Shown here one piece after another: positions 1 to 50,787 of a stretch of 50,787 nt of DNA; within the stretch, counting starts at the first letter, position 1, and each line of letters begins with the position of its first letter. The DNA is from Calothrix sp. FI2-JRJ7. Its GTDB lineage: Bacteria > Cyanobacteriota > Cyanobacteriia > Cyanobacteriales > Nostocaceae. The DNA is taken from the NCBI GenBank assembly GCA_019359675.1, contig JAHHGX010000028.1:1-50787 (forward strand). The letters are read 5' to 3'. The notes beneath the pieces are model-generated. The model saw only the letters and a list, made by a program, of their open reading frames with translations. It was not told the DNA's origin and searched no databases. The position numbers and the translations under genes are program-made.

Positions 1-1
1 A

Positions 2-493
2 TCGCTGCAAACAATTGCTCAAACAAAAAGATTTAGTTCGAGGTTTAACAAATTTTTATTGGTGGCCTCAAGTGACAGTTGCAGCGTGATTAGTTTTTTT
101 ATGGGTAAGCAACCGGACATGATATTACATCGTTACTCATCTAAAAAAAATGAAATTTCTAATTATTCTGGTGGTTTGCCTAGCCATCAATTGCAAAAAT
201 CAATAGATTATATGCAATATCATCTATCTGAAGATATATCTTTAGAAGATATTGCTGCATATGTTGGAATCAGCCAATATTATTTCGTTCGATTATTTAA
301 ACAATCTACAGGTTACTCTCCCTATCAGTATTTAATCAAATGCCGTATTGAACGCGCGAAGCAATTAATGATGCTTAGGCAGGGAAGTATCACAGATATA
401 GCAGTACTAGTTGGTTTTACAAGTCAAAGTCAATTTGGTAGACATTTCAAGCGTTTTACAGGAATGACACCGAAACAATTCTTCAACAAGTAG
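2..493 (+). CDS. AraC-family transcriptional regulator, C-terminal part (5' end outside window)
   Basis: The reading frame is open from base 2, so the gene enters from the left edge; a TTG at 59 is only an internal codon. The C-terminal ~100 residues carry the two helix-turn-helix units of AraC/XylS regulators. The first reads SLEDIAAYVGISQYYFVRLF and the second SITDIAVLVGFTSQSQFGRH, followed by the usual FTGMTPKQF ending. It should bind DNA and control nearby genes; the ABM and FMN-reductase genes 110 bp downstream on the same strand are the obvious candidates (inference). The preceding residues (RFSSRFNKFLLVASSD region) resemble the C-terminal half of pirin-like cupins only loosely. The effector is unknown. 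Confidence 0.85.
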   Translation, partial: SLQTIAQTKRFSSRFNKFLLVASSDSCSVISFFMGKQPDMILHRYSSKKNEISNYSGGLPSHQLQKSIDYMQYHLSEDISLEDIAAYVGISQYYFVRLFKQSTGYSPYQYLIKCRIERAKQLMMLRQGSITDIAVLVGFTSQSQFGRHFKRFTGMTPKQFFNK

Positions 494-604
494 CAATAAT
501 CGTATAAAAACGCAAAAAACGACTATACGGCAGTCAGTAAAGTCTATATAGTTAGGCTTTATATAGAACATGTGTGAAAATTACAACAATATCGGGGCAC
601 CTAT

Positions 605-1252
605 ATGCTTACAATATTCAAGGAAAATGCAGTTTTGGCAGAGTTGGATATTTTTGTTACCCAACCCGACCAGCAATGGATGCTAGTAGATAGCTTGAAA
701 ACTTACACACAAAACATTTTCAAACAGCAACCTGGATATATAGCGAGCGCAATTCACCGCAGCTTCGATGGTTTTCGCGTCGTTAACTATGTACAATGGC
801 AAACTCAAGCTGACTATGACACATATATAAGTAACAAAGATATTGCTCTAGCAACACAAATTACAGGCTTTTTGGCGCCAGATTCTCACCTCTACGAAAT
901 TTTTATGAGTGAACCAGCCGATAGTAAAATGCAAATCAAGGCAGGTATTGGTCAATTTATCAACTTTGGTATATTTAAACTAAAAAATCCTGCCGACCAA
1001 CCTAAGTTTTTAGAAGCGACCGCAGAAGCAATTCGACAAATTTCAGGTTTACCAGCAATGCCAACCACTCACTTTCATCGGTCACTAAATGGCGCCCGTG
1101 CGATAAACTACGGCTTATGGACATCTCAAGAAGAATACGCCAACATGAACGCTAACCCACCAATGGCTGAACCATTAAAACAAATGCGCGCGCTAGCAAA
1201 TAATGAGTTTCAAATGTCATTATATGAAGTTGTACACACTGAAAAATATTGA
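605..1252 (+). CDS. Tandem antibiotic-biosynthesis-monooxygenase (ABM) domain protein
   Basis: The protein has 215 residues built from two copies of a ~100-residue dimeric alpha/beta-barrel (ABM) domain. Both repeats show the pattern GYI/GLP..HRS..G.R.(V/I)NY..W.(T/S)Q..Y: IHRSFDGFRVVNYVQW near residue 50 and FHRSLNGARAINYGLW near 155. Single-domain ABM proteins act as homodimers, so the duplication gives a covalent pseudo-dimer. Family members oxidise quinol or polyketide-like substrates without metal or cofactor, or act as heme-binding relatives; the substrate here cannot be read. The stop overlaps the start of the FMN reductase by one base (TGATG), indicating translational coupling. The gene is probably under the upstream AraC regulator. 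Confidence 0.85.
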   Translation: MLTIFKENAVLAELDIFVTQPDQQWMLVDSLKTYTQNIFKQQPGYIASAIHRSFDGFRVVNYVQWQTQADYDTYISNKDIALATQITGFLAPDSHLYEIFMSEPADSKMQIKAGIGQFINFGIFKLKNPADQPKFLEATAEAIRQISGLPAMPTTHFHRSLNGARAINYGLWTSQEEYANMNANPPMAEPLKQMRALANNEFQMSLYEVVHTEKY

Positions 1253-1785
1253 TGGATATACAAATCCTCGCAATATCTGGTAGCCTCAGAGCAGTATCAT
1301 CGAATACAGCCGTTTTACGTGCTGTAGCAATGTTGGCGCCAATTAGTGTAAATATTACTATGTATTCAGGACTTGGCGACTTACCACATTTTAATCCAGA
1401 CATTGATGTTGACCCGGCGCCGCTAGCAGTTGCTTCTTTTCGTGAACAGCTAAAAGAGTCTGATGGTGTATTAATTTCAAGTCCAGAATACGCACATGGT
1501 GTTCCAGGTTCAATGAAAAATGCTCTTGATTGGTTGGTTGGCAGTGGTGAACTTGTTGGAAAACCAGTTCTGCTTATTAATACCTCTCCCTGTGCGACAA
1601 TTGCCTTAGCTTCTTTAACTGAAATCTTAACAGTAATGTCAGCAAGGATAATTGAGAAAGCGAATATCACATTACCTATTGCAGGAAGTGGATTAGATGA
1701 AGTCGGTATTACTTCGCATCCAGAAATATCGCATTCTCTAAAGCTGGCAATTGAAGAATTCGTGCGAGATATTGCTCTACTTTAA
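1252..1785 (+). CDS. NAD(P)H-dependent FMN reductase family protein (quinone/chromate-reductase-like)
   Basis: This is a 177-residue flavodoxin-like reductase. The N-terminal flavin-phosphate loop ISGSLRAVSSNTAVLR and the central family signature SPEYAHGVPGSMKNALDWL are both present. The length suits YieF/ChrR-type two-electron quinone reductases. I take ATG 1252 rather than the TTG three bases earlier, because it forms a TGATG overlap with the ABM gene. The two products probably work together on quinones or other electrophiles (inference). No downstream intact partner exists: the next two genes, on the other strand, are both damaged. Confidence 0.85.
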   Translation: MDIQILAISGSLRAVSSNTAVLRAVAMLAPISVNITMYSGLGDLPHFNPDIDVDPAPLAVASFREQLKESDGVLISSPEYAHGVPGSMKNALDWLVGSGELVGKPVLLINTSPCATIALASLTEILTVMSARIIEKANITLPIAGSGLDEVGITSHPEISHSLKLAIEEFVRDIALL

Positions 1786-1786
1786 T

Positions 1787-2037
1787 CACCTTTCCTTTCC
1801 GGTCGAGGTAGTTCAAACGCTGAAACACTGCTTATATCATTTACATCTCCTTAAAATAACTCTACTCTTTCTTGAGCTATTTTTAATAACGCTTTTGCTT
1901 GTGGACTTTGAGGGTTACGAGTTAACGTGCAAAATGTGCCATGATGCTTGTTCATCAGCAAGGAGTTCTTTAATAATAGGGCGCCCCATAGCACTCCTTG
2001 CGCCGATAACTAAAATTGTTCGGTCTGTCTGTGTCAG
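1787..2037 (-). pseudogene. NmrA-like NAD(P)-binding protein, 5' relic
   Basis: Reverse-strand translation gives TQTDRTILVIGARSAMGRP followed by IIKELLADEQ, the Rossmann start of NmrA/HSCARG-type proteins. The frame then shifts. It continues as LTRNPQSPQAKALLKIAQER and VELF, where a TAA replaces the usual Gln codon before GDVNDISSVS. The expected ATG reads CTG (2035-2037). About 80 of ~290 residues remain. Lost start, frameshift, nonsense codon and truncation together make this a clear relic. It sits between the FMN reductase and the damaged SDR, suggesting a once larger oxidoreductase cluster. Confidence 0.75.
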
Positions 2038-2153
2038 AATGGTTTCTCTTTTTCTCTAAAGGATTAAAAAATGCTCAACTTTCCTGTGGAAAATAATCAA
2101 CTCAACTCTCGTGGTACGGGAGCCTCTGGAGTGGTTAGAAAATCAAAATCAGG

Positions 2154-2869
2154 TTAAACTAGCGCATCTCCACCATCAATCAATAAGGTTGTACCTGTAA
2201 TAAATTCGTTATTCATTAGAAATAAAACAGCATCGGCAACTTCTTGAGGTGTTCCAATACGTTTCACTGGTAGTTTTGCTGCTATCGACTCAACGATTTG
2301 TAATTTTTCTCTCCGAATACTTGGTCAAGCATTGGTGTATCAATCACACCTGCACAAACGGTGTTGACTCGAATTGGCGCCAACTCAACAGCAAGATTCC
2401 GACCGACAGCTTCTATTCCTGCATTTGCGGCACCTGCGAGCGCAAATCCTTGATATCCTTTACGACCTGCTAACCCAGAAATAAAAGTAATTGAACCTTT
2501 TTCAAGTAAATGTGAAGCAGCATGTTTAGCAATATGTAATGCACCCCAAATTTTACTGTCAAGTGTAGGACGAAACTTATCCTTTGTCGTTTCTGTTAGG
2601 GGTGCAGTTGCTGCAACAGTAGCGGAGACGAACAAATGGTTAAACATTTCTATTTCTGCAAATGCAGCTTTTACAGATGCTTCATCTTCTACATTTATTT
2701 GTCTACTCTCTACACCATCACCTATTTCAGCACTAGCTTGATTCAAACGTTCTAGAGAACGACCCATAATTACTACAGATGCATCTTTAGCATAAGCAGC
2801 TTTAGCTGTCGCCAATCCAATTCCTGAACTACCGCCAACTATGACAATACGTTTATTTTTTAACGTCAT
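2154..2869 (-). pseudogene. Short-chain dehydrogenase/reductase, single-base frameshift
   Basis: The first 190 residues (from ATG 2869) show the SDR nucleotide-binding glycine motif VGGSSGIGLA, the usual central strands and ELAPIRVNTVCAGVIDTPML. In this frame the protein stops at 2282. In another frame the C-terminus continues with AAKLPVKRIGTPQEVADAV, then LFLMNNEFITGTTLLIDGG, ending at 2154. One extra A in the five-base run at 2304-2308 (T on the + strand) would rejoin the frames, giving ~238 residues, the normal SDR length. The catalytic YxxxK is absent: the region reads GFALAGAANAGIEAV, so this is an atypical SDR in any case. Either a real mutation or a homopolymer sequencing error. Confidence 0.85.
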
Positions 2870-2982
2870 GATTGCTACTCCCTGCTACAGGTGCCTCTTA
2901 ACCGTTCCTATACCTTAAAGATAAACCAAGCTTGTTGTAATGTCGAATTCATAATAAATATATCCATTATGAATACAATGCA

Positions 2983-3297
2983 TTACGAGCAAATCGACCT
3001 TAACTTACTGAGTATGTTTGAAGCGGTAATATATGTAGAAAAAAGGAATTCATCATCCCAGTAGCTTTTGTCATTTATTACAGAGACAGTTAGATGTCTT
3101 CCTTCTGCGACTTTGATATCGACATCAAAATTCTGGTGAGACAATTGCCTAGAAATCTCTTCTAAATTATTTATTTCAGTGAGTGCTTGTTTTAAAACAA
3201 TATCCCAAACTCTATGCCACTTTCCATTTGATGCTTGCTTAGATTCAGCCCTTTTATTTACAATAATATCATCAGCACTGTACTTCATAAAACTCAC
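2983..3297 (-). CDS. Hypothetical protein, 104 aa
   Basis: I do not recognise the family. The protein is soluble and charged, with no signal peptide or membrane segment. A central helix (KQALTEINNLEEISRQL) is followed by a beta-rich part (FDVDIKVAEGRHLTVSVIND). The ATG at 3297 lies 22 bp downstream of the lipoprotein gene's stop on the same strand, so the two are probably co-transcribed. Confidence 0.55.
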   Translation of the reverse strand: MSFMKYSADDIIVNKRAESKQASNGKWHRVWDIVLKQALTEINNLEEISRQLSHQNFDVDIKVAEGRHLTVSVINDKSYWDDEFLFSTYITASNILSKLRSICS

Positions 3298-3318
3298 ATT
3301 GTATGTGTTGAGTTAGGT

Positions 3319-3759
3319 TCAGGTGGTAGAATCATTGGCTGCTGTGTTCAGTCGAACTACGCTACCTGACTTATTAGTGTGGTAAACCAGTACTTTAGAA
3401 TTAGTAGTTACCTTAACTTGCCAACCTGGAACCAATGCTTGAGTACAAAGAACCCCCGGTTCTTTTAAACCCAAACAACCATCATTCCACGTGCGCGCTT
3501 CTGACGTAGTAATTTTTAACTCCGAAGTAGACTTACCTGTGCGTTTAGAAGCATCTTTTAAAACAGCACTCGCTACACCTTCGGGTAATTTATTATCTTG
3601 ACTGTCACTTTGACTAGGTAAAGATTCTACTGCTTTTTCTGCTTGAGATGGAGGCACGTTACTGCCCGTAGTACACCCCATCAATGCACTACTAATCACA
3701 ACCACAGCAAACAAATTAACTAAAAACAAGCGAATAGTTTTCTTATTAAAGCCAAACAT
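3319..3759 (-). CDS. Predicted lipoprotein, 146 aa
   Basis: The N-terminus has a basic start (NKKTIRL), a hydrophobic stretch (FLVNLFAVVVISSA) and the lipobox LMGC, cleaved before Cys29, so it is exported and lipid-anchored. A Ser/Gln-rich linker follows (residues 30-60). The C-terminal ~80 residues contain two further cysteines in WNDGCLGLKEPGVLCTQ, which could form a disulfide, and a tail GWQVKV..NSKVLVYHTN. The family is a cyanobacterial hypothetical without a known role. Its upstream spacer to the SpoIIM gene is a 9-base tandem repeat. Confidence 0.7.
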   Translation of the reverse strand: MFGFNKKTIRLFLVNLFAVVVISSALMGCTTGSNVPPSQAEKAVESLPSQSDSQDNKLPEGVASAVLKDASKRTGKSTSELKITTSEARTWNDGCLGLKEPGVLCTQALVPGWQVKVTTNSKVLVYHTNKSGSVVRLNTAANDSTT

Positions 3760-3765
3760 ACAAAT

Positions 3766-3795
3766 ACATCCGTTACATCCGTTCTATCCGTTGCC
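3766..3795. repeat. Three 9-base tandem repeats (ATCCGTTac type)
   Basis: Three copies of a nonamer of the form acATCCGTT, acATCCGTT, ctATCCGTT run across the 3' end of the SpoIIM gene. The third copy supplies that gene's last codons (GNG) and stop (cta at 3784-3786 on the + strand). The same nonamer builds a long hairpin after thrC at 27789-27855. Confidence 0.8.
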
Positions 3796-4740
3796 TTGCC
3801 TACTACAATATACTACTAAACTCATAAACAGCCCCGTCCCAACAAGATATTTTAATGGTTCAGGTACGCTAGGGTTAGGGGAAAAGAAACCCTCGATAAT
3901 GCCAGCAATTACAAGCATGGGTATAATTCCAAACACTAATTGCGAAGCTAAAGTTCCATAATACTTCAGAGCATCCAGGCGCCGATATTTCCCTGGAAAC
4001 AGAATTGCCCGTGCGATTAAAAACCCTGCACCACCTGCAAAAAATATCGCTGGTAACTCTAATGACCCGTGGGGAAAGACAAATGCCCAAAATGGATATG
4101 CTAAATTATTTTGTCCAACAAGCGTTGCAACGGCGCCTATTAGTAAACCATTAAATAGCAGAATGTAGAAAGTAAAGGCGCCTGCGGTAATTCCACCAGC
4201 AACAGCTTTAAACGACACCATAATATTATTAATCATGATACCGCTCGATGCTAGTGGCTCGGTGCCCAATATAGAACCCATCCAAAGTTTGCGCTCGTCT
4301 CTAACTGTTTTAATTAAATGTTCGGGTACAATTAGCGACATGAAACTTGGGTCTTGCCAAGCGTACCACCAAGCTACTAAGCACCCCAATATAAACAAAG
4401 CGGTCGCCAAAGCTATATAAACTATACTTTGCTGCACCACCGCAGGAAATCCCCATAGAAAAAAATTAGTGATACCTTGCCATTCTTGCCGACGCGAACC
4501 TTGATAAACTTGGTTATAAGCGCGCGTTGTCATTGATTGTAGGCTTTGTATCAGAGTATTACTGACTTGCTGGGTACGAGCGCGTGCTAAGTCAGCGGCA
4601 ACGGTACGGTAAAGAATAGCCAATTCGCGAATTTCGCTTGAACGTAGTGATTTAAGTCCAGATTTTTCTATTTTTTTTAATAAAGTGTCGAGACGCTGCC
4701 AGTTTGGTTCACGTCGTGCTATCCAACGTTGAATATTCAT
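3784..4740 (-). CDS. SpoIIM-family (stage II sporulation protein M-like, DUF95) membrane protein
   Basis: The protein has 318 residues. A basic N-terminal region (WIARREPNWQRLDTLLKKIE) with a RTVAADLARAR segment is followed by about five hydrophobic helices. Family-typical stretches are NNIMVSFKAVAGGITAGAF, then FPHGSLELPAIFFAGGAGF. In Firmicutes SpoIIM acts in engulfment; in non-sporulating bacteria the role of the family is unknown, with membrane remodelling suggested. It is divergent from the adjacent GPDPase-memb-like and RDD genes (75 bp apart), and this trio is a recurring cyanobacterial neighbourhood (from general knowledge). The 3' end is formed by a repeat. Confidence 0.85.
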   Translation of the reverse strand: MNIQRWIARREPNWQRLDTLLKKIEKSGLKSLRSSEIRELAILYRTVAADLARARTQQVSNTLIQSLQSMTTRAYNQVYQGSRRQEWQGITNFFLWGFPAVVQQSIVYIALATALFILGCLVAWWYAWQDPSFMSLIVPEHLIKTVRDERKLWMGSILGTEPLASSGIMINNIMVSFKAVAGGITAGAFTFYILLFNGLLIGAVATLVGQNNLAYPFWAFVFPHGSLELPAIFFAGGAGFLIARAILFPGKYRRLDALKYYGTLASQLVFGIIPMLVIAGIIEGFFSPNPSVPEPLKYLVGTGLFMSLVVYCSRQGNG

Positions 4741-4814
4741 GAATTTATACTCGTACTTGGGCTACCTTAGCTTAAGATAGCTTGAAGCAGTAGCTTGATT
4801 ATTGTAGTAGCACC

Positions 4815-5684
4815 ATGTCTTTTAACCAAGGTTCTTCGCAACCCATTCAACCGTTGAGTATTGGTAACGTAGTTACTGCTGGACTTAGGCTGTATAGTTC
4901 ACATCTCAAATCTTATTTAAAACTAGCATTTATTGCTTATGCCTGGATACTTGTACCCGTTTACGGTTGGGCAAGATGCGGCGCCACTTTAGCATTAATA
5001 TCTCGATTGGCATATAGCGAACTAGTTGAACAACCAGAAACTCCATTAGAAGCGGGTCGTTTTTTAAGAGCGCGGTTATGGCAATTTCTGGTCATGGGTT
5101 TATTAATGTTTTTACTTATTATTGGTATCACAATTGGAGTAATTATATTATTATTTATTTTGGCACTAATAATGGGAGTGGTATTAGGAATTTTTATACC
5201 TGGAGGCGCCGCAAACGATGCTTTTAATCCTGTAGTAGCGTTAGTATCATTTACATTGGTACTTGTTTATATAGGTCTAATTTTCAGCGTCTTTCTTTTA
5301 GTGCAAGCACGTTTTATACTTGTTGAAGTGCCTTTAGCAATTGAAAATTCTACTGATGGAGCATCTACAATTAAGCGAAGTTGGAATTTGACAAGGGGTA
5401 ATTTATGGCGAATTGTTGCAATTATTATTGTCACTTATTTATTAACTTTTCCGCTTCAAGTACCTTTAAGTGTGTTAAATATCATTATTCAAATTTCCTT
5501 ACAACCTTTAGCACGAATAAATAGTAACTATAGGTTGTTAGCTGCAATAGTAAATATAGTTTTAACTTTAATTAGTATTGCATTAGTAGTACCATTGTGG
5601 CAAACAATTAAAGCCGTACTTTACTGTGATTTACGAAGTCGTCGTGAAGGTTTTGGCTTAAAGTTGCGCGACCGTAATGTGTAG
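4815..5684 (+). CDS. Multi-pass membrane protein, glycerophosphodiester phosphodiesterase membrane-domain-like
   Basis: The protein has 289 residues with about six hydrophobic helices. It begins with IGNVVTAGLRLYSSHLKSYL, typical of GPDPase_memb/DUF975-type proteins, and has the conserved middle motif RFILVEVPLAIENSTDGAS followed by KRSWNLTRGNLWRI. No catalytic domain is attached, so the role is unclear (membrane scaffold or transport partner). The gene is 21 bp from the RDD gene downstream and divergent from SpoIIM, so all three may share a promoter region at 4741-4814. Confidence 0.75.
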   Translation: MSFNQGSSQPIQPLSIGNVVTAGLRLYSSHLKSYLKLAFIAYAWILVPVYGWARCGATLALISRLAYSELVEQPETPLEAGRFLRARLWQFLVMGLLMFLLIIGITIGVIILLFILALIMGVVLGIFIPGGAANDAFNPVVALVSFTLVLVYIGLIFSVFLLVQARFILVEVPLAIENSTDGASTIKRSWNLTRGNLWRIVAIIIVTYLLTFPLQVPLSVLNIIIQISLQPLARINSNYRLLAAIVNIVLTLISIALVVPLWQTIKAVLYCDLRSRREGFGLKLRDRNV

Positions 5685-5705
5685 AAAAATTATGTTAAAA
5701 AAATT

Positions 5706-6497
5706 ATGCATATTTTTAATCGCGTTAAATTTATTACACCAGAAAGTGTTGAGCTTGAATTTATTTTAGCTGGTATTGGTAGTCGAACTTTTGCTCTATT
5801 AATTGATTATCATGTTTTAGCTTTAATAATAGCGTTGATTTTCACTATTTGGCTAACAGTTTCTTATCAAATATATACTTTTGGTAGACAAATATTTGGT
5901 GAGCAAACTAATAACTGGGTAGTTGCAATAGCATTCTTAATTTTATTTGCAGTTTACGCTGGATATTTTGTATTTTTTGAAACTTTATGGCAAGGGCAAA
6001 CACCAGGTAAACGTTTTGCCAAAATTCGCGTTGTTCGTGATGATGGTAGACCTGTAGGACTTCAGCAAACAACTTTACGTGCGCTGCTGCGACCTTTTGA
6101 TGAAATTTCTTTTATTGGCGCCTTGCTAATTATGTTTAATCAGAAAGAAAAGCGTTTAGGTGATTTCGTCGCAGGTACAATCGTAATTCAAACGTCTTCT
6201 ATCGCTGTTTCTGAAAAACAAAAATTAACACTGTCAGAATCTTCTAATTCAGCTTGTGAAAAAATTTTAGAAACTACTGATTTATCACCAATGCTTGCTG
6301 ATGATTTTGCAGTTATTCGGGAATATTTAGTGCGGCGCCATATAATGTCAAAACAAGCACGAGCAGCACTTGCTATTGAGCTTACTCAACAAGTACAGTC
6401 AATTATTCAATTAAATAACTTACCTGATGGAATTAGCCCAGATACTTTTTTAGAAGGCATTTATCTTGCCTATCAAAAAACATCGATAAACGAATAA
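5706..6497 (+). CDS. RDD-family membrane protein
   Basis: The protein has 263 residues. The RDD domain occupies about residues 18-165, with the first helix after GSRTFALLIDYHVLAL (Arg and Asp of the signature), a TPGKRFAKIRVVRDDG loop and LGDFVAGTIVI. The C-terminal ~95 residues are soluble and helical. RDD proteins have been linked to ion transport in some bacteria; the substrate here cannot be read. It follows the multi-pass membrane gene and probably shares its transcript. Confidence 0.85.
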   Translation: MHIFNRVKFITPESVELEFILAGIGSRTFALLIDYHVLALIIALIFTIWLTVSYQIYTFGRQIFGEQTNNWVVAIAFLILFAVYAGYFVFFETLWQGQTPGKRFAKIRVVRDDGRPVGLQQTTLRALLRPFDEISFIGALLIMFNQKEKRLGDFVAGTIVIQTSSIAVSEKQKLTLSESSNSACEKILETTDLSPMLADDFAVIREYLVRRHIMSKQARAALAIELTQQVQSIIQLNNLPDGISPDTFLEGIYLAYQKTSINE

Positions 6498-6502
6498 TCG
6501 TA

Positions 6503-7042
6503 TTAATAAATTTTTACTTCAGTATTAGTATACTCTGGCATCCAACCGCGCGCACTGGAAAAATATCGAACAGCTTTTATATTTAAAGACGCAGCAGGAC
6601 TAAACCAATGTTCGTATTGAGAAGGTATATGAATAAAATCGTGTGCTTGTAGCAACAACTGCACTTGACTTCCATTCGGTAATACAAAACCGAAAATTGC
6701 TTCACCAGACAAAACATACAGCGCTTCTGCATCTTCGTGAGTATGGTAGCGGCTGTATGTATAGGTATGCGTATATAAATTTGGCGAACCAGGATGTAGC
6801 ATAAACAGGTCATAGCAAAAATAATCACCTTTCTGCTTAATAAAATCAAGTTCTTGCTGATGCAGTTGTGAGATGTGGTCTTTTTCTAAATAGCTAAGAA
6901 CATCTTGTGCAAGCAAAGCGGCAAAAGAGGGTGATTCTTCTAAGTCGTAATGCTTTAATTGAATCGAGAGCGGAGCTAATATTTCCATAATTTGGCTCTC
7001 TTCAGTTAAAATTTCGCCGTTATTAAGCTTCAAGGTCGCCAT
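6503..7042 (-). CDS. mtnD: Acireductone dioxygenase (1,2-dihydroxy-3-keto-5-methylthiopentene dioxygenase)
   Basis: This is a 179-residue cupin of the ARD family, which oxidises the acireductone of the methionine salvage pathway to the keto-acid precursor of methionine plus formate. The metal ligands are visible: H100, H102 and E106 in RYHTHEDAEALYVL, and H145 in FIHIPSQYEHWF. The C-terminus RYFSSARGWMPEYT matches the family ending. The length is normal. No other methionine salvage gene lies nearby. The 3' end is 5 bp from the convergent RDD gene. Confidence 0.9.
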   Translation of the reverse strand: MATLKLNNGEILTEESQIMEILAPLSIQLKHYDLEESPSFAALLAQDVLSYLEKDHISQLHQQELDFIKQKGDYFCYDLFMLHPGSPNLYTHTYTYSRYHTHEDAEALYVLSGEAIFGFVLPNGSQVQLLLQAHDFIHIPSQYEHWFSPAASLNIKAVRYFSSARGWMPEYTNTEVKIY

Positions 7043-7152
7043 GTCAGTACTCTTTTAAACTTGTTTTGAATTAATACCTTAATACTAATACCACACAATC
7101 CCGCCCGGATAAAAGTAGATTGTATATAAATATATTCTACCATTGCATGGTT

Positions 7153-7548
7153 TTAATTTGACAACTGCATTTCGTTGATTAAATCTTGCAATCCCAAATC
7201 TTTAAACAAAGGTGTACTAAGATAGCGCTCACCAAAACTTGGTTGAACTACAACAATCAAGCGTCCAGCGTTTTCAGTTCGTTTACCAATTTGAATGGCA
7301 GCATACAACGCCGCTCCTGTAGATATACCAGATAAAATACCTTCTTCTGATGCTAGGCGCCGACTATAAGTAATAGCGTCATCATCATTAACTCGAATAA
7401 CCTCATCAATTAACTCAAGTTTTAATATCGGTGGAATAAATCCGGCGCCGATACCCTGTATTTTATGTGACCCTGGTTTCCCACCACTAAGTATAGAACT
7501 ATTAGCAGGTTCAACGGCAACCACCTTAAATTCAGGTCTTACACTATA
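7153..7548 (-). pseudogene. Cysteine synthase C-terminal fragment
   Basis: About 130 residues match the last 40% of O-acetylserine sulfhydrylase (CysK): [53 protein letters not shown] and the C-terminal [10 protein letters not shown]. The N-terminal ~190 residues, with the PLP lysine, are missing. An in-frame stop lies just upstream (TAA read on the reverse strand near 7550), and the dispersed repeat at 7603 begins soon after. The remainder cannot be an active enzyme. Confidence 0.85.
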
Positions 7549-7602
7549 TTACACTAACTCTACCAAATAACCGTAGATTTGAATCAAAAAAATTTTCGCC
7601 AC

Positions 7603-7665
7603 GTAGGGTGCGTGACGCCATCAAGAAAATTCAGCGTAGCTATAAGACAAATAGCGTCACGCACC
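7603..7665. repeat. Dispersed hairpin repeat, GTAGGGTGCG class, copy 1
   Basis: The element is ~63 bp with inverted ends: it opens with GTAGGGTGCGTGACGC and closes with GCGTCACGCACC. Two further copies are at 15956-16044 and 39070-39150, sharing the interior pattern (aa)TTcaaCGTAG.(t)A.A(a)GAC. It resembles the very small mobile repeats known in Nostocales. It lies between the cysK fragment and a small membrane ORF. Confidence 0.8.
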
Positions 7666-7679
7666 AACTCCCCAATATA

Positions 7680-7901
7680 TCAAGACCCCGTTTGCAACAA
7701 AGCCGCAGAAACAGCAATCATAAAGCAAACAAAAGAATATTTTACACCAGACCTATTTTGATAAATAGCTGCCTGCAAACCCATAAACACAGAGCCTACA
7801 ACCATAGCAGCACAAGCCAAAGACTGCCAATTTTGTATAAATAACATCATAGTACACAACCCAATATTATATATCCATAGGCTCAATATATGGCTCATCA
7901 C
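7680..7901 (-). CDS. Small hydrophobic ORF or membrane-protein remnant, 73 aa
   Basis: The ORF encodes two or three membrane-type helices (IYNIGLCTMMLFIQNWQSLA, ACAAMVVGSVFMGLQAAI, YSFVCFMIAVSAALL). I recognise no family. The frame is open upstream of the ATG, and the 3' end abuts the dispersed repeat, so this may be the truncated end of a longer membrane protein. The rest of 7549-8000 holds only the repeat and AT-rich sequence. Confidence 0.3.
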   Translation of the reverse strand: MMSHILSLWIYNIGLCTMMLFIQNWQSLACAAMVVGSVFMGLQAAIYQNRSGVKYSFVCFMIAVSAALLQTGS

Positions 7902-8000
7902 ACGCGTGCATCTTCCGTCAAACGAAAGAATTCGGCGCCATCAAAAGAAGCAAAGTTAGTAAGATAAATTTAAAAGCAGCTTTTTTCGGGAAGTCCAAAA

Positions 8001-8215
8001 ATGAATAATCCATTCCCAGGAATGAATCCATATTTAGAGAATCCTGTATTTTGGGCAGAGTTACATCATAGATTGATTACAGCGATAGCTGACGCAATTG
8101 AGGCAAATATCCCACAGCAATATCACGTTGCCATTGAACAACGTACTTATTTAAGTGATGACTCAGATACTATATCTGTTTTTTCTAAACAACTGGCGCC
8201 ACAGCTTTCTACATC
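8001..8215 (+). pseudogene. DUF4058 protein, 5' fragment
   Basis: The start MNNPFPGMNPYLENPVFWAE, then HHRLITAIADAIEANIP and YHVAIEQRTYLSD, are the unmistakable N-terminus of the cyanobacterial DUF4058 family (normally ~250 residues). Similarity ends about residue 70; the remaining frame runs to 8330, into the 3' end of the convergent parA gene. The function of the family is unknown. This copy is truncated. Confidence 0.75.
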
Positions 8216-8269
8216 CTGCTTTCGTCTTAGAGGTGGTTTTGACTGGCGCCAGCCAAAACCAATTAAATA

Positions 8270-9154
8270 TCACAATTTCATTAATAACTCTTGTGTCAAC
8301 TGCACAAAAGATTTAGAACCAGGGGACTGAGGATTATTCAAAACTACAGGCATAAAACTATCAACAGCTTTTGCGACGTTCATATCCATCGGTACCTGGC
8401 TTTTAAACACCTTGCTATCGCCAAAGTCTTGATATACACGGTTCATTACCTGCTTATAATACCTACCACTGAGCAAATTACCGCTGTACATGGTAAATAC
8501 AATCCCCAGCATTTGAATATCAATCTTAGCTTCGTGTTCGTGACTATCTTTTAGCTGGGCAATACGTCTTTCTAAAAGTTGAATCCCAACTATAGATAAT
8601 GGCTCAGGTTTTGCTGGCAATATATAATAATTACTCGTTGCTAGTGCGCTACGTGTTAGTAAAGTATAACCGGGAGCGCAATCACAAATAATAAAATCGT
8701 ACTCATCGCGTATCGGTTCCAATATTTTACTTAGCAGGACTCGTTCAAAACGGTTCCAAATAGTCTCAAAATCCTTCTCACCCAAAGTTACCGCTTGCTG
8801 GTGCAAAAGTTCCGACACCACAAATTCATCGTACAAGTCAATGTCACCAGGTATCATATCTAGACCCTGTACATTACACACTTGCTTTTGAATTACATCA
8901 TGAATTGTATGGCTCGGCGCCTCACTAGGGGTCATAATTTGGTCAATTAAATATCGAAACGTTTTGCCCTGTTTACGACGATTAGCAAACTCAACAGGAG
9001 ACATCAAACTTAGAGTAGCGCTAATTTGCGTATCCAAATCGATTACTAACACCCGTTTACCGTGATTTTTCGCCAAACAAGTGGCCATATTAACAGTTAG
9101 CGTAGTTTTACCTACACCACCCTTCATATTCGCAGTCGCAATTACATATCCCAT
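8270..9154 (-). CDS. ParA-family ATPase (solitary)
   Basis: The protein has 294 residues. The deviant Walker A KGGVGKTT lies at residues 11-18 with the signature lysine K11. Walker A' is VLVIDLDTQ near 35 and the Walker B region is DFIICDCAPGY near 150. Proteins of this family dimerise on ATP and position plasmids, chromosomes or protein cargo on the nucleoid. It lacks an N-terminal DNA-binding helix-turn-helix, as in small ParA/Soj types. No ParB gene is adjacent, so the cargo is unknown. The start is supported by GGAAGGG about 8 bases upstream of the ATG. Together with the second ParA at 11.0 kb it suggests plasmid-derived DNA. Confidence 0.9.
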   Translation of the reverse strand: MGYVIATANMKGGVGKTTLTVNMATCLAKNHGKRVLVIDLDTQISATLSLMSPVEFANRRKQGKTFRYLIDQIMTPSEAPSHTIHDVIQKQVCNVQGLDMIPGDIDLYDEFVVSELLHQQAVTLGEKDFETIWNRFERVLLSKILEPIRDEYDFIICDCAPGYTLLTRSALATSNYYILPAKPEPLSIVGIQLLERRIAQLKDSHEHEAKIDIQMLGIVFTMYSGNLLSGRYYKQVMNRVYQDFGDSKVFKSQVPMDMNVAKAVDSFMPVVLNNPQSPGSKSFVQLTQELLMKL

Positions 9155-9185
9155 TATTCAACCCTTCCAATAACGCATTCACATT

Positions 9186-9217
9186 GTAGGTTGGGTGGAG
9201 GCTTTGCGGAACCCAAC
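9186..9217. repeat. GTAGGTTGGGT...ACCCAAC dispersed palindrome, copy 1
   Basis: GTAGGTTGGGT, a GGAGGCTTTGCG-like middle and ACCCAAC form a 32-bp imperfect palindrome. Near-identical copy at 41255-41286; a third copy, split by another repeat, is at 10634-10710. Confidence 0.8.
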
Positions 9218-9342
9218 ATATATATGAGTATTTATATAAGTTACCTCCCCATACCCCTCACAATTTCAAGCAGTCAAAATTATACCAGCGAAGAATAACT
9301 AACAGGGCAAACAAAAAAGAGATTTTGCAGAGTACATTTCTT

Positions 9343-9531
9343 TCTTGTGGAGCGAGCATCCTTGCCCGCCCTAAATATCAAACAAGCAAACTACTGCTCT
9401 ATGCTATTCATTTTTAGGTAAAGATAATTACCTTATTAGACACAGAGTACGCAGAGAGAAGAGTAAGAGGAGGTTAAGATTGGCGCCTAAATATTTGAAT
9501 GGAACGGGCAAGGATGCCCATCCCACAAGAT
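9343..9531. repeat. MITE-like element with ~27-bp inverted ends
   Basis: The left end, starting TCTTGTGG and ending GCATCCTTGCCCG, is mirrored at 9504-9531 by CGGGCAAGGATGCCC plus ATCCCACAAGA. The ~135-bp interior shows no ORF. Single-ended relatives of the right end are at 21051 and 21645. Confidence 0.6.
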
Positions 9532-9619
9532 GGTTAGTTTCATTTTTGGTAATTAATATATATTCAGTAAATCACAAAGTTTTTTAGAAACTTTACCACA
9601 TAAGCATTTGAGCAAAACA

Positions 9620-9971
9620 TTAATTACTTGACACAGCGCGAATCGGTTGTATGCTCAAGCGATAGCCAAGATTATGAAGAACAAGGCTAATGGTTCGCAG
9701 TTCAGGGTTTCCCTCTGAAGACAAAGCCCGATAGAGGTTTTGACGATTCAAACCCGTTTTTTCCGCAAAGTGGGTCATCCCAAACCGTGCCTCCACCACA
9801 TTCCGCAGTGCTTCCAGAAAAAACGCGCTCCTCCCCATCCTGCTCGTACTCTTCAAGGGCAACCTCCAAGTATGCCTTTGCCATTTCCGGGTTTTGTAGC
9901 TGTTCTATTAGCACCTCGTCATGGTTTCTAAGTTTCTTGCCCCGGAAAGTTCCTCCTGGTAAGCTTGCCAA
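9620..9971 (-). pseudogene. HigA-like/XRE addiction-module antidote protein, frameshifted
   Basis: The C-terminal part carries the helix-turn-helix MTHFAEKTGLNRQNLYRALS, then EGNPELRTISLVLHNLGYRL, typical of addiction-module antidote proteins. The N-terminal part (NHDEVLIEQLQNPEMAKAYL, then EVALEEYEQDGEE) lies in another frame. Removing one base from the six-A run at 9818-9823 joins them as EERVFLEALRNVVEA, the normal ~115-residue protein. The only visible 5' start is a TTG at 9971 adjoining an FtsK-type relic. No HigB/RelE-type toxin gene was found next to it. Read the frameshift as a true lesion or a homopolymer error. Confidence 0.75.
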
Positions 9972-9991
9972 TATTTATTAGGTTTATAAAT

Positions 9992-10128
9992 AGGCGCCTG
10001 TTAGGTAATAGTAAATCACCTTTCCCTAATAAATACGCTGCGGAATTTTGTTTTCCACCAAGAATAATCATCGAGTCAGCTTCACTTGCGGTCTTCAAAG
10101 CTACTCTTCCTGAAAATTTGAACGGATA
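9992..10128 (-). pseudogene. FtsK/SpoIIIE-type ATPase C-terminal relic, copy 1
   Basis: Reverse-strand translation includes ALKTASEADSMIILGGKQNS followed by AAYLLGKGDLL. This resembles the segment of FtsK-type DNA translocases that reads (R)VAS..DSR.IL....AE.LLG.GDML. About 45 residues survive. It is a diverged direct repeat of 10500-10623. The + strand UPF0175 frame runs out of its right edge. Confidence 0.4.
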
Positions 10129-10381
10129 TCCTGACGATATCGTTTACCAACTCGCTGATAACCCTGAGCAACTATCGAGACGCGCGCTTGAATCCCTCGT
10201 CGTTGATGCTTACCGCAGTCGTCAACTTTCTACTGCCGAAGTACAGCGTATTCTCAACCTTCCCGGACGACTAGCAACCGATGCCTTCCTTAAAGCCCAT
10301 GAAGCCTACCTACCTTACACCGAAACAGACCTCGTTCAATATTTACAATCAATAAACCAAGCCTTATTCAAAGTTTGCTAA
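10085..10381 (+). CDS. UPF0175-family (antitoxin-like) protein with replaced 5' end
   Basis: The core PENLNGYPDDIVYQLADNPE, then ALESLVVDAYRSRQLSTAEV, ILNLPGRLATDAFLKAHEAY and a Y(T)ETDL tail match UPF0175, small HTH proteins that usually act as antitoxins beside PIN-domain or DUF3368 toxins. The 5' end is merged with the FtsK-type relic and no good ATG with a ribosome site precedes the conserved part. The only ATG is at 9965, far upstream in non-homologous sequence. The start given is therefore approximate. No toxin gene follows. Probably an orphan or pseudogene. Confidence 0.6.
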   Translation, partial: LAVFKATLPENLNGYPDDIVYQLADNPEQLSRRALESLVVDAYRSRQLSTAEVQRILNLPGRLATDAFLKAHEAYLPYTETDLVQYLQSINQALFKVC

Positions 10382-10445
10382 ATCGTTACCATCAAGAACA
10401 AACTGAATAAAGCGTGGCTGTCCTATATCATTTTATAATGCGCGC

Positions 10446-10635
10446 TTATTTGTTAAGTTGTATATTTGTCGCAAATAAGCTTTGTAAACGGTCTAAGTCG
10501 GCGCCTGTTTGGTAAAGTAAATCACCTTTTCCTAATAAGTACGCTGCTAAATTTTGTTTTCCATCAAAGAATAATAATTGAGTCAGCTTCAAAGCTGCTC
10601 TTCTCAGTAAATTTGAACGGATAAAAGAGAATAGT
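10446..10635 (-). pseudogene. FtsK/SpoIIIE-type ATPase C-terminal relic, copy 2
   Basis: In-frame residues KQNLAAYLLGKGDLLYQTGA, then DLDRLQSLFATNIQLNK and a stop, resemble the end of an FtsK/HerA-like translocase (LLGKGDLLY...G..LDRLQ.L). Upstream (~10600) the frame breaks, and the SDR-type repeat at 10634 follows. Bases 10500-10623 are a diverged direct repeat of 9992-10128. Confidence 0.4.
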
Positions 10636-10710
10636 AGGTTGGGTAAAGGCTTTGCGCTCACGTAGTGTTCCGTTATCCGGAGGATATCCCGAAGGGTAGG
10701 AAAACTCAAC
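10634..10710. repeat. GTAGGTTGGGT palindrome, copy 3, split by a second repeat
   Basis: GTAGGTTGGGTAAAGGCTTT begins the same palindrome as at 9186, but about 40 bases with their own dyad (CCGTTATCCGGAGGATATCC region, then CGAAGGGTAGG) lie between its left arm and the right arm AAAACTCAAC. This looks like a nested insertion. Confidence 0.6.
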
Positions 10711-10712
10711 AT

Positions 10713-11015
10713 ATTAGTTAATATTGTAATTATCCATACATAACAATAAGTAATTCTTATTACTAATATTTCCTGATACAGTGTAACAATAAGTGAGGTA
10801 TCACCGTGTTCAAAACAAAAACACTTACAGGAGGACTATAAAAATTGACTTTTAACCCAGAGCTTTGCGGTAACGAAAGCGAAGTCGAAACAAGCTTATG
10901 ACTATCGCATCAAGATAAATAATAACGAACTGGTGATTTTATTGTTGATCACTATTAATTCATGTATATACTGATTCAGTATTAGTTAAAATAATACAAA
11001 AAATCCTATACTTAT
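10713..11015. other. Upstream region of the nuclease-ParA operon
   Basis: This 303-bp AT-rich stretch has two dyads: AGTAAT-4 nt-ATTACT near 10751-10766, and a 15-bp palindrome at 10968-10982. An AGGAGG at about 10829-10834 has no clear gene behind it. An 11-codon GTG frame (VFKTKTLTGGL) runs through it but is too short to call. Confidence 0.5.
10968..10982. promoter_or_regulatory. Candidate operator: 15-bp palindrome ATACTGA-T-TCAGTAT
   Basis: Two perfect 7-base arms separated by one base lie 33 bases before the ATG of the nuclease-ParA gene. Position and symmetry fit an autoregulatory operator or a parS-like site. Function is inferred from position only. Confidence 0.4.
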
Positions 11016-12491
11016 ATGTCTGCTGACTATACTTCCAATTTACAGAGCATTTTTAATAATATCTCACCCGAAAGTAGTGAATCAGATGTCGAAAAAAAAG
11101 TTATAGTTCCACTTTTGCAAATGCTGGGTTACAGTCCAAAAGATTGGGAACCACAAGCAGTGGTTGGTAAATCTAAACTTGATTTTCTGGTACTTTCACC
11201 TACCTCAGAGATTCCATATGCACCCTATTTAGTCATTGAAGTAAAAGCTCCTAGCAAAAATCTTGCTCAAAACATATGGCAAATCAATGACTATATGAGA
11301 AAGACAGTTGCGTTTATTGGATTGTTAACAAACGGATACGAATTTCGTATCATTTATAATTATCAACTTAAGCCAAAAGAAATATTAAATTACTCTCAAA
11401 AAGATTTTATTGATAATTTTGATTCATTAAATAAATTGTTATCAAAGCCTACTTTTTTAACTATTTATAAAACAATATACCAGAACGAACAAAGTTTTCG
11501 CTCTAAATTTTTAGAACAAATTTCAAAACTATTTAAAGATGAAAAAACCATAACTAATGTTAATGAAAAGTCTAGTACTGAGAAAATTATTCCACCAGCT
11601 ATAGAAAAAGAAAAGGAGAAAAGTATGATTATTACTATATTTAATAATAAAGGTGGTGTAGGTAAAACTACAACAACTATTAACCTTGCAGCAGCATTAA
11701 GTAAGCTGGGAAAACGTGTACTTTTGATTGATATTGACGCTCAAGCTAATTTAACAACAGGATTAGGAATTGATCCGTTAGAGGATATCGAAGATCAAGG
11801 CAAGAAAGATATAACTGATTTACTTTTAGACCCCAGAACCAAATTAGAAGATGTAGTTATTCATAAACAGTGGGATGATGTTGAACTGGATATAGTTCCA
11901 TCTCATATTCGTTTAAGCGATATGGAAGCAGCATTAATTATGACACCAGATGTAGACAGAGTATTATCAAAGAAGCTAAGGAGATATAATGAAAAGTATG
12001 ACTATGTATTAATTGACCCACCACCATCATTTGGTAAAGCTAACACTATTTCCTTAATGGCATCTTCTGCTGTATTTATTCCTACGCAATTAACTCCTTA
12101 CCCAGTTCGTGCATTAGAATATGTAATTAATAGAGCTATTGCAGTAGATGAATCTAGAGATGACTCTTTACATATTTTAGGTATAGCAGTAAGTATGTAC
12201 GAGAGATCAGCAAGCAAAAATATTACTACAATGAGTCAAAAAATTTTAGAAATTATTGCTAAAAAAGATGAAAGTAAAGATTTAGAATTATTTCCACGCC
12301 ATACATGGATTCCACGTTTAACTATTGTTGCTAATGCATCAGATACAGATAAAGCTTATCCTCTTTGCTATGCTGAATTTGATAAAAGTTTAAGTAGTAA
12401 AGAGAAAGAGTCTGCACAAGATGCTTTTAACTGTTATATAGAGTTAGGAAAGTACTTAATTTCTGCTGTAGATAAAAAACGGAGTAAGTAA
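11016..12491 (+). CDS. PD-(D/E)XK nuclease (HsdR_N-like)-ParA ATPase fusion
   Basis: The protein has 491 residues. Residues ~15-125 resemble the N-terminal nuclease domain of type I restriction HsdR: E26 in the first helix, D56 in SKLDFLVL, E75 and K77 in YLVIEVKAPS, then QINDYMR near 89. Residues ~130-203 are a helical linker. Residues 204-491 are a complete ParA: KGGVGKTT at 212-219 (signature K212), LLIDIDAQ at 237-243 and YVLIDPPPSFG with D334. All catalytic residues of both domains are present. An AAGGAG six bases before ATG 11625 (M204) could start free ParA. The next gene begins right after the stop. There is no GGCGCC in the gene. The role is unknown: plasmid-type partition, anti-invader defence or a hybrid are possible. 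Confidence 0.85.
   Translation: MSADYTSNLQSIFNNISPESSESDVEKKVIVPLLQMLGYSPKDWEPQAVVGKSKLDFLVLSPTSEIPYAPYLVIEVKAPSKNLAQNIWQINDYMRKTVAFIGLLTNGYEFRIIYNYQLKPKEILNYSQKDFIDNFDSLNKLLSKPTFLTIYKTIYQNEQSFRSKFLEQISKLFKDEKTITNVNEKSSTEKIIPPAIEKEKEKSMIITIFNNKGGVGKTTTTINLAAALSKLGKRVLLIDIDAQANLTTGLGIDPLEDIEDQGKKDITDLLLDPRTKLEDVVIHKQWDDVELDIVPSHIRLSDMEAALIMTPDVDRVLSKKLRRYNEKYDYVLIDPPPSFGKANTISLMASSAVFIPTQLTPYPVRALEYVINRAIAVDESRDDSLHILGIAVSMYERSASKNITTMSQKILEIIAKKDESKDLELFPRHTWIPRLTIVANASDTDKAYPLCYAEFDKSLSSKEKESAQDAFNCYIELGKYLISAVDKKRSK
11613..11627 (+). promoter_or_regulatory. Internal Shine-Dalgarno and ATG inside the nuclease-ParA gene
   Basis: AAGGAGAA (11613-11620) ends shortly before ATG 11625, exactly at the ParA domain boundary (MIITIFNNKGGVGKTT). 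Initiation here would give a 288-residue stand-alone ParA. The caveat is that Lys/Glu codons naturally spell AAGGAG. Confidence 0.45.
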
Positions 12492-13268
12492 ATGAACGAG
12501 AATGAAAGACGTAAAAAAATTGTCAATTATTTACGGATAAAACCAGTAAATCATGGTCAAGTTTATACATTTCAGATAGCTATACCACCATCTGAAGTAC
12601 TAGATATTTCTTTTGAAAGGAGTGAGTATTTAAAGCTGAGTTTTGCACATCAAGGTACTAATTTAATTCCTCTAATTGTACGTCGTACTGAAGCATATTC
12701 TGAAGAAGAAGATTATGAAGTTGTATATGGTATTGACTGGTTGTTGATTGCAAAAGAAGTAAATATCGAAAAGCTGTGGGTTTGGGTTTTTGATATGACT
12801 GATGAGGAAGTTGCTATCACAAAACAAGAAATGCAGCAGTTAATGGGGAATTCAGACCCTACTCCTAACGAATTAGGAATTGAATCTGACGAAAAAGGAC
12901 AGCTTAAGCCAGTATTTGAGCTATTAGATAGGGTATTGCAGCAAATAACAATACTGAATAAAAAAATCGAGTTAGTAACCACATCTGTTAAAGATATTAA
13001 GACGGTTGAAAGTCAAAAAGAACTATCTGAGGATGCATTAATTACTAAAGTTACTACAATTGTGAAAGAAGCAATTGAAGACATTGTAAATAAAATATTA
13101 GAGTCTTCATCGTATCGTAGTTCTACAAGTATAGTAAAAGGAAAAGACTACGAATCGATGACAGTCATGGAACTTAAAGTAATAGCTTTGGAGCAAAATA
13201 TAAAAGGACGTACCAAAATGAAAAAACAGGAGCTTATTGCAGCAATTAAAAAAAATGAAAGTAGCTAA
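12492..13268 (+). CDS. ParB-like protein with C-terminal Rho_N/SAP-type domain
   Basis: The protein has 258 residues; its ATG follows the upstream TAA with no gap. Residues ~20-115 have the ParB/sulfiredoxin layout: IPPSEVLDISFERSEYLKL, LIPLIVRRTEAY, YEVVYGIDWLLIAKEVNIEK and WVWVFDMTDEEV, with GIDW where ParB has GERR. Residues ~140-200 are helical and probably coiled coil. Residues ~220-256 (MTVMELKVIALEQNIKGRTK, then MKKQELIAAIKK) match the Rho termination factor N-terminal/SAP-like nucleic-acid-binding fold. It is the likely partner of the nuclease-ParA fusion, acting as DNA-binding and ATPase-stimulating factor (inference). No GGCGCC inside. It converges on the exonuclease gene 5 bp away. 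Confidence 0.75.
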   Translation: MNENERRKKIVNYLRIKPVNHGQVYTFQIAIPPSEVLDISFERSEYLKLSFAHQGTNLIPLIVRRTEAYSEEEDYEVVYGIDWLLIAKEVNIEKLWVWVFDMTDEEVAITKQEMQQLMGNSDPTPNELGIESDEKGQLKPVFELLDRVLQQITILNKKIELVTTSVKDIKTVESQKELSEDALITKVTTIVKEAIEDIVNKILESSSYRSSTSIVKGKDYESMTVMELKVIALEQNIKGRTKMKKQELIAAIKKNESS

Positions 13269-13273
13269 ATTAC

Positions 13274-14740
13274 TTAACTACTACTTTCAAAATAACTTTG
13301 ACATTTTTGCTGTTGCGGGCAAATTTTACACAAGTGTGGCTGGATAGTAGCTGGGGGTGGGTTCGGCGCCGGCGCCCTCCAAGTCAACCATTGCTGCATT
13401 TGTTGTAATTTACGGGGAATTAGTGTGTGGGCTATATGTTCTAGCTGTTCCCAAGAATAATAATATTCTTTAAATGGCAAAATACAGTAAACCAGCGAAT
13501 CAATAGGCGCCTTTTTATTTTGCGAAAGCATATAGCTGTAAACTGCAACTTGTGCTAGCTGCGCTGATAAGTCTACAGGTTGATAAGCTTTAAACTCAAT
13601 TAAGCATAAACGGTTAATATCAAAATTGAAAACTAAGTAATCATATCTACCTAAAACTCTTAGCTGTGAGTTATCAGGCAAGTTGAAATAATGTTCGAGC
13701 TTACGGTCTTCAACAATAAAAGTTTCACTAATCACGTATTCAGCATCACAATAGTTTCGGTTAATTATTAGTAGCTCTGCAAAGCGTATAATTAATTCTT
13801 TCAAACCTTCCCAAACTTTGAGCAGTGGTTGAGCTAGGTTTGAATCTTTACTTGTAGCCTTTTGTAAATAAGCGTAGAATATTCTGTTGTAATAAAGCTG
13901 TTGTATGTTATGAGCTATTTGCTCTACAACTAACTCTGATGCAGATGGTCTAAATAACTCTATAAAGTCTGGTTTATTAAGTAGTAAATTAATCAATTCA
14001 TCTACTAAGTTATGGAATTGACCAATATCAACAACGTTCTCTGTCTGTAAAAATAATGTACTACCTCCAAAATGATGGTTTAGATAGAGTAAGCGTGGGC
14101 ATTCAAATGCTAATCTTAATTTATTCGGTGTTAAAGACTTGGGTTTTTCGGCTAACTGTACAGAACTTGGCGCCACTTCAATAACAGAAGTTAGTACATT
14201 AGCTTTAGAAAATGTGAGCAAACGTTGATGAACAGCAGCTAGATAAACCGTATCCATAGCGGCATATTTTAGCTGCTTTTGAGTAAGTGGGCGCCTTCCC
14301 CAGTCACTTCCTTGTTCTTCTTTATCTACATCTGAGAAGTTACATAGCTCTGTGGCTAAGGTTTTTAACTGTAAATTAGAAACTTGTAAAACTTCCTTAC
14401 TTATCCTTCTGGCTTTTTTTAATGTACAAGTAATGTTTTGTGCATCAATACTACCAAGATATTTTAAATCAAAGCTTGCATTATGAAATACTTTTTCAAT
14501 TTGAGGATTAATCATGATTTTATTAATGAAGTAGGAAATCAAATCATGTTTATCCAAAACATCAAAAATATACACTGACTGGCTTGCTGCATCATTAGCT
14601 TTTGTTAACACTTGTATTATAGAAAGCCTAGGTTTTTCAGTATACCAGTCAGCAATTTCTGTATCTACCCATAATATTTTAGCCGAAGTAAGTTCGTTAA
14701 TTTTCGTTATGATTTCGATGCTTCCTGTTAAATATTGCAT
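13274..14740 (-). CDS. DEDDy 3'-5' exonuclease (RNase D-like) fused to Cas4-like PD-(D/E)XK nuclease
   Basis: The protein has 488 residues. Residues 1-180 form a DEDDy exonuclease: D26/E28 in WVDTEIAD, D91 in FHNASFDLKYL, Y159/D163 in LKYAAMDTVYL, with the RNase D-like SDWGRRPLTQKQL. Residues ~200-488 form a RecB/Cas4-like nuclease: D367 in GRYDYL, E382/K384 in LIEFKAY, QxxxY at 397-401, and four cysteines (C214, C471, C474, C480) placed as in the Cas4/AddB iron-sulfur cluster. All catalytic residues are intact. No cas1/cas2 or CRISPR lies in the window. A repair or defence nuclease acting on DNA or RNA ends is likely. CAGGAAT precedes the ATG. Confidence 0.8.
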   Translation of the reverse strand: MQYLTGSIEIITKINELTSAKILWVDTEIADWYTEKPRLSIIQVLTKANDAASQSVYIFDVLDKHDLISYFINKIMINPQIEKVFHNASFDLKYLGSIDAQNITCTLKKARRISKEVLQVSNLQLKTLATELCNFSDVDKEEQGSDWGRRPLTQKQLKYAAMDTVYLAAVHQRLLTFSKANVLTSVIEVAPSSVQLAEKPKSLTPNKLRLAFECPRLLYLNHHFGGSTLFLQTENVVDIGQFHNLVDELINLLLNKPDFIELFRPSASELVVEQIAHNIQQLYYNRIFYAYLQKATSKDSNLAQPLLKVWEGLKELIIRFAELLIINRNYCDAEYVISETFIVEDRKLEHYFNLPDNSQLRVLGRYDYLVFNFDINRLCLIEFKAYQPVDLSAQLAQVAVYSYMLSQNKKAPIDSLVYCILPFKEYYYSWEQLEHIAHTLIPRKLQQMQQWLTWRAPAPNPPPATIQPHLCKICPQQQKCQSYFESSS

Positions 14741-14898
14741 GATTCCTGATAACTATATAAATTATTTAGCGACTAAGCAAATTAACTGCTCCACGTTTTT
14801 ATTAGTATCCATAACTTTAACTCTATCTTCATCTGGCAAAGCATCAAATTAGTTCAATTGTACAGTAAAATAAATGCAGTAGCTTTTAGCTGTGTAGC

Positions 14899-15738
14899 TT
14901 AGTAAACAGTAATAAAAAAGAGCGAACCACCTATATTCTGAATAATTCCAGCTTCAACTTGGTCGGGCTTATAATCTGTGGGGTCAAGTAAAGTACTTAA
15001 CTCTATCTGGTCGCTTGCTTGCAGACGGTAAAGTGCTTTGTCCAATTCATCGCGCGTTAGTGGTGGCTGTAACTTTTTCCGTAAGTGGAAGATTGGTAAA
15101 TAATTGTCACTACCAAGCTCCCTGTCTAAATTCCGGATAATTTATAAAATTTCTTCATCGTTAATATTTGTATCTTTTTGAACTAATGGCTCTACGTTAT
15201 CTATCGGTGTAGATAGCTGTTGTGAATGACCGCATAGAGTTTTCCGCATGAAGCGCAGGTAATTACCAAGCAAGTCTAAGCTGATATTCCCGGCGCCTTC
15301 AGCAACATAATCATCTCGCAAATACTCAATACCGCGTTCAGTAAGCCAAACTTCAGCCTTTGTCTTTTTGATTTTCTCTTCAGCTTCAATCAAACCCTTA
15401 TCAATCAAAACTTTTATTATCTCATCCCGTTTACTAGCTTCTAGCGAAGTAATTTTATTAATAATTTTTTCAGAAGCCTTACTAATCTTTTCCAATACCT
15501 GACGTTCTTCTTGTGTTATCGACACTTCTTTAGGGTCAAGCTTTAGCAAATCTTGACCTTGAGATAAAATCTTGACCGTAGCAATTTCACGGGTATAGTC
15601 TATAAGTTTTTGCTTACCCAAAGAAAGACAAATCTTATCTTTAGTCTTCAAAGACTTAAATTCAATGGCATCCTAGCTAGAACTATAATCGTTATATCGC
15701 AGTAACTGAAGAAGAAAAGTTAATTCATTAATATCCAT
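14899..15738 (-). pseudogene. Winged-helix-like hypothetical protein with two in-frame stop codons
   Basis: From ATG 15738 one frame runs 840 bases to TAA 14899-14901 with only two interruptions: TAG at 15673-15675 and TAA at 15142-15144. Before the first stop it reads MDINELTFLLQLLRYNDYSS. The middle gives DAIEFKSLKTKDKICLSLGK, ATVKILSQGQDLL, a helical region, VLIDKGLIEAEEKI with KAEVWLTERGIEYLRDDY (winged-helix-like), and ISLDLLGNYLRFMRK. After the second stop come YLPIFHLRKKLQPPLTRDEL and a C-terminus GGSLFFITVY. The frame is kept over ~279 codons, so these are recent point mutations or read-through codons. The family is unrecognised. It lies upstream of the exonuclease fusion on the same strand. 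Confidence 0.65.
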
Positions 15739-16156
15739 CGATAATCTTAATTTTGGCTGAACTCAACAATATTTAGCTTCGGCAGTAAAAATTTACACAT
15801 ATTTTTTATTCCATCGGGAATTAGTGCCTATGGACTATTAACTCCCTGGCAAACTAGAAAATTCTTAGATTTATACAGTCACGCTTAACTTCACTTGCAC
15901 TAATTTAAGGAGGTATAATTACTGTTGCTTGTTCCCAAAGCTTTTCATTTTAGCGCTTACGCAATTAGCATGTAAAAAACGTAGGGTGCGTAACACTACC
16001 AAAAAATTTCAACGTAGTTACAAGACCTGTAGCGTTACGCACCGACTCTCCCGAATGAGAATATCGTTATTTATTTCAATGTCAAATCATATACAACAGC
16101 TATAGAGTCACGCTGAAAATGGAATCATAAGTCCAAGAGTTAATCTAGTTCGATTT
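15652..16156. other. Gene-poor stretch with a dispersed repeat
   Basis: Apart from the 5' end of the interrupted gene (to 15738) and the hairpin repeat at 15956-16044, I see no gene. An AAGGAGGT at about 15907 is not followed by a convincing ORF. Confidence 0.5.
15956..16044. repeat. Dispersed hairpin repeat, GTAGGGTGCG class, copy 2
   Basis: CTTACGCAATTAGCA and an A-run lead into GTAGGGTGCGTAAC...GTAGCGTTACGCACC. The flank CTTACGC(a/g)ATT(a/g)GC is shared with copy 3 but not copy 1, so the complete element is ~85-90 bp. Confidence 0.75.
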
Positions 16157-16420
16157 ATGAGATACTTTGGGTTATGTTCTTGTTTCGCATTTCTGGTATC
16201 GTTACCTGCACGCGCGCAAATTATCCTAGATAGCACCCTTGGCACCCAAGCTACACCAAATTTACTTATTAATGGAGTAATGAGCGAACATTTGGATGGT
16301 GGTGTCGTTAACGCACCAATGGGACGTGTAGAAATTGGCGCCGTAAGTAACACACCTACACAAGTTCGTCTAAGCTCCACAACTCAAGGTTGGACTTTAG
16401 GTTATGAACCACCTTACGCT
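16157..16420 (+). pseudogene. Filamentous-haemagglutinin-type (TpsA) exported adhesin, internally deleted relic
   Basis: The signal peptide RYFGLCSCFAFLVSLPARAQ is followed by IILDSTLGTQATPNLLINGV, the start of cyanobacterial two-partner-secretion (TPS) proteins. It then jumps to DGGVVNAPMGRVEIGAVSNT and STTQGWTLGYE, which normally lie several hundred residues later. Most of the TPS domain and the entire beta-helix are gone. The remaining frame runs into the convergent GT8 gene. Non-functional. Confidence 0.7.
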
Positions 16421-17364
16421 CGTTGCCAACTGAATAATATTCCATTCTTTTTCATTATCTCTTTCATTTTCAGCCAACTTTTTCTAATAAAAGTAATTCG
16501 CCATCCTGCCCATGCAGTTAAATCGATGTATTGGAAAAATAACATTCTATTTGGGTGTTTACAACCTAGTTTCCAAGGTTTCGCAGATGATGAAAAATGA
16601 ACAATATAAGAATCGTTAATTACGTTATTATACATTTCTTCGGTCAAAGAAGTTTCTTTCCATGATGAATAAGTATGTATAACAGCTTGGCTATTCCATC
16701 TTAGGTCAAGCTCGCTCCATTTTCCTGCAATTACTGCATTCATCGCATCTTGCTCATGCCAGCGAATATATAGTTGATTATTACTTATATAGTTAACTAT
16801 TTTTTGTGAAAGATTATCACGGCGCCATTTATCAACGTTAAGAACTAAAACTCCTGCATTGAAATATTTACAATCTGGAGCTATTCCAAGTTGCTGATAG
16901 TTTTGTAAACCCTTGGGGGAAGACACATAAGTTGTGTCTATATCCATATCTCGCACTGCTAATACATAATTATCTGCAATTTCTGTATCCCATAATTTCT
17001 CTATGTTGGTTTTTACTATTACATCACTATCTAAATAAATTGCTTTCTGATACTTTGCAGGTAGTAACTCAGGAATTAAAATTCTATAATACGAAGCAAT
17101 TGTGATATGCCTGGAAATTATGACATTAGTGAGTTTTGCTTCATCTGGCACAAGCCACTCAATAGTCACGTTAGGTTTATTTAAAGATTTAAGAATTTTC
17201 TTTTTATTTGCTTGTGCAATTTTATTTGCAATTATACATATGACTACCTGACGTTGACTACTGACATGAGCAATTACAGATGACATAGTTGTGGCTAATG
17301 GCATTGAATAATTATCGTCTGCACAGCCAACAATTACAATCGGACTTTTTTCCGTAACGAGCAT
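16414..17364 (-). CDS. Glycosyltransferase family 8 (LgtC-like)
   Basis: The protein has 316 residues with a GT-A fold: the nucleotide-sugar start IVIVGCADDNYSMPLATTM, the metal-binding DxD in AIYLDSDVIV (~residue 110), KYFNAGVLVLNVDKW, WHEQDAMNAV and a C-terminal HFSSSAKPW. Family 8 enzymes are retaining galactosyl- or glucosyltransferases working on lipopolysaccharide or exopolysaccharide. The sugar cannot be read. It belongs with the three following transferase-type genes. Its last bases overlap the frame of the dead TpsA gene. Confidence 0.85.
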   Translation of the reverse strand: MLVTEKSPIVIVGCADDNYSMPLATTMSSVIAHVSSQRQVVICIIANKIAQANKKKILKSLNKPNVTIEWLVPDEAKLTNVIISRHITIASYYRILIPELLPAKYQKAIYLDSDVIVKTNIEKLWDTEIADNYVLAVRDMDIDTTYVSSPKGLQNYQQLGIAPDCKYFNAGVLVLNVDKWRRDNLSQKIVNYISNNQLYIRWHEQDAMNAVIAGKWSELDLRWNSQAVIHTYSSWKETSLTEEMYNNVINDSYIVHFSSSAKPWKLGCKHPNRMLFFQYIDLTAWAGWRITFIRKSWLKMKEIMKKNGILFSWQRA

Positions 17365-17436
17365 TATAAACCTAACTCCTATATCAAATGTGATTGACGC
17401 AGAAAAAACAGTATTGCAATAGTAGAGATAAAAACG

Positions 17437-18444
17437 TTATGAAACTAGCATTCTGACTTTTTTTGTAGCTTTTTTATATAATCTAGAAAATTTCTCGCTT
17501 AAGCTGGGAGAATAAAAGTTTTGCGGTTTACTTTCAGGGTGTTTCAAAAAGCGGTAATGCAAAAACTCTTCTTTGTAGCGTATATCTACATTTTCACCAG
17601 AACACAAACGAGTAAAATCGATTGTTGGGTAGTTCATATAGTGAAGTCGGTGGATTGGCTTTAAACCTTGCTCGTTATAAAGCACATTGTTTATATTCAC
17701 AAATGGGTCTGCAATGGCGCAATTCCCGGTTCTATCCTCTCCATTTTCACTGAGAGTATAGTTAAAAAGTGGTAAGTTTGATTTAAAAGTTAAATAATTA
17801 AATAAATGAGCGTCATCCCACCAAGCAGTTAGCCACTCTACTTCTCTCTGTTCAATTAAAAGCTTTTTGTATTTCGTCAAATCTTCTGCTGTGAATAAAC
17901 CTCGCTTTGAACCAAAAAAATCAGAGCAGTGAAGTCGAGGACGTATCTGTTGTTCTGTAAATAAATTAGCTTGCTCAAGTAATGGAACATTCAATGGTAC
18001 TTTAATACGGTTTTTACTATGTATCCAGTCATCAAATACAAAGCTGTATGTATTCAATTTTTCAAAAATACCATCAAAAGACTTCATTACCAAACTATCT
18101 GCATCACAAAATACAAATGCATCAAAGTCTCCATCAAAAGCACACAATTTCCTTTGCAGATGACCAGAAGACCACCAATTTCGTGATAGTTTAGAAGCTT
18201 TGGCGCCAGGATGAACAGCCCATACCTCATTTGCGAATTCTTCCCAACGCTGAATAGATTCGCTATTATCAAAAATGGTGACATTAGCTCTAGAATTAAC
18301 TTCCTTTTGTACTAAATCTAGTTGTTCATTATAGGGGATAATACAAACAGGAATATCGCCAATATTAACTTCTATGCTATTTAATAATGCAACTAACTGG
18401 TCGTAAACAGTGTCATTTGCTAGTGTGTAAATTCCAATCTTCAT
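17437..18444 (-). CDS. Glycosyltransferase-like protein (resembles Npun_R2821/Npun_R2823 family)
   Basis: The protein has 335 residues. It starts with MKIGIYTLANDTVYDQLVAL and contains NWWSSGHLQRKLCAFDGDFD plus AFVFCDADSLVMKSFD, a DxD-like metal site. Further on are LHCSDFFGSKRGLFT, WWDDAHLFNYLTF and HRLHYMNYP. This resembles a family annotated mainly in Nostocales, without a known acceptor. It is 72 bp upstream of the GT8 gene on the same strand and probably in the same operon for surface glycan assembly. Confidence 0.65.
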   Translation of the reverse strand: MKIGIYTLANDTVYDQLVALLNSIEVNIGDIPVCIIPYNEQLDLVQKEVNSRANVTIFDNSESIQRWEEFANEVWAVHPGAKASKLSRNWWSSGHLQRKLCAFDGDFDAFVFCDADSLVMKSFDGIFEKLNTYSFVFDDWIHSKNRIKVPLNVPLLEQANLFTEQQIRPRLHCSDFFGSKRGLFTAEDLTKYKKLLIEQREVEWLTAWWDDAHLFNYLTFKSNLPLFNYTLSENGEDRTGNCAIADPFVNINNVLYNEQGLKPIHRLHYMNYPTIDFTRLCSGENVDIRYKEEFLHYRFLKHPESKPQNFYSPSLSEKFSRLYKKATKKVRMLVS

Positions 18445-18586
18445 ATATTAAAACCTCTTGATAATTAATGCTATTTAGTACACTTATTATCGGCAAAATG
18501 TTATTAATTGCTTAATCATTTTTAATCGTTTTTGATACTTATAGACATCAGAAATTATACTGAATAAAGCGTAAAATATAAACTAT

Positions 18587-19543
18587 TTAACTCAATGTTG
18601 AGTTAACTTTTCGGACTGCATCAAACGCCATTGGACGAATTGCAACGGGTAGCAGCGACAATCCTAAACCTGTTAATGCTTTGGAGAGCGAATGTGCTTT
18701 ACCTGCCAGTACTAATTGTCTTCCTTGCTGCGTCTCACCTTTCTCTATTAATCTTAGTCCTAATAATAACTGTGTTTCGGTCAGGCGCCCTTGACGGATT
18801 TTTTCTAATTTATCTGACTCAAATTTGTAGTTTTCTAAGTACTGTATTTTATCTGATAGGTAGCGAATCGCACGGTCTTTACTTTGCTGTTCAGCGTGGC
18901 AGCGATATTCCATTAATAATTCTGGTAAATAATACCCTTGTTTTCCTGATGACGCTAACCTTACAAACAAATCATTGTCTTCGCAGTTCTGCCAGTTGGG
19001 TTGCATGAAACCTACTTCTGTTAAGACTTTGCGTCTAAATAATGTGGCGCCGATTTGAAAGCTTTGACGAACGAATACCACTTCAAGCAGGTTTTCTACT
19101 ATTCCTTCTGGTAAGGTGTCTCTTCCCCAAATGCGAGAGTTATATTTGGTTTGCGCTTCGTCGCGTTGGTTGTTGATGTCTATTATCCAGTGGTCGGTAC
19201 CAACGAAATCTACTGATGGGTGGTTGTTTAAGATTGTCGCTGTATGTTCTAAAAATTTGGGTGTGAGTCTATCGTCGTCATCGAATTTTATGAAGTACTC
19301 GCCAGTTGCTGCTTCAAAACCCGCACGCATGTTGTTACTTTTTCCAACGTTTTGCTGGTGGCGGATGTATTTGATGCGGTTGTCAGTGTATTGTGACATC
19401 AGGTTGGGGGTGTCATCGCTAGAACCGTCGTCACAGATAATTAGTTCAAAGTTTTGGTAGGTTTGTTGAAGTACGCTTTCAATGGCGAAAGGTAGTAGCT
19501 TGGCACGGTTGTAGGTAGGAATCGTAATGGTTATTTTAGACAT
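18587..19543 (-). CDS. Glycosyltransferase family 2
   Basis: The protein has 318 residues with a classic GT2 domain: ITITIPTYNRAKLLPFAIES, ELIICDDGSSDDTPNLM, YFIKFDDDDRLTPKFL (metal-binding DDD), and a catalytic-base region NCEDNDLFVRLASSG. The C-terminal ~100 residues are helical. It is likely to add a sugar to a lipid-linked glycan intermediate. It lies 142 bp upstream of the Npun-type gene, same strand. Confidence 0.85.
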   Translation of the reverse strand: MSKITITIPTYNRAKLLPFAIESVLQQTYQNFELIICDDGSSDDTPNLMSQYTDNRIKYIRHQQNVGKSNNMRAGFEAATGEYFIKFDDDDRLTPKFLEHTATILNNHPSVDFVGTDHWIIDINNQRDEAQTKYNSRIWGRDTLPEGIVENLLEVVFVRQSFQIGATLFRRKVLTEVGFMQPNWQNCEDNDLFVRLASSGKQGYYLPELLMEYRCHAEQQSKDRAIRYLSDKIQYLENYKFESDKLEKIRQGRLTETQLLLGLRLIEKGETQQGRQLVLAGKAHSLSKALTGLGLSLLPVAIRPMAFDAVRKVNSTLS

Positions 19544-19785
19544 TTGTTTAGATTTTAATATATTTATATATTTCCCTAAATTTTTATTAACATAACATCG
19601 GCGCCTCTATATTCTTCAAAGGCTATATTTAATATCAGTGAGGTGGCTGTTTAATTTTTATACATTAAAATAGTTGCTTGATTTATATATCTAATATCAG
19701 GGATATTGGCGATGACGTTATCTTATAAGGTAGTTAATCCTATATTTATATAGTTTACATCTTTTTATCAGTAGAATTACTTAAA

Positions 19786-21009
19786 ATGCACATACTAATG
19801 TTATCTTCAACTTTTCCTTTTCCTGCGACTCGTGGGGGTACACAGGTACGAACCTTTAATTTATTAGATTATCTCAGTCGGCGCCATACCGTAACGATGG
19901 TGACGCAACGCGAAGCTGATGTTAGTGATATGGATATTTTTAATTTGAGAGAGCGTGTTGATAATTTAGTTGTTTTTGACCGTCCGCACACTGGTAATGG
20001 TGGTGCAGTTGGAAAAGTTAAGAGGTTTGGCACTTTTATTGTGCGCTCAACTCCACCTAGTGTACTAAATAGATATTCACCTCAGATGCAAAGCTGGATT
20101 GATGATTTTGTTGAAGCGGGTAAATGTGACGTTATTACCTGTGAACACAGCGTTAATGAGATTTATATCAGACCGCATTTTCAAGAAAAAGTCAAAACTG
20201 TAGTTAATGTCCACAGTTCCGTATATGGTAGCTGTTTGAATCAACTTGAAACCGGAATCTCTGAAAATAAACTTCGCGATAGATTAAATTTACCGTTACT
20301 ACGCCGTTACGAACAAAAGTACTGCCAAAAGTTTTCAGATATTGTTGTGACAACCGAAGAAGATAAAATTCAACTTCTCAAATTTAAACCAAACGCTAAA
20401 ATTCCTGTAATTCCCAATGGCGTTGATTTGGTATCGTTCCCTTATCGTACTTCTGACCCTGGTGGGCGCCGTATAGTATTTGTTGGGGCAATGGATAATT
20501 TAGCCAATATTGACGCAGTATGCTTTTTTTGTAACGAAGTTTTACCAGAAATTCAAAAACTTTACCCAGGTACAACTTTTGATATTGTCGGTTCTCGACC
20601 GACAAAGGAAGTGCTAGAGCTTAAAAATAAACCAGGTGTGAATGTTACGGGTCGAGTTCCTTCGATGGCAGAGTATTTACATCAAGCTACTGTTTGTGTA
20701 GTGACAATGCGAACCGGGTTTGGAATTAAAAACAAAACTTTAGAAGCTATGGCAGCTGGTACACCAGTTGTAGGTACTAATCGCGGTTTGGAAGGGTTAG
20801 CTTGTGACTCACCAAATGTACCACTGCGAGCAATACGCGCGAATCAACCAGATGAATATATAAAAGCAATTAGTCAAATTTTTGATAATCCGCAATTGCG
20901 CGCGGAATTATCGCATAATGCACGAGAATATGTTGAGAAAGAATTTACCTGGGAAAGTGCAGGTAAGCAGTACGAAGAAATCGTAGGGGCGGGTTACACA
21001 ACAATCTAG
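19786..21009 (+). CDS. Glycosyltransferase family 4 (GT-B)
   Basis: The protein has 407 residues. The N-terminal acceptor domain starts MHILMLSSTFPFPATRGGTQ. The C-terminal donor domain shows IPVIPNGVDLVSFPY, RRIVFVGAMDNLANIDAVCF, FDIVGSRP, the E-x7-E-like region GFGIKNKTLEAMAAGTPVVG and the end FTWESAGKQYEEIV. It is divergent from the GT2 gene; the 240-bp gap between them probably holds both promoters. Likely role: retaining transferase in exopolysaccharide or lipopolysaccharide synthesis. Confidence 0.9.
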   Translation: MHILMLSSTFPFPATRGGTQVRTFNLLDYLSRRHTVTMVTQREADVSDMDIFNLRERVDNLVVFDRPHTGNGGAVGKVKRFGTFIVRSTPPSVLNRYSPQMQSWIDDFVEAGKCDVITCEHSVNEIYIRPHFQEKVKTVVNVHSSVYGSCLNQLETGISENKLRDRLNLPLLRRYEQKYCQKFSDIVVTTEEDKIQLLKFKPNAKIPVIPNGVDLVSFPYRTSDPGGRRIVFVGAMDNLANIDAVCFFCNEVLPEIQKLYPGTTFDIVGSRPTKEVLELKNKPGVNVTGRVPSMAEYLHQATVCVVTMRTGFGIKNKTLEAMAAGTPVVGTNRGLEGLACDSPNVPLRAIRANQPDEYIKAISQIFDNPQLRAELSHNAREYVEKEFTWESAGKQYEEIVGAGYTTI

Positions 21010-21116
21010 ACACATCATAACAACCTATCTAAACCCGCCCCATATTTCGGACGGGCAAGAGACAGTCCATCCCACAAGATATAACATTTAATGCAAAGGA
21101 GAAACGGGGAAGTGCA

Positions 21117-21165
21117 ATATATTCAATTTTAAAATATTCAATTTTAAATTAAAATATTCAATTTT
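21117..21165. repeat. Short tandem repeats (TATTCAATTTTAAA type, three copies)
   Basis: Three AT-rich copies of TATTCAATTTTA followed by variable A/T bases lie just after the 3' end of the small exported-protein gene. A single-ended dispersed repeat (CGGGCAAGAGACAGTCCATC, then CCACAAG) is at 21051-21079. Confidence 0.6.
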
Positions 21166-21171
21166 AGATTA

Positions 21172-21459
21172 TTACTGCTGCAACGCAGGGAATATTCTAC
21201 TTGGTATAGGAATACGAGAATTTACGTTAGGTTTAGGAATGGTTTGAGCAGATGTTTGACTAACTGCATCTGAAGGTGTAAGTGATTTGTCAGTTGAGTT
21301 ATTTATATTTTGATTTGATGCTGGTTGTGGCGCCAGTAGTGCTTTGTCGCTGCTATTGTCTATATTATCGGTTACTGTCTGTGCGTGACAGGGGTTTACA
21401 GCCATAGTGGTACTAGCCGCTATACCTAAAACTAGCAGGTAACGAGTTTGTCGATGCAT
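21172..21459 (-). CDS. Small exported protein, 95 aa
   Basis: The signal peptide (RQTRYLLVLGIAASTTMAV, then NPCHAQ) has a type I-like cleavage site after CHA. The mature part is Ser/Asn/Gln/Pro-rich and disordered. It contains an internal similarity, NIDNSSDKALLAPQPAS versus NINNSTDKSLTPSDAVS. No family recognised. Confidence 0.6.
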   Translation of the reverse strand: MHRQTRYLLVLGIAASTTMAVNPCHAQTVTDNIDNSSDKALLAPQPASNQNINNSTDKSLTPSDAVSQTSAQTIPKPNVNSRIPIPSRIFPALQQ

Positions 21460-21642
21460 AGATTTTAAGAAAAGTTTATTATTAACTAATCTGAATTTAA
21501 TCTTGCTGAGATTATTTTAAAAGCGAAGTACCACTGAATTTTTTATTTATTTTTTGCAGGTGAAGATGTGCTAATTATTGAGTTTTTTAGCTAATTTATT
21601 GCTGTTTATATAAAAGATTTATAAAGTATAGACCTTAGTATA

Positions 21643-21700
21643 GGACGGGCAAGGATGCCCATCCCACAAGATAAACCTACAAGATAAAAGGATGCCCATC
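21643..21700. repeat. Dispersed GGGCAAGGATGCCCATCCCA repeat, partly doubled
   Basis: GGACGGGCAAGGATGCCC with ATCCCACAAGAT is followed after 20 bases by a second AAGGATGCCCATCCCAC. It matches the right end of the element at 9343-9531 and sits in the 3' spacer of the porin gene. Confidence 0.6.
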
Positions 21701-21705
21701 CCACT

Positions 21706-23382
21706 TTAAAACATGAAGCTGCTTCGCAATACTCCCATTGTTACTGAGTCGCTATCGGCTGTGTGTCCTGGTTCAATAATGTGAATTAAGCCTGGTGTAA
21801 TACTGATGTTGTCTGTAACTTGGAAGCGATAGAAGGCTTCAATTTGAGTTGTTGTTCCTGGTTGACTACCTGAGCGACCTGTACCACCGTTAATAATATC
21901 TGGTACGTTATTTCCTACTGGTAAGTCACTGCTAGTTATTTTTGGTGGTTGTCCTACGTAAATTCCCCCAAGGTTGCCTTTGCGGAATAAGTCGGGGAAG
22001 TTCATATATACCATCCAGTTGGTTGTTTCTACGTTTCCTGACCGACCGGGAATATTGGAGTTTGTATAACCACCCCAGGCGCCTAAAGTAAATTTAGGTG
22101 ATATTTGCCAGTTAACAGTGGCGCCAACTGCGTTTGTTTTAATAGGTTCGCGTTTTTGAGTATTTGGGTTAACTGCTGTTAAACAATCATCACCAACAAA
22201 CGTTTGTAAACAACCACTCGAGGAATAATTATTTGCGTAATACACACTCACATCTAAACTATCGACAGGTGTTACTAATAGCTGCGCTGCTGCTGTTGTA
22301 TTACCATCGAATAAACCATTACGCTTGGTTGGGTTTCCAGCAGTGGTACTCATATAAATACCCTGCAAACTCGCGCGCTTGGCAAATTGCCAGTCAAATG
22401 CGATTCCACCTTGATACGCAAATCCCATATTTAATATCGGGTTGCGTTGAGCGAAATACGAAAGCGGACCTGTGGCGCCACTTTCTGCACGGTTTGGTCC
22501 GCGAAATGCACTTGCTATGTTAACGTTACTTGTACCAACCATAATGGCGAAGTTATCGCTCAAAAGTCGGTGATAACGCAAGTCGCTAAGTACTAAACTG
22601 TTGTTTGTTGAAAATTCATAGCCTAATATTACATCGTTACTCAACGCTGGACTTGTACCACCAGCAGCAGCTAAAAGACCTGTAACTAAATAGCTTTTGG
22701 GGTCAAACTGAGTTGTTAAATAAAGTTGATTGAAATTTATTATATTTGTGTTTGTACCTTGGTCTTGTGTATCTCGTCTGCCATCGCGTGGTGCAATGTC
22801 ACCACGGTTACGAGTACGACCTTGAATACCAATAACGCTGAGACCCGATAATTTTGTTGTCGTCGAAAATCTCGAAGCCTCAATTTCACCAGTACGCGCT
22901 TCCAAATTATCAACTCGACCACCTAAAGTAGCTAATTCAGCAGCAAATTCTTCTTGTAATTTACTTAAACGCGCTAAATTTTCTTTTTTAAAAGATTCAT
23001 CAACAGCAACATTAATCACTTGATTAACACGGTCTAGACAAGCATTCAACCCAGCAGCAAACTCATACCGAGTCAGGACACGATTTCCTTTGAAAGTTCC
23101 ATCAGGGTACCCTGCTATACAACCATAGCGTTCAACCAGCGATTGTAAGGCTTGGAATGCCCAGTCAGTAGGTTGTACATCTTTAAGCTGTGACACAGAT
23201 GTTACCTGTGACATTCCGTCTTCATTGCCGTTCATTGAGAAAGGAACGGATGCGACAAAAAGGGAAGAAACAGTACCACTTCCTGTCCGAGACAACTCGC
23301 CTGATAATGCTTTGTTAGATAGTCCAAAAACTCCCCCAACCAGCATCCCGGTAACGATACAAACTTTATCCTTTAAGCGCAT
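21706..23382 (-). CDS. Iron-uptake porin (SLH domain plus OprB-like beta-barrel)
   Basis: The protein is about 558 residues from ATG 23382 (MRLKDKVCIVTG). A TTG at 23415 extends the frame through a GTGAGT microsatellite and is a less likely start. A hydrophobic signal follows the start. The SLH domain (~residues 65-135) reads VSQLKDVQPTDWAFQALQSL and CIAGYPDGTFKGNRVLTRYE. A coiled-coil segment (FAAELATLGGRVDNLEARTG) links to the carbohydrate-porin-like (OprB) barrel, which ends in aromatic F (SSFMF). Family members are major cyanobacterial outer-membrane porins linked to inorganic iron uptake, anchored to peptidoglycan by the SLH. Confidence 0.9.
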   Translation of the reverse strand: MRLKDKVCIVTGMLVGGVFGLSNKALSGELSRTGSGTVSSLFVASVPFSMNGNEDGMSQVTSVSQLKDVQPTDWAFQALQSLVERYGCIAGYPDGTFKGNRVLTRYEFAAGLNACLDRVNQVINVAVDESFKKENLARLSKLQEEFAAELATLGGRVDNLEARTGEIEASRFSTTTKLSGLSVIGIQGRTRNRGDIAPRDGRRDTQDQGTNTNIINFNQLYLTTQFDPKSYLVTGLLAAAGGTSPALSNDVILGYEFSTNNSLVLSDLRYHRLLSDNFAIMVGTSNVNIASAFRGPNRAESGATGPLSYFAQRNPILNMGFAYQGGIAFDWQFAKRASLQGIYMSTTAGNPTKRNGLFDGNTTAAAQLLVTPVDSLDVSVYYANNYSSSGCLQTFVGDDCLTAVNPNTQKREPIKTNAVGATVNWQISPKFTLGAWGGYTNSNIPGRSGNVETTNWMVYMNFPDLFRKGNLGGIYVGQPPKITSSDLPVGNNVPDIINGGTGRSGSQPGTTTQIEAFYRFQVTDNISITPGLIHIIEPGHTADSDSVTMGVLRSSFMF

Positions 23383-23694
23383 CCGTTTTATACTCGCACT
23401 CACACTCACACTCAACGGACGAGTTTATTCAATAAGTTTTAAATATGACATGCGAGAATTTACGGAAGTTTAACCTACAGTTTCAAAAGCTATCAGACTT
23501 TAGTTATTAATACCGATATTTTTTGGTAAAACTATAATATTTATTATCTTAAAACAAAAAAAGTCAGTAATTACACTAAATATATAGTACTTGTGTTTTT
23601 TGGTTCTTCTCAATGACTGCTTTAAGAGTAATTAGCGATTTCTTGTTAAAGCGAGTATAAAAGAAAAGTGCAGTACGTAAGACCGATAGTTAAT

Positions 23695-26064
23695 ATGGCT
23701 ACACCACGAAAGCCGATAAAAAAACCTCTACCCAAAAATTCAAACGCGCGTCTTGTTAAGCGTGTCGTCAAAAACACAAGCCAAAAATCCAAAAAAACAA
23801 GGCGCCTAACATCATTGCTAGCTCTTATAATTTTGCTTGGCGTTACAAGTTTGGTTATAGGGTTTGCGTGGATTAGCTTTTTATTTATTTTTCAACCGCA
23901 ACAACTTGGCTGGATAAATAAACTTTTACCACAGTGGGCGCAAATTAAAGTTGCCAAAGGTGAAGCGCAAACAGTGGCACAAATCGAAGCGGCTGTGAAG
24001 AAACTTGGGTTACAAAAAGGTGAAATAATTTTCAATGAAGACTCATTCTTATTACCTATTTACAAACAGCGTTCAAATTGTCAATCTGATTGTAAAGAAA
24101 TTGTCGAACTGCGAGTTTATCAACAAGCTGATGACTTAGAGTTTAAAACAGAACCAGAAAAACATTACCAGCTTACAACTCAAATTGCTATCGCAGGTCC
24201 AGAAGAGTCGTTTGTAATTGCACCACTTGTTAATGCTACTAACGAAAATCAAGGAAGCAGTATTTCTTTACCTGTAACCGAAATTAAACGCTTAGAAGGC
24301 GCCTCAAAAGATTCTGGCACTTGGTACTATTTACTTGGACGGCGTAGCGAAGGTACTTACAATATCAACTACGGTCACATACTTTATTTCAATCCTGCTC
24401 GTTACCATATACAGCAACTCATATCTTGGACAAGTCCAACAGGTACACTTCCACAATGGCAACAAGTGACGGGTAATAGTAATAAAGAGCTAGTTATTAA
24501 TCAAACTGTTGGCTTAGAACCACAGTTACAAGTTTATCAAGTCAAATCTGTAAAAACTTTCCTCAACCCTGTTGAACTTAACGAAATTACACTTAAACCA
24601 CCAGCTTTAAAAGATTCATCATATGAAAAAGTCATTTCAATGGCACGCAGTGGTCTATGGACTCCCGCGTATAATTCACTAAAATCTATTCAAAAGCAGA
24701 AAAAAAATATTTCAAGCAACGCACTAGCTCAAATCGATGTTATTCGTTTACACTCTCAAATTAGTAAAACTCAGGCAGATACAACTTGGGCAAGTCCCAG
24801 TCAACAAGTCGTTGCTAATTTAATCGATGGACGTTGGGGTAAAGCGTTAGAAGCATTCAAAGCTACACCTTCACAAAACTCCTCAGAAATTAGTCAGTCA
24901 CTCAAAGCTGACAGTGGACGGTTATGGAGTCGTGTTGAAGCTGCTTTACAAGTTAACCCCAACCAAAAAGAAGTGCAAGCTTGGGGAGCATTAATTTTGG
25001 CATCACAATATGGAGACGCACGCGCTTATTCATGGTTAAAGGAACAATTCAAGGGTAAACCAGTTAATTTGCCTGAAATTCAAGTTTTATTAAAACATCT
25101 CAAAGGTGAAGTTACTGCCCAGTCTTTGCCAACCACGACACACACTAGCAAAATCATTGGTTCTGCACAAAGTATTGAAAGCAAACAGGTGAATTTAAAC
25201 GATTGGTTGCAAATCGGCGCCGACAATAGTGACAATAGTACTAATAACCTATCTAATAATCAAAGATGGTATCAAGTCAAAGTGTCAACGTTTCATGATG
25301 GTAAAAACTGGCTAAAAGCACCGTTCACTACCTTAAACCTACCCAAAACGGCGCCAGAGAAACAAAAATATCTACGCTCAATTTTAGGCTTAGACAATGA
25401 CGCAACACTGCAAATCGCAGTATGGCATACAAACTCTGAACAACAATCTACAACTGCAACAATCAAAGCTATTCAATTAACAAACGGAACGTTGCGTTTA
25501 TTAGCATTGTTAAATAACCCTGTGAATATCTCAACATCTAGTTCACACAATCAACCCCAAGCACTAGCGACAACAACATCAGCACTCGAATGGATACAAC
25601 CATCACCAACCACCTTGGGGCAATTGCAAAGTATAGATTCGCAACGCGGCAATGCTGTTTTGAAAGCAGTATGGGGCGCATTACAAACTACAAATAGTGT
25701 CAAAGGTAATTTTTCCAATGTCCCAACTATTCAGCAAAAGCTAGGACACTGGCCCATACAAGAAATCGATATAAATGGCAACGGCAAGCCAGAGATTGTA
25801 CTGACAGCATCAAACGAAGCCATCACATCATTGGCGCCTGTTGCCAAGCAGACAGAAAATAAAAAAAATCTAAATTCTCGCCCTAGGACGTTAATTTTAT
25901 CGGACAATTACAGTATAATTTATACAGACTTCGGTCAAAATTCCCATAAATCACTGATAGCCATAGCAAATTTAAGTCAAACTAATTTGCCTTCTTTGCT
26001 GATTAATGACTTTGATGGCTACACATTGAAGCGCTGGTCACAAAAAAACCAACGCTTCGAGTAG
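23695..26064 (+). CDS. Conserved cyanobacterial membrane-anchored protein, 789 aa
   Basis: I prefer ATG 23695 (MATPRKPIKKPLP) over the GTG at 23668. The basic N-terminus is followed by one membrane helix (LTSLLALIILLGVTSLVIGF, ~residues 38-65), then a long extracytoplasmic part with a Cys pair (SNCQSDCKE). The middle holds helical, TPR-like sequence (residues ~310-470). Near the C-terminus IDINGNGKPEIVLT resembles an FG-GAP/EF-hand-like calcium loop. I recognise no characterised homologue. It is divergent from the porin with a 312-bp spacer. Confidence 0.75.
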   Translation: MATPRKPIKKPLPKNSNARLVKRVVKNTSQKSKKTRRLTSLLALIILLGVTSLVIGFAWISFLFIFQPQQLGWINKLLPQWAQIKVAKGEAQTVAQIEAAVKKLGLQKGEIIFNEDSFLLPIYKQRSNCQSDCKEIVELRVYQQADDLEFKTEPEKHYQLTTQIAIAGPEESFVIAPLVNATNENQGSSISLPVTEIKRLEGASKDSGTWYYLLGRRSEGTYNINYGHILYFNPARYHIQQLISWTSPTGTLPQWQQVTGNSNKELVINQTVGLEPQLQVYQVKSVKTFLNPVELNEITLKPPALKDSSYEKVISMARSGLWTPAYNSLKSIQKQKKNISSNALAQIDVIRLHSQISKTQADTTWASPSQQVVANLIDGRWGKALEAFKATPSQNSSEISQSLKADSGRLWSRVEAALQVNPNQKEVQAWGALILASQYGDARAYSWLKEQFKGKPVNLPEIQVLLKHLKGEVTAQSLPTTTHTSKIIGSAQSIESKQVNLNDWLQIGADNSDNSTNNLSNNQRWYQVKVSTFHDGKNWLKAPFTTLNLPKTAPEKQKYLRSILGLDNDATLQIAVWHTNSEQQSTTATIKAIQLTNGTLRLLALLNNPVNISTSSSHNQPQALATTTSALEWIQPSPTTLGQLQSIDSQRGNAVLKAVWGALQTTNSVKGNFSNVPTIQQKLGHWPIQEIDINGNGKPEIVLTASNEAITSLAPVAKQTENKKNLNSRPRTLILSDNYSIIYTDFGQNSHKSLIAIANLSQTNLPSLLINDFDGYTLKRWSQKNQRFE

Positions 26065-26103
26065 TGAAAATAAATTATGTCATTGTAAGCAATAAACATA
26101 AAA

Positions 26104-26298
26104 TTATTCTGGCTTAATTGCCGTTAATCTTTGTGTGTTCAAATTCTGCAACTCTTGTAGCAAGCACTCGACTTCAGCTTGCAAATGCATAAATTTCACT
26201 TGTTGGTCTACTTGGTAAAACGTTTTGTTTAAGTTAGAAGCCAACTGACTTACGGAACTGCGTTCTGAAACTGTTGATATAGACATACGAGTATTCAA
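26104..26298 (-). CDS. Small coiled-coil protein, 64 aa
   Basis: The polar N-terminus (STVSERSSVSQLASNLNKTF) is followed by a helical heptad-like segment (VDQQVKFMHLQAEVECLLQE, LQNLNTQRL). It is convergent with the large membrane protein, 39 bp away. A conserved small cyanobacterial protein in my recollection; no function known. Confidence 0.5.
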   Translation of the reverse strand: MNTRMSISTVSERSSVSQLASNLNKTFYQVDQQVKFMHLQAEVECLLQELQNLNTQRLTAIKPE

Positions 26299-26692
26299 TC
26301 CTCAACTCACACCATTAGAGATATTATAATAGTGTCATATTTAAAATCATTAAAATATTTTATACTTGGTATAAATAGTTCTAATGATTCGCTTTTCAGT
26401 ATATCTGACTACAAATGTATTCATCTAGTTCCTTAAGAATTGGTTATTTGTGTTACCTTTTCTTAAAGTTTTGATCAAAATCACTGTATAACACCGTAAG
26501 ATAAGTATTATTGCTTGTTAAAATCAATTTTTTCAGTATGTCAAACAATCTAAAACTAGATATCCTCCAAACGGTAGAATATTTAGGTAATTTTACAAAA
26601 TTAGTGTGAGAGGGTGCGTTCAGGCGCCGCTAACACCTGTATATTAAGTAGTTGAGTAAACGTATTTTTGTTCTTGTTGAATCATATATATC
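26299..26692. other. Intergenic region upstream of thrC
   Basis: 394 bases, AT-rich, without a gene. It holds the divergent promoters of the 64-aa gene and thrC. One GGCGCC lies in GGGTGCGTTCAGGCGCCGCT at ~26612-26631. No leader peptide, riboswitch or terminator is evident. Confidence 0.5.
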
Positions 26693-27784
26693 GTGACTTT
26701 AAGCTTGTCTGCTGTTAAATCAAATTGCCAACCCTGGCTAGGACTTATCGAAACCTATCGTGAGTATTTGCCTGTCAGTGACAAAACTCCAGTAGTAACA
26801 CTGTACGAGGGGAACACACCTTTAATTCCTGTACCATCGATAGCTCAACGCATTGGAAAGCAGGTGCGTGTGTTTGTAAAATACGACGGTCTTAACCCGA
26901 CTGGGAGTTTTAAAGACCGAGGAATGACGATGGCAATTTCCAAAGCCAAAGAAGCTGGGGCAAAAGCGGTGATTTGTGCGAGTACAGGTAACACTTCAGC
27001 CGCAGCAGCAGCTTACGCGCGACGTGGTGGAATGCGTCCTTTTGTATTAATTCCCGATGGTTATGTTGCTCTTGGTAAATTAGCGCAAGCACTATTATAT
27101 GGTGCAGAAGTATTAGCTATTAAAGGTAACTTTGACCGTGCCTTAGAAATTGTCCGTGAGATGGCAGAAACTTACCCAGTAACATTAGTTAACTCGGTAA
27201 ACCCCTATCGTCTAGAAGGTCAAAAGACAGGCGCCTTTGAAGTAGTGGATGTTTTAGGAGATGCACCAGACTGGTTATGTATCCCCGTAGGTAACGCAGG
27301 TAACATTACCGCGTATTGGATGGGATTTTGTGAATATCATCAAGCAGGAAAATGTGGGCGCCTACCGCGTATGATGGGATTCCAAGCAGCAGGTGCCGCA
27401 CCATTAGTTACAGGTCACCCTTTCCCCCATCCAGAAACAATAGCAACAGCAATTCGTATAGGTAATCCTGCAAGTTGGGAAAAAGCAGTAGCAGCGAAAT
27501 CTGCTTCTACAGGAGAATTTAATTCAGTCACCGATGCCGAAATTCTCGATGCTTACCGACTATTAGCATCCGAGGAAGGAATTTTCTGTGAACCAGCGAG
27601 TGCAGCATCAGTGGCAGGAATGTTAAAAGTCAAAGACAAAATTCCAACTGGCGCCACAGTAGTTTGTGTACTAACAGGAAATGGTCTAAAAGACCCCGAC
27701 ACCGCTATTAAACACAGCAACAGCCAATTCAAACAAGGCATCCTTCCCGAAGTTAAAGCAGTTGCAGAAGCAATGGGGATGTAA
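26693..27784 (+). CDS. thrC: Threonine synthase
   Basis: The protein has 363 residues and is a PLP fold-type II enzyme converting O-phosphohomoserine to threonine. The PLP lysine lies in [18 protein letters not shown] (~residue 75). The phosphate-binding and structural motifs [34 protein letters not shown] and [13 protein letters not shown] are intact, and the length is normal. The start is a GTG (26693). The gene stands alone between spacers; a long hairpin built from ATCCGTT nonamers follows the stop and may end transcription. Confidence 0.92.
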
Positions 27785-27788
27785 TTTT

Positions 27789-27855
27789 GCAACGGATACA
27801 ACGGATGTAACGGATACAACTGTAAGTCATCCGTTACATCCGTTAAATCCGTTGC
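27789..27855. terminator. Long hairpin of ATCCGTT nonamers after thrC
   Basis: GCAACGGATACAACGGATGT and further nonamers are mirrored, after ~10 loop bases, by TCATCCGTTACATCCGTTAA then ATCCGTTGC: a stem of about 28 bp. It uses the same nonamer as 3766-3795. No U-tract follows, so it may act as an mRNA-stabilising or bidirectional terminator structure between thrC and the convergent lipoprotein gene. Confidence 0.6.
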
Positions 27856-27858
27856 CAG

Positions 27859-28254
27859 TTATTTAGGGCTACTATAGGAGACTCGACCATTTTCTTTGAC
27901 AGTGAGATGATGTTCTCTAGTGTCTGTAGTGTTTGTATGTCCTACAGAGGCAGTTTGAAGTGGAACATCAGCACTAAACTGACCATTAACTAAAAAAGAG
28001 TCTTCACGATTTGGCTTAAATTGCCACATCCTTTCTGTACCTGGTAATATATCTCGCTGCTCAAAATCTTTACCAGCTACTTGGACTTTCATAAAATTGA
28101 TGGTCTTTTCTGAGTCGTTACGTACCACAAGTTTTGCTTCCGGCGCCCCAGAGTTACAAGCATTGAATCCAAATACTGATACTGTAGCTAAAATAGCCAA
28201 TGCTCGGATTCTTTTAAAAAGGACTACTTTAGATATTTTCTTTTTAGTTGGCAT
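27859..28254 (-). CDS. Predicted lipoprotein, 131 aa
   Basis: The N-terminus KKKISKVVLFKRIRALAILA, with a hydrophobic core, ends in a lipobox-like FNAC (Cys ~33). The mature domain (AKLVVRNDSEKTINFMKVQV, REDSFLVNGQFSADV) is beta-rich and Ig-like. No family recognised. Confidence 0.65.
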   Translation of the reverse strand: MPTKKKISKVVLFKRIRALAILATVSVFGFNACNSGAPEAKLVVRNDSEKTINFMKVQVAGKDFEQRDILPGTERMWQFKPNREDSFLVNGQFSADVPLQTASVGHTNTTDTREHHLTVKENGRVSYSSPK

Positions 28255-28403
28255 AGAAAATAATCTCCGTATAGGGAAAAACTAATAACTCTCTCCAAAT
28301 AAGTAAGAGTGCTTATACTTAGAGGTTTCCCAGTAACGGCGCCAAACTAACATAAAATTTTTATGAATTTGGTTTTACGATGGCATCACTATGGTATGAT
28401 TCC

Positions 28404-28856
28404 CTATTTAGCTTCAGAACGTATTCGCGCCAAGCTATCAATGGCATCACCGAGAGCAGTAGTAAGACTATTACGAGTTTGAGCATGACTTTCCTGCTCG
28501 GTTTTTAAAGCAAGCAAAAGACTCGCACGTTCTTTCATCGCTTCAATGAGTTTGGCTTGTAATTCTTTGGTTTCCTCAATTTGGCTAATTTCAGCATGAA
28601 TAGCTGTATTTACATCCGCGTCGGGGAGTATCGTTTCGTCAATACCCCGCATTTTTTTTAGTTCTGCCTTTAGCGACGCTATTTCTTGCTGCAACAGTTG
28701 AGCATCGGTACGACGCTGTTCAGCTTCGATGTTATAGAGTTTGCGCCATTTCTCAGCACTTTCCCAAGCTTCATCACAGCGCGTTATTGCATCTGCCACC
28801 TGTTGCTTCAGCGCTTGAATTTCGGTTAACCACCGCTGCGTTAAATCTTCACTCAT
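28404..28856 (-). CDS. Coiled-coil protein, ~150 aa
   Basis: I start at ATG 28856 (MSEDLTQRWLTEIQAL) because the 23 residues further upstream look like spacer. Almost the whole protein is heptad-rich (LKQQVADAITRCDEAWESAE, LLQQEIASLKAELKKM, LQAKLIEAMKERASLLLAL). It is probably cytoplasmic, with a structural or scaffold role unknown. Conserved hypothetical in cyanobacteria. Confidence 0.6.
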   Translation of the reverse strand: MSEDLTQRWLTEIQALKQQVADAITRCDEAWESAEKWRKLYNIEAEQRRTDAQLLQQEIASLKAELKKMRGIDETILPDADVNTAIHAEISQIEETKELQAKLIEAMKERASLLLALKTEQESHAQTRNSLTTALGDAIDSLARIRSEAK

Positions 28857-28989
28857 AAAACTATAGGGATAAAAAGTGCATAAGTTGATTTTGCCTACAT
28901 TTACTAATAGACAGAAGCGAAGCAAAGATGCTGAAGCTTCAACTCTCTAATACATTGACACTCATCTAATTTCAACAAGGAGAAATCAA

Positions 28990-29169
28990 ATGTCAACTCA
29001 ATACGGACAACAATATCCTAACGCTTGTGTATTCACTGTTCCCATTATTTTACATGTTCCCATCCAACTTCAAACAGAGGTTTCTGCAGCGCCTCAAGTT
29101 TGTGTAACACAAAACGGTTATAACAAGCAATACGAATCAATGCCTGCACAAGAACCTGCTGCATATTAA
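28990..29169 (+). CDS. Tandem small-peptide family, copy 1 (59 aa)
   Basis: The sequence MSTQYGQQYPNACVFTVPII, then LHVPIQLQTEVSAAPQVCVT and QNGYNKQYES, is followed by a Pro/Ala tail ending AAY. A clear AAGGAG lies 7 bases before the ATG. It is the first of five paralogous short genes, all with YP..CVFTVPI.L.(I/V)PIQLQ.EV..APQVCVTQNGY and two cysteines (13 and 38). No signal peptide. I recognise no known family; structural peptide, toxin or modified-peptide precursor are all possible. Confidence 0.75.
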   Translation: MSTQYGQQYPNACVFTVPIILHVPIQLQTEVSAAPQVCVTQNGYNKQYESMPAQEPAAY

Positions 29170-29225
29170 ACTAACGAACTTAAATTCTATCCAACAAATT
29201 TTTACTTAACACAGGAATGTAACTT

Positions 29226-29402
29226 ATGTCTACTCAATACGGTCAAAAATATCCCAACGCTTGCGTATTTACTGTTCCCATCACATTAAATATCCCCATT
29301 CAACTTCAGCCAGAGGTCTACTCGGCGCCTCAAGTTTGTGTGACTCAAAATGGTTATAGTAAACAACAGCAACCAGCACCGTTACCACAACCTAAATACT
29401 AA
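29226..29402 (+). CDS. Tandem small-peptide family, copy 2 (58 aa)
   Basis: MSTQYGQKYPNACVFTVPIT, then LNIPIQLQPEVYSAPQVCVT and QNGYSKQQQ, with a Pro/Gln tail ending PKY. AGGAA precedes the ATG. Near-identical to copy 4; it is the first gene of a 536-bp unit that occurs twice. Confidence 0.75.
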   Translation: MSTQYGQKYPNACVFTVPITLNIPIQLQPEVYSAPQVCVTQNGYSKQQQPAPLPQPKY

Positions 29403-29412
29403 ATTATTGCAA

Positions 29413-29476
29413 AGAAACCGGGTTTCTAAGCAAAATCATCTTGATTACAATATCTCAACATAGAAACCCGGTTTCT
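29413..29476. repeat. Paired AGAAACC(C/G)GGTTTCT palindromes, copy 1
   Basis: Two 15-base palindromes (29413-29427 and 29462-29476) lie 49 bases start to start between peptide genes 2 and 3. Equivalent pairs are at 29949, 44666 and 46114. Confidence 0.85.
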
Positions 29477-29526
29477 CATAACACTATCAACTATTAACAA
29501 CTTTAACTCAAAATCGGAGCAAAACT

Positions 29527-29709
29527 ATGTACACCAGCAACGAAAACAACCAATATCCAAGTCCATGTGTTTTTACTGTACCTATCGTTCTGCAAATTCC
29601 AATACAGCTTCAACCAGAAGTTTCTGCGGCGCCCCAAGTTTGTGTAACACAAAACGGTTATAACAAGCAATACGAATCAACACCTGCACAAGAACCTGCT
29701 GCATATTAA
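29527..29709 (+). CDS. Tandem small-peptide family, copy 3 (60 aa)
   Basis: MYTSNENNQYPSPCVFTVPI, then VLQIPIQLQPEVSAAPQVCV and TQNGYNKQ, ending AAY as in copy 1. CGGAG lies 7 bases before the ATG. The N-terminus differs from copies 1, 2 and 4 (YTSNENN versus STQYGQ) while the core is kept. Confidence 0.8.
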   Translation: MYTSNENNQYPSPCVFTVPIVLQIPIQLQPEVSAAPQVCVTQNGYNKQYESTPAQEPAAY

Positions 29710-29761
29710 ACTAACGAACTTAAATACTAACAAATTTTTACTTAACACAGGAATGTAACTT

Positions 29762-29938
29762 ATGTCTACTCAATACGGTCAAAAATATCCCAACGCTTGC
29801 GTATTTACTGTTCCCATTACATTAAATATCCCCATTCAACTTCAGCCAGAGGTCTACTCGGCGCCTCAAGTTTGTGTGACTCAAAATGGTTATAGTAAAC
29901 AACAGCAACCAGCACCGTTACCACAACCTAAATACTAA
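29762..29938 (+). CDS. Tandem small-peptide family, copy 4 (58 aa)
   Basis: Same protein as copy 2 (MSTQYGQKYPNACVFTVPIT core, PKY end), 536 bases downstream. The surrounding spacers are also duplicated, so this is a recent tandem duplication. Confidence 0.75.
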   Translation: MSTQYGQKYPNACVFTVPITLNIPIQLQPEVYSAPQVCVTQNGYSKQQQPAPLPQPKY

Positions 29939-29948
29939 ATTATTACAA

Positions 29949-30012
29949 AGAAACCGGGTTTCTAAGCAAAATCATCTTGATTACAATATCTCAACATAGA
30001 AACCCGGTTTCT
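29949..30012. repeat. Paired AGAAACC(C/G)GGTTTCT palindromes, copy 2
   Basis: Duplicate of the pair at 29413 within the 536-bp tandem duplication; palindromes at 29949-29963 and 29998-30012. Confidence 0.85.
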
Positions 30013-30062
30013 CATAACACTATCAACTATTAACAAATTTAACTCAAAATCGGAGCAAAACT

Positions 30063-30242
30063 ATGTACACCAGCAACGAAAACAACCAATATCCAAGTCC
30101 ATGTGTTTTTACTGTACCTATCGTCCTGCAAATTCCAATACAGCTTCAACCAGAAGTTTCTGCGGCACCTCAAGTTTGTGTAACACAAAATGGTTATAAC
30201 AAACAAAAAGTAGCACCAGAAACAACTGTTCAAAAATACTAA
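30063..30242 (+). CDS. Tandem small-peptide family, copy 5 (59 aa)
   Basis: MYTSNENNQYPSPCVFTVPI core as copy 3, but with a different tail (NKQKVAPETTVQKY). Core-conserved and tail-variable, this pattern suggests selection on the core. CGGAG precedes the ATG. Confidence 0.75.
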   Translation: MYTSNENNQYPSPCVFTVPIVLQIPIQLQPEVSAAPQVCVTQNGYNKQKVAPETTVQKY

Positions 30243-30394
30243 ACTAATAAGTAAATTGTCATTAGTAGCGTAGCAAAGAATCTATACTTTAATTTCGCAC
30301 ATATAGTAAGATGCTTTACTGCGGGACTAATGACATTTTAAATAAATCCTCTCAGGTAATTAAAGCTAATAATATCAACTATTGGTAAAAGATT

Positions 30395-30811
30395 ATGTCT
30401 AATCACTCTCAGCAAAACTCTTCACCTGAATACGAAATTAATCTTTCTATCAACTTACAAATACCAATTAAAATTCGACCTGAAGTATCTCTATTATCAT
30501 CTACATCCAAAAACGAAGTATTAATCAAGCCAGAGCAAACGCCTTTAATTCAAGAATTACTTCAATCTATTGTACTTCCTGAAGATTTTCAACACGCAGG
30601 CGCCATTAAGCAAATAGATGCAGTAGTAATTTCTGCACAGCATGAGAAATTAGAAAATATACAGCCGTCTACTACAGATAAGAAAACATATAGGAAAAGA
30701 ACATTTATAGGACGCGCAGCTGACTTGTTCAATGATGGTTTTGCTTTGGCAGTTAATATTACAGCTTCAGCAATGTTTGCAGGTAAAGTAGCAAATTATA
30801 GCTGGGAATAA
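30395..30811 (+). CDS. Longer relative of the small-peptide family, 138 aa
   Basis: The N-terminal EYEINLSINLQIPIKIRPEV keeps the L.IPI.(L/I).PEVS pattern of the five short genes, but lacks their cysteines. A helical part follows (TPLIQELLQSIVLPEDFQ), then a basic segment (KKTYRKRTFIGRAAD) and a hydrophobic end (ALAVNITASAMFAG). It could be a membrane-associated partner of the peptides (inference). Function unknown. Confidence 0.65.
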   Translation: MSNHSQQNSSPEYEINLSINLQIPIKIRPEVSLLSSTSKNEVLIKPEQTPLIQELLQSIVLPEDFQHAGAIKQIDAVVISAQHEKLENIQPSTTDKKTYRKRTFIGRAADLFNDGFALAVNITASAMFAGKVANYSWE

Positions 30812-30857
30812 GATGCGCTTACCATCTAAATTATTTTTGAACAAATCTAAGTATCTT

Positions 30858-31144
30858 TAAGGTGGGCAATGCCCACCCAGCCCTTTCAGTGCGAACATTT
30901 TGTACCAAAATGTTTACCTAAAATACATATTCAATTAACTTCCCGACAATAAGGCTTACGGGATATCCTTCAAAAAAATGAACAATTTTATTGGCGCCAT
31001 ACTAACCGTTTTTGATATGCGTACACGTAAATTTGTATGGATAACTAAAAAACTTAATTTGACGGTCACGCAAGAATGCGGGTTTCAGCCTGACATTTTA
31101 TAGTAATTTAGTTCGCATTGAAAGGGCTGGCAATGCCCACCTTA
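30858..31144. mobile_element. MITE-like element, ~287 bp with ~35-bp inverted ends
   Basis: The left end TAAGGTGGGCAATGCCCACC, continuing AGCCCTTTCAGTGCGAAC, is mirrored at 31111-31144 by GTTCGCATTGAAAGGGCTGG, then CAATGCCCACCTTA. The left arm has a ~7-10-base insertion that itself makes GGTGGGC-AT-GCCCACC. The interior has no ORF of size. It fills the gap between the peptide array and hpnJ. Confidence 0.65.
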
Positions 31145-31187
31145 CGTATTAGGCGCCTAAAAATACTTAGCAGGTTTGTGTGGCTAA

Positions 31188-32630
31188 TCAAACAGCAGCA
31201 TGTTCAGCAGCTTTTTGATGTCTTTCTCTTAAATAAGAGAAAAATTCTACACCTTCGCGCAGGCGCCGCACCATCATTTGACGGTCGGTAAGCATTTCGC
31301 GCACGATTGGTATAATCGCTTTGGGACGAAAATAGAACTGACGATACATTCTTTCAACGGCATCCTCAATTTCGGCACTCGAAAGCGTTGCATATTGTAA
31401 AGTCGAAGTTTGAATTCCTGACTCTGCTACCAAAGATTCGTTTGTAAACCAACCGTTCGTTTTTGCCTGTTCATATAATTCTGTACCCGGATACGGCGCC
31501 GCGATAGATACTTGGATAGTATGAGGACTAAGTTCACAAGCAAAACGAATTGTTTCTTCTACTGTTTGCTTCGTTTCAATGGGTAAGCCAATAATAAAAG
31601 TACCGTGAACTGTAATACCTAAATCATGACAGTTTTTCATGAACTGACGTGCAACTTCGAGCTTCACACCTTTTTTGATATTGTTAAGAATATCTTGGTT
31701 TCCTGACTCAAACCCAACAAGTAGCAAACGCAAGCCATTATCACGCAAAGTTTTTAAAGTATCATAGTCCAAATTTGCACGTGCGTTACAACTCCAAGTC
31801 AAGTTGAGACGCTTCATGTGTTCGCTAATAGCTATTGCACGGTGTTTGTCGATGGTAAACGTATCATCATCAAACATGTACTCGCGTACTTTATCCCCAA
31901 AGATAGCTTTGGCTTCTTCCATATCGCGACCTACCGCTTCGGGACTTTTGGTTCTATACAAATGACCACCTATCGTTTGCGGCCACAAGCAAAAAGTGCA
32001 TTTTGCTGGACAACCACGTCCGGTATAGAAAGAAATATACGGGTGCTGTAAATAACCAATAAAATATTTTGTTATATTTAAATCGCGAGCGTAAACGGGT
32101 AAAACACTGGGCATTGCATCCCAATCGTGAATTAATGGACGGTCTTCGTTGTGATGAATATTACCTAATTTATCGCGATAGCTGAGACCGAGAATTTCAT
32201 CCCAACCTTTACCTTCAGCTAATTCTTTACAGGTATAGTCAAATTCGTTACGGCAAACAAAGTCAATTACAGGGTGTTCTTCTAGTGTTTGCTGCGGTAA
32301 TACAGCAACATGGGCGCCAACAAATCCAACTTTGGCACCAGGGTTTTTGTCTTTAATTGCTTGCGCGCACTTGGCATCGTTTACCAATGAAGGCGTACTG
32401 GTATGCATTATTACCAATTCATAGTCAGCAGCAATTTTAAGAACATCTTCAACGGTTTGCCCGTGAGGAGGAGCATCTACAAGTTTACTACCCGGTATCA
32501 TAGCTGCTGGCTGTGCTAACCATGTAGGGTACCAAAAGGAAGTAATCTCACGCTTGGCTTGGTAACGAGACCCGGCGCCACCATCGAACCCATCAAACGA
32601 AGGAGGACTTAGCAGTAAAGTTTTCATCAT
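31188..32630 (-). CDS. hpnJ: Hopanoid biosynthesis radical SAM protein HpnJ
   Basis: About 480 residues from ATG 32630 (MMKTLLLSPPSFDGFDGGAG); a longer frame from 32690 adds an unlikely leader. An N-terminal B12-binding-like domain is followed by the radical SAM cluster CPAKCTFC within YTGRGCPAKCTFCLWPQTIG. Later motifs include FDDDTFTID, LLLVGFESGNQDILNNI and GTFIIGLPIETKQT. In proteobacteria HpnJ acts after HpnI in making the cyclitol-ether head group of bacteriohopanepolyols. It is clustered with hpnI and hpnP on the same strand. Confidence 0.85.
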   Translation of the reverse strand: MMKTLLLSPPSFDGFDGGAGSRYQAKREITSFWYPTWLAQPAAMIPGSKLVDAPPHGQTVEDVLKIAADYELVIMHTSTPSLVNDAKCAQAIKDKNPGAKVGFVGAHVAVLPQQTLEEHPVIDFVCRNEFDYTCKELAEGKGWDEILGLSYRDKLGNIHHNEDRPLIHDWDAMPSVLPVYARDLNITKYFIGYLQHPYISFYTGRGCPAKCTFCLWPQTIGGHLYRTKSPEAVGRDMEEAKAIFGDKVREYMFDDDTFTIDKHRAIAISEHMKRLNLTWSCNARANLDYDTLKTLRDNGLRLLLVGFESGNQDILNNIKKGVKLEVARQFMKNCHDLGITVHGTFIIGLPIETKQTVEETIRFACELSPHTIQVSIAAPYPGTELYEQAKTNGWFTNESLVAESGIQTSTLQYATLSSAEIEDAVERMYRQFYFRPKAIIPIVREMLTDRQMMVRRLREGVEFFSYLRERHQKAAEHAAV

Positions 32631-32778
32631 ATCTTTTAGATACCCGACTTCTTGAAGAATCCTGATAGAATTTTGTATGTGTTTTAACAAACGAAGGAGA
32701 ATTTTAACTAAAATTTAGGATTTAGAGGATTTACGAAAACAAAGAGATAGCGTAAAATATGTTGACAAATCAAACATA

Positions 32779-33927
32779 TTATGCATTTGCAATCGCTGAT
32801 AATTTTCCATCTTTGGTAAGTTTAAATCGCTCTCGGCGCCATAAAGTAGTATTACTAAAAAAGCCATAGCACCAAACGATTAATCCAAACAGGTCAGATA
32901 GAGGAATTAACCACAAGTATTTTTTAGTTGTCTGGTCTTGAATACTAACAACTCCCACTATCCACCCCATAATAAACCTAGTTATCCAAGTAATGCTAAA
33001 TATTATCCAACTTAAATTTGAGGCGCCTGTGGATATCAAAAATAGCGCACTTATAACTGTACCATAAATAAAAATCAGCCCTAAATAACCCCAAGGACGA
33101 GAAACTCGAACGCATTGTACCCAACGAATTTTTTGTGCGATAGCATCGGCAAGACTACTGGCAGTTAGTTCATGTTCAACTACGTAATCAGAAAGCACAA
33201 CTTTATATCCAGCTTTGGCAGGTAAATAGCCAAGTTGAAAATCATCGGCAAGATAATCTGCTATAGCTTCAAATCCACCAATCGCTGTTAACGCTTCTTT
33301 ACGGATAACAATTGTTTGCCCGAAGGCATAATTTATACTTTTTGCTAAATTATGGCTAACTAAAACACCAGCGACAAATTCCGTACTAGTACTAATAGCC
33401 GTCAAAATTGTTGTCCAATGATTTACAAGTGAACGGTAAAGACAAGTAATAACGCCAACTTTTTGGTCTTGTAGAGGTTGAATTACTCGCTGCAAATAAT
33501 CGTGTTCAACTCGAATATCGCTATCAACAATAAATAATATTTCATGTTTTGCATTTTCCGAAGCGTTCGCTACATTACTCGTTTTGAGATTTGAGCCAAT
33601 TAGACGGGGGCAAACTACTAACTCAATATCAAGATGTTGAAAGTCGTGAATAATTTGTTTAACAGTAGGAATTGCTGGGTCATCCGAGTCGCGAAAACCA
33701 AAAATAATCTGATAGTCTGGGTAATCTTGTCGGCAAAACGAAGCTAAATTTTGGTAAGTGTTAGGGTCTAATCCACAAACTGGTTTAATAATCGTAATTG
33801 GTGGGTGAAAGTGTGTATTAATTGGATGCTGATTGCGAAAAAAGCAAAACGCTGCATAAATCGCATAGCAGTTAAACCAAACTGATACTAAACAGAGGAT
33901 TAACAGTAGTAAGTTTATTGTGTTCAA
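32779..33927 (-). CDS. hpnI: Hopanoid-associated glycosyltransferase HpnI
   Basis: The protein has 382 residues. An N-terminal helix (LLLLILCLVSVWFNCYAIYA) is followed by a ceramide-glucosyltransferase-like (GT21) domain with ITIIKPVCGLDPNTYQNLAS, the DxD in ILFIVDSDIRVEHDY, DDFQLGYLPA and the (Q/R)xxRW motif QKIRWVQ. Three or four C-terminal membrane helices complete it. It transfers a sugar (GlcNAc in studied cases) to bacteriohopanetetrol at the membrane. hpnK, the deacetylase expected between HpnI and HpnJ in the pathway, is not in the window. Confidence 0.85.
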   Translation of the reverse strand: MNTINLLLLILCLVSVWFNCYAIYAAFCFFRNQHPINTHFHPPITIIKPVCGLDPNTYQNLASFCRQDYPDYQIIFGFRDSDDPAIPTVKQIIHDFQHLDIELVVCPRLIGSNLKTSNVANASENAKHEILFIVDSDIRVEHDYLQRVIQPLQDQKVGVITCLYRSLVNHWTTILTAISTSTEFVAGVLVSHNLAKSINYAFGQTIVIRKEALTAIGGFEAIADYLADDFQLGYLPAKAGYKVVLSDYVVEHELTASSLADAIAQKIRWVQCVRVSRPWGYLGLIFIYGTVISALFLISTGASNLSWIIFSITWITRFIMGWIVGVVSIQDQTTKKYLWLIPLSDLFGLIVWCYGFFSNTTLWRRERFKLTKDGKLSAIANA

Positions 33928-33993
33928 TTTAAATTATTTGTAGTAATTATTCGTGGTTTAAATTATAAATATAAGTCCTGACGCAGCTTACTA

Positions 33994-35634
33994 CTACGAG
34001 CGACGGATTTTTTGGGAGTAGAATGAAGCCGTTTCTTGACCTTTGTCACATTCCAGGGCAAACTTAATCAGGTGATGTCCAACTAATCCTACATGAATTA
34101 AGCTTTCTATCTCACCTTTAGAGAAGGCTTTCCGCGCCATTTTCCAAAATGTTTTACGATAGTTTCCAAGTATACCTACTTTTACTAAGATATTAGTGAG
34201 GTAGGTTAAGCCTTTGATGATGTTGGCTCGTGAAACTCGCGCGGGGCTGTTGGGTACTTTGATACGATTAGGGTAAGTATTTTCTATGTTGTAGGCAAAT
34301 CGCTGGTAAAGAAATTCTGGTTCGTAGGCAGTTGTTATACACTGGCGCCACATTTGAGTAACTTGTTCATAAGGCATCAAAAACTCTACGTTAGAATCAC
34401 GGGTTTCGTCAAACACCAGTCTTCCTTCTTGCTCTAGTCGGCGCCATAATGGTGTGCGTGGTAAAGCATGAAGTAGATTTATCGTTAATAATGGAATGTT
34501 AGACAACTGAATGAACTCAAGAATACGCGCGCATGTGTCTTCTGTATCCGTATCGAGTCCCATAATAATACCCGAAACAACCTCCATTCCATAACTATTC
34601 AGGATTTTTACGCCTTCAAGAATTGGTATACTCAAGTTTTGTGTTTTGGAAATTGCCTGAAGTGCATTAGTTTCAGGGGTTTCAATACCACAAAATATAG
34701 TACAGAAATATGCTTCGCGCATCATTTCAAGTAACTTCGGACTTTGTGCCAAATTCAACGTAGCTTCACAAGCAAACTGAACAGGATACCCATTGCGTTT
34801 TTGCCACTCAATTAAATGCGGCAATAATTCCATAGCTGCTCGACGATTACCGACAAAATTATCATCGACAAAATATACCGCTCCAATGTTGCCATATTTG
34901 AGCATGGTATCAAGCTCATTTATCACCTGTTCGGGAGTTTTCATGCGTGGGTTATTACCGTACAGTTCTGGTATATCGCAAAACTCACAATGATACGGAC
35001 AACCACTAGAATACTGAATATTGGCGATAAAATATTGGTCGAGGTTGAGTAAATGATACGCTGGGGTGGGAAACTCAGTTAAAGGTAAACGTTCTTTTGT
35101 TTCAAAGCGTAGTTGCTGCAATGGGCGCCTGTTATGATTATCAAGATATTCAATCAAGCGGTCGGTTGCATCACCCAATTCACCCAAACTCAAAATATCA
35201 AAATCAGGATAATATTCAGGACATCCTGATACGGAGGGTCCACCAACAACAGTAATTTTACCTTCACGATGTGCGAGTTCGTTGATTTGATTGATTTGTG
35301 CGCGTTGGATATGCATTCCGCTGACAATTACAACGTCTGCCCATTTATAATCTTTACGTGTTGCAGGTTTGACATTTTCATCAACAAACCTAACTTCCCA
35401 TTGTTTGGGTAAATATGAAGCGACGACTAATATACCTTGTGGAGGCATAAACGCGCGTACCTTTCCCATCAATGGATAAGCATGATGAAAAGTACCGAAC
35501 GAACGGCTATACTTCGGAAAAACGCAGAGAATGCGACGGTGGTTAGTTGGAGTATAGCTCGTGCTATCTTGAGTAGAAGTATTTTGAGTTGTTGCTGTAA
35601 TCGGGTTCTCAAAAGATTTTAGATTTACAGTCAT
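33994..35634 (-). CDS. hpnP: B12-binding radical SAM protein, probable hopanoid C-2 methylase HpnP
   Basis: The protein has 546 residues. An N-terminal cobalamin-binding domain (RRILCVFPKYSRSFGTFHHA, VIVSGMHIQRAQI) is followed by the radical SAM cluster CPYHCEFC in SSGCPYHCEFCDIPELYG. Further motifs are VYFVDDNFVGNRRAAMELL, EATLNLAQ, GIETPETNAL and a C-terminal DUF4070-type region. HpnP methylates hopanoids at C-2, the source of 2-methylhopanoids. The call rests on overall features plus adjacency to hpnI/hpnJ; other DUF4070 radical SAMs share the motifs. Transcribed toward hpnI, probably one operon. Confidence 0.75.
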   Translation of the reverse strand: MTVNLKSFENPITATTQNTSTQDSTSYTPTNHRRILCVFPKYSRSFGTFHHAYPLMGKVRAFMPPQGILVVASYLPKQWEVRFVDENVKPATRKDYKWADVVIVSGMHIQRAQINQINELAHREGKITVVGGPSVSGCPEYYPDFDILSLGELGDATDRLIEYLDNHNRRPLQQLRFETKERLPLTEFPTPAYHLLNLDQYFIANIQYSSGCPYHCEFCDIPELYGNNPRMKTPEQVINELDTMLKYGNIGAVYFVDDNFVGNRRAAMELLPHLIEWQKRNGYPVQFACEATLNLAQSPKLLEMMREAYFCTIFCGIETPETNALQAISKTQNLSIPILEGVKILNSYGMEVVSGIIMGLDTDTEDTCARILEFIQLSNIPLLTINLLHALPRTPLWRRLEQEGRLVFDETRDSNVEFLMPYEQVTQMWRQCITTAYEPEFLYQRFAYNIENTYPNRIKVPNSPARVSRANIIKGLTYLTNILVKVGILGNYRKTFWKMARKAFSKGEIESLIHVGLVGHHLIKFALECDKGQETASFYSQKIRRS

Positions 35635-35907
35635 AGACTTACCTAAACTAGATTATTGTCAATTCACGCAAAGCAAGTAAAGTTAGAATATTTCTTTGCG
35701 GGTGTAGATAAATTGTGAAAAGGCGCCCTTACACGGAAGGTATAGTCGCTGCTATTGTAGTAAAGCTGCTCAGTCTCATTCACAGTATCAGTTTAGAATG
35801 TCACTCAAGGGTACAAACATAATCGCAAGCAAAAGTTACAAAAATCGGGTTTATAGGGCATTTACCTTCCCCTTTACCCTTTTCCCCTTCCCTCCTTTTA
35901 AATCGAA

Positions 35908-37521
35908 ATGAATCTTATTCTCTTTTTACTGCGTTCCGCGTGGGGAATGGTAGCTATAGCCATATTTACTGGATTTATCAGCGGTGGTAGTAGTGCTAGT
36001 CTTATTGCATTAATTAGCAGCGCAAGTACTCGCACTGCTGGTTTGTCACTTACCCTGATAGCTTGGGTTTTTGTTGGTTTAGCGATAATTTCGCTAATTA
36101 CCAGTGTAATTTCACAGGTAATGCTAATTAGACTTTCACAAAACGCAGTGTTTCAACTCCGAATGCGTTTAAGCACCCAAATTCTCAACTCTGAATTAAA
36201 CCATCTCGAACGTTTAGGAAACGCGCGACTCTTAGCAACGCTCACCGAAGATATTCAAGCTGTCGCAAACGCAGTTTATATAATTCCGTTTTTATGTATC
36301 GATTTGGCGATGGTTTTAGGTTGTCTAATATACATTACTTGGCTATCGTGGTTAGTAATTGTGATGGTAGTTATATTAGCAACGGTTGCAATTGGTAGTT
36401 GTCAGTGGTTGATACACCAAGGTGAAAAAGATTTAGCTTTAGCTCGTGAAGACGAAGATATATTATTTAAATATCTACGTACAATTACGGATGGAATTAA
36501 AGAGCTTAAATTACATTATCAACGGCGCCAAAGTTTTACCGAAAGGCAATTACAAACAGCAGCAAGTGCATTCAAACGTCACAATACCCGTGGTCTCACA
36601 TTATTCGCAATGACCAATAGTTGGGGAAGACTAATATTTTTCTTTGCTATTGGGTTTGTATTATTTGCACTTCCAAAGTTTTTAACCATCAACCCACAAA
36701 CGCTTACTGGCTATATACTAACCTTCACATACTTAATGCTACCGATGGATAATATCGTTAGTAAGCTGCCTCAAATCGTAAGCGCAAATATTGCACTACA
36801 AAAAATCGAATCTTTAGGATTATCATTATCAAACCGTGCCGAAATTGCAACAGTTCCTCAAAATATTACATCATGGCGCCGTTTAGAACTGAGCAAAGTA
36901 ATCCACATATACCATACTGATAACGAAGACAGTAACTTTGTGCTTGGACCAATAGACTTGGTATTATACCCACAAGAACTAATATTTATTGTCGGTGGGA
37001 ACGGAAGTGGCAAATCATCACTATTAAAAATTATTACCGGGTTATATGCTCCCGAAAGTGGAGAAATACGTTTAGACGGTGAATTAATAACAGACCAAAA
37101 CCGTGAATGGTATCGTCAGCACTTTTCAGTTGTATTTGCAGACTTTTACCTATTCGACGAACTATTAGGGTTAGAAAGTACGAACTCAAACGAACTAGAT
37201 AAACAAGCGCAAGAATATTTAAAATTACTAAAACTCGACCACAAAGTGAGTATAGAAAACGGTAAATTTTCCACAACTTCATTATCTCAAGGACAACGTA
37301 AGCGACTAGCATTACTCACAGCATATTTAGAAGACCGACCTATTTATTTATTCGATGAATGGGCAGCAGACCAAGACCCCACATTTAAAGACGTATTCTA
37401 TAAAGAGTTACTACCTTCATTACGAGACAAAGGTAAAACAGTAATTGCTATTACACATGATGATAGATATTTTGGTGGCGCCGACCGAATCATTAAACTA
37501 GATTATGGTAAAATCACTTAA
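35908..37521 (+). CDS. Cyclic-peptide-export type ABC transporter (SyrD/PvdE-like)
   Basis: The 537-residue protein is a half-transporter with fused domains. Six membrane helices occupy residues ~1-290 and an ATPase ~325-537: Walker A GGNGSGKSS, signature SLSQGQRKRLALLTAYLEDR, Walker B YLFDEWAADQDP and H-loop AITHDDRYF. These features match the family exporting cyclic or nonribosomal peptides and siderophores to the periplasm. No peptide synthetase lies nearby; the tandem small-peptide genes 5.7 kb upstream are the only peptide candidates in view (speculative). The upstream 40 bases are a pyrimidine-rich tract. Confidence 0.85.
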   Translation: MNLILFLLRSAWGMVAIAIFTGFISGGSSASLIALISSASTRTAGLSLTLIAWVFVGLAIISLITSVISQVMLIRLSQNAVFQLRMRLSTQILNSELNHLERLGNARLLATLTEDIQAVANAVYIIPFLCIDLAMVLGCLIYITWLSWLVIVMVVILATVAIGSCQWLIHQGEKDLALAREDEDILFKYLRTITDGIKELKLHYQRRQSFTERQLQTAASAFKRHNTRGLTLFAMTNSWGRLIFFFAIGFVLFALPKFLTINPQTLTGYILTFTYLMLPMDNIVSKLPQIVSANIALQKIESLGLSLSNRAEIATVPQNITSWRRLELSKVIHIYHTDNEDSNFVLGPIDLVLYPQELIFIVGGNGSGKSSLLKIITGLYAPESGEIRLDGELITDQNREWYRQHFSVVFADFYLFDELLGLESTNSNELDKQAQEYLKLLKLDHKVSIENGKFSTTSLSQGQRKRLALLTAYLEDRPIYLFDEWAADQDPTFKDVFYKELLPSLRDKGKTVIAITHDDRYFGGADRIIKLDYGKIT

Positions 37522-37538
37522 ACTAGTGTAGTGTAATA

Positions 37539-37590
37539 TGTCATGCTGAACACAGTGAAGCATCTCTTTACGCTGTACTAAGTATGACAT
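37539..37590. repeat. Dispersed TGTCATGCTGAAC repeat, copy 1
   Basis: TGTCATGCTGAACACAGTGA and AGCATCT, closed by AGTATGACAT. The inverse copy is at 41323-41349 (AGATGCTTGACTACGTTCAG, then CATGACA). Short cyanobacterial-type interspersed repeat. Confidence 0.6.
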
Positions 37591-37689
37591 TCACAGTAAA
37601 TAAATAAATTCATCTAGATTTTTTATAATGTGTAATTAATAGATTTAGCTAGTAATTAATTAGAGTTAATTTCACACCTCAATATAATA

Positions 37690-39006
37690 TTATCGATATT
37701 CTAAAAGACGCTTACGTAATCCAAACAAAGCTAAGGTAGAAACAATAATAGCTGTACCTAAAGCAATTAGCTCAAGACCTTGAACATTTTTAAATCCGTC
37801 TTCAACGGCGCCATTAAATTCTTTCGTATTAATATCTAAAACTTTTTGATGTGCTATTTTAAATTGTTCAAATGCCCAATTTGAATCACCTTGGCTAAGA
37901 CCTGTACATAATTTAATAGCTTCAGCATATTTACCACTTGCAGCGAGTTGACGAATTTGTTTATCGATATCTAGATATTTACCTAAAGCGTTTTTTGTTG
38001 CCACTGTAGCTTCGCGTTCACCAGCAAAAGTAATATTTTTCAATTCATCAGCCATTAGATTATTGATTTTTTTAATTTTGTCTTGGAATGCTTGTTCGTA
38101 CTTAGCTGCATTTGTTCTATCAAGTAAAAAACGACTTTTATCACGGTTGGCACTATAAGCAAGCGCACGTGCTTGTCGTAATGTATAAAGCGATTGAAAT
38201 GCCTCTTCTTTTGCGATTTTTAAATTTGAAACTGATGATTCTAAAGCGTGAATACTGTAAGATATAAAAAGAAAAGAAATAATAGTTGCCGCTACTAACA
38301 TTGGGTTAATAACACGACGCATTCGACGATATAAAAACAACTGAGTTCCTAGTAGCACAATTAGCAATGTCAAACCTGTAATTACAATTAATAGTTCAGA
38401 TGCAGCGCTAGCTATTTTCTGCCGTTCGTATGTTTGATTTAATGTATCAAGATTGATTTGACTTAATTTATCAGCATTAGGTTGAATTTGTTGTTCGTTA
38501 ATTTTTACTGCTTCGTAATAATGTGCTAGCAAAGCATTATTATCGCCACGGGCATTTGCATCGCGTGCTTGTTGAATGACAAGCATATACTGAGTTAGTC
38601 CGTTCAGCATATCTGTAATAGGTTCGCGTTCTTTATCACCATAGGTAATATTTTGTGCTGCTTGGACTAAAAAATGTCCAAGTCTCTCGCGTCGATATTC
38701 AAAACCTTTATCTGCTGTGGGGTTTTGTCCTGGTTTGACTAGTAATTGGTTGACTGCATTGGCGCCCATATCAGCTAGACTATCTTTGATTTGTTGTGCT
38801 GTAAGTACACTGGGGGCAGCGTCTTTACCTACTGTTTTAATAGCATTACGCTGAACTTGGGCGCCAAAAATTGTTGTAACTGCAAGAAGTAAGCTTGTTC
38901 CCCAAGTTAAATATAATGCTGTTTGCAATATTTGGGGTGTATTGAGGTTTCTTTTTCTTAGGCATGAAAAATACTTAGATGGTGCCGACATATTAATTAA
39001 ATTCAT
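37690..39006 (-). CDS. Membrane protein with two extracytoplasmic helical domains, ~438 aa
   Basis: I start at ATG 39006 (MNLINMSAPSKYFSC). A longer frame to 39144 runs into the dispersed hairpin repeat and would not be native. Three or four membrane helices (LTWGTSLLLAVTTIFGAQVQ; LIVITGLTLLIVLLGTQLFL; PMLVAATIISFLFISYSI; GLELIALGTAIIVSTLALFG) separate two mostly helical domains resembling four-helix-bundle sensor regions of chemoreceptors. No signalling output domain is present. It is divergent from nothing and upstream of the FHA gene by position only. Conserved hypothetical. Confidence 0.65.
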   Translation of the reverse strand: MNLINMSAPSKYFSCLRKRNLNTPQILQTALYLTWGTSLLLAVTTIFGAQVQRNAIKTVGKDAAPSVLTAQQIKDSLADMGANAVNQLLVKPGQNPTADKGFEYRRERLGHFLVQAAQNITYGDKEREPITDMLNGLTQYMLVIQQARDANARGDNNALLAHYYEAVKINEQQIQPNADKLSQINLDTLNQTYERQKIASAASELLIVITGLTLLIVLLGTQLFLYRRMRRVINPMLVAATIISFLFISYSIHALESSVSNLKIAKEEAFQSLYTLRQARALAYSANRDKSRFLLDRTNAAKYEQAFQDKIKKINNLMADELKNITFAGEREATVATKNALGKYLDIDKQIRQLAASGKYAEAIKLCTGLSQGDSNWAFEQFKIAHQKVLDINTKEFNGAVEDGFKNVQGLELIALGTAIIVSTLALFGLRKRLLEYR

Positions 39007-39069
39007 ATTTTTTGCTCTCGGTATAATTATGTTAGATAAAGCGCTGCTTTTAAAACGAGGACTTACGCG

Positions 39070-39150
39070 ATTGGCGCATAAAAACCGTAGGGTGTGTGAC
39101 GCTATAAACAAATTTGAACGTAGTGATAAAACTTGTAGCGTCACGCACCA
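39070..39150. repeat. Dispersed hairpin repeat, GTAGGGTGCG class, copy 3
   Basis: The flank TTACGCGATTGGCGCATAAA leads to GTAGGGTGTGTGACGC...GTAGCGTCACGCACC (39087-39150). Same element as 15956-16044; it overlaps only the spurious upstream extension of the membrane-protein frame. Confidence 0.75.
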
Positions 39151-39258
39151 GTTCTCAATGTAACTTGCGGAGTATTAAAATTTCTTTTCTTCAGTAACGA
39201 GATATATTTAGAACACAAAACATTAGTATTAAAATTCATATGTATTATAGATAATAGC

Positions 39259-39951
39259 TTAAACAAATCTAACTTTAATCCGAGTCCAATGTCCTAAAGT
39301 AAACTCATCACCATCTTTAAGAACAGCATCAACCATTGGCGTTAATTCCACAGTGTTAAGTACAGTTCCATTTGCCGAATCAATATCACGCAAAGTAAAA
39401 GTTCCATCGCTTTGACGGTTAATTAACGCATGACGATGCGAAACAGCACTATCAAAATTGAGTGCTATCTCTGGATGAATACCACGTGCAACGCTTAGGC
39501 GCCCAATTAGGTTACTTTCCTTATCAAGTCGTAAAATAATTGGTGGTTGATTTGGAGCTTCCGGACTTTCAGCATTTCGCAACGCAGGGTCAACAGTAAT
39601 AGTAATTTCAATTTGTTGTTGTAGAGACGTTACATGTAACGTCTCTACATTTTGTGGGGTTTCTACAGGAGGCGATGGTATATTATCAGAATCTAAAATA
39701 ATTAATGGAACTTCTCCATGCGCTCCTGTGTTAAAGTTATACCCGCAAATTTCGCAGAAGTGACCGCTAGTAGGGTCATGTGGAGCAGTACACGCAGGAC
39801 AAGTTACCGTATTTTTTGTTTGCTTAGGTAAATTATCAGGTGGATTTACTGTATTTACCTGCTCAATACTACCCTGAATTTTGGCGCCGCACTCCGAACA
39901 ATAATCAGACTCTGTAGATAAGTGACCCTTCGGACATTGATAAGTAAACAT
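39259..39951 (-). CDS. FHA-domain protein with N-terminal zinc ribbons
   Basis: The protein has 230 residues. Two zinc-ribbon-like Cys pairs lie at the N-terminus (YQCPKGH..SDYCSECG; VTCPACTAPH..HFCEICG). A Pro-rich linker follows, then an FHA domain at ~140-230 with LIGRLSVARGIHPEIALNFD, SAVSHRHALINRQSDGTF, SANGTVLN and LGHWTRIKVRFV. FHA domains bind phosphothreonine. In mycobacteria the FHA protein GarA is the PknG substrate, so here it may be the target or reader for the PknG-like kinase of this operon (inference). A 28-bp perfect palindrome (39621-39648) lies within the linker codons. It is 2 bp from the VWA gene. Confidence 0.85.
   Translation of the reverse strand: MFTYQCPKGHLSTESDYCSECGAKIQGSIEQVNTVNPPDNLPKQTKNTVTCPACTAPHDPTSGHFCEICGYNFNTGAHGEVPLIILDSDNIPSPPVETPQNVETLHVTSLQQQIEITITVDPALRNAESPEAPNQPPIILRLDKESNLIGRLSVARGIHPEIALNFDSAVSHRHALINRQSDGTFTLRDIDSANGTVLNTVELTPMVDAVLKDGDEFTLGHWTRIKVRFV
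39621..39648. repeat. 28-bp perfect palindrome inside the FHA gene
   Basis: The left half is GTAGAGACGTTACA and the right half is its exact reverse complement. It encodes VETLHVTSL-type residues of the linker between zinc ribbon and FHA domain, in frame. It looks like an interspersed repeat that inserted into a tolerant linker. Confidence 0.85.
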
Positions 39952-39953
39952 AA

Positions 39954-41228
39954 TTAGGATTTAGGAATGCGGGTTGTTTTGGTGGAGCGAGTTTCGAGTG
40001 CCATTGCGTCATATGCAGCTACTTGACGCTTGATTTTGACTGTTCCAGTTGCTGCATCTTCGATATCTACTACTTTTTTGAGTAATTTAGCTGTAGCTTC
40101 ATTTCCTGACTCGTGGGCAAGTTTAACTGCTTTACCTAATTTAGCTGTGGCAACTTCGTAATCTCCTCTATCACGCGCTTCTAATCCTTGTTGAATTGAA
40201 TCTGCAAGTTCTGCTTGTCCTGTATAGTGAGCAACCGTTCGGTCAATTTTAGTAGACTTAGCATCATCGTCCGTCCAAACTGCAATAATTCGTGCTTCGG
40301 CAACTTTAGTTTCAACACCATCAACGGTATACATAAGACTAGCCCGACCTGCGAGCATTTCATCACCAACATTACCAGGGTTTACTTGAATACAAAAATG
40401 ATAATCGCGCGATTCACTTTTACCCCAGGCGCCTGTAGGATAATCATTAACTTGTGGTTTAACAAGTTTGGCGCGCGTTGTTAAATCTACAATATCAGGA
40501 CTAACTTGCTTACAATACAAAACTTGGGCGCCTTGAGGAGTCCAAAGACGTAGTGACACATCGCTGATATTCTTATTCATAGCTGTTGCTAAAATCGTTT
40601 GAAAATCAGCTTCTATCATTTCTGGCTTCGCGATAATATCAGTTGTACCAAGTAATTTTTTGGATATTTGTTGTAACTGTTTAACACGCCAATCGGTACC
40701 AACACCTCGACAATCGCATTGAAACATCCCTTCGCAAGTACTTAGCACATTTTCTAATGCAATTTCGTCCGAGTCATCATTTTGACCATCGGTAAGTAAA
40801 AGCGCTTGACGTAAACCATTCGGCATTTTATCAAATTGTTTACGTGCCTCAGCCAACCAACGCGAAATAACTGTACCACCACTGGCACCTATCTTTTTAA
40901 TCTCTCCTATCGCACGCTGTTTATTATCAGGTGTCGCTTGAGAAACCGGAAAAATCAAACTAGCAACGCTGGCACCTGTTACAATAAAAAACGAAGCATT
41001 CTCTGGCAGTAACTCCACAATTCTAATCATCGCCGTCTTTGCCGCGCGAATCTTCTCACCCCCCATCGAGCCAGAAGTATCACAAATTACACCGAATAAC
41101 TTATTAACACCTTGGTTACTCGAAACACCATCACCAAGAGCAGCAACAGTCATAATAGCGTGAACTTCCTTGGCATTTTGCGCGAGGAACTGATTTTGAA
41201 AAACTTCAGCCTTAAATTGAGTACTCAT
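39954..41228 (-). CDS. VWA-domain protein
   Basis: The protein has 424 residues. The von Willebrand A domain (~residues 40-215) has an intact MIDAS: DTSGSMGGEKI (DxSxS), a Thr in GASGGTVISRWLAEA and LLTDGQNDD. A beta-rich part and a helical tail with HYTGQAELADSIQQGLEARD and AKLGKAVKLAHESGN (TPR-like) follow. VWA proteins assemble complexes via metal-dependent contacts. Position between the PP2C and FHA genes marks it as part of the kinase/phosphatase module. Confidence 0.88.
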   Translation of the reverse strand: MSTQFKAEVFQNQFLAQNAKEVHAIMTVAALGDGVSSNQGVNKLFGVICDTSGSMGGEKIRAAKTAMIRIVELLPENASFFIVTGASVASLIFPVSQATPDNKQRAIGEIKKIGASGGTVISRWLAEARKQFDKMPNGLRQALLLTDGQNDDSDEIALENVLSTCEGMFQCDCRGVGTDWRVKQLQQISKKLLGTTDIIAKPEMIEADFQTILATAMNKNISDVSLRLWTPQGAQVLYCKQVSPDIVDLTTRAKLVKPQVNDYPTGAWGKSESRDYHFCIQVNPGNVGDEMLAGRASLMYTVDGVETKVAEARIIAVWTDDDAKSTKIDRTVAHYTGQAELADSIQQGLEARDRGDYEVATAKLGKAVKLAHESGNEATAKLLKKVVDIEDAATGTVKIKRQVAAYDAMALETRSTKTTRIPKS

Positions 41229-41254
41229 AAATATATATAGTTAATTGCCTTTAC

Positions 41255-41286
41255 GTAGGTTGGGTGGAGGCTTTGCGTAACCCAAC
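41255..41286. repeat. GTAGGTTGGGT...ACCCAAC dispersed palindrome, copy 2
   Basis: Almost identical to 9186-9217. It lies in the 130-bp spacer between the VWA and PP2C genes with a TGTCATGCTGAAC-type repeat (41323-41349). Confidence 0.8.
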
Positions 41287-41358
41287 GTTATTTTGATGAT
41301 TGAGCATATTTAATAATTTATTAGATGCTTGACTACGTTCAGCATGACAATTAGGAAC

Positions 41359-42381
41359 TTATAAAGATAGTACAGCTACGGTAATATTGTCGTGGCCACC
41401 ACAAGCGCGTGCGTACTCGACTAAACTACGTGCTATCATTTTGGTTTCTAAATGTGAATATTGCTTAACAAGTATTTCCATTTGTGATGCTTCGGGAGCA
41501 TAGTTCCATAGTCCATCGCTGCATAATAATAGATATCCATTTCCGGGAATGTTAAACTCGAAAGGAGAAGGACACTTGTTTTCAGCATCGGCGCCTATCC
41601 AACTTGTGATAGCGTGAGCATATGGTGATTTACGTGCTTCAGCTTCGGTCATTTTTCCTAATTTCACAACTTCGTTAAACCACGAGTCATCTTCTGTTAG
41701 TAATCTTGAACCATTAGGAGATATCCAATAAGCGCGACTGTCACCCATTGATATAATTTTAGCTATACCATTCATTACAACTGCTGCCACAATTGTTGTT
41801 GATGGAGCATCATCATCTTTTTGAGCTTTGGTATAGGGAATAGCACATACTGCTTGTTTAGCAATTTCTACAGATTCACACATTATTTCTCTTTCATGTT
41901 TTACTTCCCCAAGTTTTAGTTCATCGTTTACCCTTTCAACTAACGCGCGGCAAGTCGTCTCTGCTACTGCTTTAGACGCTAGCTCCGCAAGTTGTGCGCT
42001 AGAAACACCGTCACAAACGACCATTACATAAGCTTTGCCGTTATCAACTTCGGCACATGCGACAAAATCTTGATTATGATGATGTCTTAGTCCTCGGTCG
42101 CAGCAAGCAGCTAGTTTTGGCGAAATTATCACCTCAAAATAGTCTCCTTCGCGGGGTATGAGTCGAAACCCACATTGTAAACAAAACCCTTCTTCATCAA
42201 TTAGAGTTGAAGAAGCGCCACATTTTTCACATTGGTCTTTACTATATATATTCCTGTCTATATTCATAGATTTATGCATTTGTGGAGAGAATGTTGGAAC
42301 TGCCACTTGGGCGCCGCATTCTTCACAAAAGTTATCATCGATTTGTAGGGTTGCCCCACATTGAGAACATTGTAAATTCAT
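41359..42381 (-). CDS. PP2C-family serine/threonine phosphatase with N-terminal zinc ribbons
   Basis: The protein has 340 residues. Zinc ribbons lie at 4-25 (CSQCGATLQIDDNFCEECG) and ~51-75 (CEKCGASSTLIDEEGFCLQC). The phosphatase domain at ~90-340 has the metal-binding motifs VMVVCDGVSSAQ, IISMGDSRAYW, LLLCSDGLWNYA and GGHDNITVAVLSL, so it should be an active Mn/Mg-dependent phosphatase. It is 12 bp from the kinase gene; it probably reverses the kinase's phosphorylation of the FHA or VWA proteins (inference). Confidence 0.9.
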   Translation of the reverse strand: MNLQCSQCGATLQIDDNFCEECGAQVAVPTFSPQMHKSMNIDRNIYSKDQCEKCGASSTLIDEEGFCLQCGFRLIPREGDYFEVIISPKLAACCDRGLRHHHNQDFVACAEVDNGKAYVMVVCDGVSSAQLAELASKAVAETTCRALVERVNDELKLGEVKHEREIMCESVEIAKQAVCAIPYTKAQKDDDAPSTTIVAAVVMNGIAKIISMGDSRAYWISPNGSRLLTEDDSWFNEVVKLGKMTEAEARKSPYAHAITSWIGADAENKCPSPFEFNIPGNGYLLLCSDGLWNYAPEASQMEILVKQYSHLETKMIARSLVEYARACGGHDNITVAVLSL

Positions 42382-42393
42382 TTTCCCTCTTGT

Positions 42394-44577
42394 TTAAACC
42401 CAAGTTTTTGGACGGACACGGTTTGCTTCGTCAACTAGCTGGATTTTTTCGTCTCCTGTTGAAAGATGTGCCATGTTGCGGAGTGCTTTTTCTAGTCCTG
42501 TTCGTAAATAGACTTCTTTTAGTGGTTGTCCCAAAATAGAAATAGTATCGGTAGGAGAAAGCTGTTTGGAAGTAACTAAATTTAAAGCTGTTTCTAAAAC
42601 TTGCTTGGCTAACCGATGACGTTCAATACCATCTAGGGTTAAAGTCTCAACTACTTTTGAAGCTTCTTGAAGTTCTTTTATAACTGGCGCCCCATTTGAG
42701 TTATCTATTAATGTATTAGCAATTTCAATGCGCGAACGTGTATGTAAATTTGAGGTGTGGGGTATGCGTTCTAATGCTGCTACTGCATCGCTACGTTTTC
42801 CTAACGCGCATAAACACCGTGATAAACCAAATGCTGCTGCTGTATAACTAGGGTCTTGAAGCGATACTAAGTCGTACATTTGCATCGCTAACTTTAAATT
42901 TCCTGCTGCTTCTGCTGCTAAACCTAGTGCTAACTTAGGTGGTAGTTCTCCTGGTAAATCAAAATAAACTTGGTCAAATATCTTTTGTGCTTCTTGATAT
43001 TTACCTTGTGCCATCAAGCTGCGTCCTCGGTACCATAGTACTCGCCAGTCCCAAGGGTCTTTTTCTTCAACTTGTTTTAAGTATTTTTCGGCTTCTTCAT
43101 AGTTACTAGCTTCAATTAAACTATTAGCCAGTCTTAATAATGCTTCGCGGGAGTTAGGATACTGCTCAACAACTTGTCTTAAGTTAGTAATTTGCAAGTT
43201 GATTACAGGAACGGCGCCTGCTGCTAATATACCATTACAGCTAGGGTCTGTTGTGTCGAGTAATGGCATTGGTAATTGATGATAATTTGCTTTGATGGCG
43301 CCGAAACTATTACCATCCATTAAAGCCAGCATATCACCACCAAACATCGTACTAGTAGTTGGGCGTGGTGTACCAGTTTGTTTTGCTACTATTTCCCGAA
43401 GTACTCCTAAAAGCTGCTCTGCCATTTCATCAGCAGATTGAAACCTTTTATCAGGGTTTTCCGCAGTAGATTTGAGTAAAAATCTGTACAAAGATTCTTG
43501 TTCGGCAAATAAAGGTTCTTCTTGTGGAGTTGGTAATTTATATAGATGTTCTTTACTAAAAGAGCGAATGTCGGTAAGTAAAACAGCCAAGGTTCTACCA
43601 ATAGTATATAAATCTGATACTACTGTGGGTCCTTCACCTGCTTCGGGTGCGCTGTAACCAACTGTACCGTAAATATCGCCATTGGGGTCATCAATGCGTC
43701 GTACCCCACCCATATCAATCAATTTAACATCACTGTCTTCAAGCATGACGTTATCAGGTTTAAAGTCACAGTAAACTAAACCCAGTGAATGTAAATAAGC
43801 AAAAGCGCTTAATATTCTATGAATATAAGCAATAGCTTCGGCAACTGGTAAAGGTCCACGTTCTTTGCGAATATCCTTGAGTGTTTTACCACCGACATAC
43901 TCCATAATAATGAAGCCTTCGGCGCCCTGATTGACAAAGTTATAAATTCCGACGATATTACCGTGTTTAACAGAAGCCAAAAACTGCCTCTCAGCTACAG
44001 CAACCGCAGCACTCGAAGCATCTTCTGTATTTAGTAATCCTTTTAAAACTACATAACGTGAAAGAGTTATATCAAAACCAAGATAAATCCATCCTAAACC
44101 ACCATACGCAATGGCGCCTTTAACTTCATATTGCCCCGAAACAACATCACCACGGGTTAAAGAAGGAATAAACGAATACTTATGACCGCACTGAGGACAA
44201 AAGCCTTTTTCTCTTTTTAAAGGATTATTACAATTAGAGCAAAAGCGTTTATTTTCAGGCACCTTTGCTTCAGCCATAATTAGCTTTTCAGGTTCAGTCG
44301 AAGGTAATTCGGGTATAGATATTAACCCGGCGCCTAATTGTTTTCTACTACTTCCCCTTGTTCCCCCAGTGCGTCTTGAACCACGTGAGCGACTATTAAG
44401 AGGTGAGGAACCTGTACCAGTAGTGATGTTACCACTAACCCTGGTTGGCTGGTTATATAATGAAGACTGTATGTTAGATGTTCCTACGCTTTTAATTGCA
44501 GCGTGTCCGCATACATTGCAATATTCATCTTCAATTGTACCACTACACCCATTGCGCTTGCAGCTTTCACCGTCCAT
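42394..44577 (-). CDS. PknG-like serine/threonine protein kinase with zinc ribbons and TPRs
   Basis: The protein has 727 residues. Zinc ribbon 1 is at C6/C11/C20/C23 and ribbon 2 at C113/C116/C127/C130. A Ser/Gly-rich linker lies between them. The kinase domain (~148-400) has the glycine loop GAIAYGGLGWIYLG, K179 (VVLKGL), catalytic D271 in LVYCDFKPDNVMLE, D288 in LIDMGGVRRIDD and YGTVGYSAPE. C-terminal TPRs (~450-700) include LLRLANSLIEASNYEEAEKY and WYRGRSLMAQGKYQEAQ. The YCDFKPDN/DMG style, cysteine-rich N-terminus and TPRs match mycobacterial PknG, which senses nutrient state and regulates glutamate metabolism through an FHA protein. First gene of the PP2C-VWA-FHA group. Confidence 0.9.
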   Translation of the reverse strand: MDGESCKRNGCSGTIEDEYCNVCGHAAIKSVGTSNIQSSLYNQPTRVSGNITTGTGSSPLNSRSRGSRRTGGTRGSSRKQLGAGLISIPELPSTEPEKLIMAEAKVPENKRFCSNCNNPLKREKGFCPQCGHKYSFIPSLTRGDVVSGQYEVKGAIAYGGLGWIYLGFDITLSRYVVLKGLLNTEDASSAAVAVAERQFLASVKHGNIVGIYNFVNQGAEGFIIMEYVGGKTLKDIRKERGPLPVAEAIAYIHRILSAFAYLHSLGLVYCDFKPDNVMLEDSDVKLIDMGGVRRIDDPNGDIYGTVGYSAPEAGEGPTVVSDLYTIGRTLAVLLTDIRSFSKEHLYKLPTPQEEPLFAEQESLYRFLLKSTAENPDKRFQSADEMAEQLLGVLREIVAKQTGTPRPTTSTMFGGDMLALMDGNSFGAIKANYHQLPMPLLDTTDPSCNGILAAGAVPVINLQITNLRQVVEQYPNSREALLRLANSLIEASNYEEAEKYLKQVEEKDPWDWRVLWYRGRSLMAQGKYQEAQKIFDQVYFDLPGELPPKLALGLAAEAAGNLKLAMQMYDLVSLQDPSYTAAAFGLSRCLCALGKRSDAVAALERIPHTSNLHTRSRIEIANTLIDNSNGAPVIKELQEASKVVETLTLDGIERHRLAKQVLETALNLVTSKQLSPTDTISILGQPLKEVYLRTGLEKALRNMAHLSTGDEKIQLVDEANRVRPKTWV

Positions 44578-44665
44578 TCGGACTCTCCTTTAATGATTGT
44601 AGATAGTTGGAAGCAACAACATTTATGTAACAACTTTCTTAACCCTTTGTGTCCTTCAAAATCCT

Positions 44666-44732
44666 AGAAACCCGGTTTCTTGATTGAAATTTGTTATATA
44701 AAATTACAATTTTGAGTAGAAACCGGGTTTCT
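44666..44732. repeat. Paired AGAAACC(C/G)GGTTTCT palindromes, copy 3
   Basis: Palindromes at 44666-44680 and 44718-44732 (52 bases start to start), in the 235-bp spacer between the coiled-coil gene and the kinase gene. Confidence 0.85.
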
Positions 44733-44812
44733 TTATACAAATAAGAGTATTCACCACAAAGGCACACTAAAGTTCACAGAGGAAAGAGAGTTTCTCTCTA
44801 CTACAACACGAG

Positions 44813-46075
44813 TTATGGCAAATTCGGATAATTGCTCAATCTTTTTTCATATTTGGTTACTAAATCCACTGCTTGGTCGAGAGGAGTCGGACGGGTAAAT
44901 AATATTTGTTTAGCTTGTTGTGCGAGTTCTTGTAATACAGTATCCTCGACAAAACCACGCGCAAGTGCTTTAGCAACTAATGCGTCAAGTCTACCTCGTA
45001 ACTCCGCGCGTAATTCGATTGGCGCCTTATTAGCTACATAAGCATTTTTTTCTTTAGCTATATATTCCTTCACCTTGACAGTCCAATTTTCCAAACCAAC
45101 ACGCACAGGATTAAACAAACCTTCATTAAATTTTATTTCCAGTCTATCTAACCACACCTCTAAAGCTTGTATCTCCTCAAAAGCAAGCGGGTTTTGTAAT
45201 TTCGAGTGGTCAGCTACCTTCATTTTGCTTTCATCATAAGCAACTTCAGCTTGGTGATGAATTTCGTGTAATTTAGATAAATACTCGCGTGCAGTCACAA
45301 AACCCAACCGCACAGACTCCCACTGCTGCCTTGCCACATCCAGCATTAACTTCAGCTTCATTATCTGTGGTTGAATTGATTTTAGGAACTCTTCATTTAC
45401 CCCTAACGGGTCAGATTCAATTTTTGCCCGTTGTAGTTTGAGTTTATGAGTCAAACAAGCAATTTCCTCAGCACAATCAATATTTAAAGACTCAGCCAAA
45501 TGTTGCAACTGCCGAGTCTCTACATTTATATCAATTAAACTAGGTTCTAAACGCGACCACACCTCATCTACAGCTAAAACCACATCCTTCGCTGCTTGAA
45601 ACGCGCTCGTCATCAACTTTAACAACTCTTGCGGAGTTATAGCATTTATAGTTTGGGGAGCAGAAAGTAATCCTCGCTGTGCCAAAGGTATTGTCTCAAT
45701 CGACAAATGAATCGAAGGTTTTGTTAACAAATCTTCAACTTCCTGAATTTTTTGTGGTGGCGCCAAAAATCTTGGTATCAAACAGCGCAACTGCACCGCT
45801 TTATCAATAGTCTGCACCAGCAAATCAAAATTCTGGAATAACTCATTCATCACATGTAGCACAGGATTAACGCGCGCTAACGTCACCCCCGTCAACTCCA
45901 CCTTGGGAAAACCCGAAACCCCACAAAGACGCTGATAAGCAGAAATTCCATGTAAATCAATTAAATTTTGACCCACAACGTCAAGTTTCAACTTCCAGTC
46001 AGCCAGTAATTGGTCTATTTCTTCTAAATTCACAAGCCACTCGTAGGTAACAAACATAGATTTTGCCACATACAT
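44813..46075 (-). CDS. Helical protein of the PknG module, 420 aa
   Basis: The protein is almost entirely helical with extended heptad-like stretches (EEIACLTHKLKLQRAKIESD, YLSKLHEIHHQAEVAYDESK, LEVWLDRLEIKFNEG). No signal peptide or membrane helix. I recognise no characterised family. Same strand and upstream of the kinase, separated by a spacer with the paired palindromes, so co-transcription is likely but may be modulated. A structural or adaptor role in the kinase module is an inference from position. Confidence 0.7.
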   Translation of the reverse strand: MYVAKSMFVTYEWLVNLEEIDQLLADWKLKLDVVGQNLIDLHGISAYQRLCGVSGFPKVELTGVTLARVNPVLHVMNELFQNFDLLVQTIDKAVQLRCLIPRFLAPPQKIQEVEDLLTKPSIHLSIETIPLAQRGLLSAPQTINAITPQELLKLMTSAFQAAKDVVLAVDEVWSRLEPSLIDINVETRQLQHLAESLNIDCAEEIACLTHKLKLQRAKIESDPLGVNEEFLKSIQPQIMKLKLMLDVARQQWESVRLGFVTAREYLSKLHEIHHQAEVAYDESKMKVADHSKLQNPLAFEEIQALEVWLDRLEIKFNEGLFNPVRVGLENWTVKVKEYIAKEKNAYVANKAPIELRAELRGRLDALVAKALARGFVEDTVLQELAQQAKQILFTRPTPLDQAVDLVTKYEKRLSNYPNLP

Positions 46076-46467
46076 GCTACAACCCCAACCAAACCAATTC
46101 CAGAAAATGCACCAGAAACCCGGTTTCTTCTACACTAAGCACAATAATTATGATGGTAAACGAAAAGAAACCGGGCTTCTCAACCAAAACGAAAAGCCTC
46201 AAACACCTAACAATTAACCCAGTGTTATATTAATTAACACAACAATTTGAAATTCAATTTAAACATCATCATAATCATTATCAAAAATATACATTATATC
46301 CAACTCTTAAAATGACTGCCTTTTAGAAAATACAGCGTTTTATAGAATGAGAATAACAGTGATTTTATATACATACAAAAGCTTACATGATTTAATACAT
46401 AAATACTGAATAAGATGATATTTTTGTATTTATCCAATCAAAACAATCTAATAAGCAGAAAAACTGA
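46076..46467. other. AT-rich intergenic region with paired palindromes
   Basis: No gene seen in these 392 bases. A fourth pair of AGAAACC palindromes is at 46114-46180; the rest is very AT-rich and should hold the divergent promoters of the flanking genes. Confidence 0.55.
46114..46180. repeat. Paired AGAAACC(C/G)GGTTTCT palindromes, copy 4
   Basis: Palindromes at 46114-46128 and 46166-46180, the second with one mismatch (GGGCTTCT). Start-to-start distance 52 bases. Confidence 0.8.
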
Positions 46468-47394
46468 ATGACTAGATTTATACACGATGAGTTTAGCAAA
46501 GACTTCATTGAAGCATTGCTAGAGCCTTATGGTGCAGTCAAAGCACCAAAGCGTGTTGCCACAGAAGTAAAGCAAATCGATATCTTATTTACTCCCAATG
46601 TCTTACAAAACCCTGACCTGACTGCGCTAGGTCTACTTGGAAAGTTTGCCCAGTTCCCCGCAATATTTGAGCCGTTTCGTAACCCGGCGCCAGAAGACGA
46701 CATTTGTGATTGTATAATCAAAGCATTGGAAGTCAAAAATGCACTCAAAAGAAAAGCAAAGCCTAAAAAAACAGCACGCAAAACAAAAGCAAAGCCCAAA
46801 ACAAGAGTATTTAAAGAAACTGCGATACCCAAACTATGGGTTTTGACACCAACCGCATCTGATGAGATATTATCTAAGTTTAAAGCAGAACCAGATACCA
46901 ACTGGGCGCCAGGGGTATACTTTGTACCCGAAGCTTTACGAACAGGAATAGTTGTCATCCACCAGTTGCCTGAAACACCTGATACATTATGGTTAAGAAT
47001 CCTAGGTCGAGATACAGTGCAAACCAATGGCATCGATGAATTTATCGCACTACCGGATGACAACCCTTTTAAGCAAGCCACGCTAGAATGTTTATACAAC
47101 TTCAAGCAAAATTTAGAATTAAATAAAACAGAAGACGCAGAAACGGAGTTAATTATGAGATTGGCGCCACTTTATCAACAAGACCGCGAACTTGCAAAGC
47201 AAGAAGGAAGAGCCGAAGGAGAACAACGTTTGGTTCTACGTCAACTAAATAGACGTTTTGGTGAGATTGATGCATCAGTAGCTGAAAGAATTGGTTTATT
47301 ATCCACAGAACAAGTAGAAGCTTTAGGAGAAGCCTTATTAGATTTCTCAGTCTTAACTGACTTGGAGGCTTGGTTAAATCAAGAACTTCAATAA
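46468..47394 (+). CDS. Rpn/PD-(D/E)XK nuclease-like protein with C-terminal DUF4351
   Basis: The protein has 308 residues. The N-terminus FIHDEFSKDFIEALLEPYGA with RVATEVKQIDILFTPN is the Rpn-type start (D54 in the QIDILF strand is the likely metal ligand). A basic linker (KRKAKPKKTARKTKAKPKT) is unusual and may bind nucleic acid. The C-terminal ~60 residues (VLRQLNRRFGEIDASVAERI, LSTEQVEALGEALLDF) are DUF4351. Such proteins are abundant in cyanobacteria, related to recombination-promoting nucleases. No partner gene is evident; it precedes the TIR gene by 275 bp. Confidence 0.75.
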   Translation: MTRFIHDEFSKDFIEALLEPYGAVKAPKRVATEVKQIDILFTPNVLQNPDLTALGLLGKFAQFPAIFEPFRNPAPEDDICDCIIKALEVKNALKRKAKPKKTARKTKAKPKTRVFKETAIPKLWVLTPTASDEILSKFKAEPDTNWAPGVYFVPEALRTGIVVIHQLPETPDTLWLRILGRDTVQTNGIDEFIALPDDNPFKQATLECLYNFKQNLELNKTEDAETELIMRLAPLYQQDRELAKQEGRAEGEQRLVLRQLNRRFGEIDASVAERIGLLSTEQVEALGEALLDFSVLTDLEAWLNQELQ

Positions 47395-47478
47395 AGTTAC
47401 TTATTTATAAACTTAAAGCGCAAAAGAGTCGGGTATAATATATCTCGACTTTTTTAATGCTCAGGTATGTCCTTTCAA

Positions 47479-47613
47479 CTAATAAGCTTCGTTTCTAACT
47501 CGTTTTGGAATCAAACGCAATGCTAATAGCATAAGTGCGCTCAAACGTACTAAATAGAAATTTTTATATAATTGTTCTATAACGGTGGCTATCTCATCAA
47601 CTAGGCTTTTCAT
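47479..47613 (-). CDS. Possible 44-aa ORF in the Rpn-TIR gap
   Basis: The ATG at 47613 gives KSLVDEIATVIEQLYKNFYL followed by VRLSALMLLALRLIPKRVRN. An amphipathic, basic, helix-forming peptide. No homologue recognised and no clear ribosome site; it could be a toxin-like peptide, a gene remnant or chance. Confidence 0.25.
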   Translation of the reverse strand: MKSLVDEIATVIEQLYKNFYLVRLSALMLLALRLIPKRVRNEAY

Positions 47614-47669
47614 ACATTAGTATATAATTAATGCAAAACTAGAGCAAGTCATAAATATTTTTATCAATC

Positions 47670-48413
47670 ATGAAACTATCAGGTAGTGAAATTAAAGAAT
47701 TAAGAAATGCCCTGACAGATGCCTTTCGTAGTAAAGCAAAATTAAAGATGATGATACGGGAATCGGATTTAGATATAAATCTTGAAGAAATAGTATTTGG
47801 TGAAAATTTAAACGATGTTGTCTTTGAGTTAATAAATTGGGCAGAGTCACATAATAAATTAGATGCACTCGTTAAAGCTGCATATCAAGAAAATCCTAAT
47901 AATGCAAAGCTGAGAGCGTTTGTAAACAGAAAACTAGAAACCGAACATAGTCCTAAATCTTCTTTAAAGTTACAAAAAGGTGAAATTGCTTTACAATCTC
48001 AGTTTGATGTTTTTCTTTGCCACAATAGTCAAGACAAACCAGAGGTGCAAAAAATAGGCAATCAATTAATCGAGTTAGAAATTAGACCTTGGTTAGATGC
48101 GTGGCAACTTCGTCCTGGTTTTCCTTGGCAACCAGAACTAGAAAGACAAGTCAAAACTAGTAAATCTGTTGCATTATTTGTTGGTAGCAGTGGTTTAGGA
48201 CCTTGGCAAAAACAGGAAATAGAAGCATTCATGCGCGAGTTTGTTGAAAGAAAATGCCCAGTAATTCCAGTTTTACTTCCCACTGCACCCGATAAACCAG
48301 AACTTCCAGTATTTCTCAGTGGTCATATGTGGGTAGACTTTCGGCAGTTACAACCCGAACCAATGAAACAATTAATTTGGGGAATTACTGGAAAAAATCT
48401 CAATGGTATATAA
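47670..48413 (+). CDS. EAD1-TIR domain effector
   Basis: The protein has 247 residues. Residues 1-88 are an effector-associated domain of the EAD1 type: MKLSGSEIKELRNALTDAF, ESDLDINLEEIVFGENL and AAYQENPNNAKLRAFV. Residues ~110-247 are a TIR domain: QFDVFLCHNSQDKPEVQKIG, RPWLDAWQLRPGFPWQPELE (with the probable catalytic Glu) and VIPVLLPTAP. TIR domains of this kind cleave NAD+ or generate signal nucleotides in bacterial immunity. The EAD is thought to recruit it through homotypic contact to an activated partner; the next gene carries the same EAD1. Confidence 0.88.
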   Translation: MKLSGSEIKELRNALTDAFRSKAKLKMMIRESDLDINLEEIVFGENLNDVVFELINWAESHNKLDALVKAAYQENPNNAKLRAFVNRKLETEHSPKSSLKLQKGEIALQSQFDVFLCHNSQDKPEVQKIGNQLIELEIRPWLDAWQLRPGFPWQPELERQVKTSKSVALFVGSSGLGPWQKQEIEAFMREFVERKCPVIPVLLPTAPDKPELPVFLSGHMWVDFRQLQPEPMKQLIWGITGKNLNGI

Positions 48414-48614
48414 ACCATATATTTGCTAATTAGGTCGCCTTCATCTAAATAAAGTAAGGCAAAATTTTGATATAATCCGGAAATGAAGCAACTGAATAAG
48501 TATCTAAATTAGATGTACAGCAGCTAATATTACACCCATGTGTTGAATTACAAGTTGTTTTCTGATCAAAGGAATGGTAATTAATTTGTGGCAGAATAAA
48601 TATTTTTATCTATT

Positions 48615-50159
48615 ATGAAACTATTAGGTCATGAGAAAAAAGAGTTACGCATAGCTCTGGCAGATGCATATCCCAGTAAAGCAAAATTAAATATGCTTGT
48701 TACCGAATCAGATTTAAGTAACAATATTGACGAAATAGCATTCGGTGAAGACTTTAATGACATTATTTTTAAATTAATCAGTTGGGCAGAGTCAAATGAT
48801 AAAGTAAATATACTTATTCAAGCTGCATATGACGAGAATCCGAATAATGCTAAACTGAAAGAGTTCGTGCAAAATAGACAAACAATATTCGATTTTGCAA
48901 AGGTTTCAAACAATACTAACTCATTTCCAGAACACGACTGGAAAGAAATATGCTTTATACTCACCAAAATAGATATCGAATTCATCACCGATGCTTGTCG
49001 CTGTACTCTAGAGAATATTAGCAAAAATCAAGATGTCTTAGGCGCCTATCCGGAATTAAATAAATTAGACATACCCAAATTAAAAACTATTTTATTACAA
49101 AAGTGCCCAGACAATGATAAACAGGCGCCTACTATAATTGAATTTGCCGAACGTTTGGCTAAAGAAGTGGAACAACCTTATCAAAATGATTTAAATAAGT
49201 GGGTACAAACTGTAGCAACGAAACTTAACATAAAATTACCAACATATTCTCAATCTCGAAAAATTTTTGGCTTCCTCAAACCTACTTTAGAGCCATATTT
49301 AATGATTGTAGTTACACCTATAGATACAAATAAAGTTTTGTTAAAAGCAGAATTAATACTTGATTATAAATCAAAAGATAGCAACGCCAAAGCAGCGATA
49401 AAAATTGAGTTGGCAGAAACTAAAACAGATATAAGTTGCTTAATAACACAAATTGCAGATAATATATATAATTTTATTAGAGAAAGCCGAAAAAAATTAC
49501 AAGGTAAAAAATATAATTTAACAATTGAAGTGTTTTTACCAATTCAATATCTAAACAATAGTATAGAGTTTGACCAAATAACTTTTAACGATAGTGAGGT
49601 AAAACCTATTGGCTATGAACATCATTTTTTAGTGCGCTCTTTAGAACGTTTTTCAACAAATGATGAAGTATATTTAAATAACTTATACAAAAGATGGGAT
49701 GTATTGGAAGAAATTTTAGAAAATAGCCCTAATGAGCAAGATTTACAAAAGAAATTTGAGTTTTTGTCTGAAGTGAATAACTGTAATTGGGATGAATTAG
49801 AAAATAGTTGGCTTTTTGAAGAAAGATTTGCGATAAAAGTCAAGTGTTTACCAAACTCAGATGTAGAGCAAAGAAAGTTTTTTCAGGCTATTTTAAGAGC
49901 AGGTGTTCCAATCTCTTTATGGGCAAGGTGTGATAATTTACTGGATATAGATAAATTTGATAGTTTATTAACAGTAAAACACTTGAGAAATTTTAATCAT
50001 TTTTTTGAAGCTGTATGGAAGCTGCGTAGATTAGCCTACGCGAAACAGGATAAAACTAGTTATTTAGGGTATCATCTTGGCTTTCTATGTGATAATCCTT
50101 ATCGAATACCGTTTTGTTTAATGCCACAGAATCAAGATTTTATAGAGACGGGGTATTAA
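48615..50159 (+). CDS. EAD1-linked VMAP protein (vWA-MoxR-associated, VMAP-C)
   Basis: The protein has 514 residues. Residues 1-88 are EAD1, about 60% like the TIR protein's (KKELRIALADAYPSKAKLNM, AAYDENPNNAKLKEFV). Residues ~108-200 form a second helical effector-associated-like domain (LENISKNQDVLGAYPELNKL, PTIIEFAERLAKEVEQ). The C-terminal ~300 residues (FLKPTLEPYLMIVVTP, YNLTIEVFLPIQYLN, AILRAGVPISLWARCD) match VMAP-C, the central component of ternary vWA-MoxR-VMAP conflict systems. Same-strand with TIR and MoxR. It probably bridges sensor and effector. Its upstream 25 bases resemble those of the TIR gene. Confidence 0.82.
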   Translation: MKLLGHEKKELRIALADAYPSKAKLNMLVTESDLSNNIDEIAFGEDFNDIIFKLISWAESNDKVNILIQAAYDENPNNAKLKEFVQNRQTIFDFAKVSNNTNSFPEHDWKEICFILTKIDIEFITDACRCTLENISKNQDVLGAYPELNKLDIPKLKTILLQKCPDNDKQAPTIIEFAERLAKEVEQPYQNDLNKWVQTVATKLNIKLPTYSQSRKIFGFLKPTLEPYLMIVVTPIDTNKVLLKAELILDYKSKDSNAKAAIKIELAETKTDISCLITQIADNIYNFIRESRKKLQGKKYNLTIEVFLPIQYLNNSIEFDQITFNDSEVKPIGYEHHFLVRSLERFSTNDEVYLNNLYKRWDVLEEILENSPNEQDLQKKFEFLSEVNNCNWDELENSWLFEERFAIKVKCLPNSDVEQRKFFQAILRAGVPISLWARCDNLLDIDKFDSLLTVKHLRNFNHFFEAVWKLRRLAYAKQDKTSYLGYHLGFLCDNPYRIPFCLMPQNQDFIETGY

Positions 50160-50195
50160 CAGCATATTATACTATTGCGTAAGGAGTAAATCATA

Positions 50196-50696
50196 ATGAC
50201 AGACTGGCGCCTTTTTCAGGGTACAGGAGAACTACAACAAGAAGTTGAAGAAAAACTCAAGTCCCTCTCCCCTCCCCCTTGGCGAAAATTTGGTTTCTTA
50301 GAGGATGTCCCAGTAAATGCTGATGGTATAGATGAACGCTGGCAAGAAATTTTGGAACTTGCTAAAAACAAAGAACGAGATAAAAGACGCGGTGAGACCT
50401 TTCGCCTTGGTTCTACGGCGCCAGATATAATAAATGCTGTGAATGCTGCGATTTATTTACGTAGACCGTTACTTGTTACAGGTAGACCAGGTTCTGGTAA
50501 AACGACATTAGCTTACGCTATCGCACGTGAGTTAAATTTAGGTTCTGTACTAACTTGGGCAATTACCGCACGTTCAACCTTACAAGAAGGACTTTACCGT
50601 TACGATGCAATAGCTCGTCTCCAAGATGCTCAACAAAACGAACAGCAGGATATCGGTAATTACAGCAGATTGCGGGTAAATGAGGTACAATTATAA
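50196..50696 (+). pseudogene. MoxR-type AAA ATPase of the VMAP system, truncated by an IS
   Basis: GTAAGGAG lies 7 bases before the ATG. The protein has an N-terminal extension (MTDWRLFQGTGELQQEVEEK) and the MoxR start FRLGSTAPDIINAVNAAIYL. Walker A is VTGRPGSGKTTLAYAI, then VLTWAITARSTLQEGLYRYD and DAQQNEQQDIGNY. After DIGNY homology stops, and Walker B (LLIDEID), the sensor and the lid are lost. A transposase start follows at 50717. Only ~155 of ~330 residues remain, so the ATPase arm of the conflict system is broken unless the gene resumes elsewhere. Confidence 0.8.
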
Positions 50697-50787
50697 TTGG
50701 TGCATCAATTACGATAATGAAAGCTTACTCCATCGACTTCCGGTTAAAAATTGTTCAAGCCTACGAGCAAGGGGACACTTCAATCAG
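50665..50787 (+). mobile_element. IS630-type insertion sequence, left end (continues past window)
   Basis: Homology of the MoxR gene ends near 50665-50690, where AATTATAATTGGTGCATCAA begins. The transposase start follows. The exact border cannot be fixed without the right end; IS630 elements duplicate a TA target. Confidence 0.6.
50717..50787 (+). CDS. IS630-family transposase, N-terminal fragment (3' end outside window)
   Basis: ATG 50717 starts MKAYSIDFRLKIVQAYEQGD, the typical opening of IS630-type (Tc1/mariner superfamily) transposases with an HTH of the KAYS.D.R..I(V)..YE.G type. Only 23 codons lie in the window. Confidence 0.8.
   Translation, partial: MKAYSIDFRLKIVQAYEQGDTSI

Follow-up and report, generated by a model that had tools for sequence, protein, structure and literature searches.

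Two adjacent genes of Calothrix sp. FI2-JRJ7, here called A and B, form a pair that recurrently replaces, and is replaced by, an exonuclease–FtsK (exo-FtsK) operon at one chromosomal locus anchored by a separate ParA gene. A is predicted to join an HsdR_N-type PD-(D/E)XK nuclease to a full ParA, and B is its ParB-like partner. ParA and ParB have so far been known as positioning machines, and A–B would be a nuclease-armed version of them. We propose that the pair is a DNA-interference module, equivalent to the FtsK-based one and most likely acting against invading DNA, a reading to which we assign a probability of about 0.5. The analysis started from a stretch of 50,787 nucleotides (the window) of a genome of 8.66 Mb.

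Domain architecture and active sites

Gene A (11016..12491, plus strand) encodes 491 amino acids, with the predicted HsdR_N-type nuclease at about residues 1–150, a linker at about 151–200 and the ParA ATPase at about 201–491. The ATPase is matched by the Pfam family AAA_31/ParA at 159.7 bits and the nuclease by HSDR_N at 26.9 bits (cut-off 25.1). HSDR_N_2 scores 23.9 bits in the window protein, just below its cut-off of 25, and matches 17 of 18 aligned A-family members, the window protein included, with a best E-value of 4.7e-9. An AlphaFold2 model of A built from five sequences was unusable (pLDDT 39.7); the predicted nuclease fold is assigned from profiles and invariant residues, not from structure.

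Five nuclease residues, E22, D56, E75, K77 and Y93, are identical in all 62 fused proteins, including that of the window, and also in 33/33 aligned nuclease domains. Equally invariant among the 62, again with the window, are K212, K217, D241 and D334 of ParA, and E26 is kept in 61. Position 89, which we take to be the glutamine of the HsdR-type QxxxY motif, is Q in 20/62 proteins and K or R in 42/62. The dN/dS ratio of the nuclease part of A is 0.07–0.30 in 10/10 pairs. The nuclease is under purifying selection and, judged from its sequence, looks live. The first-pass annotation had read the 491-aa frame as a PD-(D/E)XK core joined to a full ParA, and both the profile scores and the residues it cited, identical in 61–62 of 62 proteins, bear this out. 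Whether the N-domain would match a nuclease fold at all had been set beforehand as its critical test; a nuclease family was matched, with an invariant active site.

Gene B (12492..13268, plus strand; 258 aa) follows with 0 nt between the A stop and its own start among the window ORFs, the gapless arrangement described earlier. Its product has a ParB/Srx-like N-domain (residues 1 to about 118), a predicted coiled coil (about 139–206) and a Rho_N tail (219–256), the last recovered by Pfam at 37.4 bits (cut-off 24.9) in line with the C-terminal domain first proposed. Window B alone is sub-threshold for ParB_N, at 14.4 bits against a cut-off of 26.3; its initial description as ParB-like is supported by family matches and by Foldseek. 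ParB_N matches 46/60 family B proteins at E≤0.01, and some subtype-2 B proteins exceed the Pfam ParB cut-off (31.5 bits). The top Foldseek rows were mostly Noc, ParB, sulfiredoxin, PadC, KorB and SbnI structures, two of them at E≤0.001; the query was a low-confidence AlphaFold2 model (pLDDT 50.0) and the result is taken as support only. Backed by both, the N-terminus of B is ParB/Srx-like. A profile of B searched against PDB sequences matched mainly coiled coils.

A widespread family with two subtypes

At E≤1e-40, a profile built from 18 A proteins matched 74 genomes in a sample of 386 from cyanobacteria; in 58 of the 74 the A frame reaches 440 aa or more. A–B is a widespread cyanobacterial family. 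It has two subtypes. Co-occurrence of the pair elsewhere, on which the first interpretation depended, is the rule: of the 62 fused ORFs, 60 have a ParB-like gene next in line (18 B1 and 42 B2), within 10 nt either way in 52 of the 60 pairs. Counting only loci that were selected through A (L009–L012, L084 and L177–L219), the figure is 44/46. One B among the 60, in L182, is a fragment. A has no adjacent B in two loci: in L177 a B1 relative lies about 1 Mb away in the same genome (L058), and in L185 A ends 564 nt from the contig end. Pairs of ParA and B2 that carry no nuclease occur in L192, L220 and L221.

The tails of B fall into at least three types, Rho_N/SAP-like, helix-hairpin-helix-like (HhH) and a nameless type that we call YW, assigned by home-made profiles that were seeded from these same proteins. 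On this assignment the 18 B1 tails comprise 8 Rho_N/SAP, 3 YW, 2 HhH and 5 unclassified, and the 42 B2 tails comprise 31 HhH, 8 YW and 3 Rho_N/SAP. The tail pool is common to both subtypes.

The pair lies within the remains of an exo-FtsK operon

Beyond what the first-pass annotation had seen, A–B sits inside, and replaces, a nuclease–FtsK operon beside another ParA. This anchor ParA (8270..9154, minus strand; 294 aa) is a conserved, separate gene, divergent from A, on the opposite strand and 1.9 kb away. It is present in 98/386 genomes of the phylum sample (E≤1e-60) and in 107/109 genomes of the window's family (E≤1e-90). A three-gene system made of A–B and the divergent ParA was considered and is weakened, because the anchor ParA is there in 107/109 genomes whichever module is present.

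Relics of the operon flank the pair on both sides. On the A side are two exo-FtsK 3' ends, both on the minus strand: one at 10009..10110 (query residues 815–848, 82% identity) and one at 10455..10661 (query residues 796–868, 47% identity). On the B side is a 5' remnant of the exonuclease–PDDEXK–FtsK gene (13274..14740, minus strand), 488 aa long with the FtsK part lost; the full gene encodes 864–880 aa in L011, L047 and L224. Next to it lies the remnant of a wHTH-like gene (15142..15651, minus strand), shortened to 169 aa from the 278–294 aa of other loci. The wHTH label of this operon gene is based on sub-threshold Pfam matches, HTH_45 in the window remnant scoring 18.1 bits under a cut-off of 25.5. 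The AAA ATPase gene that lies between the wHTH-like gene and exo is absent from the window. The interval from the anchor ParA to A (9154–11030) yielded no iteron-like array; most of the direct repeats there come from the two FtsK relics, and it also has seven imperfect inverted repeats. In L009 and L011 the corresponding interval holds genes that, by eye, are toxin–antitoxin-like.

The intact operon was seen in loci fetched around the anchor ParA from genomes without a match to the A profile. In seven of eight such loci, the anchor ParA is found downstream, at a distance below 1 kb, of an exo-FtsK gene of about 870 aa, whose domains, taken from L011, are a 3'-5' exonuclease, a PD-(D/E)XK domain, FtsK alpha and the FtsK motor. 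An AAA ATPase gene (AAA_16 in Pfam) precedes exo-FtsK in those seven; the remaining locus, L225, has a disrupted exo-FtsK gene. The wHTH-like gene precedes the ATPase in 7/7 longer loci that hold the operon. Relics also flank the pair in other genomes: the FtsK end is on the A side in L182 and L201, at 84–88% identity, and the exo start flanks B in L187 and L190. Exo-FtsK pieces were not found in other A loci beside the anchor ParA, for example L043, L044, L188, L205, L211 and L214.

A scan of 18 genomes for FtsK_SpoIIIE at E≤1e-8 found exo-FtsK to be the only match in 9/9 exo-FtsK genomes. Seven of the nine A genomes scanned had no match at that threshold; of the other two, G421 had an exo-FtsK relic and one other match, and G451 had two matches elsewhere. 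An FtsK of Anabaena sp. PCC 7120 is named in excerpts of the literature as All7666 (PMC9426583).

A–B and exo-FtsK are alternatives at one locus

Among 109 genomes of the window's family, 49 have an intact A (open over 440 aa or more, the presence of the nuclease being judged by frame length in many of them), 54 have an intact exo-FtsK (a near-complete frame; G435, with a match from residue 50, was counted), three have both (G400, G430 and G440) and nine have neither. The sample keeps G443 despite 38% contamination; the short A frame of G412 is at a contig edge, and G416 may hold a ParA without nuclease and not a broken A. The three genomes with both modules compare with 24.3 expected (Fisher 6.6e-18). 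As relatives are not independent, labels were also shuffled within genera, which gave a mean overlap of 11.4 and, in 0/20,000 shuffles, an overlap as low as 3. Both states are present in 16 of the 32 genera that have at least two genomes, and these 16 offer natural sister strains with opposite module states. At least one intact module is found in 100/109 family genomes.

The same picture emerges from the phylum sample, some of whose genomes are also in the family sample: 58 of 386 genomes have A and 31 have exo-FtsK, with an overlap of 0 (p 0.008), and 297 have neither module intact. Its 43 family members give p 1e-7, or 2.5e-4 after collapse to genus states. One locus from another collection, L011 of Brasilonema, has both modules intact. 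The two modules are not mutually incompatible, because four loci (this one and the three genomes above) hold both.

Position and debris also point to exchange. In 36/49 A genomes the distance between A and the anchor ParA is no more than 6 kb, and in 35 of these the two are divergent; of the other 13, 8 have A farther away on the contig of the anchor ParA and 5 have it on a different contig. Exo-FtsK lies upstream of the anchor ParA, within 6 kb and co-directional, in 40/54. The operon ATPase is present in 54/54 exo-FtsK genomes and in 7/49 A genomes, three of which hold both modules. Pieces of exo-FtsK are kept in eight A genomes, and a partial A match without a full frame is found in seven exo-FtsK genomes, one of them at a contig edge. 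The exchange suggests that A–B and exo-FtsK are interchangeable solutions to a single task, in DNA processing or in DNA defence. ParA-based and FtsK-based nuclease machines can then stand in for one another, and each informs on the other.

Recent replacement and mosaic alleles

The window appears to have caught one such exchange at a recent stage. Its anchor ParA is 99% identical to that of a same-genus relative, G404, and aligned pieces of 4056–9371 and 16430–19998 are 90–95% identical to G404. The A–B segment, 10625–13287, has no match in the G404 locus. The native FtsK end at 10178–10624 is 90% identical to the intact G404 locus, and the exo and wHTH remnants of the window are only 77% identical to it. 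The block 10525–15938 instead matches Calothrix sp. PCC 7716 at 93–94% identity. Of the named relatives found this is the nearest; its locus is on the chromosome, its A is 94% identical, and its counterpart of the block has about 2 kb extra with the ATPase missing from the window. Relative to G404, the block reads as a recent whole-allele replacement by recombination.

Within the family, alleles compared in 150-nt bins show sharp steps in identity. L187 and L190 are 93–98% identical in the first 300 nt of A and then 61–72% through ParA into B, and L213 and L214 are 89–100% identical across A and into the first part of B, then 38–59% in the B tail. A also diverges far more than the adjacent ParA, for example 72% against 98% identity between L182 and L201. 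Faster evolution alone is insufficient to explain sharp identity steps inside a gene. The aligned sequences indicate that ParA and B blocks, or the B tail alone, are exchanged between alleles. Such mosaic exchange, with a tail pool drawn on by both subtypes, is as expected of a specificity determinant.

Proposed function

In the mechanism that we propose, ATP-bound A would bind DNA non-specifically, in the manner of ParA. B would mark or bridge target DNA through its tail and engage the ParA domain of A, and the ATPase cycle would bring the nuclease of A to the DNA or license it for cutting. The target would be set by the B tail, and by ParA plus B as a unit. We infer a DNA-cutting nuclease that is directed by B and controlled by the ParA cycle; the earlier idea of ATP-driven ParA/ParB action coupled to cleavage fits these features. 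DNA in transit or segregation would thus be seized and degraded with ParA/ParB in place of an FtsK pump, the most likely target being invading or extrachromosomal DNA. The argument for this target comes from the displaced operon. Since exo-FtsK resembles predicted anti-invader systems and swaps with A–B, A–B should share its role, with ParA replacing FtsK.

More tentatively, the pair may define an immune class of its own, ParA capture: nuclease-armed partition machinery that is the functional equivalent of FtsK capture and is recurrently exchanged with it at a fixed, ParA-anchored immunity locus on cyanobacterial chromosomes, with B tails as swappable cassettes for target recognition. The ParB-like B would there fill an HsdS-like role. 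PADLOC places A in no specific defence model: it gave weak N-domain matches, mad2 and DrmMI among them, and a generic ParA match, PDC-M28B. The latter does not identify A as a defence protein, as the ordinary ParA of the window also matches it. A similarity of exo-FtsK to SspH was likewise dropped as proof of defence because an E. coli FtsK control scores nearly as high (191 bits against 229–234 bits).

Besides the lack of a specific PADLOC hit and the four loci with both modules intact, two observations sit uneasily with defence. Defence systems are usually less universal than a presence in 100/109 genomes, the level at which one module or the other is kept in the family. No methylase was noticed by eye beside A–B, which leaves self-protection unexplained.

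The main rival is a role in chromosome maintenance, in which A–B and exo-FtsK would be alternative nuclease-coupled machines for a multi-copy chromosome, for example clearing, resolving or moving DNA at division, and one displaced the other. We regard this as a serious possibility, though not a probable one. It carries weight since one module or the other persists in nearly all genomes of the family and since excerpts of a review describe cyanobacteria as without a classical ParA/B/S mechanism (PMC7766704). The anchor ParA, in 107/109 genomes, and the status of exo-FtsK as sole FtsK/SpoIIIE match in the nine exo-FtsK genomes scanned, with none in seven of the nine A genomes scanned, speak for it as well. 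A housekeeping role accords poorly with the nine family and 297 phylum genomes in which neither module is intact, with the decay of both modules, with the exchange of tails and of ParA and B blocks, and with the divergence of A far ahead of the adjacent ParA in L182 and L201. The pair also bears on how chromosomal and foreign DNA are dealt with in cyanobacteria that lack a classical ParABS.

It is unlikely that the pair is a selfish or addictive locus, in which a chromosome would have captured a system of plasmid partition, of incompatibility or of post-segregational killing. ParA/ParB logic would suit it, as would the toxin–antitoxin-like genes of L009 and L011 and a distant third nuclease–ParA pair that is carried by two cyanobacterial plasmids. 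Against it, the Nostoc plasmid with the distant nuclease–ParA also has a separate, ordinary ParA–ParB, and the window lacks an iteron-like array between ParA and A. Window B has no relative at E≤1e-5 among 72,556 plasmid records. The subtype-2 nuclease and a subtype-2 B likewise matched no plasmid record, and the window nuclease domain matched one, an HsdR_N protein of Haladaptatus. Plasmid partition, one of the roles first entertained, is itself improbable because the PCC 7716 locus is chromosomal, the plasmid records searched gave no relative of B and the Nostoc plasmid has its own ordinary ParA–ParB. A matched 135 phage records, but in no case over 80% of its length; of 488 relatives on viral contigs, the best 80 all have matches that start at residue 154 or later and are thus to ParA only.

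It is very improbable that the nuclease domain has become a relic that binds DNA without cutting it, in a pair serving positioning only, given the invariance of D56, E75 and K77 in 62/62 proteins and the low dN/dS, even with nuclease-free ParA and ParB-like pairs in three loci and the Q of QxxxY kept in just 20/62.

Comparison with known systems

Judged by the features compared here, A–B falls outside ParABS, Type I restriction and HerA/FtsK capture. As in ParABS, the gene directly behind the ParA ATPase has a putative ParB-type N-domain. Here, however, ParA is fused to a nuclease, the pair is not a plasmid's only partition genes, and no parS-like array was found upstream of A (9154–11030 searched). 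In window B neither the central ParB HTH nor the ParB C-terminal dimer domain is detected, Pfam at E≤1 giving only Rho_N and weak matches to ParB_N and HeH, and family B tails are instead Rho_N/SAP, HhH or other. With Type I HsdR, A shares an HsdR_N-type nuclease domain fused to an ATPase, but its motor is ParA/AAA_31, with no SF2 helicase family matched in Pfam, and by eye no HsdM or HsdS was noticed among the neighbouring ORFs.

A survey of ParB-CTPase-fold proteins describes, in the portions available, ParB/Srx domains with lineage-specific C-terminal domains (PMC12704722), an organization that B shares. The survey used the Pfam ParB cut-off, below which window B falls with its 14.4 bits; some subtype-2 B proteins may be in its data, and those portions of it do not describe a nuclease–ParA partner. 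In a literature search that left most subscription journals and preprints outside its range, and in excerpts of the papers retrieved, we found no publication naming a nuclease-armed ParA/ParB of this architecture.

A further likeness is to Orc/CDC6-type HerA/FtsK capture, which excerpts of PMC10853773 predict to intercept invader DNA and describe as possibly including FtsK-alpha and a fused 3'-5' exonuclease; the prediction is echoed in extracts of PMC12839542. The parts of the displaced exo-FtsK operon, with an ATPase that Pfam assigns to AAA_16, resemble this system, which also has an inactive nuclease domain, as far as those excerpts (PMC10853773) describe it. In joining a predicted nuclease to a segregation-type P-loop ATPase, A is like the system of the same excerpts. 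A carries ParA only, with no HerA/FtsK motor, has a ParB-like partner, and is accompanied by no AAA ATPase or wHTH of the pair's own. To judge from these domains, A–B seems to act as a ParA-based counterpart of HerA/FtsK capture, and its exchange with exo-FtsK bears in turn on what FtsK-capture systems do.

Persistence of B1 without its nuclease–ParA partner

In four loci from one genus (L048, L049, L053 and L054), a B1-type gene that has no A of its own comes after an A2–B2 pair, one subtype of the nuclease–ParA fusion (A) and its ParB/Srx-like partner (B), and in locus L047 a solitary B1 adjoins an intact exo-FtsK operon. These orphan and solitary genes indicate that the nuclease–ParA partner can be lost while B1 persists. 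Copies of A are fragmented in three loci, with the frame split in L056 and L215 and a short frame stopping early within ParA in L061. Of nine scanned genomes carrying A–B without intact exo-FtsK, seven, including genome G000, gave no FtsK/SpoIIIE match (PF01580, E ≤ 1e-8).

Neighboring genes and a third nuclease–ParA type

The interval between the anchor ParA and A is occupied by genes that by eye resemble toxin–antitoxin genes (nucleotidyltransferase/HEPN, PIN and HTH types) in the window (9620–10381) and in loci L009 (3037–3679 and 4834–5495) and L011 (5002–5636). Elsewhere in the window, the ORF at 47670–48413 shares an N-terminal region with that at 48615–50159 and carries a C-terminal sequence that appears TIR-like by eye. 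Plasmids from Nostoc sp. UHCC 0870 and from Leptolyngbya boryana encode a third nuclease–ParA type, with a partner protein of ~180 aa (L173 4938–6900 and L174 4935–6916).
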